From Sinosporangium siamense (lineage in GTDB: Bacteria; Actinomycetota; Actinomycetes; Streptosporangiales; Streptosporangiaceae), in contig NZ_BOOW01000012.1 in NCBI RefSeq assembly GCF_016863435.1, positions 186,001 to 250,000 on the forward strand: a stretch of DNA of 64,000 bases, read 5' to 3'. The position numbers were made by a program, and so were the translations under genes. How positions within the stretch are numbered: the stretch's first letter is position 1; each line of letters opens with the position of its first letter. The notes beneath the pieces were generated by a model. It had not been told where the DNA came from, did not search any database, and saw only the letters and a program-made list of their open reading frames with translations. Below, piece after piece: positions 1 through 64,000 of the stretch.

Positions 1-408
1 ACGGCGGGTGCACACGGCTACGTCGGAAACGGCAACACCAGGGTGCACACCGCCACCCGGCCCATCGCAGGAACCGGTGAACAGGAACTCTTCAAACGGG
101 CCCGGGAACGGGTGCTCGAATATCGCTTCGACAACGTGCCGGACGGCGTCTACACGGTCGAGCTCGCCTTCGCAGAAACCCGCGGCAAACAGCCCGGGCA
201 GCGTGTCTTCGACGTCTACGCGGAAGGGAAGCTCGCCGTCCCCGGCCTCGACCTCGCCCACGAGGTCGGCGTACACACCGCCACCACCAGGCAATACACC
301 GTGTGGGTCGCCGACGGCCAGCTCAACGTGCAGTTCGCCGCGCTGACCGGCGACACCATCGTCAACGCCATCCGCATCTCCGAAAGGCCCGACAAGGTCA
401 TCCCGTGA
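1..408 (+). CDS. C-terminal end of a secreted S8 peptidase-like protein (malectin domain), cut by window start
   Basis: The reading frame is open from base 1 to the TGA at 406-408, so this is the tail of a gene that starts outside the window. The visible 135 residues form most of a malectin-like domain: a GYVGNGNTRVH segment, an ELFKRARERVLEYRFDNVPDG segment, then VYTVELAFAETR and a terminal LNVQFAA...IRISERPDKVIP. The same domain ends every large S8 protein in this window, which is why I assign it to that family. Malectin-type domains bind carbohydrate in other proteins; binding here is inference. It is followed after 69 bp, with its own hairpin, by a full-length paralogue on the same strand, so this is the left end of a second tandem array. 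Whether its missing catalytic domain is active cannot be seen. Confidence 0.85.
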   Translation, partial: TAGAHGYVGNGNTRVHTATRPIAGTGEQELFKRARERVLEYRFDNVPDGVYTVELAFAETRGKQPGQRVFDVYAEGKLAVPGLDLAHEVGVHTATTRQYTVWVADGQLNVQFAALTGDTIVNAIRISERPDKVIP

Positions 409-416
409 TTCCCCCC

Positions 417-455
417 GGCGCACGGCCCGTCCGCCCCGGGGGCGGGCCGCGCGCC
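417..455 (+). terminator. GC-rich hairpin between tandem S8 genes
   Basis: An imperfect but long inverted repeat (GGCGCACGGCCCG... / ...CGGGCCGCGCGCC) fills the short gap between the two + strand S8 genes. There is no T-tract, so it may be a terminator or an intercistronic RNA stabiliser. Similar hairpins lie between the members of the array at 32-55 kb. Confidence 0.5.
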
Positions 456-477
456 GCTCCAGCCCGAAGGAGACCAC

Positions 478-3400
478 GTGTCCGACAGTCGCCGCCGATC
501 ACTTCTGATCGGCGTCGTGGCCACCTTGGCTTTACTCGCCCCACCGGGCATCTCGCCCGCCGCATCCGCCCCCGACAAGATTCACCAGGATGTACGGAAG
601 GACCTGGCCGCCGACGACAAGGCCGCCTTCTGGGTGCGTATGAAGGCCACCGCCGACCTCAGTGCCGTCAAGAGCACGGCCACCAAGACCGAGAAAACCC
701 AGCAGGTCTACCGCGCCAAGTCCCAGACCGCCGAGACGTCACAGGCCGCCCTGCGCGAACTCCTCAAGAGAGCGGGCGCCGACTTCACCCCCTATTGGAT
801 CGCCAACGTGGTGCGTGTCACCGGCGGCGCGAAACTCGCCGACTCGATCGTGAAACTCCCCGAGGTCGAACGCATCGAGCCCGTCCGCGACATCCCCATG
901 CCCAAGCCCCGGCCCGCCGAGAAGACGGCAAAGGTCAACGCGGTCGAATGGAACCTCGGCAACATCAACGCGCCACAGGTATGGGCGGAGGCGAAGAACC
1001 GCGGCGAGAACATCGTCGTGGCCAACATCGACACCGGCGTGGAGTTCGACCACCCCGCCGTCGCCGCGCAGTATCGCGGCAGGAAAGGCGACGGGCGCGT
1101 CGACCACAACTACAACTGGTTCAACCCCTTCCGTGACTGCACATCCGGCAAACCCTGCGACGACACAGGCCACGGCACCCACACGATGGGCACCATGGTG
1201 GGCGACGACGGCACCGGCAACACGATCGGCGTCGCCCCGGGCGCGAAATGGATCGCCGCCCGGGCGTGCTACAACGATTGGTGCTACAGCGAACAGCTCC
1301 TCGCCGCCGGCCAGTGGATGCTCGCCCCCACCGACCGGAGCGGCGCCAACCCCCGGCCCGACCTGGCCCCCGACATCGTCAACAACTCCTGGGGTGGGAC
1401 CCGGATCGACCCGTTCTACAAACAGGTCACCGAGGCGTGGACGGCGGCGGGCATCTTCTCCGTCTTCTCCGGCGGCAACATTGATGTGATCGGCTGCAAC
1501 TCCGCCTTCTCCCCGGGCGCCGACCTGTCCAGTTACAGCGCGGGGGCGTCCAACGTCAGGAACGGCATCGCGAGTTTCTCCGCACGAGGCACCGGAGAGG
1601 CCGGGGACATCAAGCCCAACATCACCGCCCCCGGCGTGAGCGTGCGCTCATCGGTGACCGGAGGCGGTTATGCCTCATACTCCGGCACGTCCATGTCGGC
1701 CCCTCATGTGTCGGCCACCGTGGCCCTGATGTGGTCCGCCTCACCCGCCTTGCGCGGTGACGTGGCGGCGACCCGCGCACTGCTCGACCGCACCGCGATC
1801 GATGTGGACGACACCAGTTGCGGCGGCACGGCGGCCGACAACAACGTGTGGGGCGAAGGCCGCCTGGACGCGTATGCGGCTGTGCGGGCTGTGCCGTACC
1901 AGCAGCTCGGCACGGTGACCGGGAAGGTGACGAGCGGCAGCGAGCCGGTGGCCGGCGTCGAGGTGCAGATCCTCGGCCCGCTGAACCGCACCGTCAGCAC
2001 CACCCGCGAAGGCACCTTCACCCTGCCCCGCCTGCCGGTCGGGAATTATCGGCTGACGACCAACAAATTCGGGTACGGCATCGCCAACGCGGCCTTCACC
2101 GTCACCGCCGACCAGACCACCACCAAGGACGTGACCCTCACCGCGCTGCCCACAAGCGTCGTAACCGGCACCGTCACCTCCCAAGGCGCCCCCGCCGAGG
2201 GCGCCACCGTGACCGCTGTGGGCACACCCGTCAGCGCGGTCACCGACTCCGCCGGCCGATATCGCCTCACTCTGCCGAGGGGCGCCCACGAGGTGAGGTT
2301 CGCCGCCTGGCATCGCTGCGTCGACACCGTCACCGCCTCGATCGAGGTGAACCGCGACCTGATCCGCGACACCGACCTGCCGCAACGTGTCGACCGCTTC
2401 GGCTACACCTGCACGGTGGGCAACGAACCTCACGTCGAGGGCGTCGACCGGGTGTGGATCTTCATGGACGACGAGAGGGAGCAGGTGGAGCTGCCCTTCC
2501 CCTTCCCGTATTACGGCAACACCTACACTCGCGCCACCGTCGGCGGCCGGGGGGGCCTGAACTTCAAGGGATTCCTGCCCAGCGGTTTGTGGGGGCTCCC
2601 GTCATGGGCCGGCTCCGACCTCATCGCCCCCTACTTCGGCAACGGCGGCGTGGATCCGCACTATTCATCGGTCTACACCGCCGCACTCGGCACCGCACCG
2701 AACCGCACCTTCGTCATCGAATGGCGTGAGTTCCAACGGGGGAACCGCCCCTTCGGGCGTGTGTCGTTCTCCGTCCTGCTCCACGAGAACGGCACCATCG
2801 GATTCCGATACCGCGGCATCAGGACCGAGGCCGACTCGGGGGTGTCCGCCATCATCGGCATCAGTGACTCCGACGGGGTGCAGGCATTCGAATACTCGAA
2901 CAACCAGTCGTCGTTGCGCGGCGACCAGAGCCTCACCTTCACCCCCAGCCGCCACGGCGTCGCCACCGGCGTCATCACCGACGCCAACGACGGCAAACCC
3001 GTGGTGGGCGCCACGGTGAAAATCGACGGCACCCCCACCTTCACCACGGGGGCCGACGGCGGGTTCCGAGGCCTCGTCCCCATCGGCAACCACCGCGTGG
3101 AGGTGTCCAAAGAGCACTACGGCACGATCATCAGGGACATCACCGTCACCCAAGGCACCCTCAGCCGCGTCGACAACGCCCTGCCCACCGGTGACCTCGT
3201 CCCCAGCGCCGACACCGTGACCTTGGTCATGCCCGCCGGCACAGAACACACCAGCCGTTTCCGCCTGACCAACCGAGGAACCGGCGCGACCGACTACACA
3301 ATCGCCACGGACCCCACCCAGCCATGGCTGACCGTCACCCCCGGAACGTCCACGTTGCCTCCCGGCGCCACCGGCACCGTCACGGTCACCGCCTCCTCCT

Positions 3401-3990
3401 CCGGCATGCAACCGGGCACCGTACGCACCGGCAAACTGACGGTGAGCTCGGCCAGCGGCAGAAAACCGGAATTCGACGTGAACGTGCGGGTAGTGGCCCC
3501 CACCACCCACGCCGCCGTCGACACCGGCGGCACCCGGGAGTTCGTCGACCGCCTCGGCGAACGCTGGTCGGCGGACAAGGCATATGTCGCGGGAGGTGAG
3601 GGCTATCTCGGCAGCGGCACCCGGGTACACACCTCCACCGCTCCCATTGCCGGCACCGCAGAACAGGAACTGTTCAAACAAGCCCGCGAACGCATGCTTG
3701 AATACCGCTTCGACAATGTGCCGAACGGCGTCTACACCGTGGAACTCGGCTTCGCCGACACCCGCGCGAGCCGCCCCGGCCAACGCGTCTTCGACGTCAC
3801 CGTGGAAGGCCAACCGGCCGTCTCCGCCCTCGACCTGGCCACGTCAGCCGGCCCCCGCACTGCCGTCACCCGGCAACACACGGTGACGGTGGTCGACGGC
3901 CAGCTCAACGTGCAGTTCGGCAAACGGGTGGGGGACACGATCGTGAACACCGTGCGTGTGTGGAAGTGGCCCACGGGGGTCACACCGTAG
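478..3990 (+). CDS. Secreted subtilisin-like serine peptidase (S8) with C-terminal malectin domain; complete catalytic residues
   Basis: This 1170-residue protein starts at a GTG preceded by AAGGAGACCAC, the same Shine-Dalgarno context used by its paralogues. Residues 1-31 form a signal peptide ending near SPAASA. Residues about 40-145 resemble an I9-type inhibitory propeptide. The S8 domain (about 155-475) has Asp185 in NIDTGV, His232 in GHGTHTMGT, oxyanion Asn334 in SGGN and Ser405 in SGTSMSAPH, so it should be active. Downstream are two carboxypeptidase-regulatory-like beta domains (about 478-640), a beta-sandwich region with PFPFPYYGNTYT (about 660-820), a third regulatory-like repeat (about 825-900), a BACON-like domain (about 910-1000) and a malectin domain to the end. 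There is no membrane anchor or sortase motif, so release outside the cell is likely. Protease substrate is unknown. Confidence 0.93.
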   Translation: MSDSRRRSLLIGVVATLALLAPPGISPAASAPDKIHQDVRKDLAADDKAAFWVRMKATADLSAVKSTATKTEKTQQVYRAKSQTAETSQAALRELLKRAGADFTPYWIANVVRVTGGAKLADSIVKLPEVERIEPVRDIPMPKPRPAEKTAKVNAVEWNLGNINAPQVWAEAKNRGENIVVANIDTGVEFDHPAVAAQYRGRKGDGRVDHNYNWFNPFRDCTSGKPCDDTGHGTHTMGTMVGDDGTGNTIGVAPGAKWIAARACYNDWCYSEQLLAAGQWMLAPTDRSGANPRPDLAPDIVNNSWGGTRIDPFYKQVTEAWTAAGIFSVFSGGNIDVIGCNSAFSPGADLSSYSAGASNVRNGIASFSARGTGEAGDIKPNITAPGVSVRSSVTGGGYASYSGTSMSAPHVSATVALMWSASPALRGDVAATRALLDRTAIDVDDTSCGGTAADNNVWGEGRLDAYAAVRAVPYQQLGTVTGKVTSGSEPVAGVEVQILGPLNRTVSTTREGTFTLPRLPVGNYRLTTNKFGYGIANAAFTVTADQTTTKDVTLTALPTSVVTGTVTSQGAPAEGATVTAVGTPVSAVTDSAGRYRLTLPRGAHEVRFAAWHRCVDTVTASIEVNRDLIRDTDLPQRVDRFGYTCTVGNEPHVEGVDRVWIFMDDEREQVELPFPFPYYGNTYTRATVGGRGGLNFKGFLPSGLWGLPSWAGSDLIAPYFGNGGVDPHYSSVYTAALGTAPNRTFVIEWREFQRGNRPFGRVSFSVLLHENGTIGFRYRGIRTEADSGVSAIIGISDSDGVQAFEYSNNQSSLRGDQSLTFTPSRHGVATGVITDANDGKPVVGATVKIDGTPTFTTGADGGFRGLVPIGNHRVEVSKEHYGTIIRDITVTQGTLSRVDNALPTGDLVPSADTVTLVMPAGTEHTSRFRLTNRGTGATDYTIATDPTQPWLTVTPGTSTLPPGATGTVTVTASSSGMQPGTVRTGKLTVSSASGRKPEFDVNVRVVAPTTHAAVDTGGTREFVDRLGERWSADKAYVAGGEGYLGSGTRVHTSTAPIAGTAEQELFKQARERMLEYRFDNVPNGVYTVELGFADTRASRPGQRVFDVTVEGQPAVSALDLATSAGPRTAVTRQHTVTVVDGQLNVQFGKRVGDTIVNTVRVWKWPTGVTP

Positions 3991-4071
3991 GCGGCTGTCC
4001 CACGGCCAGCCCTACCCTGTTCGGGGTGGGGCCGGCCGAGTCGTATCTTTCGAGCGTAGAAGCAAGTCGGT

Positions 4072-4097
4072 GGCCGGAAGGGGATAACTTTCCGGCC
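4072..4097. terminator. Hairpin between convergent S8 and toxin genes
   Basis: GGCCGGAA at 4072-4079 pairs with TTCCGGCC at 4090-4097 across a 10-base loop. It lies between the stop of the + strand S8 gene and the stop of the - strand PIN toxin gene, a position suited to a bidirectional terminator. Confidence 0.5.
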
Positions 4098-4126
4098 GCC
4101 GGACGATGGCTGTCCTCAACACGGTG

Positions 4127-4555
4127 CTAATCGTCGAGCTGAGACACCTCAACGACTACCAACTGTCCCCCTAGCGCCTGCACCGTGGACTTCCAGCGGG
4201 CGGCGTCAGTCGTCAGGATCGGGCAGTTGCGCAGCACCGCCTGAAGACAGGTCTGCACGTCCCACAGCTCATCGGGCTGATCGCCCTCCAGCCGCATCCG
4301 CGCCAGATCGGTGGCATCGTCAAAGGCTGTGAGCCCAGCGAAGTCGGCGGCGTCCAGTCTCCCGACGCCCCGGATGACGGCGAGCTGATCGTTGGTGGCT
4401 GCGGCCTCCACGGTGGCACCGGTGACGGCCAGCGCCGGAACGATCAAGGAGACCTGTGCGGCGTCCAGTTGCTGCAGCAAGGCGATGACGTCGCCGTCGC
4501 CGTGCCCCGCCTGGGCGAGCAGAGCCGCGTCCAGGACGTAGCCGTCAGCGGCCAT
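4127..4555 (-). CDS. PIN-domain toxin (VapC-like) of a type II toxin-antitoxin pair
   Basis: This 142-residue protein has the size and layout of PIN-domain ribonuclease toxins: an N-terminal YVLDAALLAQ strand with the first acidic residue, a central acidic helix region, and a C-terminal LWDVQTCLQAVLRNCPILTTDAARW block carrying the later acidic positions. VapC toxins cleave RNA and are neutralised by the cognate antitoxin. The start ATG lies inside the end of the antitoxin gene (11-bp overlap), so the two are translationally coupled. Family assignment is by length, layout and partner; the divergent sequence means the exact VapC subgroup is not clear. A fragment of a second copy of this gene lies at 5057-5118. 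Confidence 0.75.
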   Translation of the reverse strand: MAADGYVLDAALLAQAGHGDGDVIALLQQLDAAQVSLIVPALAVTGATVEAAATNDQLAVIRGVGRLDAADFAGLTAFDDATDLARMRLEGDQPDELWDVQTCLQAVLRNCPILTTDAARWKSTVQALGGQLVVVEVSQLDD

Positions 4556-4796
4556 TCAGGATCTCCTGCGCTTTGCGTGCCCGGCGCCGAGCGCGCTCGA
4601 CAACGGCGGGGTCGGCATGTGCTCTGTCGACGGCGGCTCGCCAGGCGAGGTCGGCCTGCCGCTCGGTGTCCATCCGGTGCAACGCGGCCTCGTTGAAGTA
4701 GGCCGACACCGAGCGGGCCCGCCCGGCCTCGACCTGTCCTTGCACGTAGGCGTGGACGGTCTCGTCGACAGTGATGGTGATCGGCTTGGTGCTCAT
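4545..4796 (-). CDS. CopG/ribbon-helix-helix-type antitoxin
   Basis: I take the ATG at 4794-4796, which gives 83 residues beginning MSTKPITITVDETVHAYV. An upstream extension of the frame to 4928 is GC-rich nonsense for this family and is left out. The N-terminal ITITVDE strand followed by a helix (VHAYVQGQVEAGRARSVSAYFNEAAL) matches the ribbon-helix-helix DNA-binding fold. The charged C-terminal helix (AVVERARRRARKAQEIL) would be the toxin-binding part. The 20 bases upstream are unusually AT-rich (TATGATGATTAT), fitting a promoter that the RHH dimer could repress. It precedes and overlaps the PIN toxin gene. Confidence 0.75.
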   Translation of the reverse strand: MSTKPITITVDETVHAYVQGQVEAGRARSVSAYFNEAALHRMDTERQADLAWRAAVDRAHADPAVVERARRRARKAQEILNGR

Positions 4797-5275
4797 ATAA
4801 TCATCATATGCCAGAGGGTGACGTCGCTGGAGGAAACCCGGACCCAGCTGACCGCTCGTCGCCCGGCGTGTGCACCGGCCGAACTGGTGACCGGTTTGAC
4901 AGGCGGTGACCTTCGCCGTGCTCGCCAATAGGCCTTGCTTCTCCCGTCCGCGCGCCCCTGGTGAAACGGCGGCCGCCTGTGGGGGGCGACCTTCTCAACG
5001 TGAAACTGCGTCCTGCAGCCACTCTGCCTTTCGTCGGTAAAGGTGCCTACGTCGCAAGGCGATGACATCGCAGTCGCCGTGTCCCGCCTGGGCGAGCAGG
5101 GCCGCGTCCAGGACTTAGCCCTGCAGTTGTGCAACACGGAGCAGTGACCTGTGGCTTTTGGTGCTGCAGGCCGCGCCATTCGCACGATACATACCAGGAC
5201 CAACTCTCCACACTCTCTGCGAGGCCGAGGGCATCGCGCTGCGCTCGGGCCGCACCCTCCGCAGGCCCGAAGTGT
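4797..5275. other. Gene-poor stretch between the antitoxin and the IS30 remnant
   Basis: Apart from the PIN-toxin scrap at 5057-5118 I see no supportable gene here. The overlapping short frames have no family resemblance. The region looks like debris left by insertion and deletion. Confidence 0.5.
5057..5118 (-). pseudogene. Fragment of a second PIN-toxin gene
   Basis: About 60 bases match the 5' part of the toxin gene at 4481-4540 with a few substitutions. Read on the minus strand they give VLDAALLAQAGHGDCDVIAL. A stop codon stands where the upstream codon should be, and similarity ends right after the VIAL codons. It is a dead duplicate scrap. Confidence 0.7.
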
Positions 5276-5698
5276 TCAACGAGCTATTGACCAGCGGGAT
5301 TGCTTCCACCAGCTGAGGGCAGGTATAGCTGACTGCTTGCCAAGCAGTGCAGGCGATAGAACTCGACCGCCTGAGCGGTCAGGCTGAGACCGAACTTCCC
5401 CAAGGGAAGACCATTTCCTGCTCATCCTGTCACGAGCGAACTCATGCAGCCGATTGTTCCGTACGAGTTTCCGGAGTTTTGGGCGTTTCCGCGTTTCGGG
5501 GGCGCGCTGTTGTGCCGCTGCCGCTCGATATTCGGCTGCTCCGCCGTTCCTTTCCACTTCGCGGGCGATGACGGAGTGGTGCCAGCCGAGGAATCGACCG
5601 ATTTCCCTGCAGGATCTCTGAGTGGTGAGTTCTCGGGAAATAGCCTCACGCTCTTCCGCCGAGAGTGGGGTATTCCCTTTCATGGGGGACAGCTTCAA
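5276..5698 (-). pseudogene. Truncated IS30-type transposase (N-terminal HTH only)
   Basis: The first ~94 residues (down to about base 5416) read like the N-terminus of IS30-family transposases: PLSAEEREAISREL, a helix-turn-helix with SCREIGRFLGWHHSVIAREV, then RNGGAAEYRA and RPKLRKL. After KWSS, where intact members continue WSPEQI and into the DDE catalytic core, the sequence becomes unrelated. The catalytic domain is missing altogether, so the element cannot move by itself. I see no terminal inverted repeats. It marks this patch as a past insertion site. Confidence 0.7.
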
Positions 5699-5852
5699 TC
5701 AAGTCGAGATATTAGACATTATCTCACGACCGTCACAGTCGCCGCTTGAAACCAAGATCCCATAGAAGTTCGACTCGACGGGAAGGGCAGAATTCCCCCC
5801 ACCTCCGCCGAGCGAAGAAGTGCTCCCAGTGCGAGGTTCCTTTTTGCCTGCT

Positions 5853-6314
5853 TTATCGGTTCTTGCGTGCTAGGAGTTCCTGAATGTCATTGCGTAGACT
5901 TGCGTACCATCCGCTAATTCTGTAGCGCGCGTTGAATTTCAGTGACCACATGCGTAGCCATAGCGGCAGAGAGCCATGTGCGACGTAGATACATATGTCT
6001 GCCGCGTAGAGCTCCGCCGTCTTCCGTAGATCCTTGTCCTTGAGCATGAGACGCAAGTGTGCGAGTGACCCCTTGTCGACAGAGTGATTTATTCTCACCA
6101 TGTGAGACAGGGCAGTAAGTCCCTGGTTGATCGTTTCGGGCCTGCCCGAGGCGAGTGCGCGGACCGCCCGTGGAGCCACGATGGCGACATCCGGGCAGTT
6201 CAACGCGAGTCCTATGACCGCAGCGCCGACATGGTGTTCCTTGCGGTCGAAGGCGGCATCCACCTCGCTGGGGTCGTCGCATCCGATCAACCCTTCGCCG
6301 GTCATCCAGTTCAC
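5853..6314 (-). CDS. Candidate immunity protein for the RHS-linked toxin
   Basis: This gene encodes 153 residues without signal peptide. I do not recognise the family. The sequence is helix-rich, with repeats of the type VAPRAVRALASGRPETINQGLTAL and KGSLAHLRLMLKDKDL that suggest a small HEAT-like alpha solenoid. Its position is the argument for function: it lies directly downstream of the toxin-encoding 3' end of the RHS gene on the same strand, separated by 164 bp of AT-rich DNA. That is the standard place for the cognate immunity gene in polymorphic toxin loci. The gene's GC content is visibly lower than that of the flanking genes, as is that of the toxin tip. A cytoplasmic inhibitor of the toxin is inferred, not shown. 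Confidence 0.6.
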   Translation of the reverse strand: MNWMTGEGLIGCDDPSEVDAAFDRKEHHVGAAVIGLALNCPDVAIVAPRAVRALASGRPETINQGLTALSHMVRINHSVDKGSLAHLRLMLKDKDLRKTAELYAADICIYVAHGSLPLWLRMWSLKFNARYRISGWYASLRNDIQELLARKNR

Positions 6315-6478
6315 GTTGCTCCGTTATTTTGGCGGTAATTTAATTATATCATAATTAGCACAACCCCCTCCCGGCCGGCCTGACCCTGTTGGCAGTGGAA
6401 CACTGTTCCCGATCGGAGGCGAGCCAGAAGGGGGATGCACCTCATTGTTGCAAGCGTTTCATATTGGAAGGAGCGCTG

Positions 6479-7243
6479 CTATCTTAGCTTCCCGTTGGAT
6501 TTGAATATTTTGGCCTTTATGAGAGCGGATCTCGAAGTTTGGTCCAAGAGATTCCAGGTGACCACATAGCCATGCCATGTGGCATCCCTTGTTTGGGCGA
6601 ATACTATAATTTCGCCGGTGGAGCGGTCGTAAGCGACTCGCCTTCTCACGCTGATGTGTAACGAGCGATTGAGCATGGCTTGTGCGTTCGTCGGTTCTGG
6701 CCCAATCCTGCTACCCAACTTTCCGTTGGCGTGCTTGGGGTTCGCCTCGTAGTGCAACTGCGGCCCGAAGGGCATATCGTTGCACGGATCGGAGTTGTGT
6801 ACAAGAATGCCAGAGGACCCGGCTCGAACATAGTACGTATGAATATCGTCGACCGTCAGGTTGTGGACACGCTGACTCTGAGTGCTCCACTTGGCGATGG
6901 CCACGACCTTGACAGAGGCGCCTGCCGTGTTCTGGAGCCATGCCCCGGAGGGTAGGCTGGTGGCTTCGACCCATTCCTTGCGGTCTTGTAGCCAGAAGGG
7001 ATGGTTATCGGTGGCAGTGATCACCCCAATGGCACTGCCAGCCTTGCCGTCAGCGGCGACGGTGATCTGCACGAGATTCTTAGCACCCTTGCTGCTGATG
7101 AGCGCAGTAACGGCTTTGGCCCCGGTTTTACCTGTTTTGGGGTCGGTGGCTAGGACCTTGTCGCCAACTTCGATATTCTCGATCGGCTTTCTCGTGCCAT
7201 CGGCCATGACAACGACCGTACCCGGCACAAAACTGGACTTGCA
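6479..7243 (-). other. Hint domain (about 6788-7243) and unassigned toxin tip (about 6479-6787)
   Basis: The Hint block runs from the CKSSFVPG cysteine to VHNSD. The ~100-residue tip after it has a GPQLHYEANPKHANGKLG start, a PTNAQAMLNRSL helix, a VAYDRSTGEIIVFAQT strand pair, WHGYV and an ALIKAKIF...GKL end. The scattered His/Glu/Lys/Arg residues and small alpha/beta layout recall ribonuclease tips (BECR-type fold) of polymorphic toxins. That is inference from pattern only. Base composition falls markedly towards the 3' end, typical of horizontally swapped toxin cassettes. Confidence 0.55.
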
Positions 7244-9907
7244 GGCCTTGTCGAATTCACGTTGAGCGCTACTGGCCCGTACACGGGCCGCCTTGAGTCT
7301 GTCGGTGGCTTTCCACCAGCCTTTAAAGGCGCTGACTGCTGTGGTGAGGTGACGTCCGATCTTCTTGGCGAGTCTGCCTGCGGCTGCCCACTCCGTGGGC
7401 AAAATGAATTTTCGGGCGATCTTGGCAATAACGCCGCCCGCGAGTGAGGACAAGACATTGAGCATGGTGTCGAAGCAGGCGTTGCGACTGAACTTGGTGA
7501 GGCACTCGATGCCCGCGGTGACGCCGAGTTCATCCATGAGGATCTTGCCGAGGGACTTGAGCGCCTTGACCAGACGGTCCCATTGGCGGTTCATTTCGAG
7601 CTGGGCTTGGCGTGCGTCCCACTTGGCTGCCTTGAGCAGGCCCGCTTTGCAGCGTTTGCTGTTGCGGTCGGTGCAGGCGTACTCATCGTCGTGGCGGGGG
7701 GCCAGACCGTCGGGGTCGGACAGGCCGATGGGGTTGTTGCCCGCATAGGCGTAGGGGTTCATCCACTGCGGCCGGTCCAGCACCAGCAGCGGGTCGGTGG
7801 AGATGAACCTGGCTAAAACCGGGTCGTAGTAACGGGCACCCAGGTAGGTGAGACCGGTGGAGCCGTCCTCGGTCTTGCCGAGGAAGCCCCGGTCGGTAAA
7901 GGGCAGGTCGTCGGTTCCGCGGCGTTTGCCGTACGGCAGGTAGCGCTCACGGGAGACAGCGGCGGTCGGGGTGTCGTCGATGGCTAGCTGGGTGGTGCCG
8001 TGCAGGCCGGAGGCGAGCCATTTGAGGGTGCCGGGGCTGCGCAGGGCGACGGTGGAGCCGTCGGGGCCGTTGTAGTAGCGGGTGGCGGTGACAGTGCCGG
8101 AGGCGAGCCGCAGTTCCATGGAGCCGAGGTAGAGGGTGGTTCCGCCGGGGTCGCGGCGGATCAGGCGTTCGCCGTCGGTGTCGTACACCATCGACGTGCT
8201 CTGCCCGGCGACGGTCGCACTCTCCAACTGGCCCAGGGCGTTCCACGCGTAGGTGGACTGGGTGCTCGCGACGGTGCTGGCGGTCAGCCGGCCGGCGTTG
8301 TCGTAGGCGTAGGTGTCGGTGTGCATCGACCCGGACCCGAAGACGTCGATCTGGGTGACGGCGTTGGGACGGGCCGCGCCTGGCGTAGTGGGATAGGTGT
8401 AGCTGTAGGAGTAACCCAGGATCGGGTGAGTCGACGCGTTGCGGGAGGTGATGTTGCCCGTCTCGTCGTACCCGTAGCTTTCGCGGTAGGGGTCGACACC
8501 TTGGTAGTCCGCTCCTCCGCCGCAGGCTGCCGCGCGGGTGGTGTAGGCCTGGGTGAGCCGGTGCAGACCGTCGTAGGTGAAGCATTCGGATTGGCCTGGG
8601 CTGCCGCCTGCGGCGGAGGCGGCATCCAGGATGCGGGTGATCTCTCCCCCGGCGTTGTAGGTGAACTGGTCGTCCTGGGCGGTGGTGGGAGTGGCCGTGT
8701 CGGCCTTGGCGGTGGTCGTCAACCGGGTCAGGTAGCCGGTGCCCTCGTTCCAGGTGAAGTCCCGCTTGACCTGGCCGTTTGAGCCGTAGGAACGCTCGGA
8801 CAGGCGGCCGGTGGCGGTGTAGAGCGAGTCCTTGACATAGGTGGTGGTGCCGCCCAGATTCGAGGTGAGCCCCTTGGGCAGGCCGAGCCCTGTGTAGGTG
8901 AGGGTGAGGTTCTCCGCCGACAGCCCGCCCGCCGCGGGCATGCCGTACCCGGTCATGTTGCCGGCCTTGTCGAAGCTCGCGCTGAAGTCGTAGTTTCCGG
9001 CCAGCGCTCCTTCGGCGGCCGGGATGCTGGTGCGGGTGGAGGTGGGCCGGTAGGCGTGGTCGTAGGCCAGGACGCTGTCGGTGTAGGCGTTCCCGCCCGC
9101 ATAGCGGGTGGCGCTGGTGAGGTGGCCGTAGGCGACGGTGTCGTAGACCCATTCGGCCAGCTTGGTGCCGGTGTTCGGCTCGCCCGACCACTGCGAGGTC
9201 CGGCGGCCGAGCTCGTCGTAGACCGTGGACACCTTCGCCCCGGTGCCGTCGATGCTCCACAGGGGGCGACCGGCGGCGTCGTAGCCGGTGCTGCTGCTGC
9301 CTGCGTCGGGGTCGGTGGCCGCGGTTCGCTGCTGGAGCCAGTCGTAGGTGAACGTGCGCACGTTCCCGCGCGCGTCGGTCACCGAGGTGAGGTTGCCGCT
9401 GTGGTCGTAGGCGTAGGCGGTGTCGTGGTGGACGACCGCGTCCTTCCACTCCTCCTTCTTCACCGTCTGCCCGGCCGCGTCCGTCACCGTCACGTTCTTG
9501 CCGCCGACCGGCGGGGTCGTCTCGACGCGGTTGGCACCGGGATAGGCGTGCGTGGTACGGCGAAGCTCGGTGGACAGGTGGTAGTCGATGACCGCGGTCG
9601 GGCGCTCCAGCCCGTCGAACTCGGTCTTGGCCCACTGCGGCAGCAGCGTGAGGGTGGGGTTGAGCAGGCCGCTCCCGGCCGCGGAGCCGTTGTGCGCCGG
9701 CCCGGAGGTCACGGTGATGAGACCGCGGCCGTCGTAGGCCGTGACGGTGACGGCACGCCCGCCCTGGGGGGATTCGGTCTGCGTCTCACGGGTGCGGCCC
9801 AGGCCGTCCTCGTAGGAGTGGCCGGCGGTGTAAACCGCACCGGCACCGGTGCCCGACAGAAGCCGTCTCATGGTGGTCTTGATCGGCCGGACGGCTGGGC
9901 CATCCAC
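6479..9907 (-). CDS. RHS/YD-repeat polymorphic toxin, C-terminal segment with Hint domain and toxin tip
   Basis: This 1142-residue frame is the 3' part of a longer, broken RHS gene. The first ~640 residues carry YD repeats (for example GYDAAGRPLWSIDGTG). The RHS core end is recognisable as LTYLGARYYDPVLARFISTDPLL with YAYAGNNPIGLSDPDG. A Hint (intein-like) processing domain begins near residue 889 (CKSSFVPGTVVVMADG, with TDNHPFW and a terminal GILVHN). The last ~100 residues form a separate toxin tip. RHS shells enclose the toxin, and the Hint domain is thought to release it. The ATG at 9907 is only the first one in this frame; the real gene starts at 11645 and reaches this frame through breaks, so full-length product is unlikely. 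Downstream lies a candidate immunity gene. Confidence 0.85.
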   Translation of the reverse strand: MDGPAVRPIKTTMRRLLSGTGAGAVYTAGHSYEDGLGRTRETQTESPQGGRAVTVTAYDGRGLITVTSGPAHNGSAAGSGLLNPTLTLLPQWAKTEFDGLERPTAVIDYHLSTELRRTTHAYPGANRVETTPPVGGKNVTVTDAAGQTVKKEEWKDAVVHHDTAYAYDHSGNLTSVTDARGNVRTFTYDWLQQRTAATDPDAGSSSTGYDAAGRPLWSIDGTGAKVSTVYDELGRRTSQWSGEPNTGTKLAEWVYDTVAYGHLTSATRYAGGNAYTDSVLAYDHAYRPTSTRTSIPAAEGALAGNYDFSASFDKAGNMTGYGMPAAGGLSAENLTLTYTGLGLPKGLTSNLGGTTTYVKDSLYTATGRLSERSYGSNGQVKRDFTWNEGTGYLTRLTTTAKADTATPTTAQDDQFTYNAGGEITRILDAASAAGGSPGQSECFTYDGLHRLTQAYTTRAAACGGGADYQGVDPYRESYGYDETGNITSRNASTHPILGYSYSYTYPTTPGAARPNAVTQIDVFGSGSMHTDTYAYDNAGRLTASTVASTQSTYAWNALGQLESATVAGQSTSMVYDTDGERLIRRDPGGTTLYLGSMELRLASGTVTATRYYNGPDGSTVALRSPGTLKWLASGLHGTTQLAIDDTPTAAVSRERYLPYGKRRGTDDLPFTDRGFLGKTEDGSTGLTYLGARYYDPVLARFISTDPLLVLDRPQWMNPYAYAGNNPIGLSDPDGLAPRHDDEYACTDRNSKRCKAGLLKAAKWDARQAQLEMNRQWDRLVKALKSLGKILMDELGVTAGIECLTKFSRNACFDTMLNVLSSLAGGVIAKIARKFILPTEWAAAGRLAKKIGRHLTTAVSAFKGWWKATDRLKAARVRASSAQREFDKACKSSFVPGTVVVMADGTRKPIENIEVGDKVLATDPKTGKTGAKAVTALISSKGAKNLVQITVAADGKAGSAIGVITATDNHPFWLQDRKEWVEATSLPSGAWLQNTAGASVKVVAIAKWSTQSQRVHNLTVDDIHTYYVRAGSSGILVHNSDPCNDMPFGPQLHYEANPKHANGKLGSRIGPEPTNAQAMLNRSLHISVRRRVAYDRSTGEIIVFAQTRDATWHGYVVTWNLLDQTSRSALIKAKIFKSNGKLR

Positions 9908-10653
9908 CCGCCCGAAGGAATGTCATAGGCCACCGTGGCTGTAGCCGTACCTCCCGCGCGGGGCTCGCCGGGACCCCACAGGGCGGTGGTGCGGCCCAGG
10001 TCGTCGTAGTCGATCTCATAGGAGTAGTTGTTGGCGTCGGTCACGCGGGTGGGCAGGCCGACCAGGTAGGAGGAGACCGTCTTGGTGATGTGGCCCCGCG
10101 GGTTGGTGACCTTGACCTCTGTGGCGGGCCAGCCGACAGCGGGGGTGTAGCTGGTGGTGGTGGTCTTGTTGAGCGGGTCGGTCGAGGTCAGCGGGCGGCC
10201 GTAGTCGTCGTAGGTGGCCTTGGTGGTGGAGGCGGTCGCGGCGGCGGCGTGGTTGCGGGTCTCGGTGACGTTGCCGTCGCTGGGGGAGTTGGTGGCGGGG
10301 TCGGTCCCGCCGTCGTAGAGCGTGACGGTTTTGCCGATGAGGGTGCCGGTGGAGCAGTTGTCGCCTGTCCGCCGCTCCTGGACCGAGGGGTAGTCGATCA
10401 GCCATGCGGTGGTGTTGCGGGCGTAGGTGGTGCTCACACAGGTGTTGTCGGCGGCGGTCGAGGTGTCGCCGCGGTCGTTGACCTGGCTGGGCTTGCCGTA
10501 GGAGTCGTAGGTGGTGAACGAGTCGCTCCACCGCCACGCCGGGCGCTCCCCGTTTCGCTGGCGCTCCAGACCAGGCCGATGTTGGGGTCGTACCAATTTT
10601 CCACGTGGCAGCGGCGGAACTTGCGCTCGATGAACCCGGTGTTCAGGTCCCAC
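9868..10653 (-). pseudogene. Middle segment of the broken RHS gene
   Basis: From about base 10545 downward this frame continues the RHS protein with WRWSDSFTTYDSYGKPSQVNDRG, YARNTTAWLIDYPSVQERR and YEIDYDDLGRTTALWGPGEPRAG. It loses the frame near 9900, where the downstream segment picks up in another frame (DGPAVRPIKTTMRRLLSG). The first ~35 codons listed for this frame are not RHS-like, because there the correct frame is that of the N-terminal segment. Two breaks (near 10545 and 9900) therefore bound it. Either the gene is dead or the assembly has indels. Confidence 0.75.
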
Positions 10654-10673
10654 CCGATGCCGACCGTTCCGGA

Positions 10674-11645
10674 CTAGTTGTTGGTCCAGGAGCCCTGCCC
10701 GTCGACCGAGGACGCGTCGTACTGCAGAGCCAGGTCGGGCCCGGTCCCGGCGGGCGAGGGAGCCTCAGGCAGCGGCAGGCTGTAGGTGAAACCGCCGCCG
10801 GAGGTGCCGGCCTGCCAGGTGCCTGCGGGTTTGAGGTCGGTGGCCCCGAAGTTGCCCTCCGAGCCGGACATGCCCGCCATCAGCATGTAGACCGAACCCG
10901 CCTGGAGCGAAGCCTCTTGAGCGGCCTTGGCGCGAGTGGCCTTGTCCTTGCCCTTGAGGTCTTCAGCGGCTTTGGCGGCGGCAGGTTTGGCCGGGTCGGC
11001 CTGGATGTCGGCGATCAGGCGCCCGTTCTTGCGATCGTGCCGGGTCTTGACCACGTGATGTCCGACGGCGCAGGTGCGCGGCTTGGGAGTGGCCATGGCG
11101 CAGGCCGGCAGACGCACCAGTTGCAGCCGGTCGGCGAAGTTTCCGCCGTGCGCCTCGCGGAAGCCCTGGTAGGCGAAGGCCACCTGCACCGGTCCGGGCT
11201 CGGGAGCCTCATCGGCGCGGGTAACGCGCGCCGCGACACCGATGCCACCTAACTTGGCGATCTGCTGAGGTTCGTAGGTCTGTACGGCGACGCGATCGGG
11301 AGCCTTTCCGGCGGCTTTGGCCTTGACGCCCTTGCCCGGGGCCGCGACGAGAACGGGAAGGTCCGCGGCCTGGCTGAGCGTGCCCCGGACGTCGACCTGG
11401 GCCTGGCCGGCGGTGGGCCACACGGGCTTCTGGGGTTTGGCCTTGGGGGTGAGGTGTTCCGCGCCTTTGGGAAGCTCGACGGGTTTGATGCGCTTGCCGT
11501 CCACGGAACGTTCGGGTGCTGGTGAGTCGGCTGCCTTCGCCTGAGGTGTAAGGCGATCGGGCACAGCCATTCCGGAGAGGATCATCACAGAGCTGATGCC
11601 TACGGCGGCCAGGGGTAGCAGTAATCGAGGTCGTCGATGGCGCAT
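10674..11645 (-). pseudogene. N-terminal segment of the broken RHS gene, ended by an in-frame TAG
   Basis: The ATG at 11643-11645 has AAGGACAG upstream and opens a 323-residue frame with a signal-peptide-like start (LLLPLAAVGISSVMILSGMAVPDRL, residues 8-32). It ends at TAG 10674-10676 after QYDASSVDGQGSWTNN. Beyond the TAG the same frame still reads RHS sequence: SGTVGIGWDLNTGFIERKF. So the stop looks like a point change, with CAG (Gln) the likely ancestral codon. After that, a frame change near 10545 and probably a deletion of much of the expected core join it to the middle segment. Secretion of RHS proteins is expected for this type. Confidence 0.75.
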
Positions 11646-12001
11646 ACCTGTCCTTCATTCAGTTGTCGGGCACGCTGCCGCCCACTCCGGGCAAGGGACT
11701 TTCACCTATAAAGTGGACATAAGGGCGTGATCACCGTGAATGTTGATCGCATTGACAGGGGTGGTCAAATGCCGGACGGTGTCGTTCCCGATACGCTCCG
11801 TGGTGGGCGTGTATCAGTCGGAGGTGCCTGAGTCGATCACCAAGAGGGGGTTACGCAGCGCAGTCTGAGGGATACATTCGCGAAAGCTGTGTGATTTACA
11901 TCACATGGATTTGAAGGCGGATGGTCCTGCGGATTGCGGTTGTCCCTATCTGGTCAGGCAGCCTTTCCCCTCATCTCCGGGGTCTGCCCGTGCGAGGCCG
12001 C
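11646..12001. other. Upstream region of the RHS gene, no coding sequence seen
   Basis: No supportable ORF lies here. It is moderately AT-rich near 11700-11770 and 11860-11920 and should contain the RHS promoter. It also contains a perfect Crp/GlxR-type palindrome at 11890-11905. I cannot fix a promoter with confidence. Confidence 0.5.
11890..11905. promoter_or_regulatory. Crp/GlxR-type operator
   Basis: TGTGATTTACATCACA is a perfect match to the TGTGA-N6-TCACA palindrome bound by cAMP-receptor-family regulators, including the central TA seen in GlxR sites of Corynebacterium. It lies about 245 bp upstream of the RHS start and about 97 bp downstream of the stop of the DUF4279-like gene, so RHS is the more likely target. 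Binding is not tested. Confidence 0.55.
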
Positions 12002-12406
12002 TCAGACGAATAAGTACTGGTCGATCTCCAGACTTGCCCCGGCTGCGGCAAGCCAGGAAATTGCCGTGGAGGTCAATGATATTCCCTTCTCGTGTGGATC
12101 GTCGGCATCGCGGATTTCTTGAATGATTACCAGCGATGCCTCCCAGTTGTCGGACAGGCAGATCTCCCGGAATGAACGGGCTGTGTTGAGCCCCCATGAG
12201 CACACTTCGGCGATGGCATCATCGATGCCATCGGTCTCGGACTCCTGTCCGATTGATTTACTCCACTGACTGAACCTGTACTTCTTCCCGGTCCTCGTGG
12301 AGGTTTCTCCGGCTCTGAAGCTGCGATTAGGCGGTATTCCAGTGGCCCCGGTGACGGCGGCCGGATCGCCGTTGTCGCTTACCAGTCTGAGTCGTACTCT
12401 AAACAA
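12002..12406 (-). CDS. DUF4279-like small protein
   Basis: This 134-residue protein resembles the DUF4279 family: an N-terminal RVRLRLVSDNGDPAAVTGATGIPPNRSFRAGE, a WSKSIG strand, a central helix, and the typical end EKGISLTSTAISWLAAAGASLEIDQY. DUF4279 members are small, cytoplasmic and common beside contact-dependent toxin loci, where they may act as immunity proteins. The start is uncertain: the frame has no ATG, and the TTG at 12404-12406 lacks a clear ribosome site. Translation may depend on coupling to the gene just upstream (stop at 12429). It lies downstream of two other unassigned small genes on the same strand. Confidence 0.6.
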   Translation of the reverse strand: MFRVRLRLVSDNGDPAAVTGATGIPPNRSFRAGETSTRTGKKYRFSQWSKSIGQESETDGIDDAIAEVCSWGLNTARSFREICLSDNWEASLVIIQEIRDADDPHEKGISLTSTAISWLAAAGASLEIDQYLFV

Positions 12407-12428
12407 TGGGTGCCAATCCTGAGTCCAT

Positions 12429-12947
12429 CTACAAGGCAGGCAGAGCGAAGGTGCTCATCTCTATAGCCCAAATATCGCCATTGCCAGGATAATCATTCCT
12501 CTCGGTGTCGCTATCGTCCACGGTCAGGGCGATGGTGTGCCCTTCATCCACGCTAAACGATCTATTTCCCGGCCCTGATCTGAACTCCTGAGGCTGTGGA
12601 AAGGCGTAGGTGACGTCAAGCACCGACAATACACCGGACCAGGGCGTGTAGTTCTCAAAAGCAATGCCATGTCTCATGAGTGCCTCGTGCAGGAGGTTCT
12701 CTTGTAACGCCAGCCTGTGTAGCTCTATGCGCATCCAGGTGCAGGTCCATTCGCGTTCTTCGCTGAACGTCGCCTCGATGAGACCATAGTCGCGACGCAT
12801 GACGCGCAGGCCTGAACGCCCTCCGACCTCTTCGGCAAAATCCCGGCCAAGGCCTTCTGCAATAGCCTCCCTGCTCGCTCCGGCCGACACTCCAAACACT
12901 TCCCCCGTGACGAGCGTTCGAGCCAGTAGTTCGGCCCCTGTCATCAT
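12429..12947 (-). CDS. Hypothetical small cytoplasmic protein, immunity-like
   Basis: The ATG at 12945-12947 follows GAGGGG and gives 172 residues. I do not recognise the family. The N-terminus (GEVFGVSAGASREAIAEGLGRDF) resembles the helix-turn region seen in several immunity and SMI1-linked proteins. It is followed by beta-rich sequence (RDYGLIEATFS, TWMRIELHRLALQ) ending IWAIEMSTFALPAL. There is no signal peptide or membrane segment. It sits 11 bp downstream of the 176-residue gene and 22 bp upstream of the DUF4279-like one, forming a three-gene run behind the RHS locus. The lower GC content of this run suggests transfer. Confidence 0.55.
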   Translation of the reverse strand: MMTGAELLARTLVTGEVFGVSAGASREAIAEGLGRDFAEEVGGRSGLRVMRRDYGLIEATFSEEREWTCTWMRIELHRLALQENLLHEALMRHGIAFENYTPWSGVLSVLDVTYAFPQPQEFRSGPGNRSFSVDEGHTIALTVDDSDTERNDYPGNGDIWAIEMSTFALPAL

Positions 12948-12958
12948 GACCCCTCATT

Positions 12959-13489
12959 CTATTGATTATCAAAAACCACTACATGATATCCCTCCTGGCC
13001 GTGCCTGATGAGCCGCCAGTTTTCGATGGGGAAGGACGTGGTCGGGATGGCCTCCAGTCGAATATCCGGCGTGATTTCCAAGGTGAGGCTACCCAATTGA
13101 TCGACTGCTGCTCTGGTGACGAGGTGGTGGCTAGAGAGAAGAGGGCGGATAACCGACACCTGTTGGTCGAACCAGTTTGCCCCCTGTCTGTCCCACTCGA
13201 AGGCGTCCAGGTCAAAGCTGGGATCCCAGTAGGATTGTGGGTCGCGGGCGGGGTAGTCCATGTCGTTAGAGGCAATTAGCGTCTCGGTCGAATTGCATAT
13301 CCGCCATGGACATTGAATATGCAGCGAGAACCGGTTGACAGTCCTTCGTGTGCCGCGGTGATTGGTAACGATAACCTCGTCACCGAATCCGAACCACGCC
13401 ATCGAGGCGGCACGTCCAATGTCTCGCCACGCTAGACCGACGAGCGCGGCGCAGCCTTCCGATGGCGACACAAACTTATGTTCCGACAT
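12959..13489 (-). CDS. Hypothetical protein, first gene of the immunity-like run
   Basis: This encodes 176 residues and I cannot name a family. It is beta-rich in the middle (FGFGDEVIVTNHRGTRRTVNRFSLHIQCPWRI), with an acidic ASNDMDYPARDPQSYWDPSF loop and a C-terminal strand pair (LTLEITPDIRLEAIPT, WRLIRHGQEGYHVVVF). The CPWRI plus DxDxFEWD pattern recalls small proteins that accompany polymorphic toxins. It has no export signal. It is followed by two short genes on the same strand at close spacing. Function is not visible from sequence. Confidence 0.55.
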   Translation of the reverse strand: MSEHKFVSPSEGCAALVGLAWRDIGRAASMAWFGFGDEVIVTNHRGTRRTVNRFSLHIQCPWRICNSTETLIASNDMDYPARDPQSYWDPSFDLDAFEWDRQGANWFDQQVSVIRPLLSSHHLVTRAAVDQLGSLTLEITPDIRLEAIPTTSFPIENWRLIRHGQEGYHVVVFDNQ

Positions 13490-13643
13490 GGATGGCGGCC
13501 TTCATCTTCACCGGGAACCAAGGCGAGTTCAGGGTGCACCTGGATCGACGATCACAAACTCCTCAAAAGATCGCGAACGAGGCCCTCACCGTACCGAGGT
13601 AGCACGTGTTGCCGCCATCCAAAATGCCGCAGCAAGGTGCCCC

Positions 13644-15011
13644 CTACTCCTGCCGCAAAGGCACCCGCAACACGAACCGTGCCCCCGACATGCTGTCCTC
13701 CGCCGTGAGGATCCCCCCGTGGGCCTCCGCGATCTCACGAGCGATGGGAAGCCCCAGCCCCGTCCCCCCGGCGTCCCGGTTGCGGGCCGCGTCGAGCCGA
13801 GTGAAGCGACGGAAAACCGTTTCCCGCTGATCGGGAGCGATGCCGGCCCCGTCGTCCAACACCTCCAAGACAGCCGTCTCCCCATCGGTCCGGACGGTGA
13901 CCCGGGCCTGGCTGACGGCATGCCGCTCGGCGTTGTCCAAAAGGTTAGTGAGCAGCCGAAGAAGCCGAAGCTTATCCCCAGTGACCCAAACATCCGGCTG
14001 AAGGTCACGAACGATCCCAATACGCCGATCCCGCCGCTGATCAAGCTCCGCCGTGACGATCTCCGTGAGGTGGACGGGGTCGCGTTGCCCGGGGGTGCCC
14101 GCGTCGAGGCGGGCCAGCATGAGGAGGTCGGAGACGATGGCCTGGAGGCGGTCGAGGCTGCCGAGCATGGCGCGGGCGGTGTCGGGCCAGTCGGCGTCTT
14201 CGGGGTGGAGGAGGGATTCCTCGACCTGGGTGCGCATGGCGGTGATGGGGCTGCGGAGGTCGTGGCTGGCGTCGGAGGCGAAGCGGCGTTGTTGTTCGAC
14301 GGCGGCGTGGAGGCGGTCGAGGGTGCGGTTGACGGTGAGGGCCAGATGGCCGATTTCGTCCTGGTACATGGGGACGGGGACGCGGCGGCCGAGGTCGGTG
14401 GCGGTGATTTCGGTGAGTTCGGAGCTGATGGCCTCGACGGGGGCGAGGGCGCGGGCGACGGTGCGGGAGATGCCGGCGGCGGTGAGGCCGGTGATCAGGG
14501 TGCTGGCGCCGACGAGGCCGGCGACGAAGACGGGGCTGACGTACGGCGGGGGCGCCTCGGTAGCGGCGTAGACGGTCCATTGGCCGTCTTGGGCGTAGAT
14601 GCGGAAACCCACGATGATCAGGCAGGTTTTGGGGACGGCGGGGCTGTCGCAGGATTTGATCACCGAGCGGCTGTCGGTGCCGGCGGGATTGACGGTGGAC
14701 AGTGGGGGGCGGCCGGTGAGGGGGGCGCTGGAGCGGACGACGCGGTCGTTGACGTCGAGGATCTGCACGAGGTTGATCTGTTCGACGGGTGTGGGGTTGA
14801 ACTGCCGGGCCAGGCCGTACCTCTCGACCTGGGTGGAGATGCGGCGGGCGGTCGCGGCGACGCGTTCGGTGGCGTGTTCGGTGGTGATGGCCTGGCCGGT
14901 GAGCATGGCGAGGACGGAGGTGCCGAGGCAGAGCGCGCCGACGATCAGTGTGGAGAGGAAGGTCAGCCTGCTCCGCACCGACCAGTTGTAGCGTCCGAAC
15001 ATGCTGATCAT
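13644..15011 (-). CDS. Sensor histidine kinase (second of an overlapping pair)
   Basis: This 455-residue membrane sensor kinase starts at an ATG overlapping the stop of the upstream kinase by 4 bp (ATGA), with GGAGGA just before it. It has an N-terminal transmembrane helix (LTFLSTLIVGALCLGTSVLAML), an extracytoplasmic segment of about 120 residues with a Cys pair (KSCDSPAVPKTCLIIV), a second helix (PVFVAGLVGASTLITGLTAAGI), a HAMP segment, the phosphoacceptor motif FASDASHDLRSPITAM, and an ATPase domain with N box NLLDNAERHA, DDGAGI and GTGLGLPIARE. It closely resembles its neighbour and both probably arose by duplication. No response regulator lies next to them. Confidence 0.9.
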   Translation of the reverse strand: MISMFGRYNWSVRSRLTFLSTLIVGALCLGTSVLAMLTGQAITTEHATERVAATARRISTQVERYGLARQFNPTPVEQINLVQILDVNDRVVRSSAPLTGRPPLSTVNPAGTDSRSVIKSCDSPAVPKTCLIIVGFRIYAQDGQWTVYAATEAPPPYVSPVFVAGLVGASTLITGLTAAGISRTVARALAPVEAISSELTEITATDLGRRVPVPMYQDEIGHLALTVNRTLDRLHAAVEQQRRFASDASHDLRSPITAMRTQVEESLLHPEDADWPDTARAMLGSLDRLQAIVSDLLMLARLDAGTPGQRDPVHLTEIVTAELDQRRDRRIGIVRDLQPDVWVTGDKLRLLRLLTNLLDNAERHAVSQARVTVRTDGETAVLEVLDDGAGIAPDQRETVFRRFTRLDAARNRDAGGTGLGLPIAREIAEAHGGILTAEDSMSGARFVLRVPLRQE

Positions 15012-16357
15012 TCCTCCGGGTGGAGAGGAAGCCGGAGGACGAAGAGGGCACCGCGATCGCTGTCCTCGACGGTGAGGATGCCGCCGTGGGCCTCGGCGAT
15101 CTCGCGGGCGATGGGGAGGCCGAGCCCGGTGCCGCCGGCGTCGCGGCTGCGGGCGGCGTCGAGGCGGGTGAAGCGCTGGAAGACGACTTCGCGCTCGCCG
15201 GGGTCGATGCCGGCCCCGTCGTCCTGCACTTCGAGCACCGCCGTCTCCCCGTCGGGGTATACGGCGATGCGCACGTGATCGATCGCGTGGCGTTCGGCGT
15301 TGTCGACCAGGTTCGCGAGCAGCCGGGAGAGCCGCAGCTTGTCGCCGCGCACGGGCACGCCCGGCTGCAGGTCGCAGTCGAGTTTCTTCTTGCGGGGGCG
15401 GCGGTCGAGCTCCTTGGCGACGAAGTCGGTGAGGTCGATCATGTCGGTCTCTCCGGGGGTTCCGGCGTCGAGGCGGGCGAGGAGCAGCAGGTCGGACACG
15501 ATGGCCTGGAGGCGGTCGAGGCTGGTGAGGAGCGCGTTGGCGGTCGCCTGCCAGTCGGTGTCCTCGGGAAACATGAGTGCTTCCTCGACCTGGGTGCGCA
15601 TGGCGGTAATGGGACTTCGGAGGTCGTGGCTGGCGTCGGAGGCGAAGCGGCGTTGTCGTTCCACGGCTTTTTCGAGCCGGTCGAGGGTCTCGTTCACGGT
15701 GATGGCGAGGGCACGGATCTCGTCGCGGTAACGGGGGAGGGAGACACGCTGGCCGAGGTCGGTGGCGGTGATCTCAGCGAGTTTCTGGCGGATCCGGGCG
15801 ACGGGGGCGAGGGTGTTGCCGACCGTGCGATAGGTGCCGAGCGTGGTGATGGCGGTCAGGAAGAGGGATCCGGCGATCAGGGCGGCGAGGATCTGCGGCC
15901 CGACGAACCAGGGCACGACTGGGTCGGCGGCGTAGATCGCCCAGTCGCCGTCGGGCTGGTAGATGCGGAAGGTCACCATGATCATGCATTGATCGGGGAA
16001 ATCGGGACTGTTGCAGACGATCTTGTCCTGGCGGGCGGAGAGCTCGTCGGGCCGGAAGGACGCCATGGGAGGTTTGTCGAGGAGGCCGGGGGTGGCGGAG
16101 ATCACGGTGCCGTGGGCGTCAATGACCTGGATCGCCCGGATGTCGTCGATTTTGAGCAGCGCGGGCAGCACCCCCCGCTTGGTGAGGTGCACGACTTTCA
16201 GCGCCTCGGCCACGATGTGGTTGGTCCGTACATTGACGGCCTGATCGTGGAGCCCGAGCATCGCCAGCACCGACCCGGCGGCACACACCAGTGCCATGAC
16301 GACACCGGCCGCCAGGGTGAGGCGGGTCCTCACGGACCACGCGAAGCGTGTGATCAC
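15008..16357 (-). CDS. Sensor histidine kinase (first of an overlapping pair)
   Basis: This 449-residue paralogue of the downstream kinase has the same layout: a first membrane helix (LTLAAGVVMALVCAAGSVLAML), a periplasm-side sensor with the conserved Cys pair (VCNSPDFPDQCMIMV), a second helix (ILAALIAGSLFLTAITTLGTY), HAMP, FASDASHDLRSPITAM with the phosphorylated His, and an ATPase domain with NLVDNAERHA, DDGAGIDPGE and GTGLGLPI. The shared Cys pair suggests a disulfide or metal-sensing motif (inference). It is the first gene of a two-gene unit. The 170 bp upstream carries several CTGGCAA-like repeats. The partner response regulator must be encoded elsewhere. Confidence 0.9.
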   Translation of the reverse strand: MITRFAWSVRTRLTLAAGVVMALVCAAGSVLAMLGLHDQAVNVRTNHIVAEALKVVHLTKRGVLPALLKIDDIRAIQVIDAHGTVISATPGLLDKPPMASFRPDELSARQDKIVCNSPDFPDQCMIMVTFRIYQPDGDWAIYAADPVVPWFVGPQILAALIAGSLFLTAITTLGTYRTVGNTLAPVARIRQKLAEITATDLGQRVSLPRYRDEIRALAITVNETLDRLEKAVERQRRFASDASHDLRSPITAMRTQVEEALMFPEDTDWQATANALLTSLDRLQAIVSDLLLLARLDAGTPGETDMIDLTDFVAKELDRRPRKKKLDCDLQPGVPVRGDKLRLSRLLANLVDNAERHAIDHVRIAVYPDGETAVLEVQDDGAGIDPGEREVVFQRFTRLDAARSRDAGGTGLGLPIAREIAEAHGGILTVEDSDRGALFVLRLPLHPEE

Positions 16358-16406
16358 ACGAAATCCCCCCGAGATCTGGTGATCACACTAAGGGGACACC
16401 GTTCGA

Positions 16407-16519
16407 ATTGCCGGAGATACACCGGCAAGACCTGGCAAAACTACAGGTCACAGGCGTAAAACCTGCCAGTTTGCCGGTTCAACGCTCATATCGCTTATGT
16501 CCTGGAGATCACCTGGCAA
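16407..16519 (-). promoter_or_regulatory. Cluster of CTGGCAA / CCGGCAA repeats upstream of the kinase pair
   Basis: Within 113 bases are TTGCCGG (about 16408), CCGGCAAG (16422), CCTGGCAA (16431), CCTGCCAG (16462), TTGCCGGT (16471) and CCTGGCAA (16512). The motifs occur in both orientations in the only non-coding DNA upstream of the kinases. This looks like an operator array; the regulator is unknown. Confidence 0.4.
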
Positions 16520-16527
16520 GGCAATGT

Positions 16528-17547
16528 TCAGCGCTCCAGAACCGGCAACGACCCCGGTAGCGGGTTCAACGCCTGGGCTGGCCCGGAGTCCATGCAGACC
16601 ACGGTGAACCTCACCACCGCCCCATACAGCTCAGGCAGCACCACACCCGGACCGATCGACAGGGCCATCCCCGCCGCGAGCGGCGTGTCGTCGCCGGGCA
16701 CGAGCCACGGCGCCTCCTCGGGCGAAAGGCCGACCCCGTGCCCCGCACCCGCGGTCGCGTAGTCGCCGAACCCGCTCCCCTCGATGGCCTCCCGGGCCGC
16801 CAGGTCCACCTCGGCCGCCATCGCCCCCGGCCGGACCGCCTCGCAGGCCGCCGCCGACGCCGCGATCACGACGGAGTGCATCGCCTCGTAGTCCTCGGGC
16901 GGCTCGGCGACGGCCACCACGCGGCTCGGCGAGGCGACGTAGCCCTCCCAGCGCCCGCAAACCCCGACGAGTACCGCATCGCCGGGATTGATCACCCGAT
17001 CGGTGGGCGCCCGGTCCGGGCAGGACGTGTGCTCGCCGGACGCGACCCGCACCCCCAGCACCTCCTCGCACCCGGCCTCCGCCAGAAGCATCCGCAGCGT
17101 GCGCGCCATCCGCCGCTCCGACACCCCGAACCACGGCAGCTCCAGCGCCGCGTCCAGCACCGCGTCCGCCGCGAGCGCGGCCCGCTCCAGCGCCGCGAGC
17201 TCGGGTGGCCGTTTCCGCATCCGCATCGGGGCGAGTACGGCGGAAGCCAGCACAAGGTCACCCTCCAGCCCAAGCGCGAGCAGCTCCGACGCCCGCATCT
17301 CCGGGTCGATGCCCACCCGCCGCGCCGCCCCCAGCAACCCGGCCACCGGCTCCGGCCCGTCCACCTCCACCGGCGGCCCGGAGGCGGGCACCACGAGGAA
17401 CCCATCCCATCGGCCACCCAGATAGCGGAAGTCGGGTGACGGCCGCAGCACCAGCGCGTCGATGCCGGAGGCGGCCATGCGGCCCTGGAGCTCCACCCAG
17501 CAGGCTTCCGCCGTACCGGTCTCCGGCAGCTTCCGGAAGTCGTCCAT
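16528..17547 (-). CDS. M24-fold (creatinase/aminopeptidase P-like) protein lacking metal ligands
   Basis: This 339-residue protein has the two-domain pattern of M24 proteins: a creatinase-type N-terminal domain (MAASGIDALVLRPSPDFRYLGGRWDGFLVV) and a pita-bread C-terminal domain. The family binds two metals through Asp-Asp-His-Glu-Glu. Here the first Asp is Gly195 (VLVGVCG), the second is Ser206 (VASPSR), His270 is kept (GAGHGVGL), the first Glu is Gly299 (SIGPG) and the last is Phe314 (VRFTVV). It therefore should not be a metallopeptidase. It could be a metal-free hydrolase like creatinase or a binding protein. The gene follows the second ATPase of the peptide transporter by 3 bp and is the last gene of that operon. 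Confidence 0.85.
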   Translation of the reverse strand: MDDFRKLPETGTAEACWVELQGRMAASGIDALVLRPSPDFRYLGGRWDGFLVVPASGPPVEVDGPEPVAGLLGAARRVGIDPEMRASELLALGLEGDLVLASAVLAPMRMRKRPPELAALERAALAADAVLDAALELPWFGVSERRMARTLRMLLAEAGCEEVLGVRVASGEHTSCPDRAPTDRVINPGDAVLVGVCGRWEGYVASPSRVVAVAEPPEDYEAMHSVVIAASAAACEAVRPGAMAAEVDLAAREAIEGSGFGDYATAGAGHGVGLSPEEAPWLVPGDDTPLAAGMALSIGPGVVLPELYGAVVRFTVVCMDSGPAQALNPLPGSLPVLER

Positions 17548-17550
17548 CGC

Positions 17551-18465
17551 TCAGGCCGGTTCGTGGAGCCAGCAGGCGACGGGCGTGAAGTCAGGCTCCT
17601 TGGCGCGGCACACGTCCATCGCCACCGGGCACCGCGGGTGGAACCTACATCCACCGGGCGGGTCCGCCGGATCGGGGACGTCCCCGGCGAGTTCGGCGGG
17701 CAGGTGGCCCGCGCCGTCGGCGGCGGGGATCGCCCCGAGAAGCGCCTTCGTGTACGGATGACGGGGGTTGGCCCACACCTCAGCGGTCGGCCCGGTTTCC
17801 ACGATCTTGCCGAGATACATGACCGCGATGCGGTCGGCGATGATCCGCACCACCGACAGGTCGTGGCTGATGAACAGCAACCCCGCGCCGGACGACACGG
17901 CCAGTTCGCGCATGAGGGTGGCGACCTTGGCCTGGGCGGAGGCGTCGAGCGCGGAGATCGGCTCGTCGCCGATGAGCAGGGCCGGCCGGGCCGCGAGCGC
18001 CCGCGCGATGGCGATGCGCTGCCGCTGCCCGCCGGAGAACTCGTGCGGATGGCGGCCCTCGAAGCCGCGCGGCAGCCCGACGCGTTCCAGCAGGTCGGCG
18101 GGGGTGGTCGTGGTGTCGCCCGCGACGGCGAGGCCGTCGGCGATCTGCGCGCCGATCTTGCGCCGCGGGTTCAGCGACGAATAGGGGTCCTGGAACACCA
18201 TCTGGATGCCGAGCAGCGACCGGTGCCTGCGGCGCAGCCCGAGCGGGCGCACCGGGCCGCCTTGGAAGGTGATGTTTCCCGAGGTGGCGGGCACCAGCCC
18301 GCACACGGCGCGGGCCAGGGTCGACTTGCCGCACCCCGACTCGCCGACGAGTCCCACGACCTCGCCGGAGGAGACGGTGAGCCCGGCCCCGGCGACGGCG
18401 CGCACGGCGGGCCGCCCGGGGGTGCGGTGCTCGACGACCAGGTCGTCCACGGTGAGCAGGGTCAT
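17551..18465 (-). CDS. Peptide ABC transporter ATP-binding protein (OppF/DppF type)
   Basis: The 304-residue ATPase powers import through the two permeases encoded upstream. It shows Walker A GESGCGKSTL, the signature SGGQRQRIAIARAL, Walker B ALLIGDEPISALD, and the His-switch LLFISHDLSVV. It ends with the oligopeptide-type C-terminal extension HPYTKALLGAIP...GGCRFHPRCPVAMDVC, which in this family can carry a metal cluster at the Cys residues. The ATG overlaps by 4 bp the stop of a 22-codon ORF that separates it from the other ATPase gene. Substrate is probably di- or oligopeptides given the family and neighbours. Confidence 0.92.
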   Translation of the reverse strand: MTLLTVDDLVVEHRTPGRPAVRAVAGAGLTVSSGEVVGLVGESGCGKSTLARAVCGLVPATSGNITFQGGPVRPLGLRRRHRSLLGIQMVFQDPYSSLNPRRKIGAQIADGLAVAGDTTTTPADLLERVGLPRGFEGRHPHEFSGGQRQRIAIARALAARPALLIGDEPISALDASAQAKVATLMRELAVSSGAGLLFISHDLSVVRIIADRIAVMYLGKIVETGPTAEVWANPRHPYTKALLGAIPAADGAGHLPAELAGDVPDPADPPGGCRFHPRCPVAMDVCRAKEPDFTPVACWLHEPA

Positions 18466-18530
18466 GCGGTCTCCCCTGGCAGTGCGTCGAGCGCTGCCGG
18501 GACGGGGGCCGGCTTGGGCGGGCGGGTCAT
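18462..18530 (-). CDS. 22-codon ORF between the two ATPase genes, duplicated junction
   Basis: The ORF begins [11 protein letters not shown] and ends [10 protein letters not shown]. Its ATG overlaps the stop of the upstream ATPase (ATGA) and its own stop overlaps the ATG of the next ATPase (ATGA). Its last ten residues repeat the last residues of the upstream ATPase (LDALPGETA) and the DNA around both junctions (GCATGACC) is duplicated. It arose by a short tandem duplication of the junction and probably serves only to keep translational coupling, if it is translated at all. Confidence 0.5.
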   Translation of the reverse strand: MTRPPKPAPVPAALDALPGETA

Positions 18531-19297
18531 GCGGTCTCCCCGGGCAGTGCGTCGAGCAGGGAACGGGTGTAGGCGTGCGACGGGGTGCGCAGCACCCGCT
18601 CGCGCGGCCCGGTCTCCACGACCAGGCCGTCCTTCATTACGCTGACCTCGTCGGCGACCGCCGACATGACGCCGAGATCGTGGGTGACGAGGAGTACGGC
18701 GAGGCCGAGATCGTCGCAGAGGCTTCGCAGCAGCCGCAGGACGCCGGCCTGCACGGTGACGTCGAGCGCGGTCGTGGGTTCGTCGGCGATCAGCACCTTG
18801 GGCGAGCAGGCCAGCGCGACCGCGATCGCGATGCGCTGCCGCATGCCGCCGGAGAACTGGTGCGGATAGCGCTTGAGCGCCGCCTCCGCGCCGGGGATGC
18901 GCACTTTGCCGAGCAGTTCGAAGGCCTTGGCCCTCGCCGTGGCCTTGTCGAGGCGAAGGTGGTGGCGCATGTGCTCGGTGAGCTGGCGGCCTACCGTCAA
19001 CATGGGGTGCAGGCTGGTGGCGGGGTCCTGGAAGACCATGGCCACCTCCTTGCCGCGCACCTGGTTGAGCTCGCGGACGGGCATGGTGAGCAGGTCGCGC
19101 CCGGCCAGATCGACGCGGCCGGACGTGGTGGCGCCGTGCGGCAGCAGCCCGAGGGTGGCGAGGCCGGTCATGGTCTTGCCGGAGCCGCTCTCGCCCGCGA
19201 GCCCGTGCACCTTGCCGGGCTGGAGCGCCAGGTCGACGCCGCGCAGGATCTTGGCGCCGCCGATGGACACCTGGAGGTTCGAGATGGTCAGGGTCAC
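18527..19297 (-). CDS. Peptide ABC transporter ATP-binding protein (OppD/DppD type)
   Basis: I use the GTG at 19295-19297, which overlaps the permease stop (GTGA) and gives 256 residues starting with [20 protein letters not shown]. The frame is open further upstream but there it only shadows the permease gene. Motifs are Walker [12 protein letters not shown], the Q loop MVFQDP, signature [15 protein letters not shown], Walker [14 protein letters not shown] and switch [10 protein letters not shown]. The C-terminus ([17 protein letters not shown]) is shorter than usual and lacks the Cys-rich extension found in the partner ATPase. It would form a heterodimer with the OppF-type protein encoded next. 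Confidence 0.9.
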
Positions 19298-20157
19298 AAC
19301 GCACGCACCTTGATCGCCCTGGCGGTGCGCGGGTCGAGCGCGTCGCGCAGGGTGTCGCCGAGGAAGTTGAACGCGAGCACCACCGTCAGGATGGCGAGAC
19401 CGGGGAAGGTCGCGACCCACCAGCTGTCGAACACCTCGACGCCGGAGGAGACCATCGCGCCCCACTCGGGGGAGGGTGGCTTGGCGCCGAGGCCGAGGAA
19501 GGACAGTCCGGACAACAGCAGCAGTGCCGTACCGATGTCGAGGGTGGCGAGCACCAGGATGGGGCCGGTGACGTTGGGCAGCACGTCGAGCCGGAGCGAC
19601 CGCCAGGCGGAGAAGCCGAGCAGCCGCCCGCTGAGCACGAACTCGCGTTCGCGCATGCCCATGACCAGGCCGCGGGTGACGCGGGCGTAGGACGGCCACG
19701 CGACGACGAGCACCGCGAGCACGGCGTTGGTGAGGCTGGCGCCGAGGGCGGCGGCGACGACCATGGCGAGGATGACGGTCGGGAAGGCGAACACAAGGTC
19801 GGCGAACCGCATCACCGTCTCATCCACCCACCTACCGAAATAGCCGGCGCAGGCGCCGAGCAGGCCGCCGATCAGCACCGACAACACCACCAGCAGCAAC
19901 GTCAGCGGGATCGACACCCGGGCGCCGTAAAGCACCCGGCTGAAGATGTCGCGCCCGAGCTGGTCGGTGCCGAACCAGTGGTCCGGGCCGGGCGGTGCGA
20001 GCCGCGGCAGCTCTTGCGCCAGCGGGTCGTACGGCGCGAGCAGCGGAGCCGCCACCGCGACGATCAGCCAGGTGAGCGCGATCACCCCGCCGACGACCGC
20101 CAGGGGACGCCGCCACGCCTCGGGCAGGCGGCGGCGCCTGCGGGAAAGGCGGCTCAC
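19294..20157 (-). CDS. Peptide ABC transporter permease (OppC/DppC type)
   Basis: This 287-residue inner-membrane permease starts at a GTG overlapping the stop of the first permease gene (GTGA). It has an N-terminal helix (PLAVVGGVIALTWLIVAVAAPLLAPYDP), the family motif HWFGTDQLGRDIFSRVLYGARVSIPLTLL, several more hydrophobic helices and the cytoplasmic EAA loop region RVTRGLVMGMREREFVLSGRLLGFS that contacts the ATPases. It ends with LAFNFLGDTLRDALDPRT, typical of the family. It pairs with the OppB-type permease. Confidence 0.92.
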   Translation of the reverse strand: MSRLSRRRRRLPEAWRRPLAVVGGVIALTWLIVAVAAPLLAPYDPLAQELPRLAPPGPDHWFGTDQLGRDIFSRVLYGARVSIPLTLLLVVLSVLIGGLLGACAGYFGRWVDETVMRFADLVFAFPTVILAMVVAAALGASLTNAVLAVLVVAWPSYARVTRGLVMGMREREFVLSGRLLGFSAWRSLRLDVLPNVTGPILVLATLDIGTALLLLSGLSFLGLGAKPPSPEWGAMVSSGVEVFDSWWVATFPGLAILTVVLAFNFLGDTLRDALDPRTARAIKVRAL

Positions 20158-21254
20158 GACAGCCTCACTCTCGGGTCGATCACGCCGTACAACACGTCGA
20201 CGATCAGATTGATGACCAGGTAGACGGCCCCCACGACCAAGCCGACGCCCATGACGGCGGGCAAGTCGAGCGCGGTGGCGCTCTTGTAGGCGTATTGCCC
20301 GATGCCGGGCCAGGCGAAGATCGCCTCCACGAGCACCGTGCCGGACAGCAGGCTGCCGAACGCGAGACCGGCCACCGTGATGATCGGCACCAGCGCGGAG
20401 CGCAGCACATAGCGGAACAGGATCGTACGGCCGGGCAGCCCCTTGGCCCGCGCCGCCCGCACGTAGTCCTGCCCCAGCACCTCAAGCACCGCCGACCGGG
20501 TGAACCGCGTGAGCAGGCCGATCGTGTAAAGCGCCAGCACGAGCGCGGGCAGAGCCAGGTGGCCGGCGGCCGAGGCGAACACGTCCCACTGCCCGGCGAG
20601 CACCGCGTCCACCGTGTGCAGGCCGGTGACCTTTGGCGGCGGCGTCATGCCCGGGTCGAGCCTGCCGCTGCCCGGGGCGATCTGCAGCCGGAAGAAGAAG
20701 ATGTAGAACGCCACCAGCGCCAGCCAGAAGGTCGGCACCGAGATGCCGATGAGGCTGGTGACGCGGAGCACCTGGTCGGCGAGGCGGTCGCGGCGGAGCG
20801 CGGCGATCACACCGAACGCCACACCGAGGATCAGCGACACGACGATCGCCGCCCCCGCGAGCTCGATGGTGGCCGGCACGAACTCCGCGAGGTCCTCGGC
20901 GACCGGCCGGTGGCTCTGCTGGCTCGTGCCGAGATCGCCTTGGAGCACCCCCGACAGGTGGAGCAGATATTGCTTGGGCAGCGGCTCGTCCAGCCCGTGT
21001 TCGGCCCGCCACTGCGCCACCAGCGCCGGGTCGCCGAGCGCCCGCTGGCCCAGGTTGGCCGTCGCGGGGTCGCCCGGCACGAGGTTGGTCAGCACGAACG
21101 TGACCAGCGTGATGCCCACGGCCAGCAGCAGCGCGGTGGCCACGCGGCGGACCAGGAACCTCGTCAGCGGATGGCGGTGCACACCCGGGCGGGCGGCACG
21201 GCGACCAGCCGTGCCGCCCGCCGGGGCCTTACCTGGCGCCGAGGTCGGCGACAT
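20154..21254 (-). CDS. Peptide ABC transporter permease (OppB/DppB type)
   Basis: The 366-residue permease begins inside the end of the binding-protein gene (26-bp overlap). After a basic N-terminus it has RFLVRRVATALLLAVGITLVTFVLTNLVPGDPA, the classical start of this family, then GLDEPLPKQYLLHLSGVLQGDLGTS. Later come periplasmic and membrane segments, the EAA loop YVRAARAKGLPGRTILFRYVLRSALVPIIT, and the terminal GVIDPRVRLS. Together with the next gene it forms the transmembrane channel. The usual length is about 310-340 residues; the extra ones are an unusual basic N-terminal extension. Confidence 0.92.
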   Translation of the reverse strand: MSPTSAPGKAPAGGTAGRRAARPGVHRHPLTRFLVRRVATALLLAVGITLVTFVLTNLVPGDPATANLGQRALGDPALVAQWRAEHGLDEPLPKQYLLHLSGVLQGDLGTSQQSHRPVAEDLAEFVPATIELAGAAIVVSLILGVAFGVIAALRRDRLADQVLRVTSLIGISVPTFWLALVAFYIFFFRLQIAPGSGRLDPGMTPPPKVTGLHTVDAVLAGQWDVFASAAGHLALPALVLALYTIGLLTRFTRSAVLEVLGQDYVRAARAKGLPGRTILFRYVLRSALVPIITVAGLAFGSLLSGTVLVEAIFAWPGIGQYAYKSATALDLPAVMGVGLVVGAVYLVINLIVDVLYGVIDPRVRLS

Positions 21255-22845
21255 CGACGGTCCACACCGGGTGGTACTCCAGCCCGGTGACGGAGGCCGC
21301 CGTCACGATGTTCTGGGTGGGCTGGATGAGCGGGATGAACGGGCTCTGCGCGTTCAGCTTCGTCTGCAGGTCGGCGTAGGCGGTCTTGCGCTTGTCGTCG
21401 CCGACGATGGCGGCGACGCGCTCGCCCTCGGCCTCAAGGGCCGTGTCCGCGCCCTCGGCCCAGCCGGCGCGCAGGCCGACGAGCTTGCCGGGGAGGAAGA
21501 CCAGGTAGTCGCTGGGGTCCGGATAGTCGGGACCCCAGTACCACAGGCCCATCTCCTCCTTGCCGTTGCGATAGTTGTCGAGCGCCGTCGTCACCGGGGC
21601 CGGGGTCAGGTCGACGGTGATGCCGACCTCCTTCAGGTTCGCCTGGATACGCTCGGCGAGCGGCTGGAAAGACAGGCCGTTCACGGTCAGCTCGCTCGGA
21701 TACTCCAGCTTGACCGTCGGGTTGGTCAGGCCGCTCTCCTTGAGCGCCGCCTTCGCGCCCTCGACGTCGCGTGTGGCGCCGGCGTCGGGCGGCAGCGCGC
21801 CGAGCATCATCGACGGGATCACGCCGGGCGCCTGCACGGAGCCCTCGCCCGCCAGCTCAAGCAGGCCCTTGTAGTCCACGCCCTTGCGCACGGCTTCCAC
21901 GAACTTGGGGTTCGAGGTGATCTTGCTGATCTTCGGGTTCTGGCTGTTGAGCAGGAAGATCATGTTGGCCGACGGGGTCTTCTTGACCTGGAGCGTCGCC
22001 GGCATGTTCGCGACCTGGTCCCCCGACAGGTTCAGCGCCACGTGGCTGTCGCCGCGCTGCACGTTCAGCCGCTGCGTGGCCGCCTCGACGTTGCGGAGCA
22101 CCACCTTGTCATAGACCGGCTTGTTCTGACCCCAGTAGTTCGTGTTCTTCTTCAGCACGACCTGGCCGGTCAGGTTGAACGACTCGATCATGTACGGTCC
22201 AGAGCCCGCCGAGGCCGAGTTCAGATACTTCTCGGCCTTGTCCGAAGCGTCGGCGGTTGCGCCGTTGGCCTTGGCGACCTTGGAATTGAGGATGCCGAGC
22301 CCCGGGTTCGGCAGGATGTACGGCAGAGCCGGGTTGGGCTTCGCCGAGGTCAGCGTGACCGTGTCCGCGCCGGGGGAGGCCACCTCGACCCCGTCGAGCA
22401 GGAACGACGGGCTGCCCTTCATGTCCCGCACCCGGTTGAGGGAGAACACCACGTCCTCGGCGGTCACGGGGGAGCCGTCGGAGAACGTCGCGCCCGGGCG
22501 CAGCTTCAGCGTGACGGTCTTGCCGTCGCCGGACAGTTCGTAGGACTCGGCCAGGGCGGGCACCGGCTTGGTCACATCGGCGCCGTCGAACGTGAGAAGT
22601 GTCTCGTATGTCGCCTTGCCGATGATCAGGCCGGTGGGCTCGTAGGTGCGCCCGGGGTCTGCCGTCTTGAGATCGAACGACGTGTCGATCACGAGGGTCT
22701 TGGCCCCGGAGCCCGCCCCCGCGCCGCCGCTCGCGGGCGCCGTGGAGGAGCCGCCGCCTGAGCAGGCGGCGAGGGCGAGCGCGCCGGTGAGCATGACCGG
22801 CAGAAGCGCCGCCTTCGTTGCCAGGCGCCGCGAACGGGTCGCCAT
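21229..22845 (-). CDS. Lipoprotein substrate-binding protein of the peptide ABC transporter (SBP family 5)
   Basis: This 538-residue protein has a lipoprotein signal peptide with the lipobox LALAACSGGG (lipidated Cys28). The mature part follows the SBP family 5 pattern: FDLKTADPGRTYEPTGLIIGKATYETLL near the start, LRPGATFSDGSPVTAEDVVFSLNRV, KYLNSASAGSGPYMIESFN, VRKGVDYKGLLELAGEG and a WGPDYPDPSDYLVFL segment typical of dipeptide/oligopeptide binders. It captures peptides outside the membrane and delivers them to the permeases encoded downstream. The ATG follows a GGAGG site. It is the first gene of the operon and is transcribed divergently from an Lrp-type regulator gene, which probably controls it. 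Confidence 0.92.
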   Translation of the reverse strand: MATRSRRLATKAALLPVMLTGALALAACSGGGSSTAPASGGAGAGSGAKTLVIDTSFDLKTADPGRTYEPTGLIIGKATYETLLTFDGADVTKPVPALAESYELSGDGKTVTLKLRPGATFSDGSPVTAEDVVFSLNRVRDMKGSPSFLLDGVEVASPGADTVTLTSAKPNPALPYILPNPGLGILNSKVAKANGATADASDKAEKYLNSASAGSGPYMIESFNLTGQVVLKKNTNYWGQNKPVYDKVVLRNVEAATQRLNVQRGDSHVALNLSGDQVANMPATLQVKKTPSANMIFLLNSQNPKISKITSNPKFVEAVRKGVDYKGLLELAGEGSVQAPGVIPSMMLGALPPDAGATRDVEGAKAALKESGLTNPTVKLEYPSELTVNGLSFQPLAERIQANLKEVGITVDLTPAPVTTALDNYRNGKEEMGLWYWGPDYPDPSDYLVFLPGKLVGLRAGWAEGADTALEAEGERVAAIVGDDKRKTAYADLQTKLNAQSPFIPLIQPTQNIVTAASVTGLEYHPVWTVDVADLGAR

Positions 22846-22922
22846 ATTAGGTCCTCCGAACAGGTGGGTGATTTAGACGTTTCGTGGTGGATCGTCCAGG
22901 ATTGTCCCTCGGAAAGTCCAGG

Positions 22923-22948
22923 ACATATGTTGAAGTCAAGACGTATGT
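22923..22948. promoter_or_regulatory. Imperfect palindrome in the divergent promoter region (candidate Lrp operator)
   Basis: ACATA at 22923 and TATGT at 22944 form outer arms around a TTGA...TCAA core. This AT-rich inverted repeat is the only one in the 121 bp between the binding-protein gene and the Lrp-type gene. Lrp/AsnC proteins bind such 13-18 bp palindromic sites and often regulate themselves and a divergent operon. The assignment is inference. Confidence 0.45.
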
Positions 22949-22966
22949 GTCATGGAGAGGTGTCAG

Positions 22967-23602
22967 ATGGGTGAAATGTCGCGAACGGATCCGCCGGGGG
23001 CCGGTAGATCTGGACGGATCGGCATCGGGCTCCAGCTCGACGCCACACACCTCAAGATCCTTGAGGTCCTGCGCGAACACGGCCGCATCTCCGTCGCCGA
23101 ACTGGCCGAACGCGTCGGCATCTCCCGCGCCAACGCCTACACCCGCTTCGAGGCCCTCCGCGCCGACGGCGTGATCAAACGCTTCACCCTGGAGGTCGAC
23201 CACGTCCGGGCCGGGCTCGGCATCACCGCCCTGATCTTCGTGACCGTCCGGCAGCAGATGTGGAAGCAGTTCCGCGCCCAGCTCGCCCAAATGCCCGAGG
23301 TCGAGTACTGCGCCATCACCACCGGCCAGCACGACGCCATGATCCAGGTGAGAATGTCCGACGTCGCCGCCGTACACGCCATGGTGACCGATCGCCTCGC
23401 CAACATCCCTGCCGTCAAGGCCACCGAGACCGTCTTCATCCTGGACGAAGTGCTCCACCGCCCTTACGTCCTCCCCAGCGACCAGCCGGCCCGCACGGCC
23501 ACCACCCCCCGCCCGGAACCCCGCCGCCGCGAACCGGTCCCGTTGGGCAAGATGCGCTTCGTCGGCGCCGCCGAGGGCCGCGCGACCCTCCAGCGGGACT
23601 GA
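22967..23602 (+). CDS. Lrp/AsnC-family transcriptional regulator
   Basis: I choose the ATG at 22967, six bases after GAGAGG, giving 211 residues; an ATG at 22952 would add five residues without a ribosome site. The protein has the AsnC helix-turn-helix (LDATHLKILEVLREHGRISVAELAERVGISRANAYTRFEALRADGVI), a linker KRFTLEVDHVRAGLG, and the ligand-binding RAM domain (TALIFVTVR, VEYCAITTGQHDAMIQVRMSD, VKATETVFILDEVL). Such proteins sense amino acids. A 50-residue Pro/Arg-rich tail (ATTPRPEPRRREP) is longer than usual. It lies divergent to the peptide transporter operon, so regulation of peptide uptake by an amino acid is a fair inference. Confidence 0.9.
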   Translation: MGEMSRTDPPGAGRSGRIGIGLQLDATHLKILEVLREHGRISVAELAERVGISRANAYTRFEALRADGVIKRFTLEVDHVRAGLGITALIFVTVRQQMWKQFRAQLAQMPEVEYCAITTGQHDAMIQVRMSDVAAVHAMVTDRLANIPAVKATETVFILDEVLHRPYVLPSDQPARTATTPRPEPRRREPVPLGKMRFVGAAEGRATLQRD

Positions 23603-23952
23603 GAGCGGTCAGTCGGTCACGTTTCTGGGGGGATTCGGCGCCTGCCTGGGAGGTCTGCCCCAGCAGGGCGGCGAGCCGGGTCACCTGCTTCGCACCCGCG
23701 TCCACGAGGCCGTCTGCGCCCCTCGCCACGGCCTGGTCGCATGGGACGACCTGCCTTGACCCGCCCTGGTGCCCTGTCTCAACGAATCTGGCCCAAGGGC
23801 ATGCCCGCGACCTGGGACGGACCAGTCTCCATGAGACACCGTCGGTCCAGTCGTCTCCCTGAAGGTGGTCCACCGTAGGCCTGATCGCCAGCCTGATCAG
23901 TCAAGGAACGGCTGTCGCCGCATGTCCGGAATGTGCGGGCATGACGTGGGGG
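23603..23952. other. 350-bp stretch without a confident gene
   Basis: A minus-strand frame of about 145 codons covers 23436-23873 but overlaps the 3' part of the Lrp-type gene. I recognise no motif in it. It could be the remains of an old gene. No hairpin with a T-tract is seen. Confidence 0.4.
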
Positions 23953-25179
23953 TCATGCGGGTGTGGCGGGGTGTCGGAAGGTGTATTCGTGCCGGTCGAA
24001 GTCGAGGGTCCAGGTGTACTTGTCGAGGAAGGAGTGGGACAGCAGGCCGTCGATGCGCACACCTCCGAACGACGCCCAGGGCATATGCCGGGTCGGTGTC
24101 GTGGCCACGAACTGATCGCTCTGGCGCAGCGGGCCCAGGTGGATCGGCTCGTCGACGCTGAAGTGCGGGCGGGCCGCGCGAGCCCGGTGCACACCCCAGG
24201 AGCGGTATCGCCGCGCGGTCGTGTAGAGGCAGGCCTGGCGGGGCGGTGAGCCGTCCTCTTGCCCGATGTAGACCAGTCCGGAGTCGATGAAGAAATTGAG
24301 GTCCTGCCGGGTGCCGAAGCCTCCGCGGGCGAACATGTAGTGGTCCGCCCACAGGTAGAAGGGGATCCGGGCGACCTCGGGCCGGCCGTTGAGAAGCGCG
24401 AGGTGCTCCGCCGCCTGCTGTGGGTCGCGGCGTGGTGACAGGAGCAGGCGCCGGCGGGGATAGTCGATGGTGGTGAGAAAACGCTGCAGGACGTTGGTGC
24501 CGATGATGACGAGGTCCTGGTCGTCGCTTAGCGTCGGCATGGCGTCCACCGGCACATTGGTCAAGACGGCGTCGCCAAGCGTCAGTTCCTTGGCCGTCCC
24601 GGTGTAGCGGTCGGTGCGGGTCGTACCGTGGTGGTTCCTTCCGCCGTAGGTCAGCTGGATGCCCAGTGCGTCGGCGCGTGTGGTTCCCATGACGAGGAAT
24701 GTGCCGCCGGTATCGATGTGGGCGTGCACCGGGTGGCCGTTGACCGTGGCGTCCACCGCGGGCAGATAGGGCGCCAGCACGTGATCGGCGAAGGGAAGAG
24801 CGGCCGTGTGGTCGAGCCTACTGCTCAGTGGGTGATTCATCCGCGACACGAGGCCGGGAGGCGTCGGCCGCTTCCCCCGGCGCCGCTGCATGTGGTCGTA
24901 GGCCTCGGCCGGCCGGTCCAGATGCAGCAGAGCATGCGCCGCGGGTTCGTCCAGTTCCGTGCAGGCCGGATCCAGGTGGTGAAGGGTGTCGTAGTGGGTG
25001 AGCGCCTGCTCGTAGTTTCCGCGCACGTAGCCGGTCAGGAACCGGAGGTGTGCCTGCTGCCGATGGCCGGCATGTGCGGCCAGGCGCTCGGCTTCGTCGA
25101 TGTCCCCACGCGCCCAAGCCCGCCACGCGGCGCGGGCGGGCGCTCCTCGGGCGAGCCACCCGCGGGAGACCCGGCTCAT
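23953..25179 (-). CDS. Retropepsin-like aspartic protease with N-terminal TPR-like helices
   Basis: This 408-residue protein has two parts. Residues 10-130 are helical with TPR-like repeats (RAWARGDIDEAERLAAHAGHRQQAHLRF, YEQALTHYDTLHHLDPACTE). From about 145 a retropepsin-like domain begins: VNGHPVHAHIDTGGTFLVMGTTRADALGI carries the catalytic D-T-G, followed by VIIGTNVLQRFLTTIDYPRRRLLL. A second half contains FIDSGLVYIGQE, like a D-S-G partner, and GLLSHSFLDKYTWTLDFDRHEYTF, which repeats the pattern of the first. Two D-T/S-G halves in one chain suggest a pseudo-dimeric aspartic protease. There is no signal peptide. The gene overlaps by ATGA a 39-codon ORF upstream, forming a small unit. Substrate is unknown. 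Confidence 0.8.
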   Translation of the reverse strand: MSRVSRGWLARGAPARAAWRAWARGDIDEAERLAAHAGHRQQAHLRFLTGYVRGNYEQALTHYDTLHHLDPACTELDEPAAHALLHLDRPAEAYDHMQRRRGKRPTPPGLVSRMNHPLSSRLDHTAALPFADHVLAPYLPAVDATVNGHPVHAHIDTGGTFLVMGTTRADALGIQLTYGGRNHHGTTRTDRYTGTAKELTLGDAVLTNVPVDAMPTLSDDQDLVIIGTNVLQRFLTTIDYPRRRLLLSPRRDPQQAAEHLALLNGRPEVARIPFYLWADHYMFARGGFGTRQDLNFFIDSGLVYIGQEDGSPPRQACLYTTARRYRSWGVHRARAARPHFSVDEPIHLGPLRQSDQFVATTPTRHMPWASFGGVRIDGLLSHSFLDKYTWTLDFDRHEYTFRHPATPA

Positions 25180-25295
25180 GTCCCGGCCTCCTTGGCTGCC
25201 TGATCGCCTCCGGCGCTCAGGTTCTGGGCGGCCGCGATGGCGGTGAGCAGTGGGACCGGCGCCTGGGCGGCGAGTCGCTGCCTTGTCGTGTCCAT
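25176..25295 (-). CDS. 39-residue ORF coupled to the aspartic protease gene
   Basis: The ATG at 25293-25295 opens a 39-codon ORF (MDTTRQRLAAQAPVPLLT... ending KEAGT) whose TGA overlaps the protease ATG (ATGA). It has one mildly hydrophobic stretch (VPLLTAIAAAQNL). Upstream lie a -10-like GATAAT and a perfect 16-bp palindrome, so this would be the first gene of the unit. A leader for coupling or a peptide substrate for the protease are both possible. I do not recognise a family. Confidence 0.5.
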   Translation of the reverse strand: MDTTRQRLAAQAPVPLLTAIAAAQNLSAGGDQAAKEAGT

Positions 25296-25330
25296 TGGCA
25301 CTCTCAGATCCATCGAGAGATTATCTGAAA

Positions 25331-25346
25331 TTCCGGAATTCCGGAA
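25331..25346. promoter_or_regulatory. Perfect palindrome upstream of the small ORF/protease unit
   Basis: TTCCGGAATTCCGGAA is a perfect 16-bp palindrome made of two TTCCGGAA units. On the minus strand it is followed within a few bases by TTTCAGATAATCT, a plausible -10 region, and by the small ORF 36 bases further on. It is well placed to be the operator of this unit. Confidence 0.55.
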
Positions 25347-25448
25347 TAGTGTACAGGTGCCTATCGTGCGGGGGCAACGACCTCGACCTGCGCGACCGGC
25401 GGCTGTGCTCCGCGGCGGCGTTCAGGTTGCCGGTCAATGTGAGACGGC

Positions 25449-25478
25449 AGGCCTTTGGCCGGGCTCGGCCAAAGGCCT
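25449..25478 (-). terminator. Perfect 12-bp hairpin
   Basis: AGGCCTTTGGCC at 25449-25460 pairs perfectly with GGCCAAAGGCCT at 25467-25478, loop six bases. It lies downstream of the minus-strand gene ending at 25590 and upstream of the small-ORF promoter, so it most likely ends transcription of the former. Confidence 0.6.
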
Positions 25479-25589
25479 GCGAGCGAGACGAGAGTCTGCC
25501 CCGCGACTCTTCAGTCCTCTACACGCCCGCATGTGCTTGCGGGGTTTGAAAGTCGAGCCGGGAACGTCTGATCGGCTGTGCCGTACAGG

Positions 25590-25994
25590 TCAGCGGAGTT
25601 CGTCGCAAATGCTCTCGTGCAGCTTGTCGTCGCCCGCGAAGCGGAACTCCTCCACCAGGCGCAGCCGTCCGTCGCTCAAGGGCTCGATCCGGCTCGTGCT
25701 GTGCCCGCCGCTGCGGCCCCCGGCCTTCAGCAGGTGCACGTAGTCGATCTCCAGCCGGTCGCCGGCGCGCGTGCCGACGAAGCGGCCGATGGTCACGGTG
25801 TCGCCGGTATAGGTGCCCCAGACGACGCCGTCCTGCTCCTCGTAGACGAACTCGGTCGGTGTGCGGGGGTTCACCGCGCTGGCGGTGGAACTCACCATGG
25901 CGAACCGGCGTCCGTTGAGCAGGTGCCTCTCGTTGTGGAAGGCATGAGGTACATGGGAAGTCATAATGCCCATAGTGATGATATTTCCGGACAC
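25590..25994 (-). CDS. Small lipocalin-like hypothetical protein
   Basis: The 134-residue frame opens at a GTG; ATGs at 25973 or 25964 are alternative starts and one of these is likely, since the conserved part begins near LLNGRRFAMVSST. It is a beta-rich protein: FVYEEQDGVVWGTYTGDTVTIGRFVGTR, LEIDYVHLLKAGGRSGGHSTSRIEPLSDGRLRLVEEFRF. This pattern matches the widespread ~115-residue family often mislabelled N-acetylglutamate synthase, which probably folds like a lipocalin. No catalytic motif is visible. It stands alone, between the aspartic protease unit and the DUF1275 gene, with a strong hairpin downstream. Confidence 0.7.
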   Translation of the reverse strand: MSGNIITMGIMTSHVPHAFHNERHLLNGRRFAMVSSTASAVNPRTPTEFVYEEQDGVVWGTYTGDTVTIGRFVGTRAGDRLEIDYVHLLKAGGRSGGHSTSRIEPLSDGRLRLVEEFRFAGDDKLHESICDELR

Positions 25995-26304
25995 TGTTCT
26001 CAGTCCTGGACGTTCCTCCTGTCAACCGCCCCCCGGCGCAGCATCCGTCCAGCCGGGCGGGCCCTCCCGGCCCTCACACGATAAAGATCTTCGTACGGCA
26101 GAGGCCTCGTTGGCCGTTCCCGCCCGTACGAACATGGCCGTGCCGTAGGAACGTGGTGCCTTCGCCGCCCGCAGAGTCCGGCCCGCGCTCGCCCCTGGGG
26201 GTGGAAAGGATCCGTCGGACACCCTCTCGCCGGTCGTCTCCTGAGAGCCTCGTTCTCACGTCCCGCACGGTCGCGGAGGCGTCGGGGCGAGCCTGGGAGG
26301 CGAG
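25995..26304. other. 310-bp intergenic region between divergent genes
   Basis: No supportable ORF. It should hold the promoters of the divergent lipocalin-like gene and DUF1275 gene. I see a GGGAGG ribosome site just before 26305 and no clear operator. Confidence 0.5.
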
Positions 26305-27006
26305 ATGGCGTCCGATAGCGGTGGCGCGTCGTCCGTTCCCACGCGGCACCCGCTGTCGATTTTGCTGATCACGTTGACGGTGGTCAGCGGGTTCGTCGAC
26401 GCCACCAGTTATCTCGGGCTCGGCCACGTGTTCACGGCGAACATGACAGGCAACGTCATCATCGCCGGGCTCGCCACCGCGGGTGCGTCTGAGTATTCCG
26501 CGGTCAACAGCCTGCTGTCGCTGGGAGTGTTCATAATCGGCGGCATCGGCGCGGGCCGTTTGCGGGTCTTCTTCCGCGAGCGGTCGCGGGTGGCGTGGGT
26601 CCGGTGCGCGCTGGTCGCCGAGGCGTCGCTGACCGCGGCCGCCACGGTGGTCGCCTTCGTCGCCGAGGCGGCGACCTACGTGCTGATCGCCCTGCTGGCC
26701 CTGGCCATGGGCATCCGCAACGGCACCGTGCGGGCCCTCGCCGTGCCCGACCTCCCCACCACCGTCATCACCCGCACCCTGGCCGGCCTCGCCGCGGAGT
26801 CCCCCCTCGGCGGCGGCACCAACATCCGCGCGGGCCGCCGCCTCCTGGCCGTCACCGCGATGTTCACCGGCGCCCTGACCGGCGCCGCCTTGCTCCTGAC
26901 CTTCGGCCTGGCCTGGCCCCTCCTGGCCGCCACCCTGGTGGTAACCACCGCCGCCCTCCTCTACCACGAACCCGAATCGCCCCACCCACCCCCGACTACC
27001 GGCTGA
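26305..27006 (+). CDS. DUF1275 (YoaK-type) integral membrane protein
   Basis: The 233-residue protein starts after GGGAGGCGAG. It has the family signature early on: LLITLTVVSGFVDATSYLGLGHVFTANMTGNVIIAG, followed by about six hydrophobic helices (LLSLGVFIIGGIGAG, ASLTAAATVVAFVAEAATYVLIALLALAMGIRNGTVRALAVPDLPTTVITRTLAGLA and LLAVTAMFTGALTGAALLLTFGLAWPLLAATLVVTTAALLY). The ALAMGIRNGTVRALAVPDLPTTVITRTL block is the second family motif. Function is unknown. Its stop lies 11 bp inside the convergent response-regulator gene, so the two genes overlap tail to tail. Confidence 0.9.
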   Translation: MASDSGGASSVPTRHPLSILLITLTVVSGFVDATSYLGLGHVFTANMTGNVIIAGLATAGASEYSAVNSLLSLGVFIIGGIGAGRLRVFFRERSRVAWVRCALVAEASLTAAATVVAFVAEAATYVLIALLALAMGIRNGTVRALAVPDLPTTVITRTLAGLAAESPLGGGTNIRAGRRLLAVTAMFTGALTGAALLLTFGLAWPLLAATLVVTTAALLYHEPESPHPPPTTG

Positions 27007-27721
27007 CCAGGCCCGCGTCGTAGGCGAGGAGGGCGGCTTGGGTGCGGTTGGTGCAGTGGAGTTTGGACAGGAGGCGGGAGACGTAGCCCTTGACAGTGGT
27101 TTCGCTGAGGTGGAGGCGGGTGCCGATTTGGGCGTTGGAGAGGCCTTCGCCGAGGCAGGTGAGGACTTCGGTTTCGCGGGTGGTGAGGGTGGCGACAAGG
27201 GAGCGGGCCTGGTGGCGGGAGGGGGCGGCGACCGAGAAGGCGGCCAGGAGGCGGCGGGTCAGTGTGGGGGAGACGATCGCGTGGCCTTCGGCGGCGACGC
27301 GGACGATGTCGATGAGGTTTTCCGGGTCGGTGTCCTTGAGGAGGAAGCCGGCGGCGCCGGCGCGGAGGGCGCGCAGGGCGTATTCGTCCAGGTCGAAGGT
27401 GGTCAGCATGACCACCTTGGGGGAGTTCGGCAGGGCGCAGATGCGTTCGGTTGCCGTCAGGCCGTCCACGCCGGGCATGCGGATGTCCATCAGGACAACG
27501 TCTGGCTTGTGCCGTATGACGGCCTCGACCGCTTCGGCGCCGTCGTGGGCCTGGCCGACGATCTCCAGGCCGGGGGCGCGGGAGAGGATTGTGTGCAGGT
27601 GAGCGCAGACGAGGCGTTCGTCGTCGACCAATAGCACCCGGATCGGCGCGCTTACGGTGCCCGCAGGCACGCGGGCCGGCTCGTTCATGCCGTCTTCGGG
27701 CACGCGGGTCGGCTCGGTCAC
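26996..27721 (-). CDS. NarL/LuxR-type response regulator
   Basis: This 241-residue regulator has a receiver domain from about residue 27 (IRVLLVDDERLVCAHLHTIL) with phosphoacceptor Asp in VVLMDIRMPGVDG, Thr in VVMLTTFDLDEY and Lys in FLLKDTDP. Its C-terminal LuxR helix-turn-helix reads LTTRETEVLTCLGEGLSNAQIGTRLHLSETTVKGYVSRLLSKL. The GTG start overlaps the kinase stop (GTGA). The first 22 residues contain a duplicated EPxRVP motif, and the GTG of VSAPIRV may be an alternative start. It is the partner of the kinase encoded just upstream. Confidence 0.92.
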   Translation of the reverse strand: MTEPTRVPEDGMNEPARVPAGTVSAPIRVLLVDDERLVCAHLHTILSRAPGLEIVGQAHDGAEAVEAVIRHKPDVVLMDIRMPGVDGLTATERICALPNSPKVVMLTTFDLDEYALRALRAGAAGFLLKDTDPENLIDIVRVAAEGHAIVSPTLTRRLLAAFSVAAPSRHQARSLVATLTTRETEVLTCLGEGLSNAQIGTRLHLSETTVKGYVSRLLSKLHCTNRTQAALLAYDAGLVSR

Positions 27722-28863
27722 GCCGCCTCCGGGAGGGTCGCGACGACCTCGAAGCCGCCGTCGGGGGTTGTGCCGGCCTGGAAGCCGCCGCCCATGAGCT
27801 CCACCCGCTGGCGCAGGCCCAGCAGCCCGGTGCCGGAGGAGGCGGGCAGGCCGAGGGGCGGGCCGCAGGTGGGGGAGTTGCTCACGCTGACCCGGATGAG
27901 GCCATCGTGGCGCTTGAGGCGCACGGCCACGGCGGCGCCGGGGGCGTGTTTGCGAGCGTTGGTGAGGGCCTCCTGGACGACGCGGTAGGCGGTGCGGCCC
28001 AGCGCGGGCGACAGGGTGATGCCGTCGTCCTGGTGCAGCTCGACCCGCATGCCCGAGTCGGTGACCAGCCGTGACACGTCAAGCAGCGACGGCGGCGGGG
28101 CCAGGGCGGCGGGGCCCGGGTCGTGCAGCACGCCGACCACCTCCCGCAGCTCCGACAGGGCACGCCGCCCGGTGGCGCGGAGCTCCTCGGCGGCGTCGCG
28201 CACTTCGCCGGTCGGGGCGGTCATCCGCAGGGAGCCGGCCTGGAGCACCATCAGGCTCACGTGGTGGGTCACCACGTCGTGCATCTCGCGGGCGAGCCGG
28301 GTGCGCTCCTCCGACCTCGCCTGCTCGATCAGCATCATCTGCTCGCGTTCGGCCCGTTCGGCCCGCTCGGCGAGGGCGCGGTGCAGCCGCCGCTGGCTGT
28401 CGACGTAGAGGCCGAGCAGCGTGGCCGGCACGACGGCCAGGCCGGAGACCGAGATCAACTGGACGGCGGCCTCCACACTCGTCGTCTCCCACAGGTGCGC
28501 CGTGACGACCAGCGTCAGCACCGCCATCGTGATCAGCAGCCGCCGGTCCCCCCGATAGGCCCCGAGCGAATACAGCGCGAACGGCAAAGCCACCGGAACC
28601 GTCGCCGCATATCCAAGCGGCACTATCAGCGCCACCACCGCCAGTGGATGGCGCCGCCGGAACAGCAGCGCCGCCGCCGCGATCACCTGCGCCCACACCT
28701 CCAGCCCCGGAGGCGTCGGGACCATCCGCATCGGCACCGCGCCGCTGATCACCAGCGTCGAGGTGACACCGACGAACCCCACAGCGGTCGCGAGCGCGGC
28801 GTCCGCCGTGAACGCCCGGAGATCCGGCCACGGCAGGGCTGCTGGGCTGACATGCGGCTTCAC
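27718..28863 (-). CDS. NarL-type sensor histidine kinase (HisKA_3)
   Basis: I pick the GTG at 28861-28863 (KPHVSPAALPWPDL), giving 381 residues; the frame reaches 28944 but the added residues are Arg-rich and unlike the family. Four to five membrane helices fill the first ~150 residues (ALATAVGFVGVTSTLVISGAV, VIAAAALLFRRRHPLAVVALIVPLGYAATVPVALPFALYSLG, LLITMAVLTLVVTAHL). The dimerisation/phosphoacceptor motif is RTRLAREMHDVVTHHVSLMVLQAG. The ATPase domain shows VVQEALTNARKHAPGAAVAV and SGTGLLGLRQRVELMGG. There is no large extracellular domain, so the signal is probably sensed in or at the membrane. Confidence 0.9.
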   Translation of the reverse strand: MKPHVSPAALPWPDLRAFTADAALATAVGFVGVTSTLVISGAVPMRMVPTPPGLEVWAQVIAAAALLFRRRHPLAVVALIVPLGYAATVPVALPFALYSLGAYRGDRRLLITMAVLTLVVTAHLWETTSVEAAVQLISVSGLAVVPATLLGLYVDSQRRLHRALAERAERAEREQMMLIEQARSEERTRLAREMHDVVTHHVSLMVLQAGSLRMTAPTGEVRDAAEELRATGRRALSELREVVGVLHDPGPAALAPPPSLLDVSRLVTDSGMRVELHQDDGITLSPALGRTAYRVVQEALTNARKHAPGAAVAVRLKRHDGLIRVSVSNSPTCGPPLGLPASSGTGLLGLRQRVELMGGGFQAGTTPDGGFEVVATLPEAA

Positions 28864-29057
28864 GCCGCCAAGGTACCTGCCCGCGCGGCGGAGCGGAGAG
28901 CCCCGGTGGCGCGGACACGACGAAAGTAGGTGGCCTCTCCACACTTTCGCGTGCCCGCCTCACGCCTTTCGCGGCTCGTGAAGCCCGGCGCCGCCACGGG
29001 ATTCTCGGTGGACATCCCTCCCAAAGCCCCCGGGTCACCTCCGAGAAGGAACCGCTT

Positions 29058-30470
29058 ATGCACGAGCCCCCTCCCGAGGCGCGGATCTCGCGTGACGACC
29101 CCCCTCCCGAGGCGCGGATCTCGCGTGACGAGGCCCGTGCCGTACTCGGCGTGACCGGCGCCGACGACGCCCCGCCGCTGATGCGGACGCTGCGGGAGCA
29201 CGGCACCGGACTCTACTTCGTGTCGGCCCTCGGCCTGCTGGCCGTGGTGGACAATTTCATGACGCAGGCGTTCGGCGTGGTAGCGCCGGAGGTGTCGCGT
29301 TCGCTGGGCGTCGACGCCGGCACCCTGTCGGCGATCGTCGCGGCGCAGAGCATCGCGGCAGGGGTGGGCCCGCTGATACTCGCCGCTGCGTTGCGGCGCT
29401 ATCCGCGGCGGGTGCGGATCGCCCTCGCCACGGCCTTCGGCTGGAGCATCACCACCCTGTTCACCGGGCTCGTCCAGGGCCCGGCCGCGCTCACCGCGCT
29501 GATGCTGATCAACGGCGTCACCACCGGGGCGGTCGCCGTGCTGCACCCGCCGCTGCTCATGGACGCCTACCCGCCGCCGGCGCGGGTGCGCGTCATGTCG
29601 CTCTACGCCGCCTCGTCGCCGCTCGCGGGCATCCTCGCGCCGCTGCTGATCGCCGCGCTCGCCGCGTGGTCCGGGCTGGACTGGCGGGGGGTGTTCATCG
29701 TGCTCGGCGCGTTGTCGCTGGCCGCGGGGCTGTACGCCGTGGGCCTCAAGGAGCCGGAACTCGGCCGCTGGGACGCCCTCGAACTGACCAGACGGGCCGG
29801 CACCGGCCGCGTGGTCGAGGCGGAGGGGCTGTTCCGGACCCTTCGCCGTGTGTTCCGCGTCCCGTCGATCCGCCGCATGGCCGTGGGATTCACCGCGATC
29901 GGCGTGCTGGCTGTGCCGTACGGAATCTATGTTTCCACCTTCCTCGACTCCAAGTGGCATCTCACCGTCGCCGAGCGCGGCCTGTTCACCGGTGCGGCGG
30001 CAGCCCTCACGATCGTGGCGCTTGTGCTCTTCGGCAACCGGGCGGAACGGGCCTTCCAGGCCGGGCCCTCACGGTTCATGCGGCTCAGCGGCGGCGCGCT
30101 CGCCGTCGCCGCGGCGGCCTTCGGGCTGTCCACCGTCGCACCCACCTTGTGGCTGGTGTTGTCGCTGCTCGCGCTCGGGCAGGCGCTCATGGCGGTCGTC
30201 GGGCCCTGCCTGTTCACCGGGGCGCTGTCGGTGATCCGGCCCGCCGACCGGCCGCACGCGATGGCGGCCATCGGCCTCATCCTCGCCTTCGGCGGCCTCC
30301 TCGGCGCCGGGCTGCTCGTGCTCGCCGAGCTGGCCGTCGGCATCGAGGGGGCGTTGACGCTGCTTATCGTCCCGGCAGCCGCCGGATCGCTCTTCATCGC
30401 CACGATCCACCGCACGCTCATGCACGACCTTGACGCACTGATCAACGAAACGATTGGAGAATCCTCGTGA
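29058..30470 (+). CDS. Major facilitator superfamily transporter
   Basis: This 470-residue transporter starts after GAGAAGGA. It has about 12 hydrophobic helices beginning at GLYFVSALGLLAVVDNFMTQAFGVVAPEVSRSLGVDAGTLSAIVAAQSIAAG, with the cytoplasmic RRYPRRVRIALATAFG motif after helix 2-3 and a second half from VPSIRRMAVGFTAIGVLAVPYGIYVSTF. The first ~30 residues are odd: an 11-residue segment PPPEARISRDD is tandemly repeated through a 33-bp DNA duplication. Its stop overlaps the GTG of the S9 peptidase gene (GTGA), so transport and peptidase function are probably linked, for example uptake or export of a peptide. Substrate cannot be read from sequence. Confidence 0.88.
   Translation: MHEPPPEARISRDDPPPEARISRDEARAVLGVTGADDAPPLMRTLREHGTGLYFVSALGLLAVVDNFMTQAFGVVAPEVSRSLGVDAGTLSAIVAAQSIAAGVGPLILAAALRRYPRRVRIALATAFGWSITTLFTGLVQGPAALTALMLINGVTTGAVAVLHPPLLMDAYPPPARVRVMSLYAASSPLAGILAPLLIAALAAWSGLDWRGVFIVLGALSLAAGLYAVGLKEPELGRWDALELTRRAGTGRVVEAEGLFRTLRRVFRVPSIRRMAVGFTAIGVLAVPYGIYVSTFLDSKWHLTVAERGLFTGAAAALTIVALVLFGNRAERAFQAGPSRFMRLSGGALAVAAAAFGLSTVAPTLWLVLSLLALGQALMAVVGPCLFTGALSVIRPADRPHAMAAIGLILAFGGLLGAGLLVLAELAVGIEGALTLLIVPAAAGSLFIATIHRTLMHDLDALINETIGESS
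29068..29131 (+). repeat. 33-bp tandem duplication in the MFS gene start
   Basis: The segment coding PPPEARISRD occurs twice at 33-bp spacing (CTCCCGAGGCGCGGATCTCG at 29071 and 29104). It adds one 11-residue unit to the cytoplasmic N-terminus without changing the frame. Confidence 0.8.
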
Positions 30471-32536
30471 TCGACAGATATCGCCGGGCGGAACGCCTGC
30501 ACATGTCGCGCCACGACCAGCTTGTCTTCCGCGCGCTGGTCACTCCTCACTGGGAGGGCGACTCGTTCTGGTACAAGGTCAACACGCCTGAAGGGCCGGA
30601 GTTCGTCCGCGTGTGGCCGGAGAAGCGGGAACGGCAGGTCATCGCCGACCCCGGGGCCGAGGAGGCCCCGCCGCCCATGATCACCGGTTTGGTGACCTCA
30701 CCCGACGGCAGGTACGCCGTAGGCGTCGAAGGCGAGAACCTCACCGTCAACGGCACGCCCGTCACGGCGGACGGGGTCGCCGGCTGGGGCTACGGCCTGC
30801 CCAGCGACCAGAGTCGCATGCCGGTCGTCGCCCGCCAGCAGGGCCTCCGGACCCCGCCGCTGGTCGTCTTCGCACCCGGCGGGCGCAGGTTCGTCACCTG
30901 CCGCGTCGACCAGCGGCACGTGCCCACCCTCACCCTCACCCAGTCGTGCCCGCCCGGCGCCGGGCAGCCGAGACCCCTCGTGCACACCATGCACTATGAG
31001 ATGCCAGGCGACGAACCGCCGACGATCACCCACCTCATCCTGGACGCCGAGACCGGCGAACGCGTCGACGTGGACATCGAACCCCTCACCTTCACCCACG
31101 ACGCGCCACTCGGCGTCGAACGGGTCTGGTGGAGCGACGACGACACCCTCTGGCTGCTTTACAGCACCCGCGGCTACAAGAGCGCCCGCCTCTACCGCAT
31201 CGACGCCCGCACCGGCGCGGCCTGCGTCGTGCTGGAGGAGACGGCTGAGACGATCATGCACTACAGCCCGACCGTCATCGACTTCCCCCTCGTGCGGACC
31301 TTCGGCGACGAGGTGCTGTGGTTCTCCGAACGCGACGGCTGGGGCCACCTCTACCTTTACCGCGACGGGGAGCTCGTCTGCCAGGTCACCCGGGGCGAGT
31401 GGCTCGTGCGGGCGATCGTCCACCTCGACGAGGAGCGCCGCGAACTCTATTTCCTCGCCGGCGGCCACGACCCGAACCCCTACCACCGCGGGCTCTTCCG
31501 CGTCGGCCTCGACGGCACCGGCCTCACCCGCCTCACCCCCGAACAGGCCGACCACGACGTCACCGCCTCACCCGACGGCCGCTGGTTCGTCGACACCTAC
31601 GCCACCCCCGCGGAACCACCCGTCACCGTGCTGCGCGACCGCGACGGGACCGTCGTGCTCGAACTCGAACGCGCCGACATCCGCCGCCTTCTCGAAGCCG
31701 GCTGGCGTGCCCCCGAACCCTTCACCGTCAAAGCCGCCGACGGCGTCACCGACGTGCACGGCCTGCTCTACCTGCCCGGCGACTTCGACCCGTCGGCGAG
31801 CTACCCGATCCTCGACTCGGTCTACAACGGCGGGCAGCTTCCGCGGCTGGCCCGCCTCAACCTCCGCGGCTATCCCGTCGATCCCTACCTCCTCGACCAG
31901 GCCGCCGGCGCCCCCATGTTCGCCCAGCTCGGCCTCGCCGTGGTCGTCCTCGACGGCCGCGGCACGCCGTACCGCTCCAAGGCCTTCCACGACGCGGGGT
32001 ACGGTGACCCGACGCTTCGCGTCGGCCTCGCCGACCACGTCGCCGCCCTCACCCAGCTGGCCGCCGACCGTCCCTACCTCGACCTCGGCCGCGTCGGCAT
32101 CGCCGGCCACTCGGGCGGCGGCACCGCCACCGCCGCGGCACTCCTCCACCACCCCGGCGTCTTCCACGTGGGCGTCGCCTCCGCCGGCAACTACGAGACC
32201 GCGGGCTACTACGCACTGTGGGGCGAGACGTACGGTGGCCCGCCGCCACGCGACTACGACCAGTGGTCCCTCGTCCCCCACGCCGCCGGCCTGAAGGGGA
32301 AGCTGCTCCTCCTGTGCGGCGAGATGGACGACAACACCCACCCCACCCTCACCCTGCGCCTGGTGGACGCCCTGATCCGCGCCGACAAGGACTTCGACAT
32401 GCTCATGGTCCCCGGCGCCGCCCACGGCTACCTGCACGCAGAGTCCCACGTGCTCCGCCGCCAGTGGGACTACCTGGTCCGCCACCTCCTCGGCGAGGAA
32501 CCCCCCACCGGCTTCACCCTGACTCTGGAGGGCTGA
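30467..32536 (+). CDS. Prolyl oligopeptidase-family serine peptidase (S9, DPP-IV/acylaminoacyl type)
   Basis: This 689-residue cytoplasmic peptidase has an N-terminal beta-propeller typical of DPP-IV-type enzymes (VRWSEDG-like repeats such as GVERVWWSDDDTLWLLYSTRGYKSARLYRID and DEVLWFSERDGWGHLYLYRDGELVCQVT). The catalytic alpha/beta-hydrolase domain follows (about 430-689). The nucleophile Ser lies in VGIAGHSGGGTATAAAL, the Asp in LLLCGEMDDNTHPTLTLRLVDAL and the His in VPGAAHGYLH. No signal peptide is seen. Such enzymes cut short proline-containing or N-blocked peptides. The gene is translationally coupled to the MFS gene and fits the peptide-use theme of the window. A bidirectional hairpin follows. 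Confidence 0.92.
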   Translation: MIDRYRRAERLHMSRHDQLVFRALVTPHWEGDSFWYKVNTPEGPEFVRVWPEKRERQVIADPGAEEAPPPMITGLVTSPDGRYAVGVEGENLTVNGTPVTADGVAGWGYGLPSDQSRMPVVARQQGLRTPPLVVFAPGGRRFVTCRVDQRHVPTLTLTQSCPPGAGQPRPLVHTMHYEMPGDEPPTITHLILDAETGERVDVDIEPLTFTHDAPLGVERVWWSDDDTLWLLYSTRGYKSARLYRIDARTGAACVVLEETAETIMHYSPTVIDFPLVRTFGDEVLWFSERDGWGHLYLYRDGELVCQVTRGEWLVRAIVHLDEERRELYFLAGGHDPNPYHRGLFRVGLDGTGLTRLTPEQADHDVTASPDGRWFVDTYATPAEPPVTVLRDRDGTVVLELERADIRRLLEAGWRAPEPFTVKAADGVTDVHGLLYLPGDFDPSASYPILDSVYNGGQLPRLARLNLRGYPVDPYLLDQAAGAPMFAQLGLAVVVLDGRGTPYRSKAFHDAGYGDPTLRVGLADHVAALTQLAADRPYLDLGRVGIAGHSGGGTATAAALLHHPGVFHVGVASAGNYETAGYYALWGETYGGPPPRDYDQWSLVPHAAGLKGKLLLLCGEMDDNTHPTLTLRLVDALIRADKDFDMLMVPGAAHGYLHAESHVLRRQWDYLVRHLLGEEPPTGFTLTLEG

Positions 32537-32542
32537 AAGAAG

Positions 32543-32569
32543 GGGCCCGCCCCCGTTGGGAGCGGGCCC
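32543..32569. terminator. Bidirectional terminator-like hairpin
   Basis: GGGCCCGC at 32543-32550 pairs with GCGGGCCC at 32562-32569. It lies between the convergent S9 peptidase gene and the last S8 gene of the array. Confidence 0.65.
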
Positions 32570-32584
32570 TCGGGGTGGGCGGGG

Positions 32585-35500
32585 CTAGGGGGTGACCATG
32601 TCCGGGCGGTCGGAGACTCGGATGGAGTTGAGGATGGGTTTGCCCGTCCGGGGCAGGAAGCGCACGTTGAGCTGGCCGTCGGTCACCTTGACCGTGTACT
32701 GCCGGACGGTGGCGGTGCGGACGCCGACCTCCTGGGCGAGGTCAAGGGCGGGGACGGCCAGGTCGCCTTCGGCGTAGACGTCGAAGACGCGGCGTTCGGG
32801 GCGGGTGTTGCGGGTGTCGGCGAAGCCGAGTTCGACGGTGTAGTAGCCGTTCGCCAGGTTGTCGAAGCGATACTCAGACATGCCCTCACGGGCGCGCTGG
32901 AACAGCGCCTGGTCGGCGGTGCCCTTGATCACGGCCCGGGTGGAGTGGGTGCGGTTGCGGGTGCTGACGTAGCCGTGGCCGCCTGCGGTGTGGGCGCGGT
33001 CGGCGGTCCAGCGTTCGCCGGCGGAGTCGGTGACGTCGCGGGTGCCGCCCGCGTCGACGGCGAGGCGGGTGCCGGGCACGACCATGGTGACCGGGATGTC
33101 GATCTTCGGGTTGCGCCCGCTGTCCGACCGCACGGACAGGGTGCCCTTGCGATAGGTGGAGGCCGGCACGCCGGCGCTGTTCACGGTGAGTTTCACGGTG
33201 GTGGAGGCGCCGGGGGCGAGGGTGCCGTCCGCGGGGGTGGCGGTGAGCCAGCCGGCGGCGGGCTCGGTGCGCAGCGCGAACGGCGTGGCGCTGCCGCCCA
33301 GGTTGGTGAGCACGAGGTCGACGCTCTTGGCGGAGTTCGCCGGAGTGAGCAGGTCCGCTTCGCCGAGGGAGGCGCTCACCCGGCCGGTGATCAGTTCGGT
33401 GTCGAGCCACGTGTAGCCGCCGGTGGCGAGGGACAGGGGCCGGCTCTGCGCCCCGTAGTGCTCCTTGCTCACCGTGACCTGGTAGTCGCCCACCGGCACT
33501 TGGGTGAGATAGGTGCCGTCCTGACCGGTGGTGGCGGTGAGACCGTCGCCGACGGCGACCTTGGCCCCGGCCAGCGGCCTGCCGTCGTTGGCGTCGACCA
33601 CGGTGCCGGCGAGCACGCCGTGCGGGCTGGCGAAGGTGATGCTCTGTCCATCGGCGAGCACGGCGGCCTCGTGCACGAAAGAGAACGACCTGGAGTCGCG
33701 GTGCTCGAGGCCGATGGTGGCGGTCGATCCCGTGGTCAGCGCGTCCTTCACACCGCGGTAGTGGAAGCTGATCGAGCCGTTCTCCCCGAGTGCCGCCGAC
33801 ACCGAGAAGCGCACGTCGCGCCGCTCGCTGAAGGTGACGTCACGCCACTCGACGACGAAGGTGCGGTGCGGCGCGGTGCCCAAGGTGGCGGTGTACATCC
33901 CGGCCTGGCCGTCCACCACCAGGTCGTCCCAGAAGGGCATAATGGCCGTCGAGCGATAGGGGCTGGGCAACTGCCAGTTGCGCCACGCGCGGTCGTTCCG
34001 GTCGAAGTCGAGCACTCCGCTGGTGCCGGCCCACACCTTGGTGTGGTTCTCACCGTAGAACGGGAAGGCGAACGGCAGAGCCACCGAGGCGGACATGCCG
34101 AAGCCGGAGAGCGGCAGCTTCTCGGTGCCGGCGACGTAGGGCCGCTTCCCGGCGACGCAGCCGTGGCCGAACGGGTCGGTGCGCCGGGGCAGATCGATGT
34201 CCCTGACCGTGTCGCCGGCGACGGTGACCTGCACGTCGACGGCGCGGCTGCACCGTCCGGCGGGCGGGGTGAGCTTGAGGGTGTAGGTCCCGGCGGGCAG
34301 GGACAACCGGTAGCCGCCGGCGGCGTCGGTGGCGGTGCTCTCCGGCGTGCCGGCGGCCACGACCGAGACGGGCGAGTCGGGGGTGCCCGCGTCGGTGACG
34401 GTGCCGGTCACGTTGCGCCGGGGCTGCAGGGTGAGGGCGAGGTCCTGCACGGCCGACTGGCCGGCGGCGATGGTCAGGGTGGCCGTGGCGTCGTCGTAGC
34501 CGAACTTGCGGGCCGAGAGTTCGTAGGTCCCGGCTCGCACGTTGGGCAGGGCGAAGGTTCCGTCGGCCTTGGAGACGATCTTCCGCTTCGACGGCCCGGT
34601 GAGGGTGACGACGGCGCCTTCCAGCGGTGCCGCCCCCGACGTTAGCGTGCCCCGCAGCCCGGCGTTGATCTGCGGCGCGTCGCGGACGGCGGCATACGCG
34701 TCGAGCTTGCCCTCGCCCCACACGTTGTTGCGGGCCGCGGTGCCGCCGCAACTGGTGTCCTCGACGTCGGCCGCGGTGTGGTCGAGCAGGTCGCGGGTGG
34801 CCGCGACGTCGCCCTTGACGTGAGGTGCGGCCGACCAGATCAGCGCCACGGCGGCGGCCACGTGCGGCGAGGCCATCGAGGTGCCGGATTTGCTGATGTA
34901 GCCGCTCCGGTTCGCCGAGCGCACGTTGACACCGGGGGCGGCGATGTTGGGCTTGATCTGGCCGTCGCCGCTCGCCCCGCGGCTGGAGAACGGCGCGATG
35001 GCGTTGTAAGTGTCGAACGCCCCGGCGCTGTAGGCCTCGACGTTGTCACCGGGTGAGCCGCTGGTCGCGCATTCCGGGCCGCCGTTGCCATTGGAGAAGG
35101 CGGGAAATATGCCCGCCGCGATCCACGCGTCGAGAATCGGCTTGTACCACCACCGGTTGACCGGGTTGCCGCCCCAGGAGTTGTTGACGATGTGCGGGGC
35201 GAGGTCGGGCCGGGGGTTCCGCCCGGTCCTGTCGGTGGGGGCCAGCAGCCACTGCCCGGCGCCGATCATCTCCCACTCGGAGCAGTGCTCGAAGTCGCAG
35301 ATCCCGGCGGCGATCCATTTGGCGCCGGGGGCCACACCGATGGTGTCTTCGGGGGTGCCGCCGACCATGGTGCCCATGGTGTGGGTGCCGTGGTTGCTCC
35401 AGTCGCAGGGCTCGCCGGTGCGGCACTCGGAGCCGCCGTACCAGTTGTAGTTGTGGTCGAAGGTGCCGTCGGCCTTGCGGCCGCGGTACTTCTCGACGAG

Positions 35501-36112
35501 TGCCGGGTGCTTGTACTCCACGCCGGTGTCGATGTTGGCGACCACGATGCCTTCGCCCCGGGTGCCGAGCTCGTTCCAGACGCGGGGCGCGCCCACGCGG
35601 TCGATGTTCCACTCGACGGCGTTGACCTTCGGCACCTCCGTGCCGGGCGCCGCCTCTGGGAGCGGCAGGTCGCGATCGGCCTTGATGCTCTCGACCTCGG
35701 CCAGGGCGGCGATCTCACGTGCGAGATCCGCGTCGCCCTTCACCTTGATCGCGTTGACGATCCACAGCGGGGTGAACTCGGCCTTGCGCGAGGTGAGCAG
35801 CTCGCGCACCCCGGCCTGGCTCTTGTCGGCGTAGGCCGACTTGGCGGCGAGCACCTGGGCGCCCTTGTCGGCCTTGGTGACGGCCTTGGCCGCCGCGCCG
35901 AGGTCGGCGCCTTCCTTCAGGCGGACGATGAACTCGGTCCGGCCTCCGGCCGTCAACTTGGGCAGGAGGGATGACTCGATCTTCGCCGGCAGCGGCCCGG
36001 ATTCGGGGACGGGGGCGGGCGCGGCTTGTGCTGTACCTTGCGGGAGCAGAAGTGAGAGGGCGGTGAGGGTGCCGAGCAGCACCGGTCGCCACCGCCTGGG
36101 GGAGCGTGACAT
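32585..36112 (-). CDS. Secreted S8 peptidase with malectin domain; complete triad (array member B)
   Basis: The ATG follows AAGGAGACCCAT and gives 1175 residues. A signal peptide ends near GTAQA30. An I9-like propeptide covers about 55-150. The S8 domain has Asp195 (NIDTGV), His241 (NHGTHTMGT), Asn343 (SNGNGG) and Ser412 (SGTSMASPHV), so catalysis is expected. Two regulatory-like beta repeats (485-640), a PFAFPFYGENHT beta-sandwich (675-830), a third repeat (HGVLAGTVVDANDGRPLAG), a BACON-like domain (LTPANSAKSVDLVLTNLG) and the malectin domain follow. It is the last gene of a two-gene unit whose first gene is a triad-less paralogue. Its last 365 bp are identical to those of member D (40054-43593), a sign of recent gene conversion. 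Confidence 0.93.
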   Translation of the reverse strand: MSRSPRRWRPVLLGTLTALSLLLPQGTAQAAPAPVPESGPLPAKIESSLLPKLTAGGRTEFIVRLKEGADLGAAAKAVTKADKGAQVLAAKSAYADKSQAGVRELLTSRKAEFTPLWIVNAIKVKGDADLAREIAALAEVESIKADRDLPLPEAAPGTEVPKVNAVEWNIDRVGAPRVWNELGTRGEGIVVANIDTGVEYKHPALVEKYRGRKADGTFDHNYNWYGGSECRTGEPCDWSNHGTHTMGTMVGGTPEDTIGVAPGAKWIAAGICDFEHCSEWEMIGAGQWLLAPTDRTGRNPRPDLAPHIVNNSWGGNPVNRWWYKPILDAWIAAGIFPAFSNGNGGPECATSGSPGDNVEAYSAGAFDTYNAIAPFSSRGASGDGQIKPNIAAPGVNVRSANRSGYISKSGTSMASPHVAAAVALIWSAAPHVKGDVAATRDLLDHTAADVEDTSCGGTAARNNVWGEGKLDAYAAVRDAPQINAGLRGTLTSGAAPLEGAVVTLTGPSKRKIVSKADGTFALPNVRAGTYELSARKFGYDDATATLTIAAGQSAVQDLALTLQPRRNVTGTVTDAGTPDSPVSVVAAGTPESTATDAAGGYRLSLPAGTYTLKLTPPAGRCSRAVDVQVTVAGDTVRDIDLPRRTDPFGHGCVAGKRPYVAGTEKLPLSGFGMSASVALPFAFPFYGENHTKVWAGTSGVLDFDRNDRAWRNWQLPSPYRSTAIMPFWDDLVVDGQAGMYTATLGTAPHRTFVVEWRDVTFSERRDVRFSVSAALGENGSISFHYRGVKDALTTGSTATIGLEHRDSRSFSFVHEAAVLADGQSITFASPHGVLAGTVVDANDGRPLAGAKVAVGDGLTATTGQDGTYLTQVPVGDYQVTVSKEHYGAQSRPLSLATGGYTWLDTELITGRVSASLGEADLLTPANSAKSVDLVLTNLGGSATPFALRTEPAAGWLTATPADGTLAPGASTTVKLTVNSAGVPASTYRKGTLSVRSDSGRNPKIDIPVTMVVPGTRLAVDAGGTRDVTDSAGERWTADRAHTAGGHGYVSTRNRTHSTRAVIKGTADQALFQRAREGMSEYRFDNLANGYYTVELGFADTRNTRPERRVFDVYAEGDLAVPALDLAQEVGVRTATVRQYTVKVTDGQLNVRFLPRTGKPILNSIRVSDRPDMVTP
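32657..33021 (-). repeat. 365-bp tract identical to 40126-40490
   Basis: Line-by-line comparison shows no difference over this tract, which encodes most of the malectin domain, while sequence on both sides diverges. The partner tract lies in the S8 gene at 40054-43593. Confidence 0.9.
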
Positions 36113-36143
36113 ATGGGTCTCCTTGCCGCACAGCGGGAGAGGA

Positions 36144-36174
36144 CACGGCCGCGCGGAGGGGGCCGGCGGCCGTG
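36144..36174 (-). terminator. Intercistronic hairpin between S8 members C and B
   Basis: CACGGCCGC at 36144-36152 pairs with GCGGCCGTG at 36166-36174 in the 77-bp gap. No T-tract follows on the minus strand. It may be an attenuator or a stabilising hairpin. Confidence 0.5.
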
Positions 36175-36189
36175 CCGGTGTGCGGTCGC

Positions 36190-39100
36190 CTACGGCGCGG
36201 TCTTGTCGGGTCGTTCGGTGACGCGGAGGGTGTTGACGAGCGGAGCGCCCTTCTGCGCGGCGAAGCGCAGGTTGAGCTGCCCGTCGACGACCTTCACGGT
36301 GTAGCGGCGCGTCGTGGCGGTGTTCTGGCCGGCCTCCTGGGCGATGTCCAGCACGGGCACGGCGAGCCGTCCCTCGGCCAGCACGTCGAAGACGCGTGCG
36401 CCCGGCTGAGCGCCGCGGGTCTCGGCGAAGCCGAGCTCGACCGTGTAGACCCCGGCGGGCAGGTTGTCGAAGCGATATTCGGCCATGGCCTCGCGTGCGG
36501 TCTTGAAGAGCGCCGGATCGCCTGTGCCCTGGACGGTCCCGGCGGTGGACACCGCCCGGCTGCGCGCGCCGAGATAGCCGTGGCCGCCTGCGGTGTAGGC
36601 GCGGTCGGCCGACCAGCGCTCACCCTCCGAGTCGGTGGTCTCGCGTGTGCCGCCGGAGTCGACGGACACCTGGTGCCTCGGCACGGCGAGGGTCACCGGG
36701 ATCTCCAGCGGCGCGCCTCCGCCGCCCGAGCGCACGAGCAGTTCGCCGCTGCGGACGGCGCCGGGGGAGAGCCCCGCGGCGGCGCCGGTGACGGTCACCG
36801 TGGCCGACGCGCCCGGCGCGAGCTCGCCGCCCGCGGGGGTCGCGCTCAGCCAGCCCCCCGAGGGGTCGGTGGCGACGGTGTAGACGGCGGTGGTGGTGCC
36901 CCTGTTGGTGAGTTTCACCTTGCGGCTCTTCGTGGTGCCCGCCGCCGCGGGAAGTTCCACCTCGGTGGCGGAGGCGACGAGGTCGTCGGCGGACAGGGCG
37001 GCGTTGAGGCGGGTCCAGGCGCCGGCGCTGACGGTGGCCGTCCGGGTGACGCTGCCGTAGGGCTCCTTCTCCACGGTGACGCGGTGGTCGCCCACGGGCG
37101 CATGCCCGAGGAAGGTGCCGTCGGCCTCGGTGGTGAGTACGGCGTCGCCGGCCTTCACCTTGGCTCCGGCCAGCGGCCTGCCGCCCGCGTCGGTGACGGT
37201 GCCGGTCAGCAGGCCGTGCCGGGTCGGGGCGAAGGTCAGCTCCTGGCCGTCGGCGACGACGTTCCGCTGACCCTCCGAGAAGTCGAAGGCGTCGGTGCCG
37301 GCCTCGTTCTCCAGACCGATGAGGGCACGATGGCCCGCGATGCCCCGGCCGCGATACTGGAATTTGATCGAGCCGTCCTCCCCGAGCAGCATCGCGAACC
37401 CGATGCGGTTGGTGAGGTCGCGGTTCACGTAGTGGTCCCGCCATTCGATGACATGTGTGCGGCCTGGTGCTGTGCCGTACGTAGCGGTGTAGACGCCGGC
37501 GTCGCTGGTGTTCCCGGAGGCGCCGGTGAAGGGGAACAACACCGCGTTGGGCACGGCCACCGACGGGATGCCGCGCTGGTGGATCTGGTCGAACTCCCCG
37601 AAGCTGACGTATCCCTCGTTGGTGACCCAGATCTTCCGATAGGTCCCTCCGTAGAAGGGGAAGGCGAAGGGCAGCGACGCCGTCACCGGCGCCCTGTTCC
37701 ACCACTCCCCGGGCAGCCGGTCGGTGCCCTGGACGAACGGTGCGGTGCCGCTCGTGCACGCATATCCGAATTTGTCGGTACGGCGGAGCATTGCGATGTC
37801 CTTGACCGTGTCGCCGGCCACGGTCGCCGCGACGCTGGTCGGCCCCGTGCAGATGGCGGGCGGCGGCACCGCCTTCAAGGTGCGGGTGCCGGCCGGCAGT
37901 TCCACCCGGTAGCGCCCCGCCGCGTCGGTGGTCGCCTCCACCGGTGTGCCCGGCGAGGTGACGACGACCCCGGCCATCGGGGCGCCGCCGACGGTGACGG
38001 CGCCCGATACCGCGTGCAGCGGCACCGGCGTGAGCACCGCGTCGCCCGTCGCCGGCTGGTTCTCCGTGACGGTGACCGCCGCCGTGGCGTCGCCGTACCC
38101 GTATTTGCGGACGGTGATCCGGTAGTCGCCGACCGGCAGGCGCGGCAGCGTGTAGACGCCGTCGGCACCCGTGGCGATCGTGCGCTTGACCGGCCCGGTG
38201 AGGGTGACGACCGCTGTGCCGACCGGGGTGCCGCCCGAGGTCACCTTGCCGGACAGCAGGCCGATGCGGCCGATCGGCGCGGCGCGCACCGCGGCGTGGA
38301 CGTCGAGGCGGCCTTCGCCATAGACGTTGTTCTTGGCGGGGGTTCCGCCGCACGTGATGTCGGGGACGTCCACCGCGGAGCCGTCGAGCAGCGCGCGGGT
38401 GGCCGCGACGTCGCCCTTCAGGGCGGGGGCCGCCGACCAGAGGAGCGCCACCGCGCCCGAGACGTGGGGGACCGCGGCGAAGTCGCCGCCGGAGACCTCG
38501 TAGCCGCCGTCCGCCGTCGACGTGCGCACGTTGAGGCCCGGGGCGGTGAGGTTGGGCTTGACCTCGTCGTTCTGCCCGGAGCCGCGGCTTGAGTTGGCCC
38601 ACGCCTTGTCGGCCTGGTCGATCAGGCCCACGGTGTAGGCGTTGGCGCCCGCGGCGGGGGAGTGCACGGTCTTGCAGTAGTGCGGGGTGTAGGTGGAGGA
38701 GGTGAACGCCGGGAAGATGCCGGCGGCGATCCACGCGTCGATCAAGGGCGACGACCAGGAGTCGATGCCCCAGTCGCTCCAGGTGTTGTTGACGACGTCG
38801 GGAGCGAGGTCGGGCCTCGGGTTGCGCCCGTCGAGGTCGGTGGGGGCGAGCAGCCACTGGGCGGCGGCCAGCAGATGCGAGGTGTAGGTGCCGGGGTGGA
38901 CGGCGATCCACTTGGCGCCGGGGGCCACGCCGATGGCGTCGGCGGCGGTCCCGCCGACCGCGACGCCCATGGAGCGTGTGCCGGCGGCGTAGAACGTGTC
39001 GCACGGGGCCGCGGTGGCGCAGGCCCGTGTGGGGTCGAACCAGTTGTGGTTGTGGTCGAACGTGCCGTCGGCCTTGCGGCCGCGATATTTGGTGACGAGG

Positions 39101-39702
39101 GCGGGGTGGTCGTATTGCACGCCTCCCACGCCGAGGTTGGCCACGACGACGCCGTCGCCGCGGGTGCCGAACTCGCTCCACACCCGGGGGGCGCCCACGC
39201 GGTCGATGTTCCATTCGACCGCGTTGACCTTGGGCACCTCCGTGCTCTGGGCGGCACGCATGGGGTTGGGGAGGGCCCGGTCGGGCTGGATGCTCTCGAC
39301 TCCGGGCAGCTTCGCGATCTCGGCGGCGAGGGCGGCGTCACCGGTCACTTTGACCGCGTTGACGATCCAGTAGGGCGTGAACTCCGCCTTCTTCGCCGTG
39401 AGGAGTTCGCGGAGAGGGGCCTGTGAGGTGGTGGCGTGGGCGGATTTGGCCTTGAGCACCTCCGCGCCCTTGGCGGCCTTGGTCGTGGCCTTGCTCACGG
39501 AGGCTAGAGCGGCGTCTCCGGAGAGACGCACCAGGAACGTCGCGGGCGCCTTGGCGAGGGCCTCGGCCAGAGTCTTGTCGATCTTGCCGGGGTCGGGCGC
39601 GGCCTGGGCCACACCCGCCGGCAGCGTGAGCGCGAGGAGCAGGATGAGAACGGCGGCGGTTCCGGTCAGGAGCGCCCGCCACCGCAGGGGGGTGCGCGGC
39701 AC
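36190..39702 (-). CDS. Secreted S8-fold pseudoprotease with malectin domain; triad lost (array member C)
   Basis: I use the GTG at 39702 after AAGGAGGCC, giving 1170 residues; an ATG at 39762 would add 20 unlikely residues. The signal peptide is long and hydrophobic (LLTGTAAVLILLLALTLPAGVAQA). The overall architecture equals that of the active members, but the catalytic sites are gone: NIDTGV reads NLGVGGV (no Asp), HGTHTMGT reads AGTRSMGV (His to Ala240), the oxyanion Asn segment reads FTSSTY, and SGTSMASPH reads GGDFAAVPH (Ser to Phe408). The frame is intact for 3.5 kb, which argues for selection on a non-catalytic role. It is the first gene of the unit with member B and has a conserved upstream element. 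Confidence 0.92.
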   Translation of the reverse strand: MPRTPLRWRALLTGTAAVLILLLALTLPAGVAQAAPDPGKIDKTLAEALAKAPATFLVRLSGDAALASVSKATTKAAKGAEVLKAKSAHATTSQAPLRELLTAKKAEFTPYWIVNAVKVTGDAALAAEIAKLPGVESIQPDRALPNPMRAAQSTEVPKVNAVEWNIDRVGAPRVWSEFGTRGDGVVVANLGVGGVQYDHPALVTKYRGRKADGTFDHNHNWFDPTRACATAAPCDTFYAAGTRSMGVAVGGTAADAIGVAPGAKWIAVHPGTYTSHLLAAAQWLLAPTDLDGRNPRPDLAPDVVNNTWSDWGIDSWSSPLIDAWIAAGIFPAFTSSTYTPHYCKTVHSPAAGANAYTVGLIDQADKAWANSSRGSGQNDEVKPNLTAPGLNVRTSTADGGYEVSGGDFAAVPHVSGAVALLWSAAPALKGDVAATRALLDGSAVDVPDITCGGTPAKNNVYGEGRLDVHAAVRAAPIGRIGLLSGKVTSGGTPVGTAVVTLTGPVKRTIATGADGVYTLPRLPVGDYRITVRKYGYGDATAAVTVTENQPATGDAVLTPVPLHAVSGAVTVGGAPMAGVVVTSPGTPVEATTDAAGRYRVELPAGTRTLKAVPPPAICTGPTSVAATVAGDTVKDIAMLRRTDKFGYACTSGTAPFVQGTDRLPGEWWNRAPVTASLPFAFPFYGGTYRKIWVTNEGYVSFGEFDQIHQRGIPSVAVPNAVLFPFTGASGNTSDAGVYTATYGTAPGRTHVIEWRDHYVNRDLTNRIGFAMLLGEDGSIKFQYRGRGIAGHRALIGLENEAGTDAFDFSEGQRNVVADGQELTFAPTRHGLLTGTVTDAGGRPLAGAKVKAGDAVLTTEADGTFLGHAPVGDHRVTVEKEPYGSVTRTATVSAGAWTRLNAALSADDLVASATEVELPAAAGTTKSRKVKLTNRGTTTAVYTVATDPSGGWLSATPAGGELAPGASATVTVTGAAAGLSPGAVRSGELLVRSGGGGAPLEIPVTLAVPRHQVSVDSGGTRETTDSEGERWSADRAYTAGGHGYLGARSRAVSTAGTVQGTGDPALFKTAREAMAEYRFDNLPAGVYTVELGFAETRGAQPGARVFDVLAEGRLAVPVLDIAQEAGQNTATTRRYTVKVVDGQLNLRFAAQKGAPLVNTLRVTERPDKTAP

Positions 39703-39776
39703 ACGGCCTCCTTCAGAGGGGATGGTGTTCCGCCGTCGGCGGTGACTTGGAATGATCTTCATAAGTCATGCGGAGA

Positions 39777-39865
39777 ATGGTGGAGGGGGTGGTGTTGATA
39801 TTTCAAGCCGTGGACCGTTGGAAGAACATTGCGTTTCGATAATTAAGGTTGTGGGAGCGTTCTCG
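39777..39865 (-). promoter_or_regulatory. Conserved upstream element of the C-B unit: candidate promoter plus TGGGAGCG operator
   Basis: On the minus strand TTGAAA (39801-39806) and CACCAT (39777-39782) lie 18 bases apart as a possible -35/-10 pair, about 75 bp upstream of the GTG. At 39852-39865 is TGGGAGCGTTCTCG, close to the LacI-family CebR/CelR operator TGGGAGCGCTCCCA. The whole ~90-bp block, including CCAACGGTCCACGGC between them, recurs upstream of members F and G. Because the operator is far upstream, the block might instead belong to a longer conserved leader transcript. Confidence 0.55.
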
Positions 39866-40002
39866 GGAAATCGCTGACTTCGCGCGGGGCTCTGATCGGC
39901 TGATTTTCCGATTTATAGGTTGAGAATGGCGATCTAAATCGGTCCCATCGGTTGATCGAATCGCCGGTCCCCGTGGTTGATTTCGTGTTTTGCGCAGACA
40001 CT

Positions 40003-40042
40003 CCAGAGGCCGTCCACGTCTATTCGCGCGGACGGCCCCTGG
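40003..40042 (-). terminator. Hairpin after S8 member D
   Basis: CCAGAGGCCGTCC at 40003-40015 pairs with GGACGGCCCCTGG at 40030-40042 (one mismatch). It starts 12 bp after the stop of member D and ends the F-E-D unit. Confidence 0.6.
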
Positions 40043-40053
40043 TCATGCGTTGC

Positions 40054-43000
40054 CTATGGGGTGGTTTTGTCGGGACGGTCGGAGACGCGGATGGTGTTGA
40101 GGATGGGCGTGCCCGTGCGCGGAGTGAAGCGCACGTTGAGCTGGCCGTCGGTCACCTTGACCGTGTACTGCCGGACGGTGGCGGTGCGGACGCCGACCTC
40201 CTGGGCGAGGTCAAGGGCGGGGACGGCCAGGTCGCCTTCGGCGTAGACGTCGAAGACGCGGCGTTCGGGGCGGGTGTTGCGGGTGTCGGCGAAGCCGAGT
40301 TCGACGGTGTAGTAGCCGTTCGCCAGGTTGTCGAAGCGATACTCAGACATGCCCTCACGGGCGCGCTGGAACAGCGCCTGGTCGGCGGTGCCCTTGATCA
40401 CGGCCCGGGTGGAGTGGGTGCGGTTGCGGGTGCTGACGTAGCCGTGGCCGCCTGCGGTGTGGGCGCGGTCGGCGGTCCAGCGTTCGCCGGTGGAGTCGGT
40501 GACGTCACGGGTGCCGCCCGCGTCGACGGCGAGGCGGGTGCCGGGAATCACCATCGTGACGGGGATGTCGATCCTCGGGTTCCGCCCGCTCGCGGAGTTC
40601 ACACTCAGCGTGCCCCTGCGGTAAGTGCCCGCGGGGATGCCCGCGCTGTTCACCGTGACCTTCACGGTGGTGGAGGCGCCGGGGGCGAGGGTGCCTGCGG
40701 CCGGAGTGGCGGTGAGCCAGCTCCCTGCGGGTTCGCCGCTCAGGGTGAACGGCGTGGCGGTGCTGCCGAGGTTGGTGAGGAGCAGGTCGGCGCTCTTGGT
40801 GGAGTTCGCCGGGGTGAGCAGGTCGGCCTCGGCGAGGGAGGCGTTCACCCGCCCGGTGATCAGCGCCGCGTCGAGGCTGGTATAGCCGCCGGCGGTGACG
40901 GTCGCGGGGCGGCTCTGGGCGCCGTAGTGCTCCTTGCCGACCGTGACCTGGTGGTCGCCCACCGGCACCTGGACGAGATAGACGCCGTCCTGCCCGGTGG
41001 TGGCGGTGTGGGTGTCGCCGACGGCGACCTTGGCCCCCGCCAGCGGCTTGCCGTCGTTGGCGTCGGAGACGGTGCCGGCGAGCACGCCGTGCGGGCTGGT
41101 GAAGGTGATGCTCTGCCCCTCGCCGAGCACGGGGGCGTTGTAGGTGAAGGGGAAACCGGTGCCGTCGCGGTGCTCAAGCCCGATGGTGGCCGAGGATCCC
41201 CGGGTGAGTTCGTGGCCGACGCCGTGATACCTGAAGCTGATCGTGCCGCTCTCCCCGAGCACCGCCGAGAAGGAGAACCGCACGTCGGGCTGTCCGTTGA
41301 AGGTGACGTCTCGCCATTCGACGATGAAGCTGCGGCGGGGCGCGGTGCCCTGAACGGCGGTGTAGACCCCCGCCCGGTCGTCGACGACCACGTCGTCCCA
41401 GAACGGCAGGACGGCGGCCGTGCGATGGTTGCTGGGCAGCGGCGAGTTGCTCCACGAGCGCCGGTTCTCGTCGAAGTCGAGTGTGCCGCCGATGCCGACC
41501 CACACCTTGGCGTGGTTCACGCCGTAGAACGGGAAGGCGAACGGCAGAGCCACCGACGTGGCCGCGCCCCGCCCCATGAGCGGGAGCTTGGCGGTGCCGG
41601 CCACGTGGGGCTCCTTGCCGATGACGCAGCCGTAGCCGAAGCGGTCGGTGCGCCGGGGCAGCGCGATGTCCTTGGTCGTGTCGCCGGTGACGGCGACCTC
41701 CACGTCGACGGCGCGTCCGCACCGGCCGGCGGGCAGGGTGAGCTTCAAGGTGTAGGTCCCGGCGGGCAGCGACAGCCGGTAGCGCCCGGCGGCGTCGGTC
41801 ACGGCCTTCTCCGGGGTGCCCGCCGCCTCGATCGAGACCGTGGAGAGGGGGGCGCCCTCGTCGGTCACGGTACCGGTCACGGCGTGCCGGGGCTGCAAGG
41901 TGAGCGTGAGGTCCTGGACCGCGTTCTGGCCGTCGGCGACGGTCACGGTGGCCTCGGCGGGGTCGTAGCCGAACTTGCGCGTGGTGATCCGGTAGGTGCC
42001 GGCGCGCAGGTTGGACAGGGCGTAGGTGCCGTCCGCCTTGGTGACGGCCTTGCGCTTCGACGGCCCGGCGAGGGTGATGGCGACGTCGCCCACCGGTGCG
42101 GAGCCCGAGGTGACGGTGCCGCGCACCCCCGCGGTGAGCGCCGGCGCGGCGTTGACGGCGGCGAAGACGTCGAGCTTGCCCTCGCCCCACACGTTGTTGT
42201 TGGCCGCGGTGCCGCCGCAGCTGGTGTCGTCGACGTCGATCGCGGTGCTGTCGAGCAGGTCGCGCGTGGCCCCGATGTCGCCCTTGAGCCTCGGCACCGC
42301 GGACCAGATCAGCGCCACGGCGGCGGCGACGTGCGGCGAGGCCATAGAGGTGCCGGAACGGCTGTAATACGCGCTGCCAAGACCGGTTGAGCGCACGTTG
42401 ACGCCGGGGGCGGCGATGTTGGGCTTGACCTCGCCGTCGCCGCTCGCGCCCCGGCTGGAGAACGGCGCGATGGCGTTATAGGTGTCGAACGCGCCGGCGC
42501 TGTAGGCCTCGGCGTTGTCCCCGGGGGAGCCGCTGGTCGCGCAGTTCGGGCCGCTGTTGCCGCCTGAGAACGCGGGGAAGATGCCCGCCGCGACCCAGGC
42601 GTCGAGAACCGGTTTGTACCACCACGGGTTGGGCGTCCGCCAACCGCCCCAGGAATTGTTGACGACGTGCGGCGCCAGGTCGGGGCGGGGATTGCGCCCG
42701 TTCAGGTCGGTGGGGGCCAGCATCCACTGCCCGGCCTCGATCATCGCCTCTTCCGAGCAGTATTCGAGGCCGCAGACCGAGGCGGCGATCCACTTGGCGT
42801 CCGGTGCGACCCCGACGGCGTCAGTGGGCGTGCCGCCGACCATGGTGCCCATGGTGTGCGTGCCGTGGCCGAGCCAGTCGCACGGCTCCGTGGGGGTGCG
42901 GCAGTCGGAGCCGACGGCGACCCAGTTGTAGTTGTGGTCGAAGGTGCCGTCGGCCTTCCTGCCGCGATACTTCTCGACGAGGGCGGGGTGGTCGTATTGC

Positions 43001-43593
43001 ACGCCGGTGTCGATGCCCGCGACCACGATGCCGTCGCCTTTGACACCGAGTTCGTTCCACACCTTGGGCGCGTTGACGCGGTCGATGTTCCACTCGACGG
43101 CGTTGACCTTCGGCAGTTCCTTGCCGGGGGTCGCCTTAGGGCGGGGCAGGTCGCGGACGGGTTCGAGGCTGTGGACCTCGGGAAGGGCCGCGATCTCGCC
43201 GGCGAGCTTGGCGTCGCCCTTCACCTTGACCGCGTTGACGATCCAGAACGGGGTGAACTCCGCCTTGCGCGAAGTGAGCAGCGCGCGGAGTCCCGCCTGG
43301 GACTTGGCCGCGTAGGCCGACTTGGCGGCGAACACCTGGGCGCCCTTGTCGGCCTTCGCCGTGGCCTTGGCCGCGGCGCTCAGGTCGGCGCCCTCCTTGA
43401 GCCGGACGACGAAGCCCGCCGCGCGGCCCTCGCTCAGCTCCGCGCGGAGGGTCTTGTCGACCTTCGCCGACGTCGGTGCGGCTTCGGGGCCGGGGTCGGG
43501 CGCGGCTTGTGCCGTACCTTGCGGGGCGATCAGGGTGAGGGCGGTGAGGGTGGCGAGCAGCATCGGCCGCCACCGCCGGGGGGAGCGTGACAT
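40054..43593 (-). CDS. Secreted S8 peptidase with malectin domain; complete triad (array member D)
   Basis: The ATG at 43593 follows AAGGAGACCCATCC and gives 1179 residues. A signal peptide ends at GTAQA30. Catalytic residues are all present: Asp195 (GIDTGV), His243 (GHGTHTMGT), Asn346 (SGGNSG) and Ser416 (SGTSMASPHV). The propeptide, two regulatory-like repeats, PFAFPFYGVNHA beta-sandwich, third repeat, BACON-like domain (LTPANSTKSADLLLTNLG) and malectin domain are as in member B. The two share an identical 365-bp 3' tract and very similar N-termini. It is the last gene of the three-gene unit F-E-D, so again the active enzyme comes after triad-less members. The 48-bp gap to the upstream gene holds a 15-bp hairpin. 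Confidence 0.93.
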   Translation of the reverse strand: MSRSPRRWRPMLLATLTALTLIAPQGTAQAAPDPGPEAAPTSAKVDKTLRAELSEGRAAGFVVRLKEGADLSAAAKATAKADKGAQVFAAKSAYAAKSQAGLRALLTSRKAEFTPFWIVNAVKVKGDAKLAGEIAALPEVHSLEPVRDLPRPKATPGKELPKVNAVEWNIDRVNAPKVWNELGVKGDGIVVAGIDTGVQYDHPALVEKYRGRKADGTFDHNYNWVAVGSDCRTPTEPCDWLGHGTHTMGTMVGGTPTDAVGVAPDAKWIAASVCGLEYCSEEAMIEAGQWMLAPTDLNGRNPRPDLAPHVVNNSWGGWRTPNPWWYKPVLDAWVAAGIFPAFSGGNSGPNCATSGSPGDNAEAYSAGAFDTYNAIAPFSSRGASGDGEVKPNIAAPGVNVRSTGLGSAYYSRSGTSMASPHVAAAVALIWSAVPRLKGDIGATRDLLDSTAIDVDDTSCGGTAANNNVWGEGKLDVFAAVNAAPALTAGVRGTVTSGSAPVGDVAITLAGPSKRKAVTKADGTYALSNLRAGTYRITTRKFGYDPAEATVTVADGQNAVQDLTLTLQPRHAVTGTVTDEGAPLSTVSIEAAGTPEKAVTDAAGRYRLSLPAGTYTLKLTLPAGRCGRAVDVEVAVTGDTTKDIALPRRTDRFGYGCVIGKEPHVAGTAKLPLMGRGAATSVALPFAFPFYGVNHAKVWVGIGGTLDFDENRRSWSNSPLPSNHRTAAVLPFWDDVVVDDRAGVYTAVQGTAPRRSFIVEWRDVTFNGQPDVRFSFSAVLGESGTISFRYHGVGHELTRGSSATIGLEHRDGTGFPFTYNAPVLGEGQSITFTSPHGVLAGTVSDANDGKPLAGAKVAVGDTHTATTGQDGVYLVQVPVGDHQVTVGKEHYGAQSRPATVTAGGYTSLDAALITGRVNASLAEADLLTPANSTKSADLLLTNLGSTATPFTLSGEPAGSWLTATPAAGTLAPGASTTVKVTVNSAGIPAGTYRRGTLSVNSASGRNPRIDIPVTMVIPGTRLAVDAGGTRDVTDSTGERWTADRAHTAGGHGYVSTRNRTHSTRAVIKGTADQALFQRAREGMSEYRFDNLANGYYTVELGFADTRNTRPERRVFDVYAEGDLAVPALDLAQEVGVRTATVRQYTVKVTDGQLNVRFTPRTGTPILNTIRVSDRPDKTTP
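40126..40490 (-). repeat. 365-bp tract identical to 32657-33021
   Basis: This is the second copy of the malectin-coding tract described at 32657-33021. The same bases are found throughout, at an offset of 7469 bp and in the same orientation. Confidence 0.9.
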
Positions 43594-43613
43594 GGATGGG
43601 TCTCCTTGGCGCA

Positions 43614-43653
43614 CACCGGCACGGCCGCTCTCGAACCGGCGGCCGTGCCGGTG
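43614..43653 (-). terminator. Intercistronic 15-bp hairpin between S8 members E and D
   Basis: CACCGGCACGGCCGC at 43614-43628 pairs perfectly with GCGGCCGTGCCGGTG at 43639-43653. It almost fills the gap and stands just upstream of the ribosome site of member D. No T-tract is present. Confidence 0.6.
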
Positions 43654-43662
43654 CGCGGTCGC

Positions 43663-46600
43663 CTATGGGGCGGTCTTGTCGGGTCGTTCGGTGACGCGGA
43701 TCGAGTTGACGAGCGGCGAGCCGGTCTGCGCGGCGAAACGCAGGTTGAGCTGCCCGTCGGCGACCTTCACGGTGTAGCGGCGCGTCACGGCGGTGTCCGC
43801 GCCGGCCTCCTGCGCCAGGTCCAGCAGGGGTACGGCGAGCCGTCCCTCGGCCAGCACGTCGAAGACGCGGGCGCCGGGCGCGGCGCCGCGGATCTCGGCG
43901 AAGCCGAGGTCGACGGTGTAGACGCCCGCCGGGAGGTTGTCGAAGCGGTATTCGGTCATGGACTCGCGTGCGGTCTTGAACAGCGCCTGGTCGCCGGTGC
44001 CGCCGATCGTCCTGGCGGTGGCCGCCGCCCTGCTGCGGGAGCCCAGGTAGCCGTGGCCGCCCGCCGTGTAGGCGCGGTCGGCACTCCAGCGTTCACCTTC
44101 GGAGTCGACGACCTCGCGGGTGCCTCCGGCGTCGAGTGCCACCTGATGCCTGGGGACGACGAGGGTGACCGGGATCTCCGTCGCGGTGCCGCGGCCGGTG
44201 CGCACCAGCAGCTTCCCGCTGCGCACGGCGCCGGGATGCAGGCCGGCGGCGTCGCCGGTGACGGTCACCGCGGCCGAGGCGCCCGGCGCCAGTTCGCCGC
44301 TCGCCGGGGTCACGCTCAGCCAGCTCTGCGCGGGATCGGCGGTGACGGTATAGCTCGCGGGCGAGGTGCCATTGTTGGTGAGCTTGACCGTGCGGCTCTT
44401 GGTGGAGCCCGCGTCCGCCGGCAGTTCGACCTCCGCCGCCGAGGCGCCGATGTCGTCGGCGGCCAGGGTCACGTTGACGCGGGTCCAGGCGCCGACGCCG
44501 ACGTTGACCGTCTGGGTGACGCTGCCGTACGACTCCTTCTCGACGGCGACCCGCTGCTCTCCGGCGAGCGCGTAGCCGAGGAAGGCGCCCTCGGCATCGG
44601 TCGTGAGCACGGTGTCGCCGGCCTTGACCGTGGCCCCGGCCAGCGGCCTGCCGTGCGCGTCGACGACGGTGCCGGTCAGCAGGCCGTGCCTGGTCGGGGT
44701 GAAGGTGAGCTGCAGGCCGTCGGCGACGCTCGGGCGCTGCTGGGAGTAGAGGAACGCGTCGGTGCCGGTCTCGTTCTCCAGGCCGACGTAGTGGGGACGC
44801 TGGTCGGCGAGCGTCCGGCCCTGGTACTGGAACTTGATCGAGCCGTTCTCCCCGAGCAGCAGAGCGATCGAGACGGGGTTCACGTTGTCACGCTGGCTGT
44901 AGAAGTCACGCCATTCGATGACGTGTGTGCGGTCGGGGGCAACCCCGTAGGTCGCGGTGTAGACGGCCGAGTCGCTCCCCGCCGACAGAGCACCCTGGAA
45001 GGGGTACAACGCCGCGTTGGGCGCCGCAGTGGAGGGCAGGGAGCGCTGCTGCGGCTGGCCGGCCTCCTGGAAACTCACGAATCCATCCCAGGCGATCCAC
45101 ACCTCCCTGCCTGCCGCTCCGTAGAAGGGGAATGGGAAGGGGAGAGACCTCTTCACGACCCGAGGTGACGTGCTCGTGGTCAGCTTCTCGGTGCCCCGGG
45201 TGAGCGGCGCCGTGCCGCTTGTGCACACGTAGCCGAACTTGTCAGTACGGCGCGGCAGCACGATGTCCTTGACCGCGGCACCGTTCACCGTGACCGGCAC
45301 GGTGGCCGTCCCCGTGCAGAGGGCGGCTGCCGGTGCGGCTTTGACCTCGTGGGTGCCGGCCGGCAGGTCGAGCCGGTAGCGTCCGGCCGCGTCGGTGGTG
45401 ACGGCCTCGACGGGCAGGCCGGGCGCGGAGACGACCGCCCCCGCCTGCGGCGTGCCGCCGGGGGCGGTGACGGTGCCGGAGACGGCGTGCAGGGAGACCG
45501 AGGTCAGCGTCACGTCGCCGGGCACCGTCTGGTTCTCCTTCACGGTGAACGACGCCGTGGCGTCGCCGTACCCGTGTTTGCGCACGGTGACCCGGTAGTC
45601 GCCGACCGGCAGGCGCGGAAGCGTGTAGGTGCCGTCGGCCGCCGTGGCGGTCCTGCGGTCGACCGGCCCGCTGAGGGTGATCGTCGCCAGGTCGACGGGT
45701 GCGCCACCCGAGGTGACCGTGCCGGACACCCGGCCCACCGGACCGATCGGGGCGGCGCGGACCGCCGCGTAGGCGTCGAGGCGGCCTTCGCCGTAGACGT
45801 TGTTCCTTTCCGGGGTGCCGCCGCACGTGTTGTCGGGAGTGTCGATCGCGGTCCGGCCGAGCAGAGCCCGGGTGGTCGCGACGTCGCCCTTCAAGGAGGG
45901 GGCCGCCGACCAGAGCAGCGCCACCGTGCCGGAGACGTGGGACACGGCGGCGAAGTCGCCGGTGCCGACGCGGTAGACGCCGCCCGGCTCCGCGGTGCGT
46001 ACGTTGACGCCGGGAGCGGTGATGTCGGGTTTCACCTCGTCGTTCACGCCGGAGCCGCGAGCCGAGTTGGGCCACACCTTGTCGGTCTCGTCGAGCAGTC
46101 CCACGGCGTAGGCGCCGCCCCCGGCCGCCGGTGTCTGGACCGTCTTGCACAGGGGCGAGTAGGCCAGGGCGCTGAACGCCGGGAAGATGCCGGCGGCGGT
46201 CCACGCGTCGACCACCGGCGCGAACCACGAGTCGACGCCGTAGTCCGTCCAGGTGTTGTTGACGATGTCGGGCGCGAGGTCGGGGCGGGGGTTGCGGCCG
46301 CTTGAGTCGGTGGGCGCGATCAACCACTGGGCCGCCGCCAGCAGGTCGCTCGCCCCGTTGCAGCAGCCGCGGGCGGCGATCCACTTCGCGCCGGGGGCGA
46401 CGCCGATGGTGTCGTCGGCGGTTCCCCCGACGGCGACTCCGAGGCCCCGGGTGCCGTTGCCCCGGCGCCGGTCGCAGGGGGCGCCGCCGCAGGTGCCCTG
46501 GGGGTCGAACCAGTTGTAGTTGTGGTCGAAGGTGCCGTCGGCCTTCCTGCCGCGATATTTGGTGGCGAGGGCGGGGTGGTCGTACTGCACGCCGTCGGTG

Positions 46601-47154
46601 ATGTCGGCTATGACGATGCCTTCGCCTCGGGAGCCGAGTTCGTTCCACACGCGGGGGGCGCCGACGCGGTCGATGTTCCATTCGACCGCGTTGACCTTGG
46701 GCACGTCCTTGCCCGCGGCCTGCTGAGGCCGGGCGAGGGGCCGGTCGGGTTCGATGCGCTGGACCTCGGGAAGTTTCGCGATCTCGGCGGCGAGGGCGGC
46801 GTCGCCGGTCACCTTGACCGCGTTGACGATCCAGAAGGGGGTGAATTCCGTCTTCTTGGCGGTGAGGAGTTTGCGGAGCGACGCCTGGGAGGTGGTGGCG
46901 TGAGCAGACTTGGCCTGGAGCACCTGGGCGCCCTTGGCCGCCTTGGTCGTGGCCTTGGCCGCGGCGGTGAGGGTGGCGTTGCCGTTCAGCCGCACGAGGA
47001 AGGTCGCGGGTGCCTTGCTCAAGGTGGCGAGCAGAGTTTTGTCGATCTTGGCGGGCTCGGGTGCGGCGTGGGCCACACTCTGCGGGAGTAAGAGCGCGAG
47101 GGCGGCCGCCGTGCCGGCGAGAGCCGTACGCCATCGGCTGCGTGGCTGGGACAT
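43663..47154 (-). CDS. Secreted S8-fold pseudoprotease with malectin domain; triad lost (array member E)
   Basis: The ATG at 47154 follows AAGGAGACCAC, giving 1163 residues with a signal peptide ending near SVAHA30. The catalytic positions are substituted: ADITDGV instead of ANIDTGV (Asp to Thr186), NGTRGLGV instead of HGTHTMGT (His to Asn233), FSALAYS in place of the oxyanion FSGGN, and GDFAAVSH instead of TSMASPH (Ser to Phe). It is closest to member C, sharing GDFAAV, the VNNTW segment and the DxVxxNSARGSGVNDEVKP stretch. The remaining domains are complete, ending ...IRVTERPDKTAP. It is the middle gene of the F-E-D unit. Retained Cys residues (CGGAPCD) suggest a kept disulfide. Confidence 0.92.
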   Translation of the reverse strand: MSQPRSRWRTALAGTAAALALLLPQSVAHAAPEPAKIDKTLLATLSKAPATFLVRLNGNATLTAAAKATTKAAKGAQVLQAKSAHATTSQASLRKLLTAKKTEFTPFWIVNAVKVTGDAALAAEIAKLPEVQRIEPDRPLARPQQAAGKDVPKVNAVEWNIDRVGAPRVWNELGSRGEGIVIADITDGVQYDHPALATKYRGRKADGTFDHNYNWFDPQGTCGGAPCDRRRGNGTRGLGVAVGGTADDTIGVAPGAKWIAARGCCNGASDLLAAAQWLIAPTDSSGRNPRPDLAPDIVNNTWTDYGVDSWFAPVVDAWTAAGIFPAFSALAYSPLCKTVQTPAAGGGAYAVGLLDETDKVWPNSARGSGVNDEVKPDITAPGVNVRTAEPGGVYRVGTGDFAAVSHVSGTVALLWSAAPSLKGDVATTRALLGRTAIDTPDNTCGGTPERNNVYGEGRLDAYAAVRAAPIGPVGRVSGTVTSGGAPVDLATITLSGPVDRRTATAADGTYTLPRLPVGDYRVTVRKHGYGDATASFTVKENQTVPGDVTLTSVSLHAVSGTVTAPGGTPQAGAVVSAPGLPVEAVTTDAAGRYRLDLPAGTHEVKAAPAAALCTGTATVPVTVNGAAVKDIVLPRRTDKFGYVCTSGTAPLTRGTEKLTTSTSPRVVKRSLPFPFPFYGAAGREVWIAWDGFVSFQEAGQPQQRSLPSTAAPNAALYPFQGALSAGSDSAVYTATYGVAPDRTHVIEWRDFYSQRDNVNPVSIALLLGENGSIKFQYQGRTLADQRPHYVGLENETGTDAFLYSQQRPSVADGLQLTFTPTRHGLLTGTVVDAHGRPLAGATVKAGDTVLTTDAEGAFLGYALAGEQRVAVEKESYGSVTQTVNVGVGAWTRVNVTLAADDIGASAAEVELPADAGSTKSRTVKLTNNGTSPASYTVTADPAQSWLSVTPASGELAPGASAAVTVTGDAAGLHPGAVRSGKLLVRTGRGTATEIPVTLVVPRHQVALDAGGTREVVDSEGERWSADRAYTAGGHGYLGSRSRAAATARTIGGTGDQALFKTARESMTEYRFDNLPAGVYTVDLGFAEIRGAAPGARVFDVLAEGRLAVPLLDLAQEAGADTAVTRRYTVKVADGQLNLRFAAQTGSPLVNSIRVTERPDKTAP

Positions 47155-47193
47155 GTGGTCTCCTTCAAACCCGGGGAGAGACACCCCCGGGGA

Positions 47194-47222
47194 TCCCGCC
47201 CCGCCGGGACGGCGGGGCGGGA
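47194..47222 (-). terminator. Intercistronic hairpin between S8 members F and E
   Basis: TCCCGCCCCGCC at 47194-47205 pairs with GGCGGGGCGGGA at 47211-47222, a perfect 12-bp stem with a 5-base loop, in the 76 bp between the stop of F and the start of E. Confidence 0.6.
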
Positions 47223-47230
47223 ACAGGTGC

Positions 47231-50200
47231 TTAGGGAAGGGTCTTGTCGGGGCGCTCGGTCACCCGGAGCGTGTTGACCAGCGGGGCGCCCCGCTGCGCG
47301 ACGAAGCGGAGGTTGAGCTGCCCGTCGGTGACCTTCACCGCGTAGCGGCGGGTGGTGGCGGTGCGCACCCCCACCTCCGCGGCCACGTCGAGGCCCGGCA
47401 CGGCGAGTTTGCCTTCGGCCATGACCGTGAACACCCGCTGCCCGGGACGGTGGTCGCGGGTCTCGGCGAAACCGAGCTCGACCAGGTAAACCCCGCTGGG
47501 CAGGTTGTCGAAGCGATACTCGAGCTGGGACTCGCGAGCGGTCTTGAACAGCTCCTGGTCTGCCGTGCCGCCGATGGCGCCGGTCGCGGTGTGCGTCCTG
47601 CTCTGCGCCCCCAGATAGCCGTGGCCTCCGGCGGTGTAGGCGCGGTCCGCGGTCCACTTGTGCCCGGCGGCGTCCAGGCTGTCGCGGGTGCCGCCCGCGT
47701 CCACGGCGATCTCGTGCTTGGGCGCCACGATGCTCGCCGGGATGTGGAAGACCGGGTTGCCGGCGCTGGCCGACCGCACGACGAGCCTGCCGGTGCGGAA
47801 GGTGCCGGGCGCGAGCCCCGCGGCGTCGCCGGTGACCGTGATCGTGGCCGAGGCGCCCGGCGCGAGCTCCCCGCTGACCGGCGACACGCTCAGCCACCCG
47901 CCCGTCGCCTCCGCCGCGACCGAGTACGGCGAAGCCGCCCGGCCGAGGTTGGTCAGGGTGAACGTGGTGGTCGCCGCCGGCTCGCCACGTGTCACCAGCT
48001 CCACGGCGGCGGTGTCGGCGGACACCCGGCCGGTGATCAGATCGGTGTCGGCGGACGACCGTTCGCCCAGGCGGACCGTCGCCTGCCTGGTGACGGTGCC
48101 GAAGCCCTCCTTGGACACGGTGACCTGGTGCTCGCCGGGCGGGAGCAGCCCGGCGAAGGTGCCGTCGCCGGCGGTGGTCAGCGTCGTCAGGTCGCCGATC
48201 TTCACGCTGGCCCCGCCGACGGGGGTCCTGTCGTTGGCGTTGAGCACGGTGCCGGTCAGCAGTCCGCGCCCGTTGGGGGTGAACTCCAGGCTCCATCCGT
48301 CGGCGACCGCCGGCCGGTTGCCGTTGCTCGTGTACTCGACGGCCGAGACGTCGTGGAAGCCGCCCTGGATGCCGACGGTCGCGTTGCGCCCGTCGGTGGA
48401 GTCCGGGGAGACGCCGCGGTAGCGGAAGCCGATCGACCCGTCCTCATGGAGCAGCGCCGAGAAGGACAGCCGCTTTCCGGGCTCGTTCCGGAAGGTCATG
48501 TCACGCCATTCGACGACGAACGTGCGGTTGGGGACGGTACCCATCGTCTTGGTGTAGATCCCGGACCGATCGTCCAGCCAGAGGTCATCCCAGAAAGGCA
48601 TGATCGCGGCGTGCGGCATCTGGAAGCTCGGCAGGTTGTCGTTCCACGGCGTTCCGCGCTCGGACGAGAAGTTCACGTAGCCCTTCGCCGACAACCAGGC
48701 TTTGCTGTAGCTGCCGCGGTAGAAGGGGAACGAGAACGGCAGGCTGACCCGAGGTGAGACCCACGGCTCGGGGTGTGCCACCTTGTCGGTGCCGGCGACG
48801 TAGGGCTCGGTGCCGGTGGCGCAGGTGTAGCCGAAGGGGTCCTGGCGGAGCGGCAGGGTGATGTCCTTGGTGGTGTCGCCGGTCACGGTGGTGCGCAGGG
48901 TCGCGGTGCCCGCGCAGGTGGGGTAGGCGGTGGGGGTGACCTTGAGCTCGTGGTCGCCTGCGGGCAGGGTGAGCCGGTAGCGGCCGTCGGCGTCGGTGGT
49001 CGTGCTCTCGCCTGTGCCGGCCACCTGCACGTTCGCACCGGCGGCCGAGGTGCCGTCGCCGGTGACTCGGCCGCTGACGGTGTGGGTGGGGACGGCTGCC
49101 AGGGTCACGTCGTGTACGGCGGTGCCGCCCGCGGTGACGGTGACGGTTCCTGTGGCTGTGCCGTACCCGAGTTTGCGCACCGTGATCTGGTGGGTGCCGG
49201 CGGCCAGGCGGGGGATGCGGAAGGTGCCGTCGGCGGCGGTGGTCACCGTGCGGGAGCCGGGGGCCGCCGTGGTGACCGTGGCCCGGGCGAGCGGGCTGCC
49301 GCCCGCGGTGACGGTGCCGGTCAGGGCGCCCGCGGCCGTGGCGGGGGCGGCCTTCACGGCGGCGTGCACGTCGAGGCGGCCTTCGCCCCAGACGTTGTTC
49401 TTGGCCGCGGTGCCGCCGCAACTGGTGTCGTTCACGTCGGCGGCGGTGCGGTCGAGCAGGGCGCGGGTGGCGGGGACGTCCCGGTAGAGGGTGGGGGAGG
49501 CCGACCAGAGCAGCGCCACCGCGCCGGCGACGTGGGAGGCCGAGAGCGGTCCCCAGTGCAGGACGCCGTAGTTGTTGCCGGGTTCCGTGCTGACCACCTC
49601 GGCGCCGGGGGTGGCGATGTTGGGCTTGACCTCGCCGTTCTGGCCGGGGCCGCGATCGGAGTATTGCCAGATCCGCAGGTCGCGGCCGTAGGTGCCCGCC
49701 ATGTAGGCGTTGGCGTAGCCGCCGGGGGCGGCGGCCGATCCGCACGAGGTGGACTCGTTGAACCCGCTGTCGAGCACCGGGAAGATGCCGGCGGCCACCC
49801 ACGTGTCGAGGAGGTCCCCGAACCACCGGGGGAAGCCGACGTTGTCACGGCGGTTCTCCCAGTTGACGGCCCGCCAGGAGGTGGTGATGACGTCCGGGGC
49901 CAGATCGGGACGCGGATTGCGGCCCCACCGGTCGGTCGGGGCGAGCATCCACTGCCCGGCCGCGAGGAGCGCGCTCATGGGGCAGACGTCGTCGCAGGCG
50001 TTCACCCCCATCCACGTGGCCCCGGGGGCGACGCCGATCGCCTGCGTGTCGGTGCCGCCGACCATGACCCCGAGCAGCCGGGTGCCGGGCTGCTCCGAGC
50101 TCTCGCAAGGAGTGGCGCCGCCCGGGGTGGCGCAGGTCCTGACGTCGTACCAGTTGTAGGAGTGGTCCATGGTGCCGTCGGCCTGCCTGCCGCGATAGCG

Positions 50201-50806
50201 GGGCGCGAGGGCCGGATGGTCGAACTGCACGCCGCCGGTGATGACGCCCAGCGTGACGCCCTCACCGCGGGTGCCGAACTCGTTCCACACCCGGTCGGCG
50301 CCGATGTGGCCGATGTTCCACTCGACGGCGTTGACCTTGGGGTTCGCCGCCTTCGCGAGCGTGGGTTTGGGCGTCGTGAGGAGGATGTCGGGTTCGACGC
50401 TCTCCACGCCGGGAAGTTTGGCGATCGCGGCGGCCAGTTCGGCGTCGCCGGTCACCTTGGCGCCGTTGGCGATCCACAGGGGGGTGTAGGCGGCTTTACG
50501 TTCGGTGAGCAGGGTCCGCAGGCCGGCTTGGGCGGCGGCGGCGAACGTGCTCTTGGCCTGATAAACGTGGGCGGCCTTGCCGGCCTTGCCGGCCTTGCCG
50601 GTGGCCGACCTCGCGGCGGCGAGGTCGGCGCCGCCCTTGAGGCGCACGAGGAAGTCGGTGGTGCCCTTCTTGGCGAGCTCGGCCAGCAACGCCTTGTCGA
50701 CCTTGCCGGCCGGCGCGGCCTGGGCCACCGTTTGCGGGAGAAGAAGTGAGAGGGCTGCGGCGGTTCCGGTGATGAGGGCCCGCCATCGCCTGGGGGTGCG
50801 TGGCAT
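47231..50806 (-). CDS. Secreted S8-fold pseudoprotease with malectin domain; triad lost (array member F)
   Basis: The ATG at 50806 follows AAGGAGGCCGC, giving 1191 residues; an ATG at 50869 lies too close to the likely transcription start. A signal peptide ends near TVAQA30. The catalytic sites are changed in ways different from C and E: GVITGGV (Asp to Thr), PGTRLLGV (His to Pro), LDSGFN in the oxyanion region, and HWGPLSASH (Ser to Pro). So this member lost activity independently or has diverged further. The rest of the architecture is complete, with FSFPFYRGSYS, a BACON-like LVTRGEPAATTTFTLTNLG and the malectin domain. It heads the F-E-D unit and has the conserved upstream element. Confidence 0.92.
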   Translation of the reverse strand: MPRTPRRWRALITGTAAALSLLLPQTVAQAAPAGKVDKALLAELAKKGTTDFLVRLKGGADLAAARSATGKAGKAGKAAHVYQAKSTFAAAAQAGLRTLLTERKAAYTPLWIANGAKVTGDAELAAAIAKLPGVESVEPDILLTTPKPTLAKAANPKVNAVEWNIGHIGADRVWNEFGTRGEGVTLGVITGGVQFDHPALAPRYRGRQADGTMDHSYNWYDVRTCATPGGATPCESSEQPGTRLLGVMVGGTDTQAIGVAPGATWMGVNACDDVCPMSALLAAGQWMLAPTDRWGRNPRPDLAPDVITTSWRAVNWENRRDNVGFPRWFGDLLDTWVAAGIFPVLDSGFNESTSCGSAAAPGGYANAYMAGTYGRDLRIWQYSDRGPGQNGEVKPNIATPGAEVVSTEPGNNYGVLHWGPLSASHVAGAVALLWSASPTLYRDVPATRALLDRTAADVNDTSCGGTAAKNNVWGEGRLDVHAAVKAAPATAAGALTGTVTAGGSPLARATVTTAAPGSRTVTTAADGTFRIPRLAAGTHQITVRKLGYGTATGTVTVTAGGTAVHDVTLAAVPTHTVSGRVTGDGTSAAGANVQVAGTGESTTTDADGRYRLTLPAGDHELKVTPTAYPTCAGTATLRTTVTGDTTKDITLPLRQDPFGYTCATGTEPYVAGTDKVAHPEPWVSPRVSLPFSFPFYRGSYSKAWLSAKGYVNFSSERGTPWNDNLPSFQMPHAAIMPFWDDLWLDDRSGIYTKTMGTVPNRTFVVEWRDMTFRNEPGKRLSFSALLHEDGSIGFRYRGVSPDSTDGRNATVGIQGGFHDVSAVEYTSNGNRPAVADGWSLEFTPNGRGLLTGTVLNANDRTPVGGASVKIGDLTTLTTAGDGTFAGLLPPGEHQVTVSKEGFGTVTRQATVRLGERSSADTDLITGRVSADTAAVELVTRGEPAATTTFTLTNLGRAASPYSVAAEATGGWLSVSPVSGELAPGASATITVTGDAAGLAPGTFRTGRLVVRSASAGNPVFHIPASIVAPKHEIAVDAGGTRDSLDAAGHKWTADRAYTAGGHGYLGAQSRTHTATGAIGGTADQELFKTARESQLEYRFDNLPSGVYLVELGFAETRDHRPGQRVFTVMAEGKLAVPGLDVAAEVGVRTATTRRYAVKVTDGQLNLRFVAQRGAPLVNTLRVTERPDKTLP

Positions 50807-50883
50807 GCGGCCTCCTTCAGAACGGACGTTGCCGGTCCGCCTGAGGCGGCGACAGGTAATGATCTTCACAGGTCATGCGGGAA

Positions 50884-50971
50884 ATGGTGGAGGGGTGATG
50901 TCAATATTTCAAGCCGTGGACCGTTGGAAAAACATTTCATTTCGATATTTAATGTAATGGGAGCGTTCCCG
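50884..50971 (-). promoter_or_regulatory. Conserved upstream element of the F-E-D unit: candidate promoter plus TGGGAGCG operator
   Basis: TTGAAA (50907-50912) and CACCAT (50884-50889) on the minus strand are 17 bases apart. TGGGAGCGTTCCCG at 50958-50971 is the best match among the three to the CebR/CelR-type operator TGGGAGCGCTCCCA (12 of 14). The block matches those at 39777-39865 and 54755-54842. A further shared ATCGTTCCC-like motif lies about 85 bp upstream (51046). Confidence 0.6.
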
Positions 50972-51116
50972 GGGGAATGGTGGAGATCCTTACCGAGGTG
51001 CTCAACGGCCGCTTCTCCGGCCGGACGATGGAAACGATGGTTTAAATCGTTCCCGGGCCGCTATTCGAACTTCCGCGCCCACCGTCGATTCCCATTTTCC
51101 GGACATGTGATGTGGA

Positions 51117-51148
51117 GTGCCGCCCACAGGTCTTCCTGTGGGCGGCAC
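51117..51148 (-). terminator. Perfect 14-bp hairpin after S8 member G
   Basis: GTGCCGCCCACAGG at 51117-51130 pairs perfectly with CCTGTGGGCGGCAC at 51135-51148 with a 4-base loop, 18 bp beyond the stop of member G. It separates G from the F-E-D promoter. Confidence 0.75.
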
Positions 51149-51165
51149 CCGGATTCGCCACTGCC

Positions 51166-54100
51166 TTACGGGATGGTTTTATCGGGGCGTTCGGAGACGC
51201 GGATGGTGTTGAGAATGGGGGTGCCGGTGAGCGGGACGAAGCGGACGTTGAGCCGCCCGTCGGTCACCTTCACGGTGTATTGCCGGGTGGTGGCCGTGCG
51301 CGCGCCGACCTCCAAGGCCAGATCCAGGGCCGGCACGGCCAGCTCGCCTTCGGCGTACACATCGAAGACGCGCTGTCCCGGGCGCGAGGCGCGGGTGTCG
51401 GCGAAACCCAGCTCGATCGTGTAAAAACCGCTCGGCAGATCATCGAAGCGGTATTCGGTCATGGATTCGCGTGCCCGCTGGAACAACGCCTGGTCGGGGG
51501 TGTCCTTGATGGTGGCGGTGGTGGAGTGGGTGCGGTCGCGGGTGCTCACATAGCCGTGGCCGCCCGGGGTGTGGGCGCGGTCGGCGGTCCAGCGTTCGCC
51601 GGTGGAGTCGGCGATGTCGCGGGTGCCGCCGACGTCGACGGCGATGCGGGTGGCCGGGATCACCATCGTGACCGGGATGTCGATCCTCGGGTTCCGCCCG
51701 CTCGCGGAGTTCACGCTCAGGGTGCCATTGCGGTAGGTCCCCGCCGGGAGACCTGTGCTGTCGGCGGTGACGGTGACCGTGACCGACGCGCGGGGTGGGA
51801 GCTCGCCCTCCGCGGGAGTCGCGCTCAGCCAGGCGCCCGCCGGGGTCGGGCGCAGCGCGTAGGTGGCGGAGGACGTGCCGAGGTTGGTGAGCACGATCGT
51901 GGCGCTCTTCTTGCCGTTCGCGGGGGTGACGAGGTCGAGTTCGCCGGCCGAGGCGCTCACCCGGCCGGTGATCAGCGTCGCGTCGAGCCGGCTGCGATCG
52001 GCGGCGGCCACGGTCGCGGGATGGGTGACGGGGCCGTAGTGTTCCTTGGCCACGGTGATCTGGTGATCGCCGGCCGGCACGTGCGCGATGTAGGTGCCGT
52101 CCTGCGCGGTCGTCACCCGCGCACCACCGCCGATCCGCACCTCGGCCCCTGGCACCGGCCTGCCGTCGTTGCCGTCGAGGACGGTGCCGGCGAGCACGCC
52201 GTGCGGGATCGTGAAGGTCACACTCCCGCCGTCGGCGAGGGACGGCGCGTTGTAGGAGAACGGGAAGACCTCCCAGTAGAGGCCCTCCAAGCCGATCGTC
52301 GCGCTGCTCCCCGCGGCGAGGTCGTGGGTGACACCGCGGTAGCGGAAACTGATCGCGCCGTTCTCACCGAGCAGCGCGGAGAACGACACGCGTTCGGCCG
52401 GGGCTGAGTGGAACTGCACATTGCGCCATTCCACGACGAAGGTCCGGCGGGGGGCGGTGCCGACGACCGCCGTGTAGATCCCGGCATCGGCGTCCACCAC
52501 GAGGTCATCCCAGAAGGGGAAAATCGCGTCAGACACGAGCGACGGCAACGTCCCGTTGTCGCGGAACCGCCAGTCGGCGGTGAAGTCGATCCAACCGCTG
52601 CCGCTGACATACGCCTTGTCATAGAAACGGCCGAGGAACGGGAAGGGGAACGGCAGCGGCACAGAGGTGTCGTTCCCCCGGCCGGTGATCGGCAGCTTGG
52701 TGGTGCCGCCCACATATGGATCACTGCCCCTGACACATCCCATGCCGAAGCTCTCGGTACGGCGGGGCAGCACGATGTCCTTGGTCATGTCGGCGGTCAC
52801 CGTGATCGGCACCTCGATCCCCTTGGAGCAGCGTCCCTGCGGCGGGGTGACCTTAAGGGTGTAGGTCCCGGCGGGCAGCGAGACCCGGTAGCGGCCCGCG
52901 GCGTCGGTCGTGACGGGAAGCTCCGGTGTGCCGAGCGCCTCCAGAGTGACCGGTGAGTCGGGAGCGCCGTCAAAGGTGACCGTTCCGGTCACCGCGTGCC
53001 TCTGCTGCGCGGTCATGACGAGATCCAGCACCGCGGCCTCGCCGGTGGCCAGGGTGACGGACCCGGTGGCGTCGTCGTAGCCGAATTTGCGTGCCGTGAG
53101 CTTATAGGTGCCGGGGCGCAGGTGCGGCAGCGCATAGGTTCCGTCGGCCGCGACGCTGAACTTCCGCCGCGACGGGCCGGTGAGGACGAGGTCGACCCCG
53201 GCCATCGCCGCCCCTCCGGCGGTGACCGTGCCGCGCAGCGCGGCGGTCAGCGCCGGGGCGTCGCGGGCGGCGGCATAGACGTCGAGCCGTCCTTCGCCCC
53301 AGACGGGATTCTCCGCGGCGGTGCCGCCGCAGCTCGTGTCGTCCATGTCGATCGCGCCGCCGTCGAGGAGGTCGCGGGTGGCCCCGACGTCGCCTTTCAC
53401 GTTGGGGGCCGCCGCCCAGATGAGGGCCGCGGCGCCCGCGACGTGCGCGGAGGCCGACAACGTGGAGGAGACGGTGCGGTGGCGCAGGACCCCTGGCCAG
53501 GCCGATCGGATATCCACACCGGGCGCGGCGATGTCGGGCTTGATATCGCCTCCGTCCGTGCCGCGGCTGGAGAAGGGGGCGATGGTGTTGTTCACGTCGA
53601 ACGCGCCGGCGCTGTAGGCGTTGGCGTTGTTCCCCGGGGGATAGTCGGTCCCGCAGCGAGGCCCCCCGTGGCCGGCACCGAAGATGGAGAAGATGCCTGC
53701 CGCCTCCCAGGCGTCCAGAACCGGCTTGTACCACCATCGGTCGGCCGACGGCCCGGACCAGAAGTTGTGCACGATGTGCGGGGCGAGGTCCGGGCGTGGG
53801 TTGGCCCCGGAGCGGTCGGTCGGGGCCACCATCCACTGCCCTGCCTCGATGATGAACGACTCGGGGCAGAATTCGAAGTTGCAGACGGAGGCGGCGATCC
53901 ACTTCGCCCCCGGCGCGACGCCGATCGTTCCGGCTCCACCGACCATGGTGCCCGTCACGTGCGTGCCGTTGCCGTGCCAGTCACACGGGGCCAAGCCGCA
54001 GTCATCCAGTCTGGCGAACCAGTTGTAGTTGTGGTCGAAGGTGCCGTCGGCCTTCCGGCCGCGGTATTTCCCGACTAGGTCGGGGTGGTCGTATTCCACG

Positions 54101-54747
54101 CCGGTGTCAATGGTGGCGACCACGATGCCGTCACCTCGCACGCCGAGGTCGTTCCAGACCCGCGGCGCGTTGACGCGGTCGACGTTCCACTCGACACCCT
54201 CGGCCGCCGGCGCCTCCTTGCCGGGTGCCTTGGCCGGCGGCGGGAGGGCCCGGTCGGGGACGACGGACTCGACCTCCGGCAGGTTCGCGACGGCCTGGGC
54301 GAGCGCCGCGTCGCCCTTCACCGCCACCGCGTTGACGATCCACAAGGGTCTGAACTCCGCCTTGCGCGCAGTGAGAAGGCTTCGCAGGCCGGCCTGGGAC
54401 TTCGCCGCGTGGGCGGACTTGGCGGCGAGCACCTGGGCGCCCTTGTCCGCCTTGCCGGTGGCCTCGAAGGCCGTGCCGAGGTCGCCGCCCTCCTTCAGCC
54501 GCACGAGGAAACCGGTTTGCTTCTTGCCGTTCAGCTGCTCCCTAAGATCCTTGTGGATCTTGGGGGACAGGTTCCGTGCGGGTTCGGGGGAAGGTGCGGC
54601 TGGTGCCGCGGTCGGCGGGCGGGCTTGTGCCGTAGCCAGCGGGAAGAGGAGGGAGACGGCGGTGAGGGCGCCGAGCATGATCGGCCGCCACCGCCGGGAG
54701 GTCTTTGACAATAACGGCGAGTTTGGAGAACGATCTTCCCATGCCAT
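51166..54747 (-). CDS. Secreted S8-fold pseudoprotease with malectin domain; His and Ser lost (array member G)
   Basis: The start is uncertain. The ATG at 54747 gives 1193 residues and would be nearly leaderless relative to the candidate promoter. A TTG at 54711 (MSKTSRRWRP) matches the N-termini of B and D better but lacks a ribosome site. A signal peptide follows (IMLGALTAVSLLFPLATAQA). Asp is kept (TIDTGV), but His is Asn (GNGTHVTGT), the oxyanion Asn is His (FGAGHGG) and Ser is Leu (SSTLSASAH). The domains otherwise resemble B and D, ending with a malectin domain. So inactivation occurred also within the B/D-like branch. It is a single-gene unit with its own upstream element and terminator. 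Confidence 0.9.
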   Translation of the reverse strand: MAWEDRSPNSPLLSKTSRRWRPIMLGALTAVSLLFPLATAQARPPTAAPAAPSPEPARNLSPKIHKDLREQLNGKKQTGFLVRLKEGGDLGTAFEATGKADKGAQVLAAKSAHAAKSQAGLRSLLTARKAEFRPLWIVNAVAVKGDAALAQAVANLPEVESVVPDRALPPPAKAPGKEAPAAEGVEWNVDRVNAPRVWNDLGVRGDGIVVATIDTGVEYDHPDLVGKYRGRKADGTFDHNYNWFARLDDCGLAPCDWHGNGTHVTGTMVGGAGTIGVAPGAKWIAASVCNFEFCPESFIIEAGQWMVAPTDRSGANPRPDLAPHIVHNFWSGPSADRWWYKPVLDAWEAAGIFSIFGAGHGGPRCGTDYPPGNNANAYSAGAFDVNNTIAPFSSRGTDGGDIKPDIAAPGVDIRSAWPGVLRHRTVSSTLSASAHVAGAAALIWAAAPNVKGDVGATRDLLDGGAIDMDDTSCGGTAAENPVWGEGRLDVYAAARDAPALTAALRGTVTAGGAAMAGVDLVLTGPSRRKFSVAADGTYALPHLRPGTYKLTARKFGYDDATGSVTLATGEAAVLDLVMTAQQRHAVTGTVTFDGAPDSPVTLEALGTPELPVTTDAAGRYRVSLPAGTYTLKVTPPQGRCSKGIEVPITVTADMTKDIVLPRRTESFGMGCVRGSDPYVGGTTKLPITGRGNDTSVPLPFPFPFLGRFYDKAYVSGSGWIDFTADWRFRDNGTLPSLVSDAIFPFWDDLVVDADAGIYTAVVGTAPRRTFVVEWRNVQFHSAPAERVSFSALLGENGAISFRYRGVTHDLAAGSSATIGLEGLYWEVFPFSYNAPSLADGGSVTFTIPHGVLAGTVLDGNDGRPVPGAEVRIGGGARVTTAQDGTYIAHVPAGDHQITVAKEHYGPVTHPATVAAADRSRLDATLITGRVSASAGELDLVTPANGKKSATIVLTNLGTSSATYALRPTPAGAWLSATPAEGELPPRASVTVTVTADSTGLPAGTYRNGTLSVNSASGRNPRIDIPVTMVIPATRIAVDVGGTRDIADSTGERWTADRAHTPGGHGYVSTRDRTHSTTATIKDTPDQALFQRARESMTEYRFDDLPSGFYTIELGFADTRASRPGQRVFDVYAEGELAVPALDLALEVGARTATTRQYTVKVTDGRLNVRFVPLTGTPILNTIRVSERPDKTIP

Positions 54748-54754
54748 GCCGAGA

Positions 54755-54842
54755 ATGGTGAATGGGTCTGATCGACATTTCAAGCGATGGACCGTTGGAA
54801 AACAAGTGCGTATTAATATTTAAGGTTATGGGAGCGTTCTCC
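54755..54842 (-). promoter_or_regulatory. Conserved upstream element of S8 member G
   Basis: TTGAAA (54778-54783) and CACCAT (54755-54760) lie 17 bases apart on the minus strand, and TGGGAGCGTTCTCC lies at 54829-54842. The block shares CCAACGGTCCA-x-CGCTTGAAAT with the elements upstream of F and C. A second GGGATCGTTCCC motif is at about 54902-54913. Confidence 0.55.
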
Positions 54843-54958
54843 GTGTGTACGGAGCCACGTGGAGCTGGATTTATCGGCATGATGGGTGGATTTCGAACAT
54901 CGGGATCGTTCCCATGGTGCAGTTCGAATCCCGATGACCGCCCTTGGGCATCTCTGTG

Positions 54959-55411
54959 TCACACAGTGCGCCGACCTGGCGTATGCCTGTGTGGACCTGC
55001 TCCGCCGAGCGCCCGTGAACTCCCCGCAGGATCGGCATCAACGATCAACACCACGGGCAGGGCCACCGGCAAGAAGGCCCGCCAGACGGCGATGGTGAGG
55101 TCGATAGCGCGGTTGCCCAGATGCGCGAGTTCGTGGAGGACCACCGCCCGGAATCCCGCCGGGTCCGTGGAGAAGGTGCGCACCAGACCGGCGTCGAGTC
55201 GCACGGAACGGCGTCCGGCGCGGCCGAACGCCACGCCGCTCATCGCCTGCCGGGCGCTCAGCAAGAACTGCGGAGCCCGCTTCAAGTCAGCGTGCCGTAC
55301 CAGGTTGTGGAGTTCGGCGGCGAGTTCCGGGGCGTCGCTTTCGGGGGGGCGGGGTGAGTTTGAACCTCCGGCGATGCCACACCGGCTGCTAATAGCTTGA
55401 TCGAAAATCAT
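54959..55411 (-). pseudogene. Fragment of an M48-like metallopeptidase gene
   Basis: The 150-codon frame contains RRSVRLDAGLVRTFSTDPAGFRAVVLHELAHLGNRAIDLTIAVWRAFLPVALPVVLI. The HELAH motif plus the following membrane-like helix fits M48-type (HtpX/Ste24-like) zinc peptidases. The third zinc ligand and the rest of the catalytic domain are missing, because the frame turns into unrelated Gly/Arg-rich sequence after LPVVLIVDADPAG. No good ribosome site precedes the ATG. It is probably a gene remnant between the S8 array and the racemase operon. An active short protein is unlikely. Confidence 0.6.
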
Positions 55412-55426
55412 AGGCCGTGCATACGG

Positions 55427-55464
55427 CGGCCCCCGGACATGGTGGTGGTCAAGTCCGGGGGCCG
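55427..55464 (-). terminator. Strong 12-bp hairpin after the racemase operon
   Basis: CGGCCCCCGGAC at 55427-55438 pairs perfectly with GTCCGGGGGCCG at 55453-55464. It begins 17 bp beyond the stop of the OSBS/NSAR gene and ends that operon. Confidence 0.75.
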
Positions 55465-55480
55465 ATAGGGGAGGGGTCCG

Positions 55481-56587
55481 TCAGGCGGGGATCCACTCCG
55501 TCCATGAGGTGATCTCGGACAGAACCTCCGGAAGGGGTTCCACGCCGAGGCCGGGGCCGGTGGGCACGGTCAGGTGGCCGTCGTCCAGGACGAAGGGCTC
55601 GGTGACGTCCTGGGCGTAGTAGCGGCTCGACCCCGACGTGTCGCCCGGGAGGGTGAAGCCGGGCAGGGCGGCCAGGGCGACGTTGGCGGCGCGGCCGATG
55701 CCGGTCTCCAGCATGCCGCCGCACCACACCGCGATGCCGTGCGCCGACGCCAGGTCGTGGATCTTGCGGGCCTCGATGTAGCCGCCGATCCGGCCGGGCT
55801 TGATGTTGATGATCGAGCAGGAGCCGAGCGTGATCGCGGCGGCGGCGTGCTCGACCGACTCGATCGACTCGTCCAGGCACACCGGCGTGTTGATCCGCTT
55901 GGAGAGGGCGGCGTGCTGCACCAGGTCGTCGTTGGCGAGCGGCTGCTCGATGAGCAGCAGCCCGAACTCGTCGAGCTTGGCCAGGTGGGGGGCGTCGACG
56001 AGCGTGTAGGCGGCGTTGGCGTCCGCCTGCAGCAGGATGCCGTCGCCGAAACGCTCACGTACGGCGCGCACCGGCTCGATGTCCCAGCCCGGCTCGATCT
56101 TCAGCTTGATGCGGACATATCCCTCGGACAGGTAGCCGTCGACCGCGTCAAGCAACTCGGGGATCGAGTTCATGATCCCGACGGACACGCCGCACGGCAC
56201 CCGCTCGGCGGTCGCGCCGAGGAACCGCCCGAACGACTCGCCCGACGCGCGCAACTGGGCGTCGAGCACGGCCGTCTCCAGCGCCGTCTTCGCCATCCGG
56301 TGGCCCTTGAACTTCGCCAGCGCGTGGGCCACGCCGTACCCGTCGATGCCCGGCCGCGACGTGAGCGCCGGGATGAGGAAGCGCCGCATCACATCGACGG
56401 ACGCGTCGACGTATTCCGACGAGTAGAGCGGCGACGACATCGCCACACACTCGCCCCAGCCCTCCGCCTCAGGGGTGACGACCCGCACGAGCAGCACGTC
56501 ACGCTCGTGCTCGACACCGAACGAGGTGCGGAACGGCGCGACCAGCGGCAGATCGATCCTGCGCAGCTCGATACCAGAGATCTTCAT
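55481..56587 (-). CDS. Enolase-superfamily N-succinyl/N-acylamino acid racemase (OSBS/NSAR family)
   Basis: The ATG at 56585-56587 gives 368 residues (the longer upstream frame is a shadow of the acyltransferase gene). The catalytic residues are complete: KxK motif Lys161/Lys163 (RIKLKIEPG), metal ligands Asp189 (LQADANAAY), Glu214 (LIEQPL) and Asp239 (CLDESI), and Lys263 (INIKPGRIGG). These numbers coincide with those of the Amycolatopsis N-acylamino acid racemase/OSBS. The family either makes o-succinylbenzoate for menaquinone or racemises N-acyl amino acids. Here no men genes are near, but a GNAT acyltransferase and an M20 hydrolase lie directly upstream, as in the known D- to L-amino acid pathway of Geobacillus. 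I therefore favour N-succinylamino acid racemase. Confidence 0.9.
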   Translation of the reverse strand: MKISGIELRRIDLPLVAPFRTSFGVEHERDVLLVRVVTPEAEGWGECVAMSSPLYSSEYVDASVDVMRRFLIPALTSRPGIDGYGVAHALAKFKGHRMAKTALETAVLDAQLRASGESFGRFLGATAERVPCGVSVGIMNSIPELLDAVDGYLSEGYVRIKLKIEPGWDIEPVRAVRERFGDGILLQADANAAYTLVDAPHLAKLDEFGLLLIEQPLANDDLVQHAALSKRINTPVCLDESIESVEHAAAAITLGSCSIINIKPGRIGGYIEARKIHDLASAHGIAVWCGGMLETGIGRAANVALAALPGFTLPGDTSGSSRYYAQDVTEPFVLDDGHLTVPTGPGLGVEPLPEVLSEITSWTEWIPA

Positions 56588-56622
56588 AAACCACCTACGG
56601 CGGAAACCCGCCGTGTCTCCTT

Positions 56623-57453
56623 TCAACCGTTCCTGTCGACGATGTAGCCACCGCCGCGGGTAAACCCGATCACTTTCGCGCCCGCCGCCATCAGATCGCC
56701 GAGCACGTCGCGCACCGCGCAGCGCCACGCCGTGGCGGCGCCCGGGTCTGTACGGCGGAGCGTCTCGATGTCCTCCGGCACCGCCACCAGGATCGTCCTG
56801 CCGTCGGTGCGCCCGAACACGGGCCGGCCTTCCTTGTTCTCCAACCCGGCGACCGCGTCGGCCGGCACGAGGGGGCGGTGGGGACTGCCGTCCGCGGCCC
56901 GCACCACGTGCGGCTCGTTGAGGCGCCACACGGCGAGCACACGGTCGGACTCGTCACCGGCGTTGATCGAGTCCTCCATCGCCCCGTAGAACCTGGGCAG
57001 GTATTCCTCCGGACGGGCGCCCAGCTTGACCAGGTTGAAGTAGATGTTGCGGCTCACCAGCGGGTCGAAGGTCCACGTGATGCGTTCGAGTCCGCGCTCC
57101 AACGCCCACGCCCGCTGGTGCAACTTCAACGCGAAGCCTATGCCCCGGCCGATCGTCGCACCCGTGATGTGCGAGTGCAGCGACACCCCGGGCGGCGCGG
57201 CGAGGAACCCCACGGAGCCGCCGACCAGCTCGTCCCCCTCATAGGCCCCGGACACATAGTTGCCCGCGTGCGACATCGCACGCATCAGCTCCGTCGTGAT
57301 CGGCGGACTGGTCGGGTCGGGCCGCCAAATGCGGTCGAACAGCTCGAAGACCGACTCGAACTCCTCAATCTCATGCAACTGCCGTACGGTAACCCCGGCC
57401 CGAGCGGCCGCCGCGTCGGCCGCCGCACTCGCGGCGGGCAGCGGCCCGCTCAC
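56623..57453 (-). CDS. GNAT-family N-acyltransferase, probable D-amino acid N-succinyltransferase
   Basis: I use the GTG at 57451-57453, which overlaps the M20 stop (GTGA), giving 276 residues; the longer upstream frame is shadow. The GNAT pattern is seen in YVSGAYEGDELVGGSVGFLAAPPG, HSHITGATIGRGIGFALKLHQRAWALERGLERITWTFDPLVSRNIYFNLVKLGARPEEY, where the RGIGFAL segment fits the acyl-CoA pyrophosphate loop. The PLVSRNIYFNLVKLGA and FYGAMEDSIN features match the group of GNAT proteins found beside OSBS/NSAR genes. In that pathway the enzyme succinylates D-amino acids. Specificity here is inferred from neighbours. It lies between the hydrolase and the racemase gene, 35 bp upstream of the latter. 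Confidence 0.85.
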   Translation of the reverse strand: MSGPLPAASAAADAAAARAGVTVRQLHEIEEFESVFELFDRIWRPDPTSPPITTELMRAMSHAGNYVSGAYEGDELVGGSVGFLAAPPGVSLHSHITGATIGRGIGFALKLHQRAWALERGLERITWTFDPLVSRNIYFNLVKLGARPEEYLPRFYGAMEDSINAGDESDRVLAVWRLNEPHVVRAADGSPHRPLVPADAVAGLENKEGRPVFGRTDGRTILVAVPEDIETLRRTDPGAATAWRCAVRDVLGDLMAAGAKVIGFTRGGGYIVDRNG

Positions 57454-58553
57454 GGGTTCACCCCGTCGAGGACGTCGGCGACCAGGCGTGACAGCAGTGC
57501 TGTACGGCCCGGCATCTCCGAGGTGATCACATGCTCGTGGTCGGCGTGGGCGCCGCCGCCCACCGCGCCGAGCCCGTCGAGCGTGGGGCACCCCACGCCC
57601 GCCGTGTAGTTGCCGTCCGAGGCGCCGCCGACCGCCACGCCGCTCAAGGCGGGCTGGCCGAGATCGGCCGCGGCGCGTTGCGCCAGCTCGAACAGCGCCG
57701 CCGAGGACGACGCCTCCATCGGCGGCCGGTTCGGGCCGCCGAGCAGCTCCAGCCGCGCGCCCGGGATCCGGGCGGTCAGGGCGTTCATCAGTTCGTGCAC
57801 CCGCTCCTGCGCCTCGACGGTCGGCACACGCACGTCCACCTGCACGCTCGCCCGCGCCGGAACCGTGTTGGTGCTCGTCCCCGCGGCCGACAGGGTCGGC
57901 GTCACCGTGGTCAGGCCCGCGTCCACCTGGGCCGCGATCTCGTTGACGGCAAGGATCTGGTGGGCGAGTTCGACCGCCGCGTTGACGCCCTTGGCGGGTT
58001 CCAGGCCGGCGTGGGCGGCTTTGCCGTACACCACCAGTTCATAGTGCGACACGCCCTTGCGGGCGGTCTTCAGCGCCCCGCCGTCCGCGCTCGCCTCCAG
58101 CACGAACGCCGCCGACAGGCCTCGCGCCGACTCCTCGATCAGCTTCTGCGACGTGGGGGAGCCGAGCTCCTCATCGCCGGTCACCAGCACACTGACACCG
58201 TCCAGGGACGGCAAAGCCCGCAAAGCATGGAAGATCTGGACCAGCCCGGCCTTCATATCGAACACCCCCGGCCCCCGCGCGGTGCCGTTCACGACGGACC
58301 AGGGAAGGGCTGAAAGGGTGCCGATGGGCCACACGGTGTCGTGATGCCCGAGCAGCAGCACTCGCGGCGAGCCGAAGGTCCAGCGCAAATGCGTCACCCC
58401 GTCGACGACGAGGAACTCCGGAGCCGCCCCCAGCATCCGCTCTCCCTGAGCGGCCACCACCCCCGCGCTGCGGGCCACAGCCGCGTGATCGCTGGAGAAG
58501 GACTCGCAGACCACCAGTTCCTCGAGGTCGGCGAGCATCGCGTCGAGATTCAC
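57450..58553 (-). CDS. M20-family metallohydrolase, probable N-succinyl-L-amino acid desuccinylase
   Basis: The GTG overlaps the dipeptidase stop (GTGA) and gives 367 residues. M20 (carboxypeptidase G2-like) motifs are complete: the first metal ligand LLLGHHDTVWP, bridging Asp in GPGVFDMKAG, catalytic Glu pair in VTGDEELGSPTS, Asp/Glu ligand VLEASADGG, the dimerisation-domain His GKAAHAGLEPAKG, and the last His in GGGAHADHEHV. The family hydrolyses amide bonds of N-acyl amino acids and peptides. Next to a GNAT and an NSAR gene, the best reading is release of the L-amino acid from its N-succinyl form. A plain carboxypeptidase role cannot be excluded. Confidence 0.9.
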   Translation of the reverse strand: MNLDAMLADLEELVVCESFSSDHAAVARSAGVVAAQGERMLGAAPEFLVVDGVTHLRWTFGSPRVLLLGHHDTVWPIGTLSALPWSVVNGTARGPGVFDMKAGLVQIFHALRALPSLDGVSVLVTGDEELGSPTSQKLIEESARGLSAAFVLEASADGGALKTARKGVSHYELVVYGKAAHAGLEPAKGVNAAVELAHQILAVNEIAAQVDAGLTTVTPTLSAAGTSTNTVPARASVQVDVRVPTVEAQERVHELMNALTARIPGARLELLGGPNRPPMEASSSAALFELAQRAAADLGQPALSGVAVGGASDGNYTAGVGCPTLDGLGAVGGGAHADHEHVITSEMPGRTALLSRLVADVLDGVNP

Positions 58554-59587
58554 GCGGACCGCCCGAGTTCCTGCCGGAACAGGCGGCGCACGTTGCCTCC
58601 GACGATCTTCACGATGTCGTCCTCGGCGAAGCCCCGCTTGATGAGCCCCTCGGTGACCAGCGGCATGCCGCGTGGCCCCTCAAGACCCGCGATGCACGCG
58701 TCGGTGTCGAGGTTGTCGAGCCCGATCGGCTCGCAGCAGGGCGGCGTGAGCTCCTCCAGGATCTCCTTCACGAAGTCCGAACCGAGCCCTACGTGGTCGA
58801 TGCCCGCGACGTTCGCGATGTGCTCGATGTGGTCGACCAGGTGATCGACCGTCACATCCTTCGGCTTCTCCGTCAGGAAGGCCGCCACGAAGTTCACACA
58901 CACCACACCACCCGTCGCCGCCACCCCCCGGAGCTGCTCGTCGGTCAGGTTGCGGTGGTGATCGAGCAGAGCACGCGCCGACGAGTGCGTCGCGAGCAGC
59001 GGACGCGTCGACAGCTCGAAGACGTGCTCCACCCCGGATGCACCCAGATGGGAGATGTCGAAGATGATGCCCAGACGTTGCATCTCCTTCAGCGCCTCGA
59101 CGCCGTGCGTGGTCAGCCGGCTGCCGGTGGCGTCCTCACAGCTGCCGTCGGCCAGCGGCGTCCTGCCGAAGTGCGCGATCGAGGCGACCCGCACCCCAAG
59201 CCGGAACAACGTCGAAATCAGTTCGATGTTCGCGTCGAGCCCAGGAGCGCTCTCCAACGCCAGAACGAGAGCGATCTTCCCGTCCGCCAGCGCCTCGTCT
59301 ATATCGGCGCCGTCCATGCAGAGCTTCACCTCGTCGGCGTTGCCCTCCGCCAGGATGTGCGCGGCCTCGATCATGCGCAGGGTCTCGCGGAGAGCACCCT
59401 CCGGGCGGTATTGGTCGTCGATGAAGACCGGCAACACCTGAAGGTCCACTCCGCCGTCGCGGAGTTGAGGCAACCACTGCTCACGGAAGAACGACGCCCA
59501 CCGTTTGGGCGGGCGCGCCGTCACCGCCATCAGCAGGTCGTTGTGTGTATCTGCGACGACCGCGCGGCGGTGCAGGTCGGTGAACAC
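58550..59587 (-). CDS. Membrane dipeptidase-type peptidase (M19, renal dipeptidase family)
   Basis: I use the GTG at 59585-59587, nine bases after AAGGAG, giving 345 residues; an ATG at 59626 is possible but has no ribosome site. The M19 metal site is complete: ADTHNDLL near the start, Glu in VLALESAPG, His in FDISHLG, and His in LLATHSSARALLDHHRNLTD; Asp in VGLGSDF completes the active site. Bacterial M19 enzymes cut dipeptides and often accept a D-residue at the C-terminal side. No signal peptide is present, so it acts in the cytoplasm. It is the first gene of the operon and would supply D-amino acids from peptides to the following pathway. Confidence 0.9.
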   Translation of the reverse strand: MFTDLHRRAVVADTHNDLLMAVTARPPKRWASFFREQWLPQLRDGGVDLQVLPVFIDDQYRPEGALRETLRMIEAAHILAEGNADEVKLCMDGADIDEALADGKIALVLALESAPGLDANIELISTLFRLGVRVASIAHFGRTPLADGSCEDATGSRLTTHGVEALKEMQRLGIIFDISHLGASGVEHVFELSTRPLLATHSSARALLDHHRNLTDEQLRGVAATGGVVCVNFVAAFLTEKPKDVTVDHLVDHIEHIANVAGIDHVGLGSDFVKEILEELTPPCCEPIGLDNLDTDACIAGLEGPRGMPLVTEGLIKRGFAEDDIVKIVGGNVRRLFRQELGRSA

Positions 59588-59806
59588 GAGGGTTCGCTCC
59601 TTCGCTGCGGAAAATGAGGGATGCATTGAGCATTTTTCCCACTGATCAGCGGCCTAGAAGGCGGAACTTGACCAGCGAGTATGGAAAAAGCTCACCTGGA
59701 CGCTATCCGGAACGCCCTAGCGCTGAATTCGTCCGCCACACCTAAGAGGTTGGGGGGTTTTGGTGTGGTTCTCCCATCGAGGCGGCTGTCCGCCGCCGCC
59801 CGGCGA

Positions 59807-59819
59807 TAGTCTGCGTCGG
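59807..59819 (+). promoter_or_regulatory. -10 element placing transcription start at a GTG codon (leaderless)
   Basis: TAGTCT at 59807-59812 is followed six bases later by the GTG at 59819, and no Shine-Dalgarno lies upstream. This spacing is typical of leaderless actinobacterial transcripts, where the start codon is the first base of the RNA. Confidence 0.5.
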
Positions 59820-60655
59820 TGTCACGATCAACCCTTAAGGACGTCGTAGCGGCCCTCGAAACCCTCTACGACCCCGCGTGGGCCGAGCCCTGGGACGCCG
59901 TGGGACTTGTCTGCGGCGACCCCGACCGGCCCGTCACACGCGTCATGTTCGCGGTCGACCCCGTCGCCGCCGTCGTCGACGAAGCCCTCGCCCGGCGGGC
60001 CGACCTTATCGTCACCCACCACCCTCTCTATTTGAAAGGCACCACCAGCGTCGCCGCCGACACATTCAAAGGACGAGTGATCCACACCCTCATCCGCAAC
60101 GACATCGCCCTCTATACCGCCCACACCAACGCGGACACCGCCAACCCCGGCGTCTCCGACGCCCTCGCCCGCGCCGTCGGTCTCGAAGGCGAACTCACGC
60201 CACTCTCGCCTTCGCCGTACGGCACAAGCCTCGGCATCGGCCGAGTCGGAGATCTGGCGACACCCCTCACCCTCGCGGCGTTCGCGGAGCGGGCCGCCGC
60301 CGGGCTTCCCGTGACCCCCGGCGGCCTGCGCGTCGCGGGCGACCCCGGCCGTGAGATCAGGAGGGTCGCCGTCAGCGGCGGAGCCGGCGACTCCCTCCTC
60401 GGCGCGGCCCGCGCCGCCGGCGCCGACGTCTTCCTCACCGCCGACCTCAGACACCACCCGGCCAGCGAACACATGGAGGCCGGCGGCCCTGCTCTGATCG
60501 ACGCCGCCCACTGGGCCACCGAATGGCCCTGGCTCGCCGACGCCGCCGCCCTTCTCACGTCCCAGCTGGCCCGGCGGGGCGTTAACGTGGAGACGCACGT
60601 CTCCAGCAGGGTCACCGACGCCTGGACCACAACAGCACAGCGAGGGATGAAATGA
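59819..60655 (+). CDS. Nif3-like dinuclear metal centre protein
   Basis: This 278-residue protein belongs to the Nif3/YbgI family. It shows the conserved start LKDVVAALETLYDPAWAEPWDAVGLVCGDP, the metal-binding His pair IVTHHPLYLKG, ALYTAHTNADTANPGVSDALA, and the C-terminal GADVFLTADLRHHPASEHMEAGGPALIDAAHWATEWP with the remaining ligands. Nif3 proteins form hexameric rings with two metals; the substrate remains unclear, with GTP cyclohydrolase-like and other roles suggested. Its stop overlaps the next gene by ATGA, and the three following genes form a conserved actinobacterial housekeeping group. Confidence 0.93.
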   Translation: MSRSTLKDVVAALETLYDPAWAEPWDAVGLVCGDPDRPVTRVMFAVDPVAAVVDEALARRADLIVTHHPLYLKGTTSVAADTFKGRVIHTLIRNDIALYTAHTNADTANPGVSDALARAVGLEGELTPLSPSPYGTSLGIGRVGDLATPLTLAAFAERAAAGLPVTPGGLRVAGDPGREIRRVAVSGGAGDSLLGAARAAGADVFLTADLRHHPASEHMEAGGPALIDAAHWATEWPWLADAAALLTSQLARRGVNVETHVSSRVTDAWTTTAQRGMK

Positions 60656-61392
60656 AGGCAGCACCTGGTGCCCAGAAGCGCCTGCTCGATCTGGCCGGGC
60701 TTGACGCCGCCCTCGACCGCCTCGCGCACAGGCGCCGCACACTTCCCGAGATCGCCGAGATCGCCGAGCTGACCACTCGCCTCGGGCGCCTCGCCACCCA
60801 GATCATCGCCGCCGAGACCGAGGCCAAAGACCTCGCCCGCGACCAGAGCAAGGCCGAATCCGACGTCGACGCCGTCCGCGCCCGCGCCGACCGCGATCGC
60901 AAACGCCTCGACTCCGGCCAGGTCTCCTCCCCTCGCGACCTCACCAGCCTCCAGTCCGAGATCGCCTCCCTCCAGCGTCGCCAGGACGACCTCGAAGAGG
61001 TCGTGCTTGAGATCATGGAGCGCCGCGAGGCGGCCGACGCCAAGACCGCCGCCCTTGTCGCCGAACGCGACGAGGTCACCGCCTCCCGCGACGCCGCCGC
61101 GGACCGCCGCGACGCCGGGTACAGCGAGATCGACAAGGACGCCGACGGGACCGGCCGCAAGCGCGACGCCCTCGCCGCCGAGATCCCGGGCGATCTGCTC
61201 GCCCTCTACACCAAGCTCCGCGAGCAGTCCGGCGTCGGCGCCGCCCACCTCCAAGCCGGCCGCTGCCAGGGGTGCCGCACCAGCCTCCCCATCGCCGAGC
61301 TCAACCGCATCCGCACCACCGCCCCCGACGAAGTCGTGCGCTGCGAGGAATGCCGCCGCATCCTCGTCCGCACCCCGGAGTCCGGCCTGTGA
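60652..61392 (+). CDS. Coiled-coil C4 zinc-ribbon protein (CT398/FlgZ type)
   Basis: The ATG overlaps the Nif3 stop. The 246 residues consist of a long antiparallel coiled coil (about 10-190; heptad-rich, e.g. RLGRLATQIIAAETEAKDLARDQSKAESDVDAVRARADRDRKRLDSGQVSSPRDLTSLQSEIASLQRRQDDLEEVVLEIMERR) and a C-terminal zinc ribbon (CQGCRTSLPIAELNRIRTTAPDEVVRCEECRRIL) with four Cys. This is the layout of the widespread zf-RING_7 family, which may bind nucleic acid or act as a scaffold. Its stop overlaps the RNase H gene (GTGA). Confidence 0.9.
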   Translation: MKAAPGAQKRLLDLAGLDAALDRLAHRRRTLPEIAEIAELTTRLGRLATQIIAAETEAKDLARDQSKAESDVDAVRARADRDRKRLDSGQVSSPRDLTSLQSEIASLQRRQDDLEEVVLEIMERREAADAKTAALVAERDEVTASRDAAADRRDAGYSEIDKDADGTGRKRDALAAEIPGDLLALYTKLREQSGVGAAHLQAGRCQGCRTSLPIAELNRIRTTAPDEVVRCEECRRILVRTPESGL

Positions 61393-62696
61393 CCACCTAC
61401 CTCATCGAGGCCGACGGCGGATCCCGGGGCAACCCGGGACCCGCCGGCTACGGCGCCGTCGTCAAGGACGCCGCCGGCGGCCGTGTCCTGGCCGAGGTCG
61501 CCGAGGCGATCGGCACGGCGACCAACAACGTCGCCGAATACCGCGGCCTCATCGCAGGCCTCACCGCCCTCCTCGACCACGCAGGCGACGGCGCCAAGGT
61601 CGAGGTGCGCATGGACTCCAAGCTCGTCATCGAGCAGATGGCGGGGCGGTGGAAGGTCAAGCACGAGGGGCTCAAGCCGCTGGCCCTGGAGGCGGCAGGG
61701 CTGGCCCGGCGCCTTAAGGTCACTTGGAAGTGGATCCCGCGCGCGGACAACAGCCACGCCGACCGCCTGGCCAACGAGGCCATGGACGCCGCGGCCGAGG
61801 GCCTTCCCTGGACACGGTCGGCCTCTTCGGACGTCGGCCTTAAGGATGTTGGCCTTGGGCAGGCTTCTTCGGATGTCGGCCTTGAGGATGTTGGCCTTGG
61901 GCAGGCTTCTTCGGATGTCGGCCTTGGGCGGGGTTCGGATGTCGGCCTTGAGGATGTTGGCCTTGGGCGGGGTTCGGGCGCCCGCCAGGAAGAGAGCGAC
62001 CAGCGTCCCGGGGGCCAAGAGGCGGGCAGCCGACCGGGAACGGAGGACAAAAGCACCGGCTGGGCGGCCCCGCCCACCCGGACCGCCACCACCCTCCTTC
62101 TGCTCCGCCACGGTCAAACCCCTCTCTCCATCGAACGCCGCTTCTCCGGCCTGGGCGACGCCGAACTCACCGCCGAAGGCATAGCCCAAGCCGAAGCCGC
62201 CGCCACACGATTCACGCGAGAGCCGTACAAACTCGACGCCATCATCAGCTCCCCCCTCAAACGCGCCCGCGTGACCGCCGAACTCATCGCCACCCACTGC
62301 GGCATCCCCCTGGAGATCGACGACGGCCTCCGCGAGACCGACTTCGGCGCCTGGGAAGGCCACACCTTCGCCGAAGTGCAAGAACGCTGGCCCGGCGAGC
62401 TCACCACCTGGCTGGCCGACCCGGCCGCCGCCCCACCCGGCGGCGAAAGCTTCACCGTCACAGCCCGCCGCGTCGAATCCGCCCGCGACCGCATCCTCCA
62501 GGCCCACCCCGGCGCGAACGTGCTGGTCGTCTCCCACGTCACCCCGATCAAACTGCTGGTACGGCTGGCCCTCCTGGCCCCACCCGCGGCCCTCTACCGG
62601 ATGCACCTGGACGTGGCGTGCCTGTCGAGGATCGACTACTACTCCGACGGCCCCGCCGTACTGAAATACCTCAACGACACCTCCCATTTGCACTGA
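61389..62696 (+). CDS. Bifunctional RNase HI / histidine phosphatase fusion protein
   Basis: The GTG at 61389-61391 overlaps the previous stop and gives 435 residues. The N-terminal RNase HI domain (1-140) has EADGGSRGNPGPAGYGAVV, the catalytic Glu in NNVAEYRGLIAGL, Asp in VRMDSKLVIEQMAGRWKVKH and Asp in PRADNSHADRLANEAMD. The C-terminal histidine phosphatase domain (about 235-435) has LLLRHGQTPLSIERRFSGLGDAELTAEG, the IISSPLKRARVTAELI motif, LRETDFGAWEGHTFAE and VVSHVTPIK. This fusion is known from mycobacteria (Rv2228c type), where the enzymes are an RNase H and a phosphatase acting on alpha-ribazole phosphate. The linker is unusual, with tandem 14-residue repeats. Confidence 0.93.
   Translation: MTTYLIEADGGSRGNPGPAGYGAVVKDAAGGRVLAEVAEAIGTATNNVAEYRGLIAGLTALLDHAGDGAKVEVRMDSKLVIEQMAGRWKVKHEGLKPLALEAAGLARRLKVTWKWIPRADNSHADRLANEAMDAAAEGLPWTRSASSDVGLKDVGLGQASSDVGLEDVGLGQASSDVGLGRGSDVGLEDVGLGRGSGARQEESDQRPGGQEAGSRPGTEDKSTGWAAPPTRTATTLLLLRHGQTPLSIERRFSGLGDAELTAEGIAQAEAAATRFTREPYKLDAIISSPLKRARVTAELIATHCGIPLEIDDGLRETDFGAWEGHTFAEVQERWPGELTTWLADPAAAPPGGESFTVTARRVESARDRILQAHPGANVLVVSHVTPIKLLVRLALLAPPAALYRMHLDVACLSRIDYYSDGPAVLKYLNDTSHLH
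61821..61977 (+). repeat. 42-bp tandem repeat in the RNase H/phosphatase linker
   Basis: Units of 42 bp coding ASSDVGLEDVGLGQ begin at 61821 and 61863. A shortened third unit starts at 61905 and a fourth, lacking its first codons, near 61933. Copies differ by few bases and use GTT and CTT codons that neighbours avoid. Confidence 0.85.
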
Positions 62697-62735
62697 CCGG
62701 CGAACTCCGTGGAGTTGTTACCCTTGTGAATACGG

Positions 62736-63140
62736 CGGACGAGCCGGCCGGGCGGTCGCGTCGGGTCCCTTCACCGGGACCCGCCGAGGAAGGTCCGGGC
62801 TCCACAGGGCAGGGTGGTCGGTAACCCCGACCCGGGGCAACCCGCGGGACAGTGCCACAGAGAGCAGACCGCCTTCCCCACCTGGGGAAGGTAAGGGTGA
62901 AAGGGTGGTGTAAGAGACCACCAGCGCCCACGGTGACGTGGGCGGCTAGGTAAACCCCACCCGGAGCAAGGTCAAGAAGGGACACTCCACAAGGAGCGTC
63001 CTGCGCGCGACGTTCGAGGGCTGCCCGCCCAAGCCGCGCGGGTAGACCGCACGAGGCCGCCGGCAACGACGGCCCCAGATGGATGACCGCCCCTTCGCGC
63101 AAGCGAGGGACAGAACCCGGCCTACAGGCCGACTCGTCCG
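62736..63140 (+). ncRNA. rnpB: RNase P RNA (type A)
   Basis: The sequence has the conserved parts of bacterial RNase P RNA in order: P1 strand CGGACGAGCCGGCC at 62736, GAGGAAGGTCCGGGCTCCACAGGGCA (62786-62811) of the catalytic core, GGTAAGGGTGAAAGGGTGG, AGACCACCAGC, GGGTAGACCGC, AGATGGATGACCGCC and ACAGAACCCGGCCTACAGGCC near the end, closing with GACTCGTCCG that pairs with the 5' end. It matures the 5' end of tRNAs. The gene's position after the RNase H fusion is common in actinobacteria. Confidence 0.95.
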
Positions 63141-63475
63141 CCCTTCCTGGCTCTGAGCCGGTCTTTCTGGACTTTCATGATCCGGAACTCAGCACGGTGT
63201 TCTTGTGTCGCATCGGCGTATACGTTGCCGTGAGCATGACAGCCGCCCCGATTATTCGATGACGATCGTTGCATTGTCAGTGGGTGAGCATCTCCAATGC
63301 CAGGTATCTCCAGTGGAAGACGGCGGGCGGCTACAACGTCCTGGACCTGGCGACCCTGAACGACCAGAGCTGAGCATCCTTCCTGGGCATCGCCACGGGC
63401 GTCTCCAGGCGGGGCGTGCGTTTTGACATCCCTCACAGATAACCGCTATCTATTGGCTAACCGTTAGGGGCTGAA
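63141..63475. other. Region between rnpB and the PadR-type gene
   Basis: No confident gene. A short + frame near 63288-63373 reads SISNARYLQWKTAGGYNVLDLATLNDQS and may be the end of a decayed gene. A 104-codon minus frame runs into the 3' end of rnpB and is not convincing. The right end holds the PadR-gene promoter. Confidence 0.4.
63423..63452 (+). promoter_or_regulatory. Promoter of the PadR-type gene with TAACCG repeats
   Basis: TTGACA (63423-63428) and TATCTA (63447-63452) are 18 bases apart. TAACCG occurs just before the -10 (63440) and again after it (63458), so an autoregulatory site over the -10 is plausible. AGGGG at 63466-63470 is the ribosome site for the GTG at 63476. Confidence 0.6.
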
Positions 63476-64000
63476 GTGCAGGACGCGGTGCTGGCGATGC
63501 TCGCCAAGGAACCATCACACGGATACCACCTGCGTGCTCGGCTGCAACAAAGCCTCGGCCCGCTGGGCGAGTCGATGAACCCGGGTCAGATCTATGTGAC
63601 CTTGACCCGGCTGGAGAAAGCGGGACTCGTCGTCTGCGAGCGGGCGGACGGGCTTCCCGAACGGCCGGAGCGCAAGGTCTACGCTCTGACACCGGCCGGG
63701 CAGCAGCGGGTGGCCGCCTGGTTGGCCGAGGTGGGCTGGCCCAAACCGGACCTGGCGGAGTTTCACCTCAAGCTCGCCGCCGCAGCGGCGGCCCGGCTGG
63801 CCGACCCGATCGAGCTGGTGGCGGCGCAGCGCCGTGAGTTGCTGCGCCGTCTGCGTGAAGTGCAACAGGCGGCGCTGGCCGAGCCGGCGGGGACGGGCGC
63901 CGGGCTGCTGCTGGAGGGGGTCGTGCTGCGGTTGCGGGCGGACCTGCGCTGGCTGGAGGCCTGTGAGCGGGCCTGGTCCAAGGCCGACGACGAAGTCGAG
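63476..64000 (+). CDS. PadR-family transcriptional regulator (cut by window end)
   Basis: The GTG at 63476-63478 follows AGGGG. The 175 visible codons contain no stop and run off the window. The PadR winged helix is clear: VLAMLAKEPSHGYHLRARLQQSLGPLGESMNPGQIYVTLTRLEKAGLVVCERADG, followed by ERKVYALTPAGQQRVAAWLAE and the C-terminal helical dimerisation region (RREVQQAAL-like helices). PadR regulators respond to toxic small molecules and often control an efflux transporter next door, which would lie outside this window. Complete proteins are about 175-200 residues, so only a little is missing. Confidence 0.9.
   Translation, partial: MQDAVLAMLAKEPSHGYHLRARLQQSLGPLGESMNPGQIYVTLTRLEKAGLVVCERADGLPERPERKVYALTPAGQQRVAAWLAEVGWPKPDLAEFHLKLAAAAAARLADPIELVAAQRRELLRRLREVQQAALAEPAGTGAGLLLEGVVLRLRADLRWLEACERAWSKADDEVE

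Follow-up and report, generated by a model that had tools for sequence, protein, structure and literature searches.

Introduction

Enzymes of the N-succinylamino acid racemase / o-succinylbenzoate synthase (NSAR/OSBS) group use one active site for two reactions, and it has long been asked which of them is relevant in vivo. In Geobacillus kaustophilus, the racemase reportedly works with a succinyl-CoA:D-amino acid succinyltransferase and an L-desuccinylase, in a pathway leading from D- to L-amino acids.

The NSAR/L-succinylase pair of that organism is in use for making L-amino acids (available part of PMC7431475), and kinetic rows are given for both GkNSAR/OSBS and AmyNSAR (excerpt of PMC8142540). 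The in vivo role given for the Amycolatopsis enzyme is that of an OSBS, and other members of the group are described as carrying out both reactions (excerpt of PMC4215206). A comparable gap in menaquinone synthesis is described for Pontibacter roseus, where a classical pathway with no recognised menC is proposed to be completed by an enolase-superfamily gene of the MLE subgroup (available part of PMC4511580); that proposal concerns a single genome and a muconate-cycloisomerase-like gene, whereas the pattern reported here extends over many genomes and involves an operonic NSAR/OSBS. In the parts of the open-licence full text searched (including PMC7431475, PMC4139412, PMC8142540, PMC4215206, PMC4511580 and PMC5808125) we found neither an M19-linked NSAR operon nor menC displacement in this family; a weak negative.

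Here, we consider an operon lying within a 64,000-nucleotide stretch of Sinosporangium siamense DNA (‘the window’). It brings together the genes for a GNAT acyltransferase, an NSAR and an M20 hydrolase, i.e. the same three enzyme types as the G. kaustophilus N-succinylation pathway, likewise in one gene group (a likeness by enzyme type), but differs in having an M19 dipeptidase as its first gene, a tie to peptide import, and a GNAT with a shortened acyl-CoA loop. On balance, we lean towards a reading in which the operon would turn D-amino acids of imported peptides into their L-forms, with its racemase also making o-succinylbenzoate (OSB) for menaquinone.

Organisation of the operon

Working downwards along the minus strand from 59587 to 55481, gene coordinates and family profiles bear out the order M19, M20, GNAT, NSAR/OSBS proposed in an initial sequence-only reading of the window:

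58550–59587, minus strand: M19 dipeptidase of 345 aa, opening the operon (Pfam PF01244)
57450–58553, minus strand: M20 metallohydrolase, carboxypeptidase-G2-like, putative N-acyl-L-amino acid hydrolase (Pfam M20 and M20_dimer)
56623–57453, minus strand: GNAT acyltransferase, 276 aa, putative D-amino acid N-acyltransferase (AlphaFold GNAT fold)
55481–56587, minus strand: NSAR/OSBS, 368 aa (TIGR01928)
55427–55464, minus strand: stem-loop directly 3′ of the NSAR stop, a possible terminator lacking a U-tract

The GTGA overlaps described in the same reading are present at two of the three junctions, M19/M20 and M20/GNAT; GNAT and NSAR are instead separated by a gap of 35 nt. Taking same-strand pairs no more than 600 nt apart in relatives and the window together, with start codons assigned by a custom script, 4-nt overlaps are seen for 22 of 26 M19/M20 pairs, 21 of 35 M20/GNAT pairs and 24 of 47 GNAT/NSAR pairs. 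Translation of M19 starts at a GTG (59587), preceded by an AAGGAG Shine-Dalgarno sequence; a sigma-70-type promoter scan of the region gave no match. At the other end of the operon, the segment 55420–55490 folds at −33.2 kcal/mol (z −4.5; none of 200 shuffles as low). A simple terminator scan of the region showed no enrichment (3 found, 1.7 expected), and a hairpin in the GNAT-NSAR gap does not exceed its shuffles in stability (z −0.21).

The four enzymes

The racemase scores 317.3 bits against TIGR01928 (cut-off 200.65) and 178.4 bits against Pfam MR_MLE_C, and its closest solved relatives are NSAR/OSBS enzymes. Each catalytic residue named in the earlier reading (K161, K163, D189, E214, D239 and K263) is found at its numbering, such that the KxK motif, the D/E/D metal ligands and the second catalytic lysine are all in place; the protein also has R266 and Y323. 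R266, which we take to be the position tied to racemase activity, is found in the window enzyme and in 70 of the 70 rows compared, 7s8w having Q here. The Amycolatopsis NSAR/OSBS (1sja, 4a6g) is identical at 248 of 366 residues, in a gapless alignment (1sja), and has the catalytic residues and R266 in common with it; Y323, native in the window enzyme, is in Amycolatopsis an engineered variant (F323Y). Judged by profile and residues, the window racemase is a member of the NSAR/OSBS group, which has known bifunctional members.

The M19 protein is assigned to its family both by profile (Peptidase_M19, PF01244, 285.5 bits) and by metal residues, a Glu and two His positions being kept in an alignment, read by eye, to the renal dipeptidases 3id7/1itq; we presume these to be the metal sites. 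3id7 is, we believe, Sco3058, an enzyme said to prefer L-D dipeptides. The likeness to Sco3058 and renal dipeptidase lies in the family and its metal positions, but the matches reach just 111–136 bits. By eye, no signal peptide was seen on M19. The M20 protein matches Peptidase_M20 (81.3 bits) and also M20_dimer; its best solved relative is 1cg2 (114.5 bits), with metal-site motifs kept (again by eye).

Members of the GNAT superfamily carry a Q/R-x-x-G-x-G/A acyl-CoA loop. The window GNAT scores below the Pfam threshold (19.9 versus 22), and a search of NCBIfam profiles with it gave no match. Its AlphaFold model (pLDDT 94.8) indicates that the protein is of the GNAT superfamily fold, over approximately residues 20–180 (best Z 15.1; rmsd 1.8–2.3 over 143–146 aligned residues; Z 13.5–15.1 among the 50 entries listed). 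The acyl-CoA loop is short of full length, by three residues relative to a paralogue on contig C32 (see below), and is shortened by two to four residues in 53 of the 62 related loci compared. A Priestia plasmid GNAT adjoining menC is 30.5% identical.

Conservation and co-occurrence in relatives

Across 121 genomes of the order, related members of which are non-independent observations, GNAT is present in 53, and all 53 have NSAR/OSBS over cut-off; an M19 orthologue is found in 42 of these 53, versus 3 of the 68 genomes lacking GNAT. Two genomes (G022 and G081) have the M19 orthologue with neither GNAT nor NSAR/OSBS over cut-off, thus M19 can act alone. For 73 of the 76 GNAT matches (G092:C1, G100:C33 and G112:C12 being left out), same-strand neighbours within 4.5 kb include NSAR in 50, M20 in 35 and M19 in 32. 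The four-gene order recurs in relatives of the window genome; 29 of the 73 loci have NSAR as lone partner, with no M19 or M20, and 14 have M19-M20 with GNAT and no adjoining NSAR, so the four genes form no obligate unit.

The best 80 of at least 590 named loci, which lean to close relatives, show NSAR adjacent in 62, M20 in 53 and M19 in 24. Across Actinomycetes, GNAT-NSAR pairs have M20 and peptide ABC importer genes as neighbours, joined at some loci by additional peptidases; S9 and S12 hydrolases, as well as peptide ABC genes, appear in the loci of relatives. An Arthrobacter plasmid carries a module of M19, M20, S12, GNAT and a menC-labelled NSAR, and on a Sulfitobacter plasmid GNAT and menC are paired, together with amino acid ABC importer genes. 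For 24 of the best 80 loci, chosen for taxonomic spread and the presence of NSAR, we also looked for menD, MenC and MqnC. Eight named genomes keep M20-GNAT-NSAR together with MqnC, menD being absent, so that an OSBS role for the window racemase leaves the salvage route unrefuted; this is the arrangement of seven of the eight Streptomyces tested, in which salvage therefore stands alone. Eleven named genomes have the GNAT-NSAR pair alongside menD and MenC.

A missing MenC

The window genome encodes MenD (429.8 bits; contig C59, the operon being on C12), pointing to the classical menaquinone pathway. The actinobacterial MenC (PRK02901) would supply the same step as the window NSAR/OSBS, but was not found in this genome; the best match, an MLE-family gene (C15:91594), reaches 86.9 bits against a cut-off of 288 and might conceivably be an OSBS. 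Another candidate, C15:207-812, reads T-L-D at the KxK position by eye and looks non-catalytic. No MenC was seen by eye in the 18 kb around menD, contig C59 gave no MLE-family match, and the NSAR gene itself lies away from the men genes. A futalosine pathway was discounted, the lone MqnC-like frame being 892 aa long, below cut-off and probably FbiC.

Since menD is present, a dedicated MenC is not found and the group has bifunctional members, the window NSAR/OSBS probably doubles as the OSB synthase of this cell. The sequence-only reading had called for a search for a separate menC, and held that a genome with no other menC, together with an enzyme making OSB, would count against it; the first half of this is what we find, the second, OSBS activity, is what we predict.

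The same picture extends to the relatives. PRK02901 is matched in 93 of the 121 (92 over cut-off), and all 28 genomes without a dedicated MenC have NSAR/OSBS over cut-off, versus 29 of the 93 with one. Amycolatopsis genomes differ from that of the window in keeping a dedicated MenC (three of three tested; G140, G142 and G144). Among the 28, six are single-contig genomes (G016, G050, G061, G064, G070 and G083), three have no GNAT match (G061, G079 and G090) and 21 have a single NSAR/OSBS copy, which in four cases sits in M19-M20-GNAT-NSAR (G060, G087, G104 and G120). In five genomes of genus g2 (G009, G014, G032, G097 and G101), the operon or an M19 orthologue is 4.1–7.5 kb from menD. Mapping the MenC label onto the NSAR gene tree takes 13 changes, of which starred branches force at least six; because this tree has long-branch rows (among them L091, L140, L139 and L128), we draw from it no count of independent menC losses.

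A paralogous pair and the loop residues

The operon could conceivably serve salvage only, making L- from D-amino acids, with OSB supplied by a second NSAR or some other MLE-family enzyme. C32 does carry a second GNAT-NSAR pair, which sits behind genes for an oligopeptide ABC importer and for a PucR regulator, and the NSAR of which shares 61.6% identity with the window copy; the eight MqnC-containing genomes without menD fit the same idea, and the MenC proposed for P. roseus is an MLE enzyme from outside the NSAR/OSBS group (available part of PMC4511580). Set against this, all four genomes in which the C32-type NSAR was seen have a MenC or a further NSAR/OSBS, and the loop of this type has diverged (E or D at position 50, T or A at 54), making the window copy the likelier MenC of the two by sequence. 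L54, as in the window copy, is found in 19 of the 20 single-copy MenC-less genomes compared (G001, of the 21, being left out); the exception is G061, with D54 and T56. We consider a role of the operon in salvage alone unlikely.

Less probable again, and in our view doubtful, is that the racemase is simply MenC, with M19, M20 and GNAT as chance or co-regulated neighbours. TIGR01928 is labelled o-succinylbenzoate synthase, and the 28 of 28 MenC-less genomes with NSAR/OSBS, three of them without a GNAT match, agree with this; but it sits poorly with NSAR/OSBS in every GNAT genome, with the persistence of GNAT-NSAR in both the MqnC/no-menD and the menD-plus-MenC named genomes, and with the invariance of R266.

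For the dual role that we prefer, we tentatively put forward a history, to which we give slightly less than even chances. In Streptosporangiaceae, the salvage-operon racemase would have displaced menC, leaving a catabolic peptide operon holding the cell's only o-succinylbenzoate synthase; some genera (Microbispora) would later have relocated the racemase to a locus of its own, leaving M19-M20-GNAT behind. Loop residues 54 and 56 would record this duty: L54 and S56 in sole copies without MenC, with drift in freed copies (R54/C56 alongside MqnC; T54 or A54 for C32-type copies). Compared with MenC genomes, position 56 does not single out menaquinone duty, as S56 is also present in 28 of 28 and 11 of 11 MenC-genome rows (G012, G107, G108 and a truncated L091 being left out), and this makes us less confident of the history. 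L087 falls in two of the groups compared, so that distinct rows number 70 in all.

These relatives provide a natural experiment, with species that have the gene set and menC, the gene set without menC, or the gene set and no classical menaquinone pathway; the NSAR-versus-OSBS question becomes testable in them, by menC complementation and loop-residue swaps. They also carry a warning, in that the automatic menC label on these genes is sometimes right and sometimes wrong.

Proposed route and its partners

Elsewhere in the window is an import locus:

17551–22845, minus strand: oligopeptide ABC importer (Pfam SBP_bac_5, two BPD_transp_1, ABC_tran with oligo_HPY), comprising
21229–22845, minus strand: importer SBP (SBP_bac_5)
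20154–21254 and 19294–20157, minus strand: importer permeases (BPD_transp_1 in each)
about 18527–19294 and 17551–18465, minus strand: importer ATPases (the first read by eye)
16528–17547, minus strand: M24 peptidase, last gene after the importer (PF00557, 121 bits)
22952–23602, plus strand: Lrp/AsnC-type regulator, divergent from the importer (PF01037, 59.9 bits)
25590–25994, minus strand: small conserved ORF (tblastn matches in relatives)

In 12 of the loci retrieved, an orthologous SBP (73–81% identical) lies close to GNAT or NSAR, making the importer a probable partner of the operon. In one locus (L092), ABC, M24, GNAT and NSAR form a single run; the best NCBIfam match of M24 is to Xaa-Pro dipeptidase, far below cut-off. 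The importer and M24 genes are 33–39 kb from the operon in the window.

In the route we envisage, the importer would take up peptides, as its linkage suggests, and M19, perhaps with M24, would cut dipeptides, freeing a C-terminal D-residue. GNAT would then N-acylate, probably N-succinylate, the D-amino acid; NSAR, with its complete active site, would equilibrate the N-acyl-D and N-acyl-L forms; and M20 would strip the acyl group from the L-form, so pulling the route towards L. Independently, the same NSAR/OSBS would stand in for the missing MenC, as the distribution of the genes over genomes indicates. The N-acyl D-to-L conversion and M19 coupling put forward in the sequence-only reading thus gain from conserved linkage and co-occurrence, with the amendment that the racemase is probably also an OSB synthase; nothing found points to the peptidoglycan-derived peptides it offered as a source, and the partners (oligopeptide ABC, M24 and, elsewhere, S9/S12) fit D-containing peptides generally.

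The route might run in reverse, GNAT acylating L-amino acids and M20 releasing D-amino acids destined for the cell wall or for signalling, given that racemases are reversible and the stereospecificity of M20 is unreadable from sequence; a catabolic role is suggested instead by the linked peptide import and peptidase genes, and the G. kaustophilus NSAR/L-succinylase pair is used for L-amino acids (available part of PMC7431475), such that we think this very improbable. Epimerisation of murein peptides (L-Ala-D/L-Glu) followed by cleavage with M19 would fit the superfamily and the neighbouring dipeptidase but is barely credible, the dipeptide epimerase equivalogs of NCBIfam scoring far below cut-off (60.4 versus 343 and 63.8 versus 500 bits) and the nearest solved proteins being NSAR/OSBS.

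Returning to the import locus, orthologues of the Lrp-type regulator (77–88% identical) adjoin the same importer in eight loci (L062, L064, L077, L151, L157, L170, L174 and L177). The small ORF has no Pfam or NCBIfam match; tblastn matches of 52.7–69.6% are found in L062, L064, L077, L151, L157, L177 and L210. In L064, L077 and L151 it lies between the NSAR and Lrp genes, and in other loci it is close to Lrp.

Layout of the operon and its products

The four genes of the operon lie in succession:

59587-58550, minus strand, M19 dipeptidase
58553-57450, minus strand, M20 hydrolase
57453-56623, minus strand, GNAT acyltransferase
56587-55481, minus strand, NSAR/OSBS (N-succinylamino acid racemase / o-succinylbenzoate synthase)

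Checked against the window sequence, the coordinates and racemase catalytic residues listed in the sequence-only reading are correct; the GTGA overlaps it described are present at two junctions (M19/M20 and M20/GNAT) but not at the third, where 35 nt separate GNAT from NSAR. RNA folding places a strong hairpin 3' of the NSAR stop, the last of the operon. The 150-aa ORF directly behind (54959-55411, minus strand) looks like a fragment, with a weak match to the HtpX zinc metalloprotease (24 bits against 341).

The racemase scores 317.3 bits against TIGR01928 (cut-off 200.65) and aligns gap-free with the Amycolatopsis NSAR/OSBS (1sja; 248/366 residues identical), retaining R266 and carrying natively the Y323 that was introduced into the Amycolatopsis enzyme by engineering (variant F323Y). 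Profile searches give the GNAT almost no support; its AlphaFold model is nonetheless confident (pLDDT 94.8), and the predicted fold is that of a GNAT. Its acyl-CoA loop is three residues shorter than that of its paralog on C32, another contig of the same genome; the loop is short by 2-4 residues in 53 of the 62 loci compared and full in nine, including the C32 type. Apart from this loop, the shortened clade (window 56623-57453; loci L054-L113) is well conserved. The M19 enzyme keeps the metal positions of renal dipeptidase in the aligned part, whilst the nearest solved structure to the M20 enzyme is carboxypeptidase G2. The D-to-L pathway as such is known from Geobacillus; for the operon, we infer all substrates, the D-to-L direction, the acyl donor and any menaquinone activity.

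Conservation of the gene set

Gene order, families, co-occurrence and the presence or absence of genes are directly demonstrated. Among 121 genomes of the same order, GNAT is found in 53, each with NSAR/OSBS over cut-off (53/53). Reading the context of 73 of 76 GNAT matches, window included, we see same-strand NSAR at 50, M20 at 35 and M19 at 32, with all four genes at 11; 4-nt overlaps occur at M19/M20 in 22/26, M20/GNAT in 21/35 and GNAT/NSAR in 24/47. An M19 ortholog accompanies GNAT in 42/53 genomes, as against 3/68 without GNAT (Fisher p ~1e-18, with no correction for kinship); NSAR/OSBS over cut-off is likewise missing from G022 and G081, two of the three exceptions.

M19-M20-GNAT stands without adjacent NSAR at 14 loci, nine of them in Microbispora, one apparently decayed (L143, a second such locus in G014, on contig C45, ~4 kb from menD). 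All eight Microbispora genomes with such loci hold a stand-alone NSAR elsewhere, adjoined by a uvrA-like gene at both loci inspected (L114 and L127; read by eye). A further locus, L129, has M19-M20-NSAR without GNAT in a genome (G079) with neither a GNAT match nor MenC, the dedicated actinobacterial menaquinone enzyme; here the racemase was apparently retained and the acyltransferase lost.

In the best 80 of at least 590 loci from named genomes (Streptosporangiaceae, Streptomyces, Amycolatopsis, Lentzea, Kribbella and others), the adjacent genes are NSAR (62), M20 (53) and M19 (24). Plasmid-borne GNAT-menC pairs occur farther afield, in Priestia, Deinococcus (two plasmids read), Sulfitobacter and Arthrobacter. 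The module on the Arthrobacter sp. ERGS1:01 plasmid (L231; NZ_CP012477.1), comprising two S12-type hydrolases, M19, M20, GNAT and a menC-labelled NSAR, is perhaps a D-peptide salvage set for which that label is a misnomer.

A predicted role in menaquinone synthesis

The sequence-only reading had raised the matter of a separate menC elsewhere in the genome. Profile searches of the window genome recover menD, marker of the classical pathway (429.8 bits), no MqnC (futalosine pathway) over cut-off and no dedicated MenC (best 86.9 bits against a cut-off of 288). Across the order, 119 of 121 genomes have menD and 93 have MenC (92 of them above its cut-off), and NSAR/OSBS passes its own cut-off in 57: all 28 MenC-less genomes hold both NSAR/OSBS and menD, as against NSAR/OSBS in 29 of the 93 MenC genomes. 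For six of the 28 the assembly is a single contig, so that in these the absence of MenC is not an assembly gap. A single NSAR/OSBS copy is found in 21 of the 28, with GNAT ≤4.5 kb away in 10 of the 21; in four MenC-less genomes (G060, G087, G104 and G120) the sole copy is part of M19-M20-GNAT-NSAR. In five Microbispora genomes (G009, G014, G032, G097 and G101), 4.1-7.5 kb separate menD from the operon or from an M19 ortholog; in the window genome the operon is not near menD. Separately, TIGR01928 matches only under cut-off in 54/121 genomes (E up to 1e-40; e.g. G011, G017 and G073), an MLE-family enzyme.

As a contrast set, 24 of the 80 best named genomes were searched for MqnC, menD and MenC. 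Eight (seven Streptomyces and Yinghuangia) have MqnC without menD or MenC, all eight with M20-GNAT-NSAR; eleven have menD and MenC; four (Sinosporangium album, Sphaerisporangium perillae, a Sphaerisporangium MAG and Microbispora catharanthi) have menD without MenC; and in one Streptomyces none of the three was detected at the limits used. The MqnC genomes without menD, taken with the menD genomes without MenC, therefore indicate a gene set with or without menaquinone duty according to lineage: in some lineages it stands free of that duty, whilst in Streptosporangiaceae it seems, as predicted from gene content, to bear it.

Earlier papers already report NSAR/OSBS bifunctionality (PMC4215206, PMC8142540), the use of Geobacillus kaustophilus NSAR with L-succinylase (PMC7431475) and, in one case, Pontibacter roseus, a missing menC for which another MLE-subgroup gene was proposed as filler (PMC4511580). 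The open-licence papers searched showed neither the M19 front gene nor, in Streptosporangiaceae, an operonic racemase that has displaced menC.

Which NSAR copy probably serves as MenC

The second GNAT-NSAR pair, on C32, follows genes for an oligopeptide ABC importer and for a PucR regulator; its NSAR is 61.6% identical to that of the window and its GNAT ~43%. A C32-type NSAR occurs in four fetched genomes, each also holding another NSAR/OSBS or a MenC.

NSAR loop residues 54 and 56 by group (counts not corrected for kinship)
Group; L54; S56
Single-copy, MenC-less genomes; 19/20; 19/20
Order genomes with MenC (rows); 18/28; 28/28
Other families with MenC; 8/11; 11/11
MqnC genomes; 0/8 (all R); 0/8 (all C)
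C32-type; 0/4 (T or A); 2/4

The window NSAR has both L54 and S56, and the C32 NSAR lacks L54; because of this distribution across groups, the window copy is predicted to be the likelier MenC. One sole copy, in G061, departs from the pattern. Position 56 was rejected as a mark separating genomes with and without MenC, S56 being present in every MenC row. An NSAR-like ORF at a contig edge (L020, 3-851; G000:C15:1-12000; MR_MLE_C 82.9 bits) does not keep the KxK position; it appears non-catalytic and may be truncated at the contig end.

Peptide import and peptidase partners

Further genes of the window are:

16528-23602, oligopeptide ABC importer, Lrp-type regulator and M24 peptidase
478-3990, plus strand, one S8 subtilase-like gene
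32585-54783, minus strand, six S8 subtilase-like genes in tandem

Orthologs of the importer's SBP are 73-81% identical at 12 loci. ABC/Lrp/M24 orthologs sit directly behind M19-M20-GNAT-NSAR at L064 and L151, and L092 is a single ABC-M24-GNAT-NSAR run; the window keeps the order and orientation seen in these relatives, but with ~30 kb intervening. Elsewhere, in other families, S9 and S12 hydrolases are part of the cluster too, as is a PucR-type regulator. Partners of this kind are consistent with the import and degradation of peptides containing D-residues; none of them points to peptidoglycan in particular, the peptide source given as an example in the sequence-only reading.

The intervening ~30 kb holds the tandem S8 subtilase-like run, which stands between the operon and the ABC/Lrp/M24 unit, its likely partner; all seven such genes encode ~1170-1212 aa (family read by eye). 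Subtilase-like genes likewise lie downstream of the operon in Sinosporangium album (L147), the nearest named genome among the matches listed (M19 90%, M20 84%, GNAT 71% and NSAR 91% identical).
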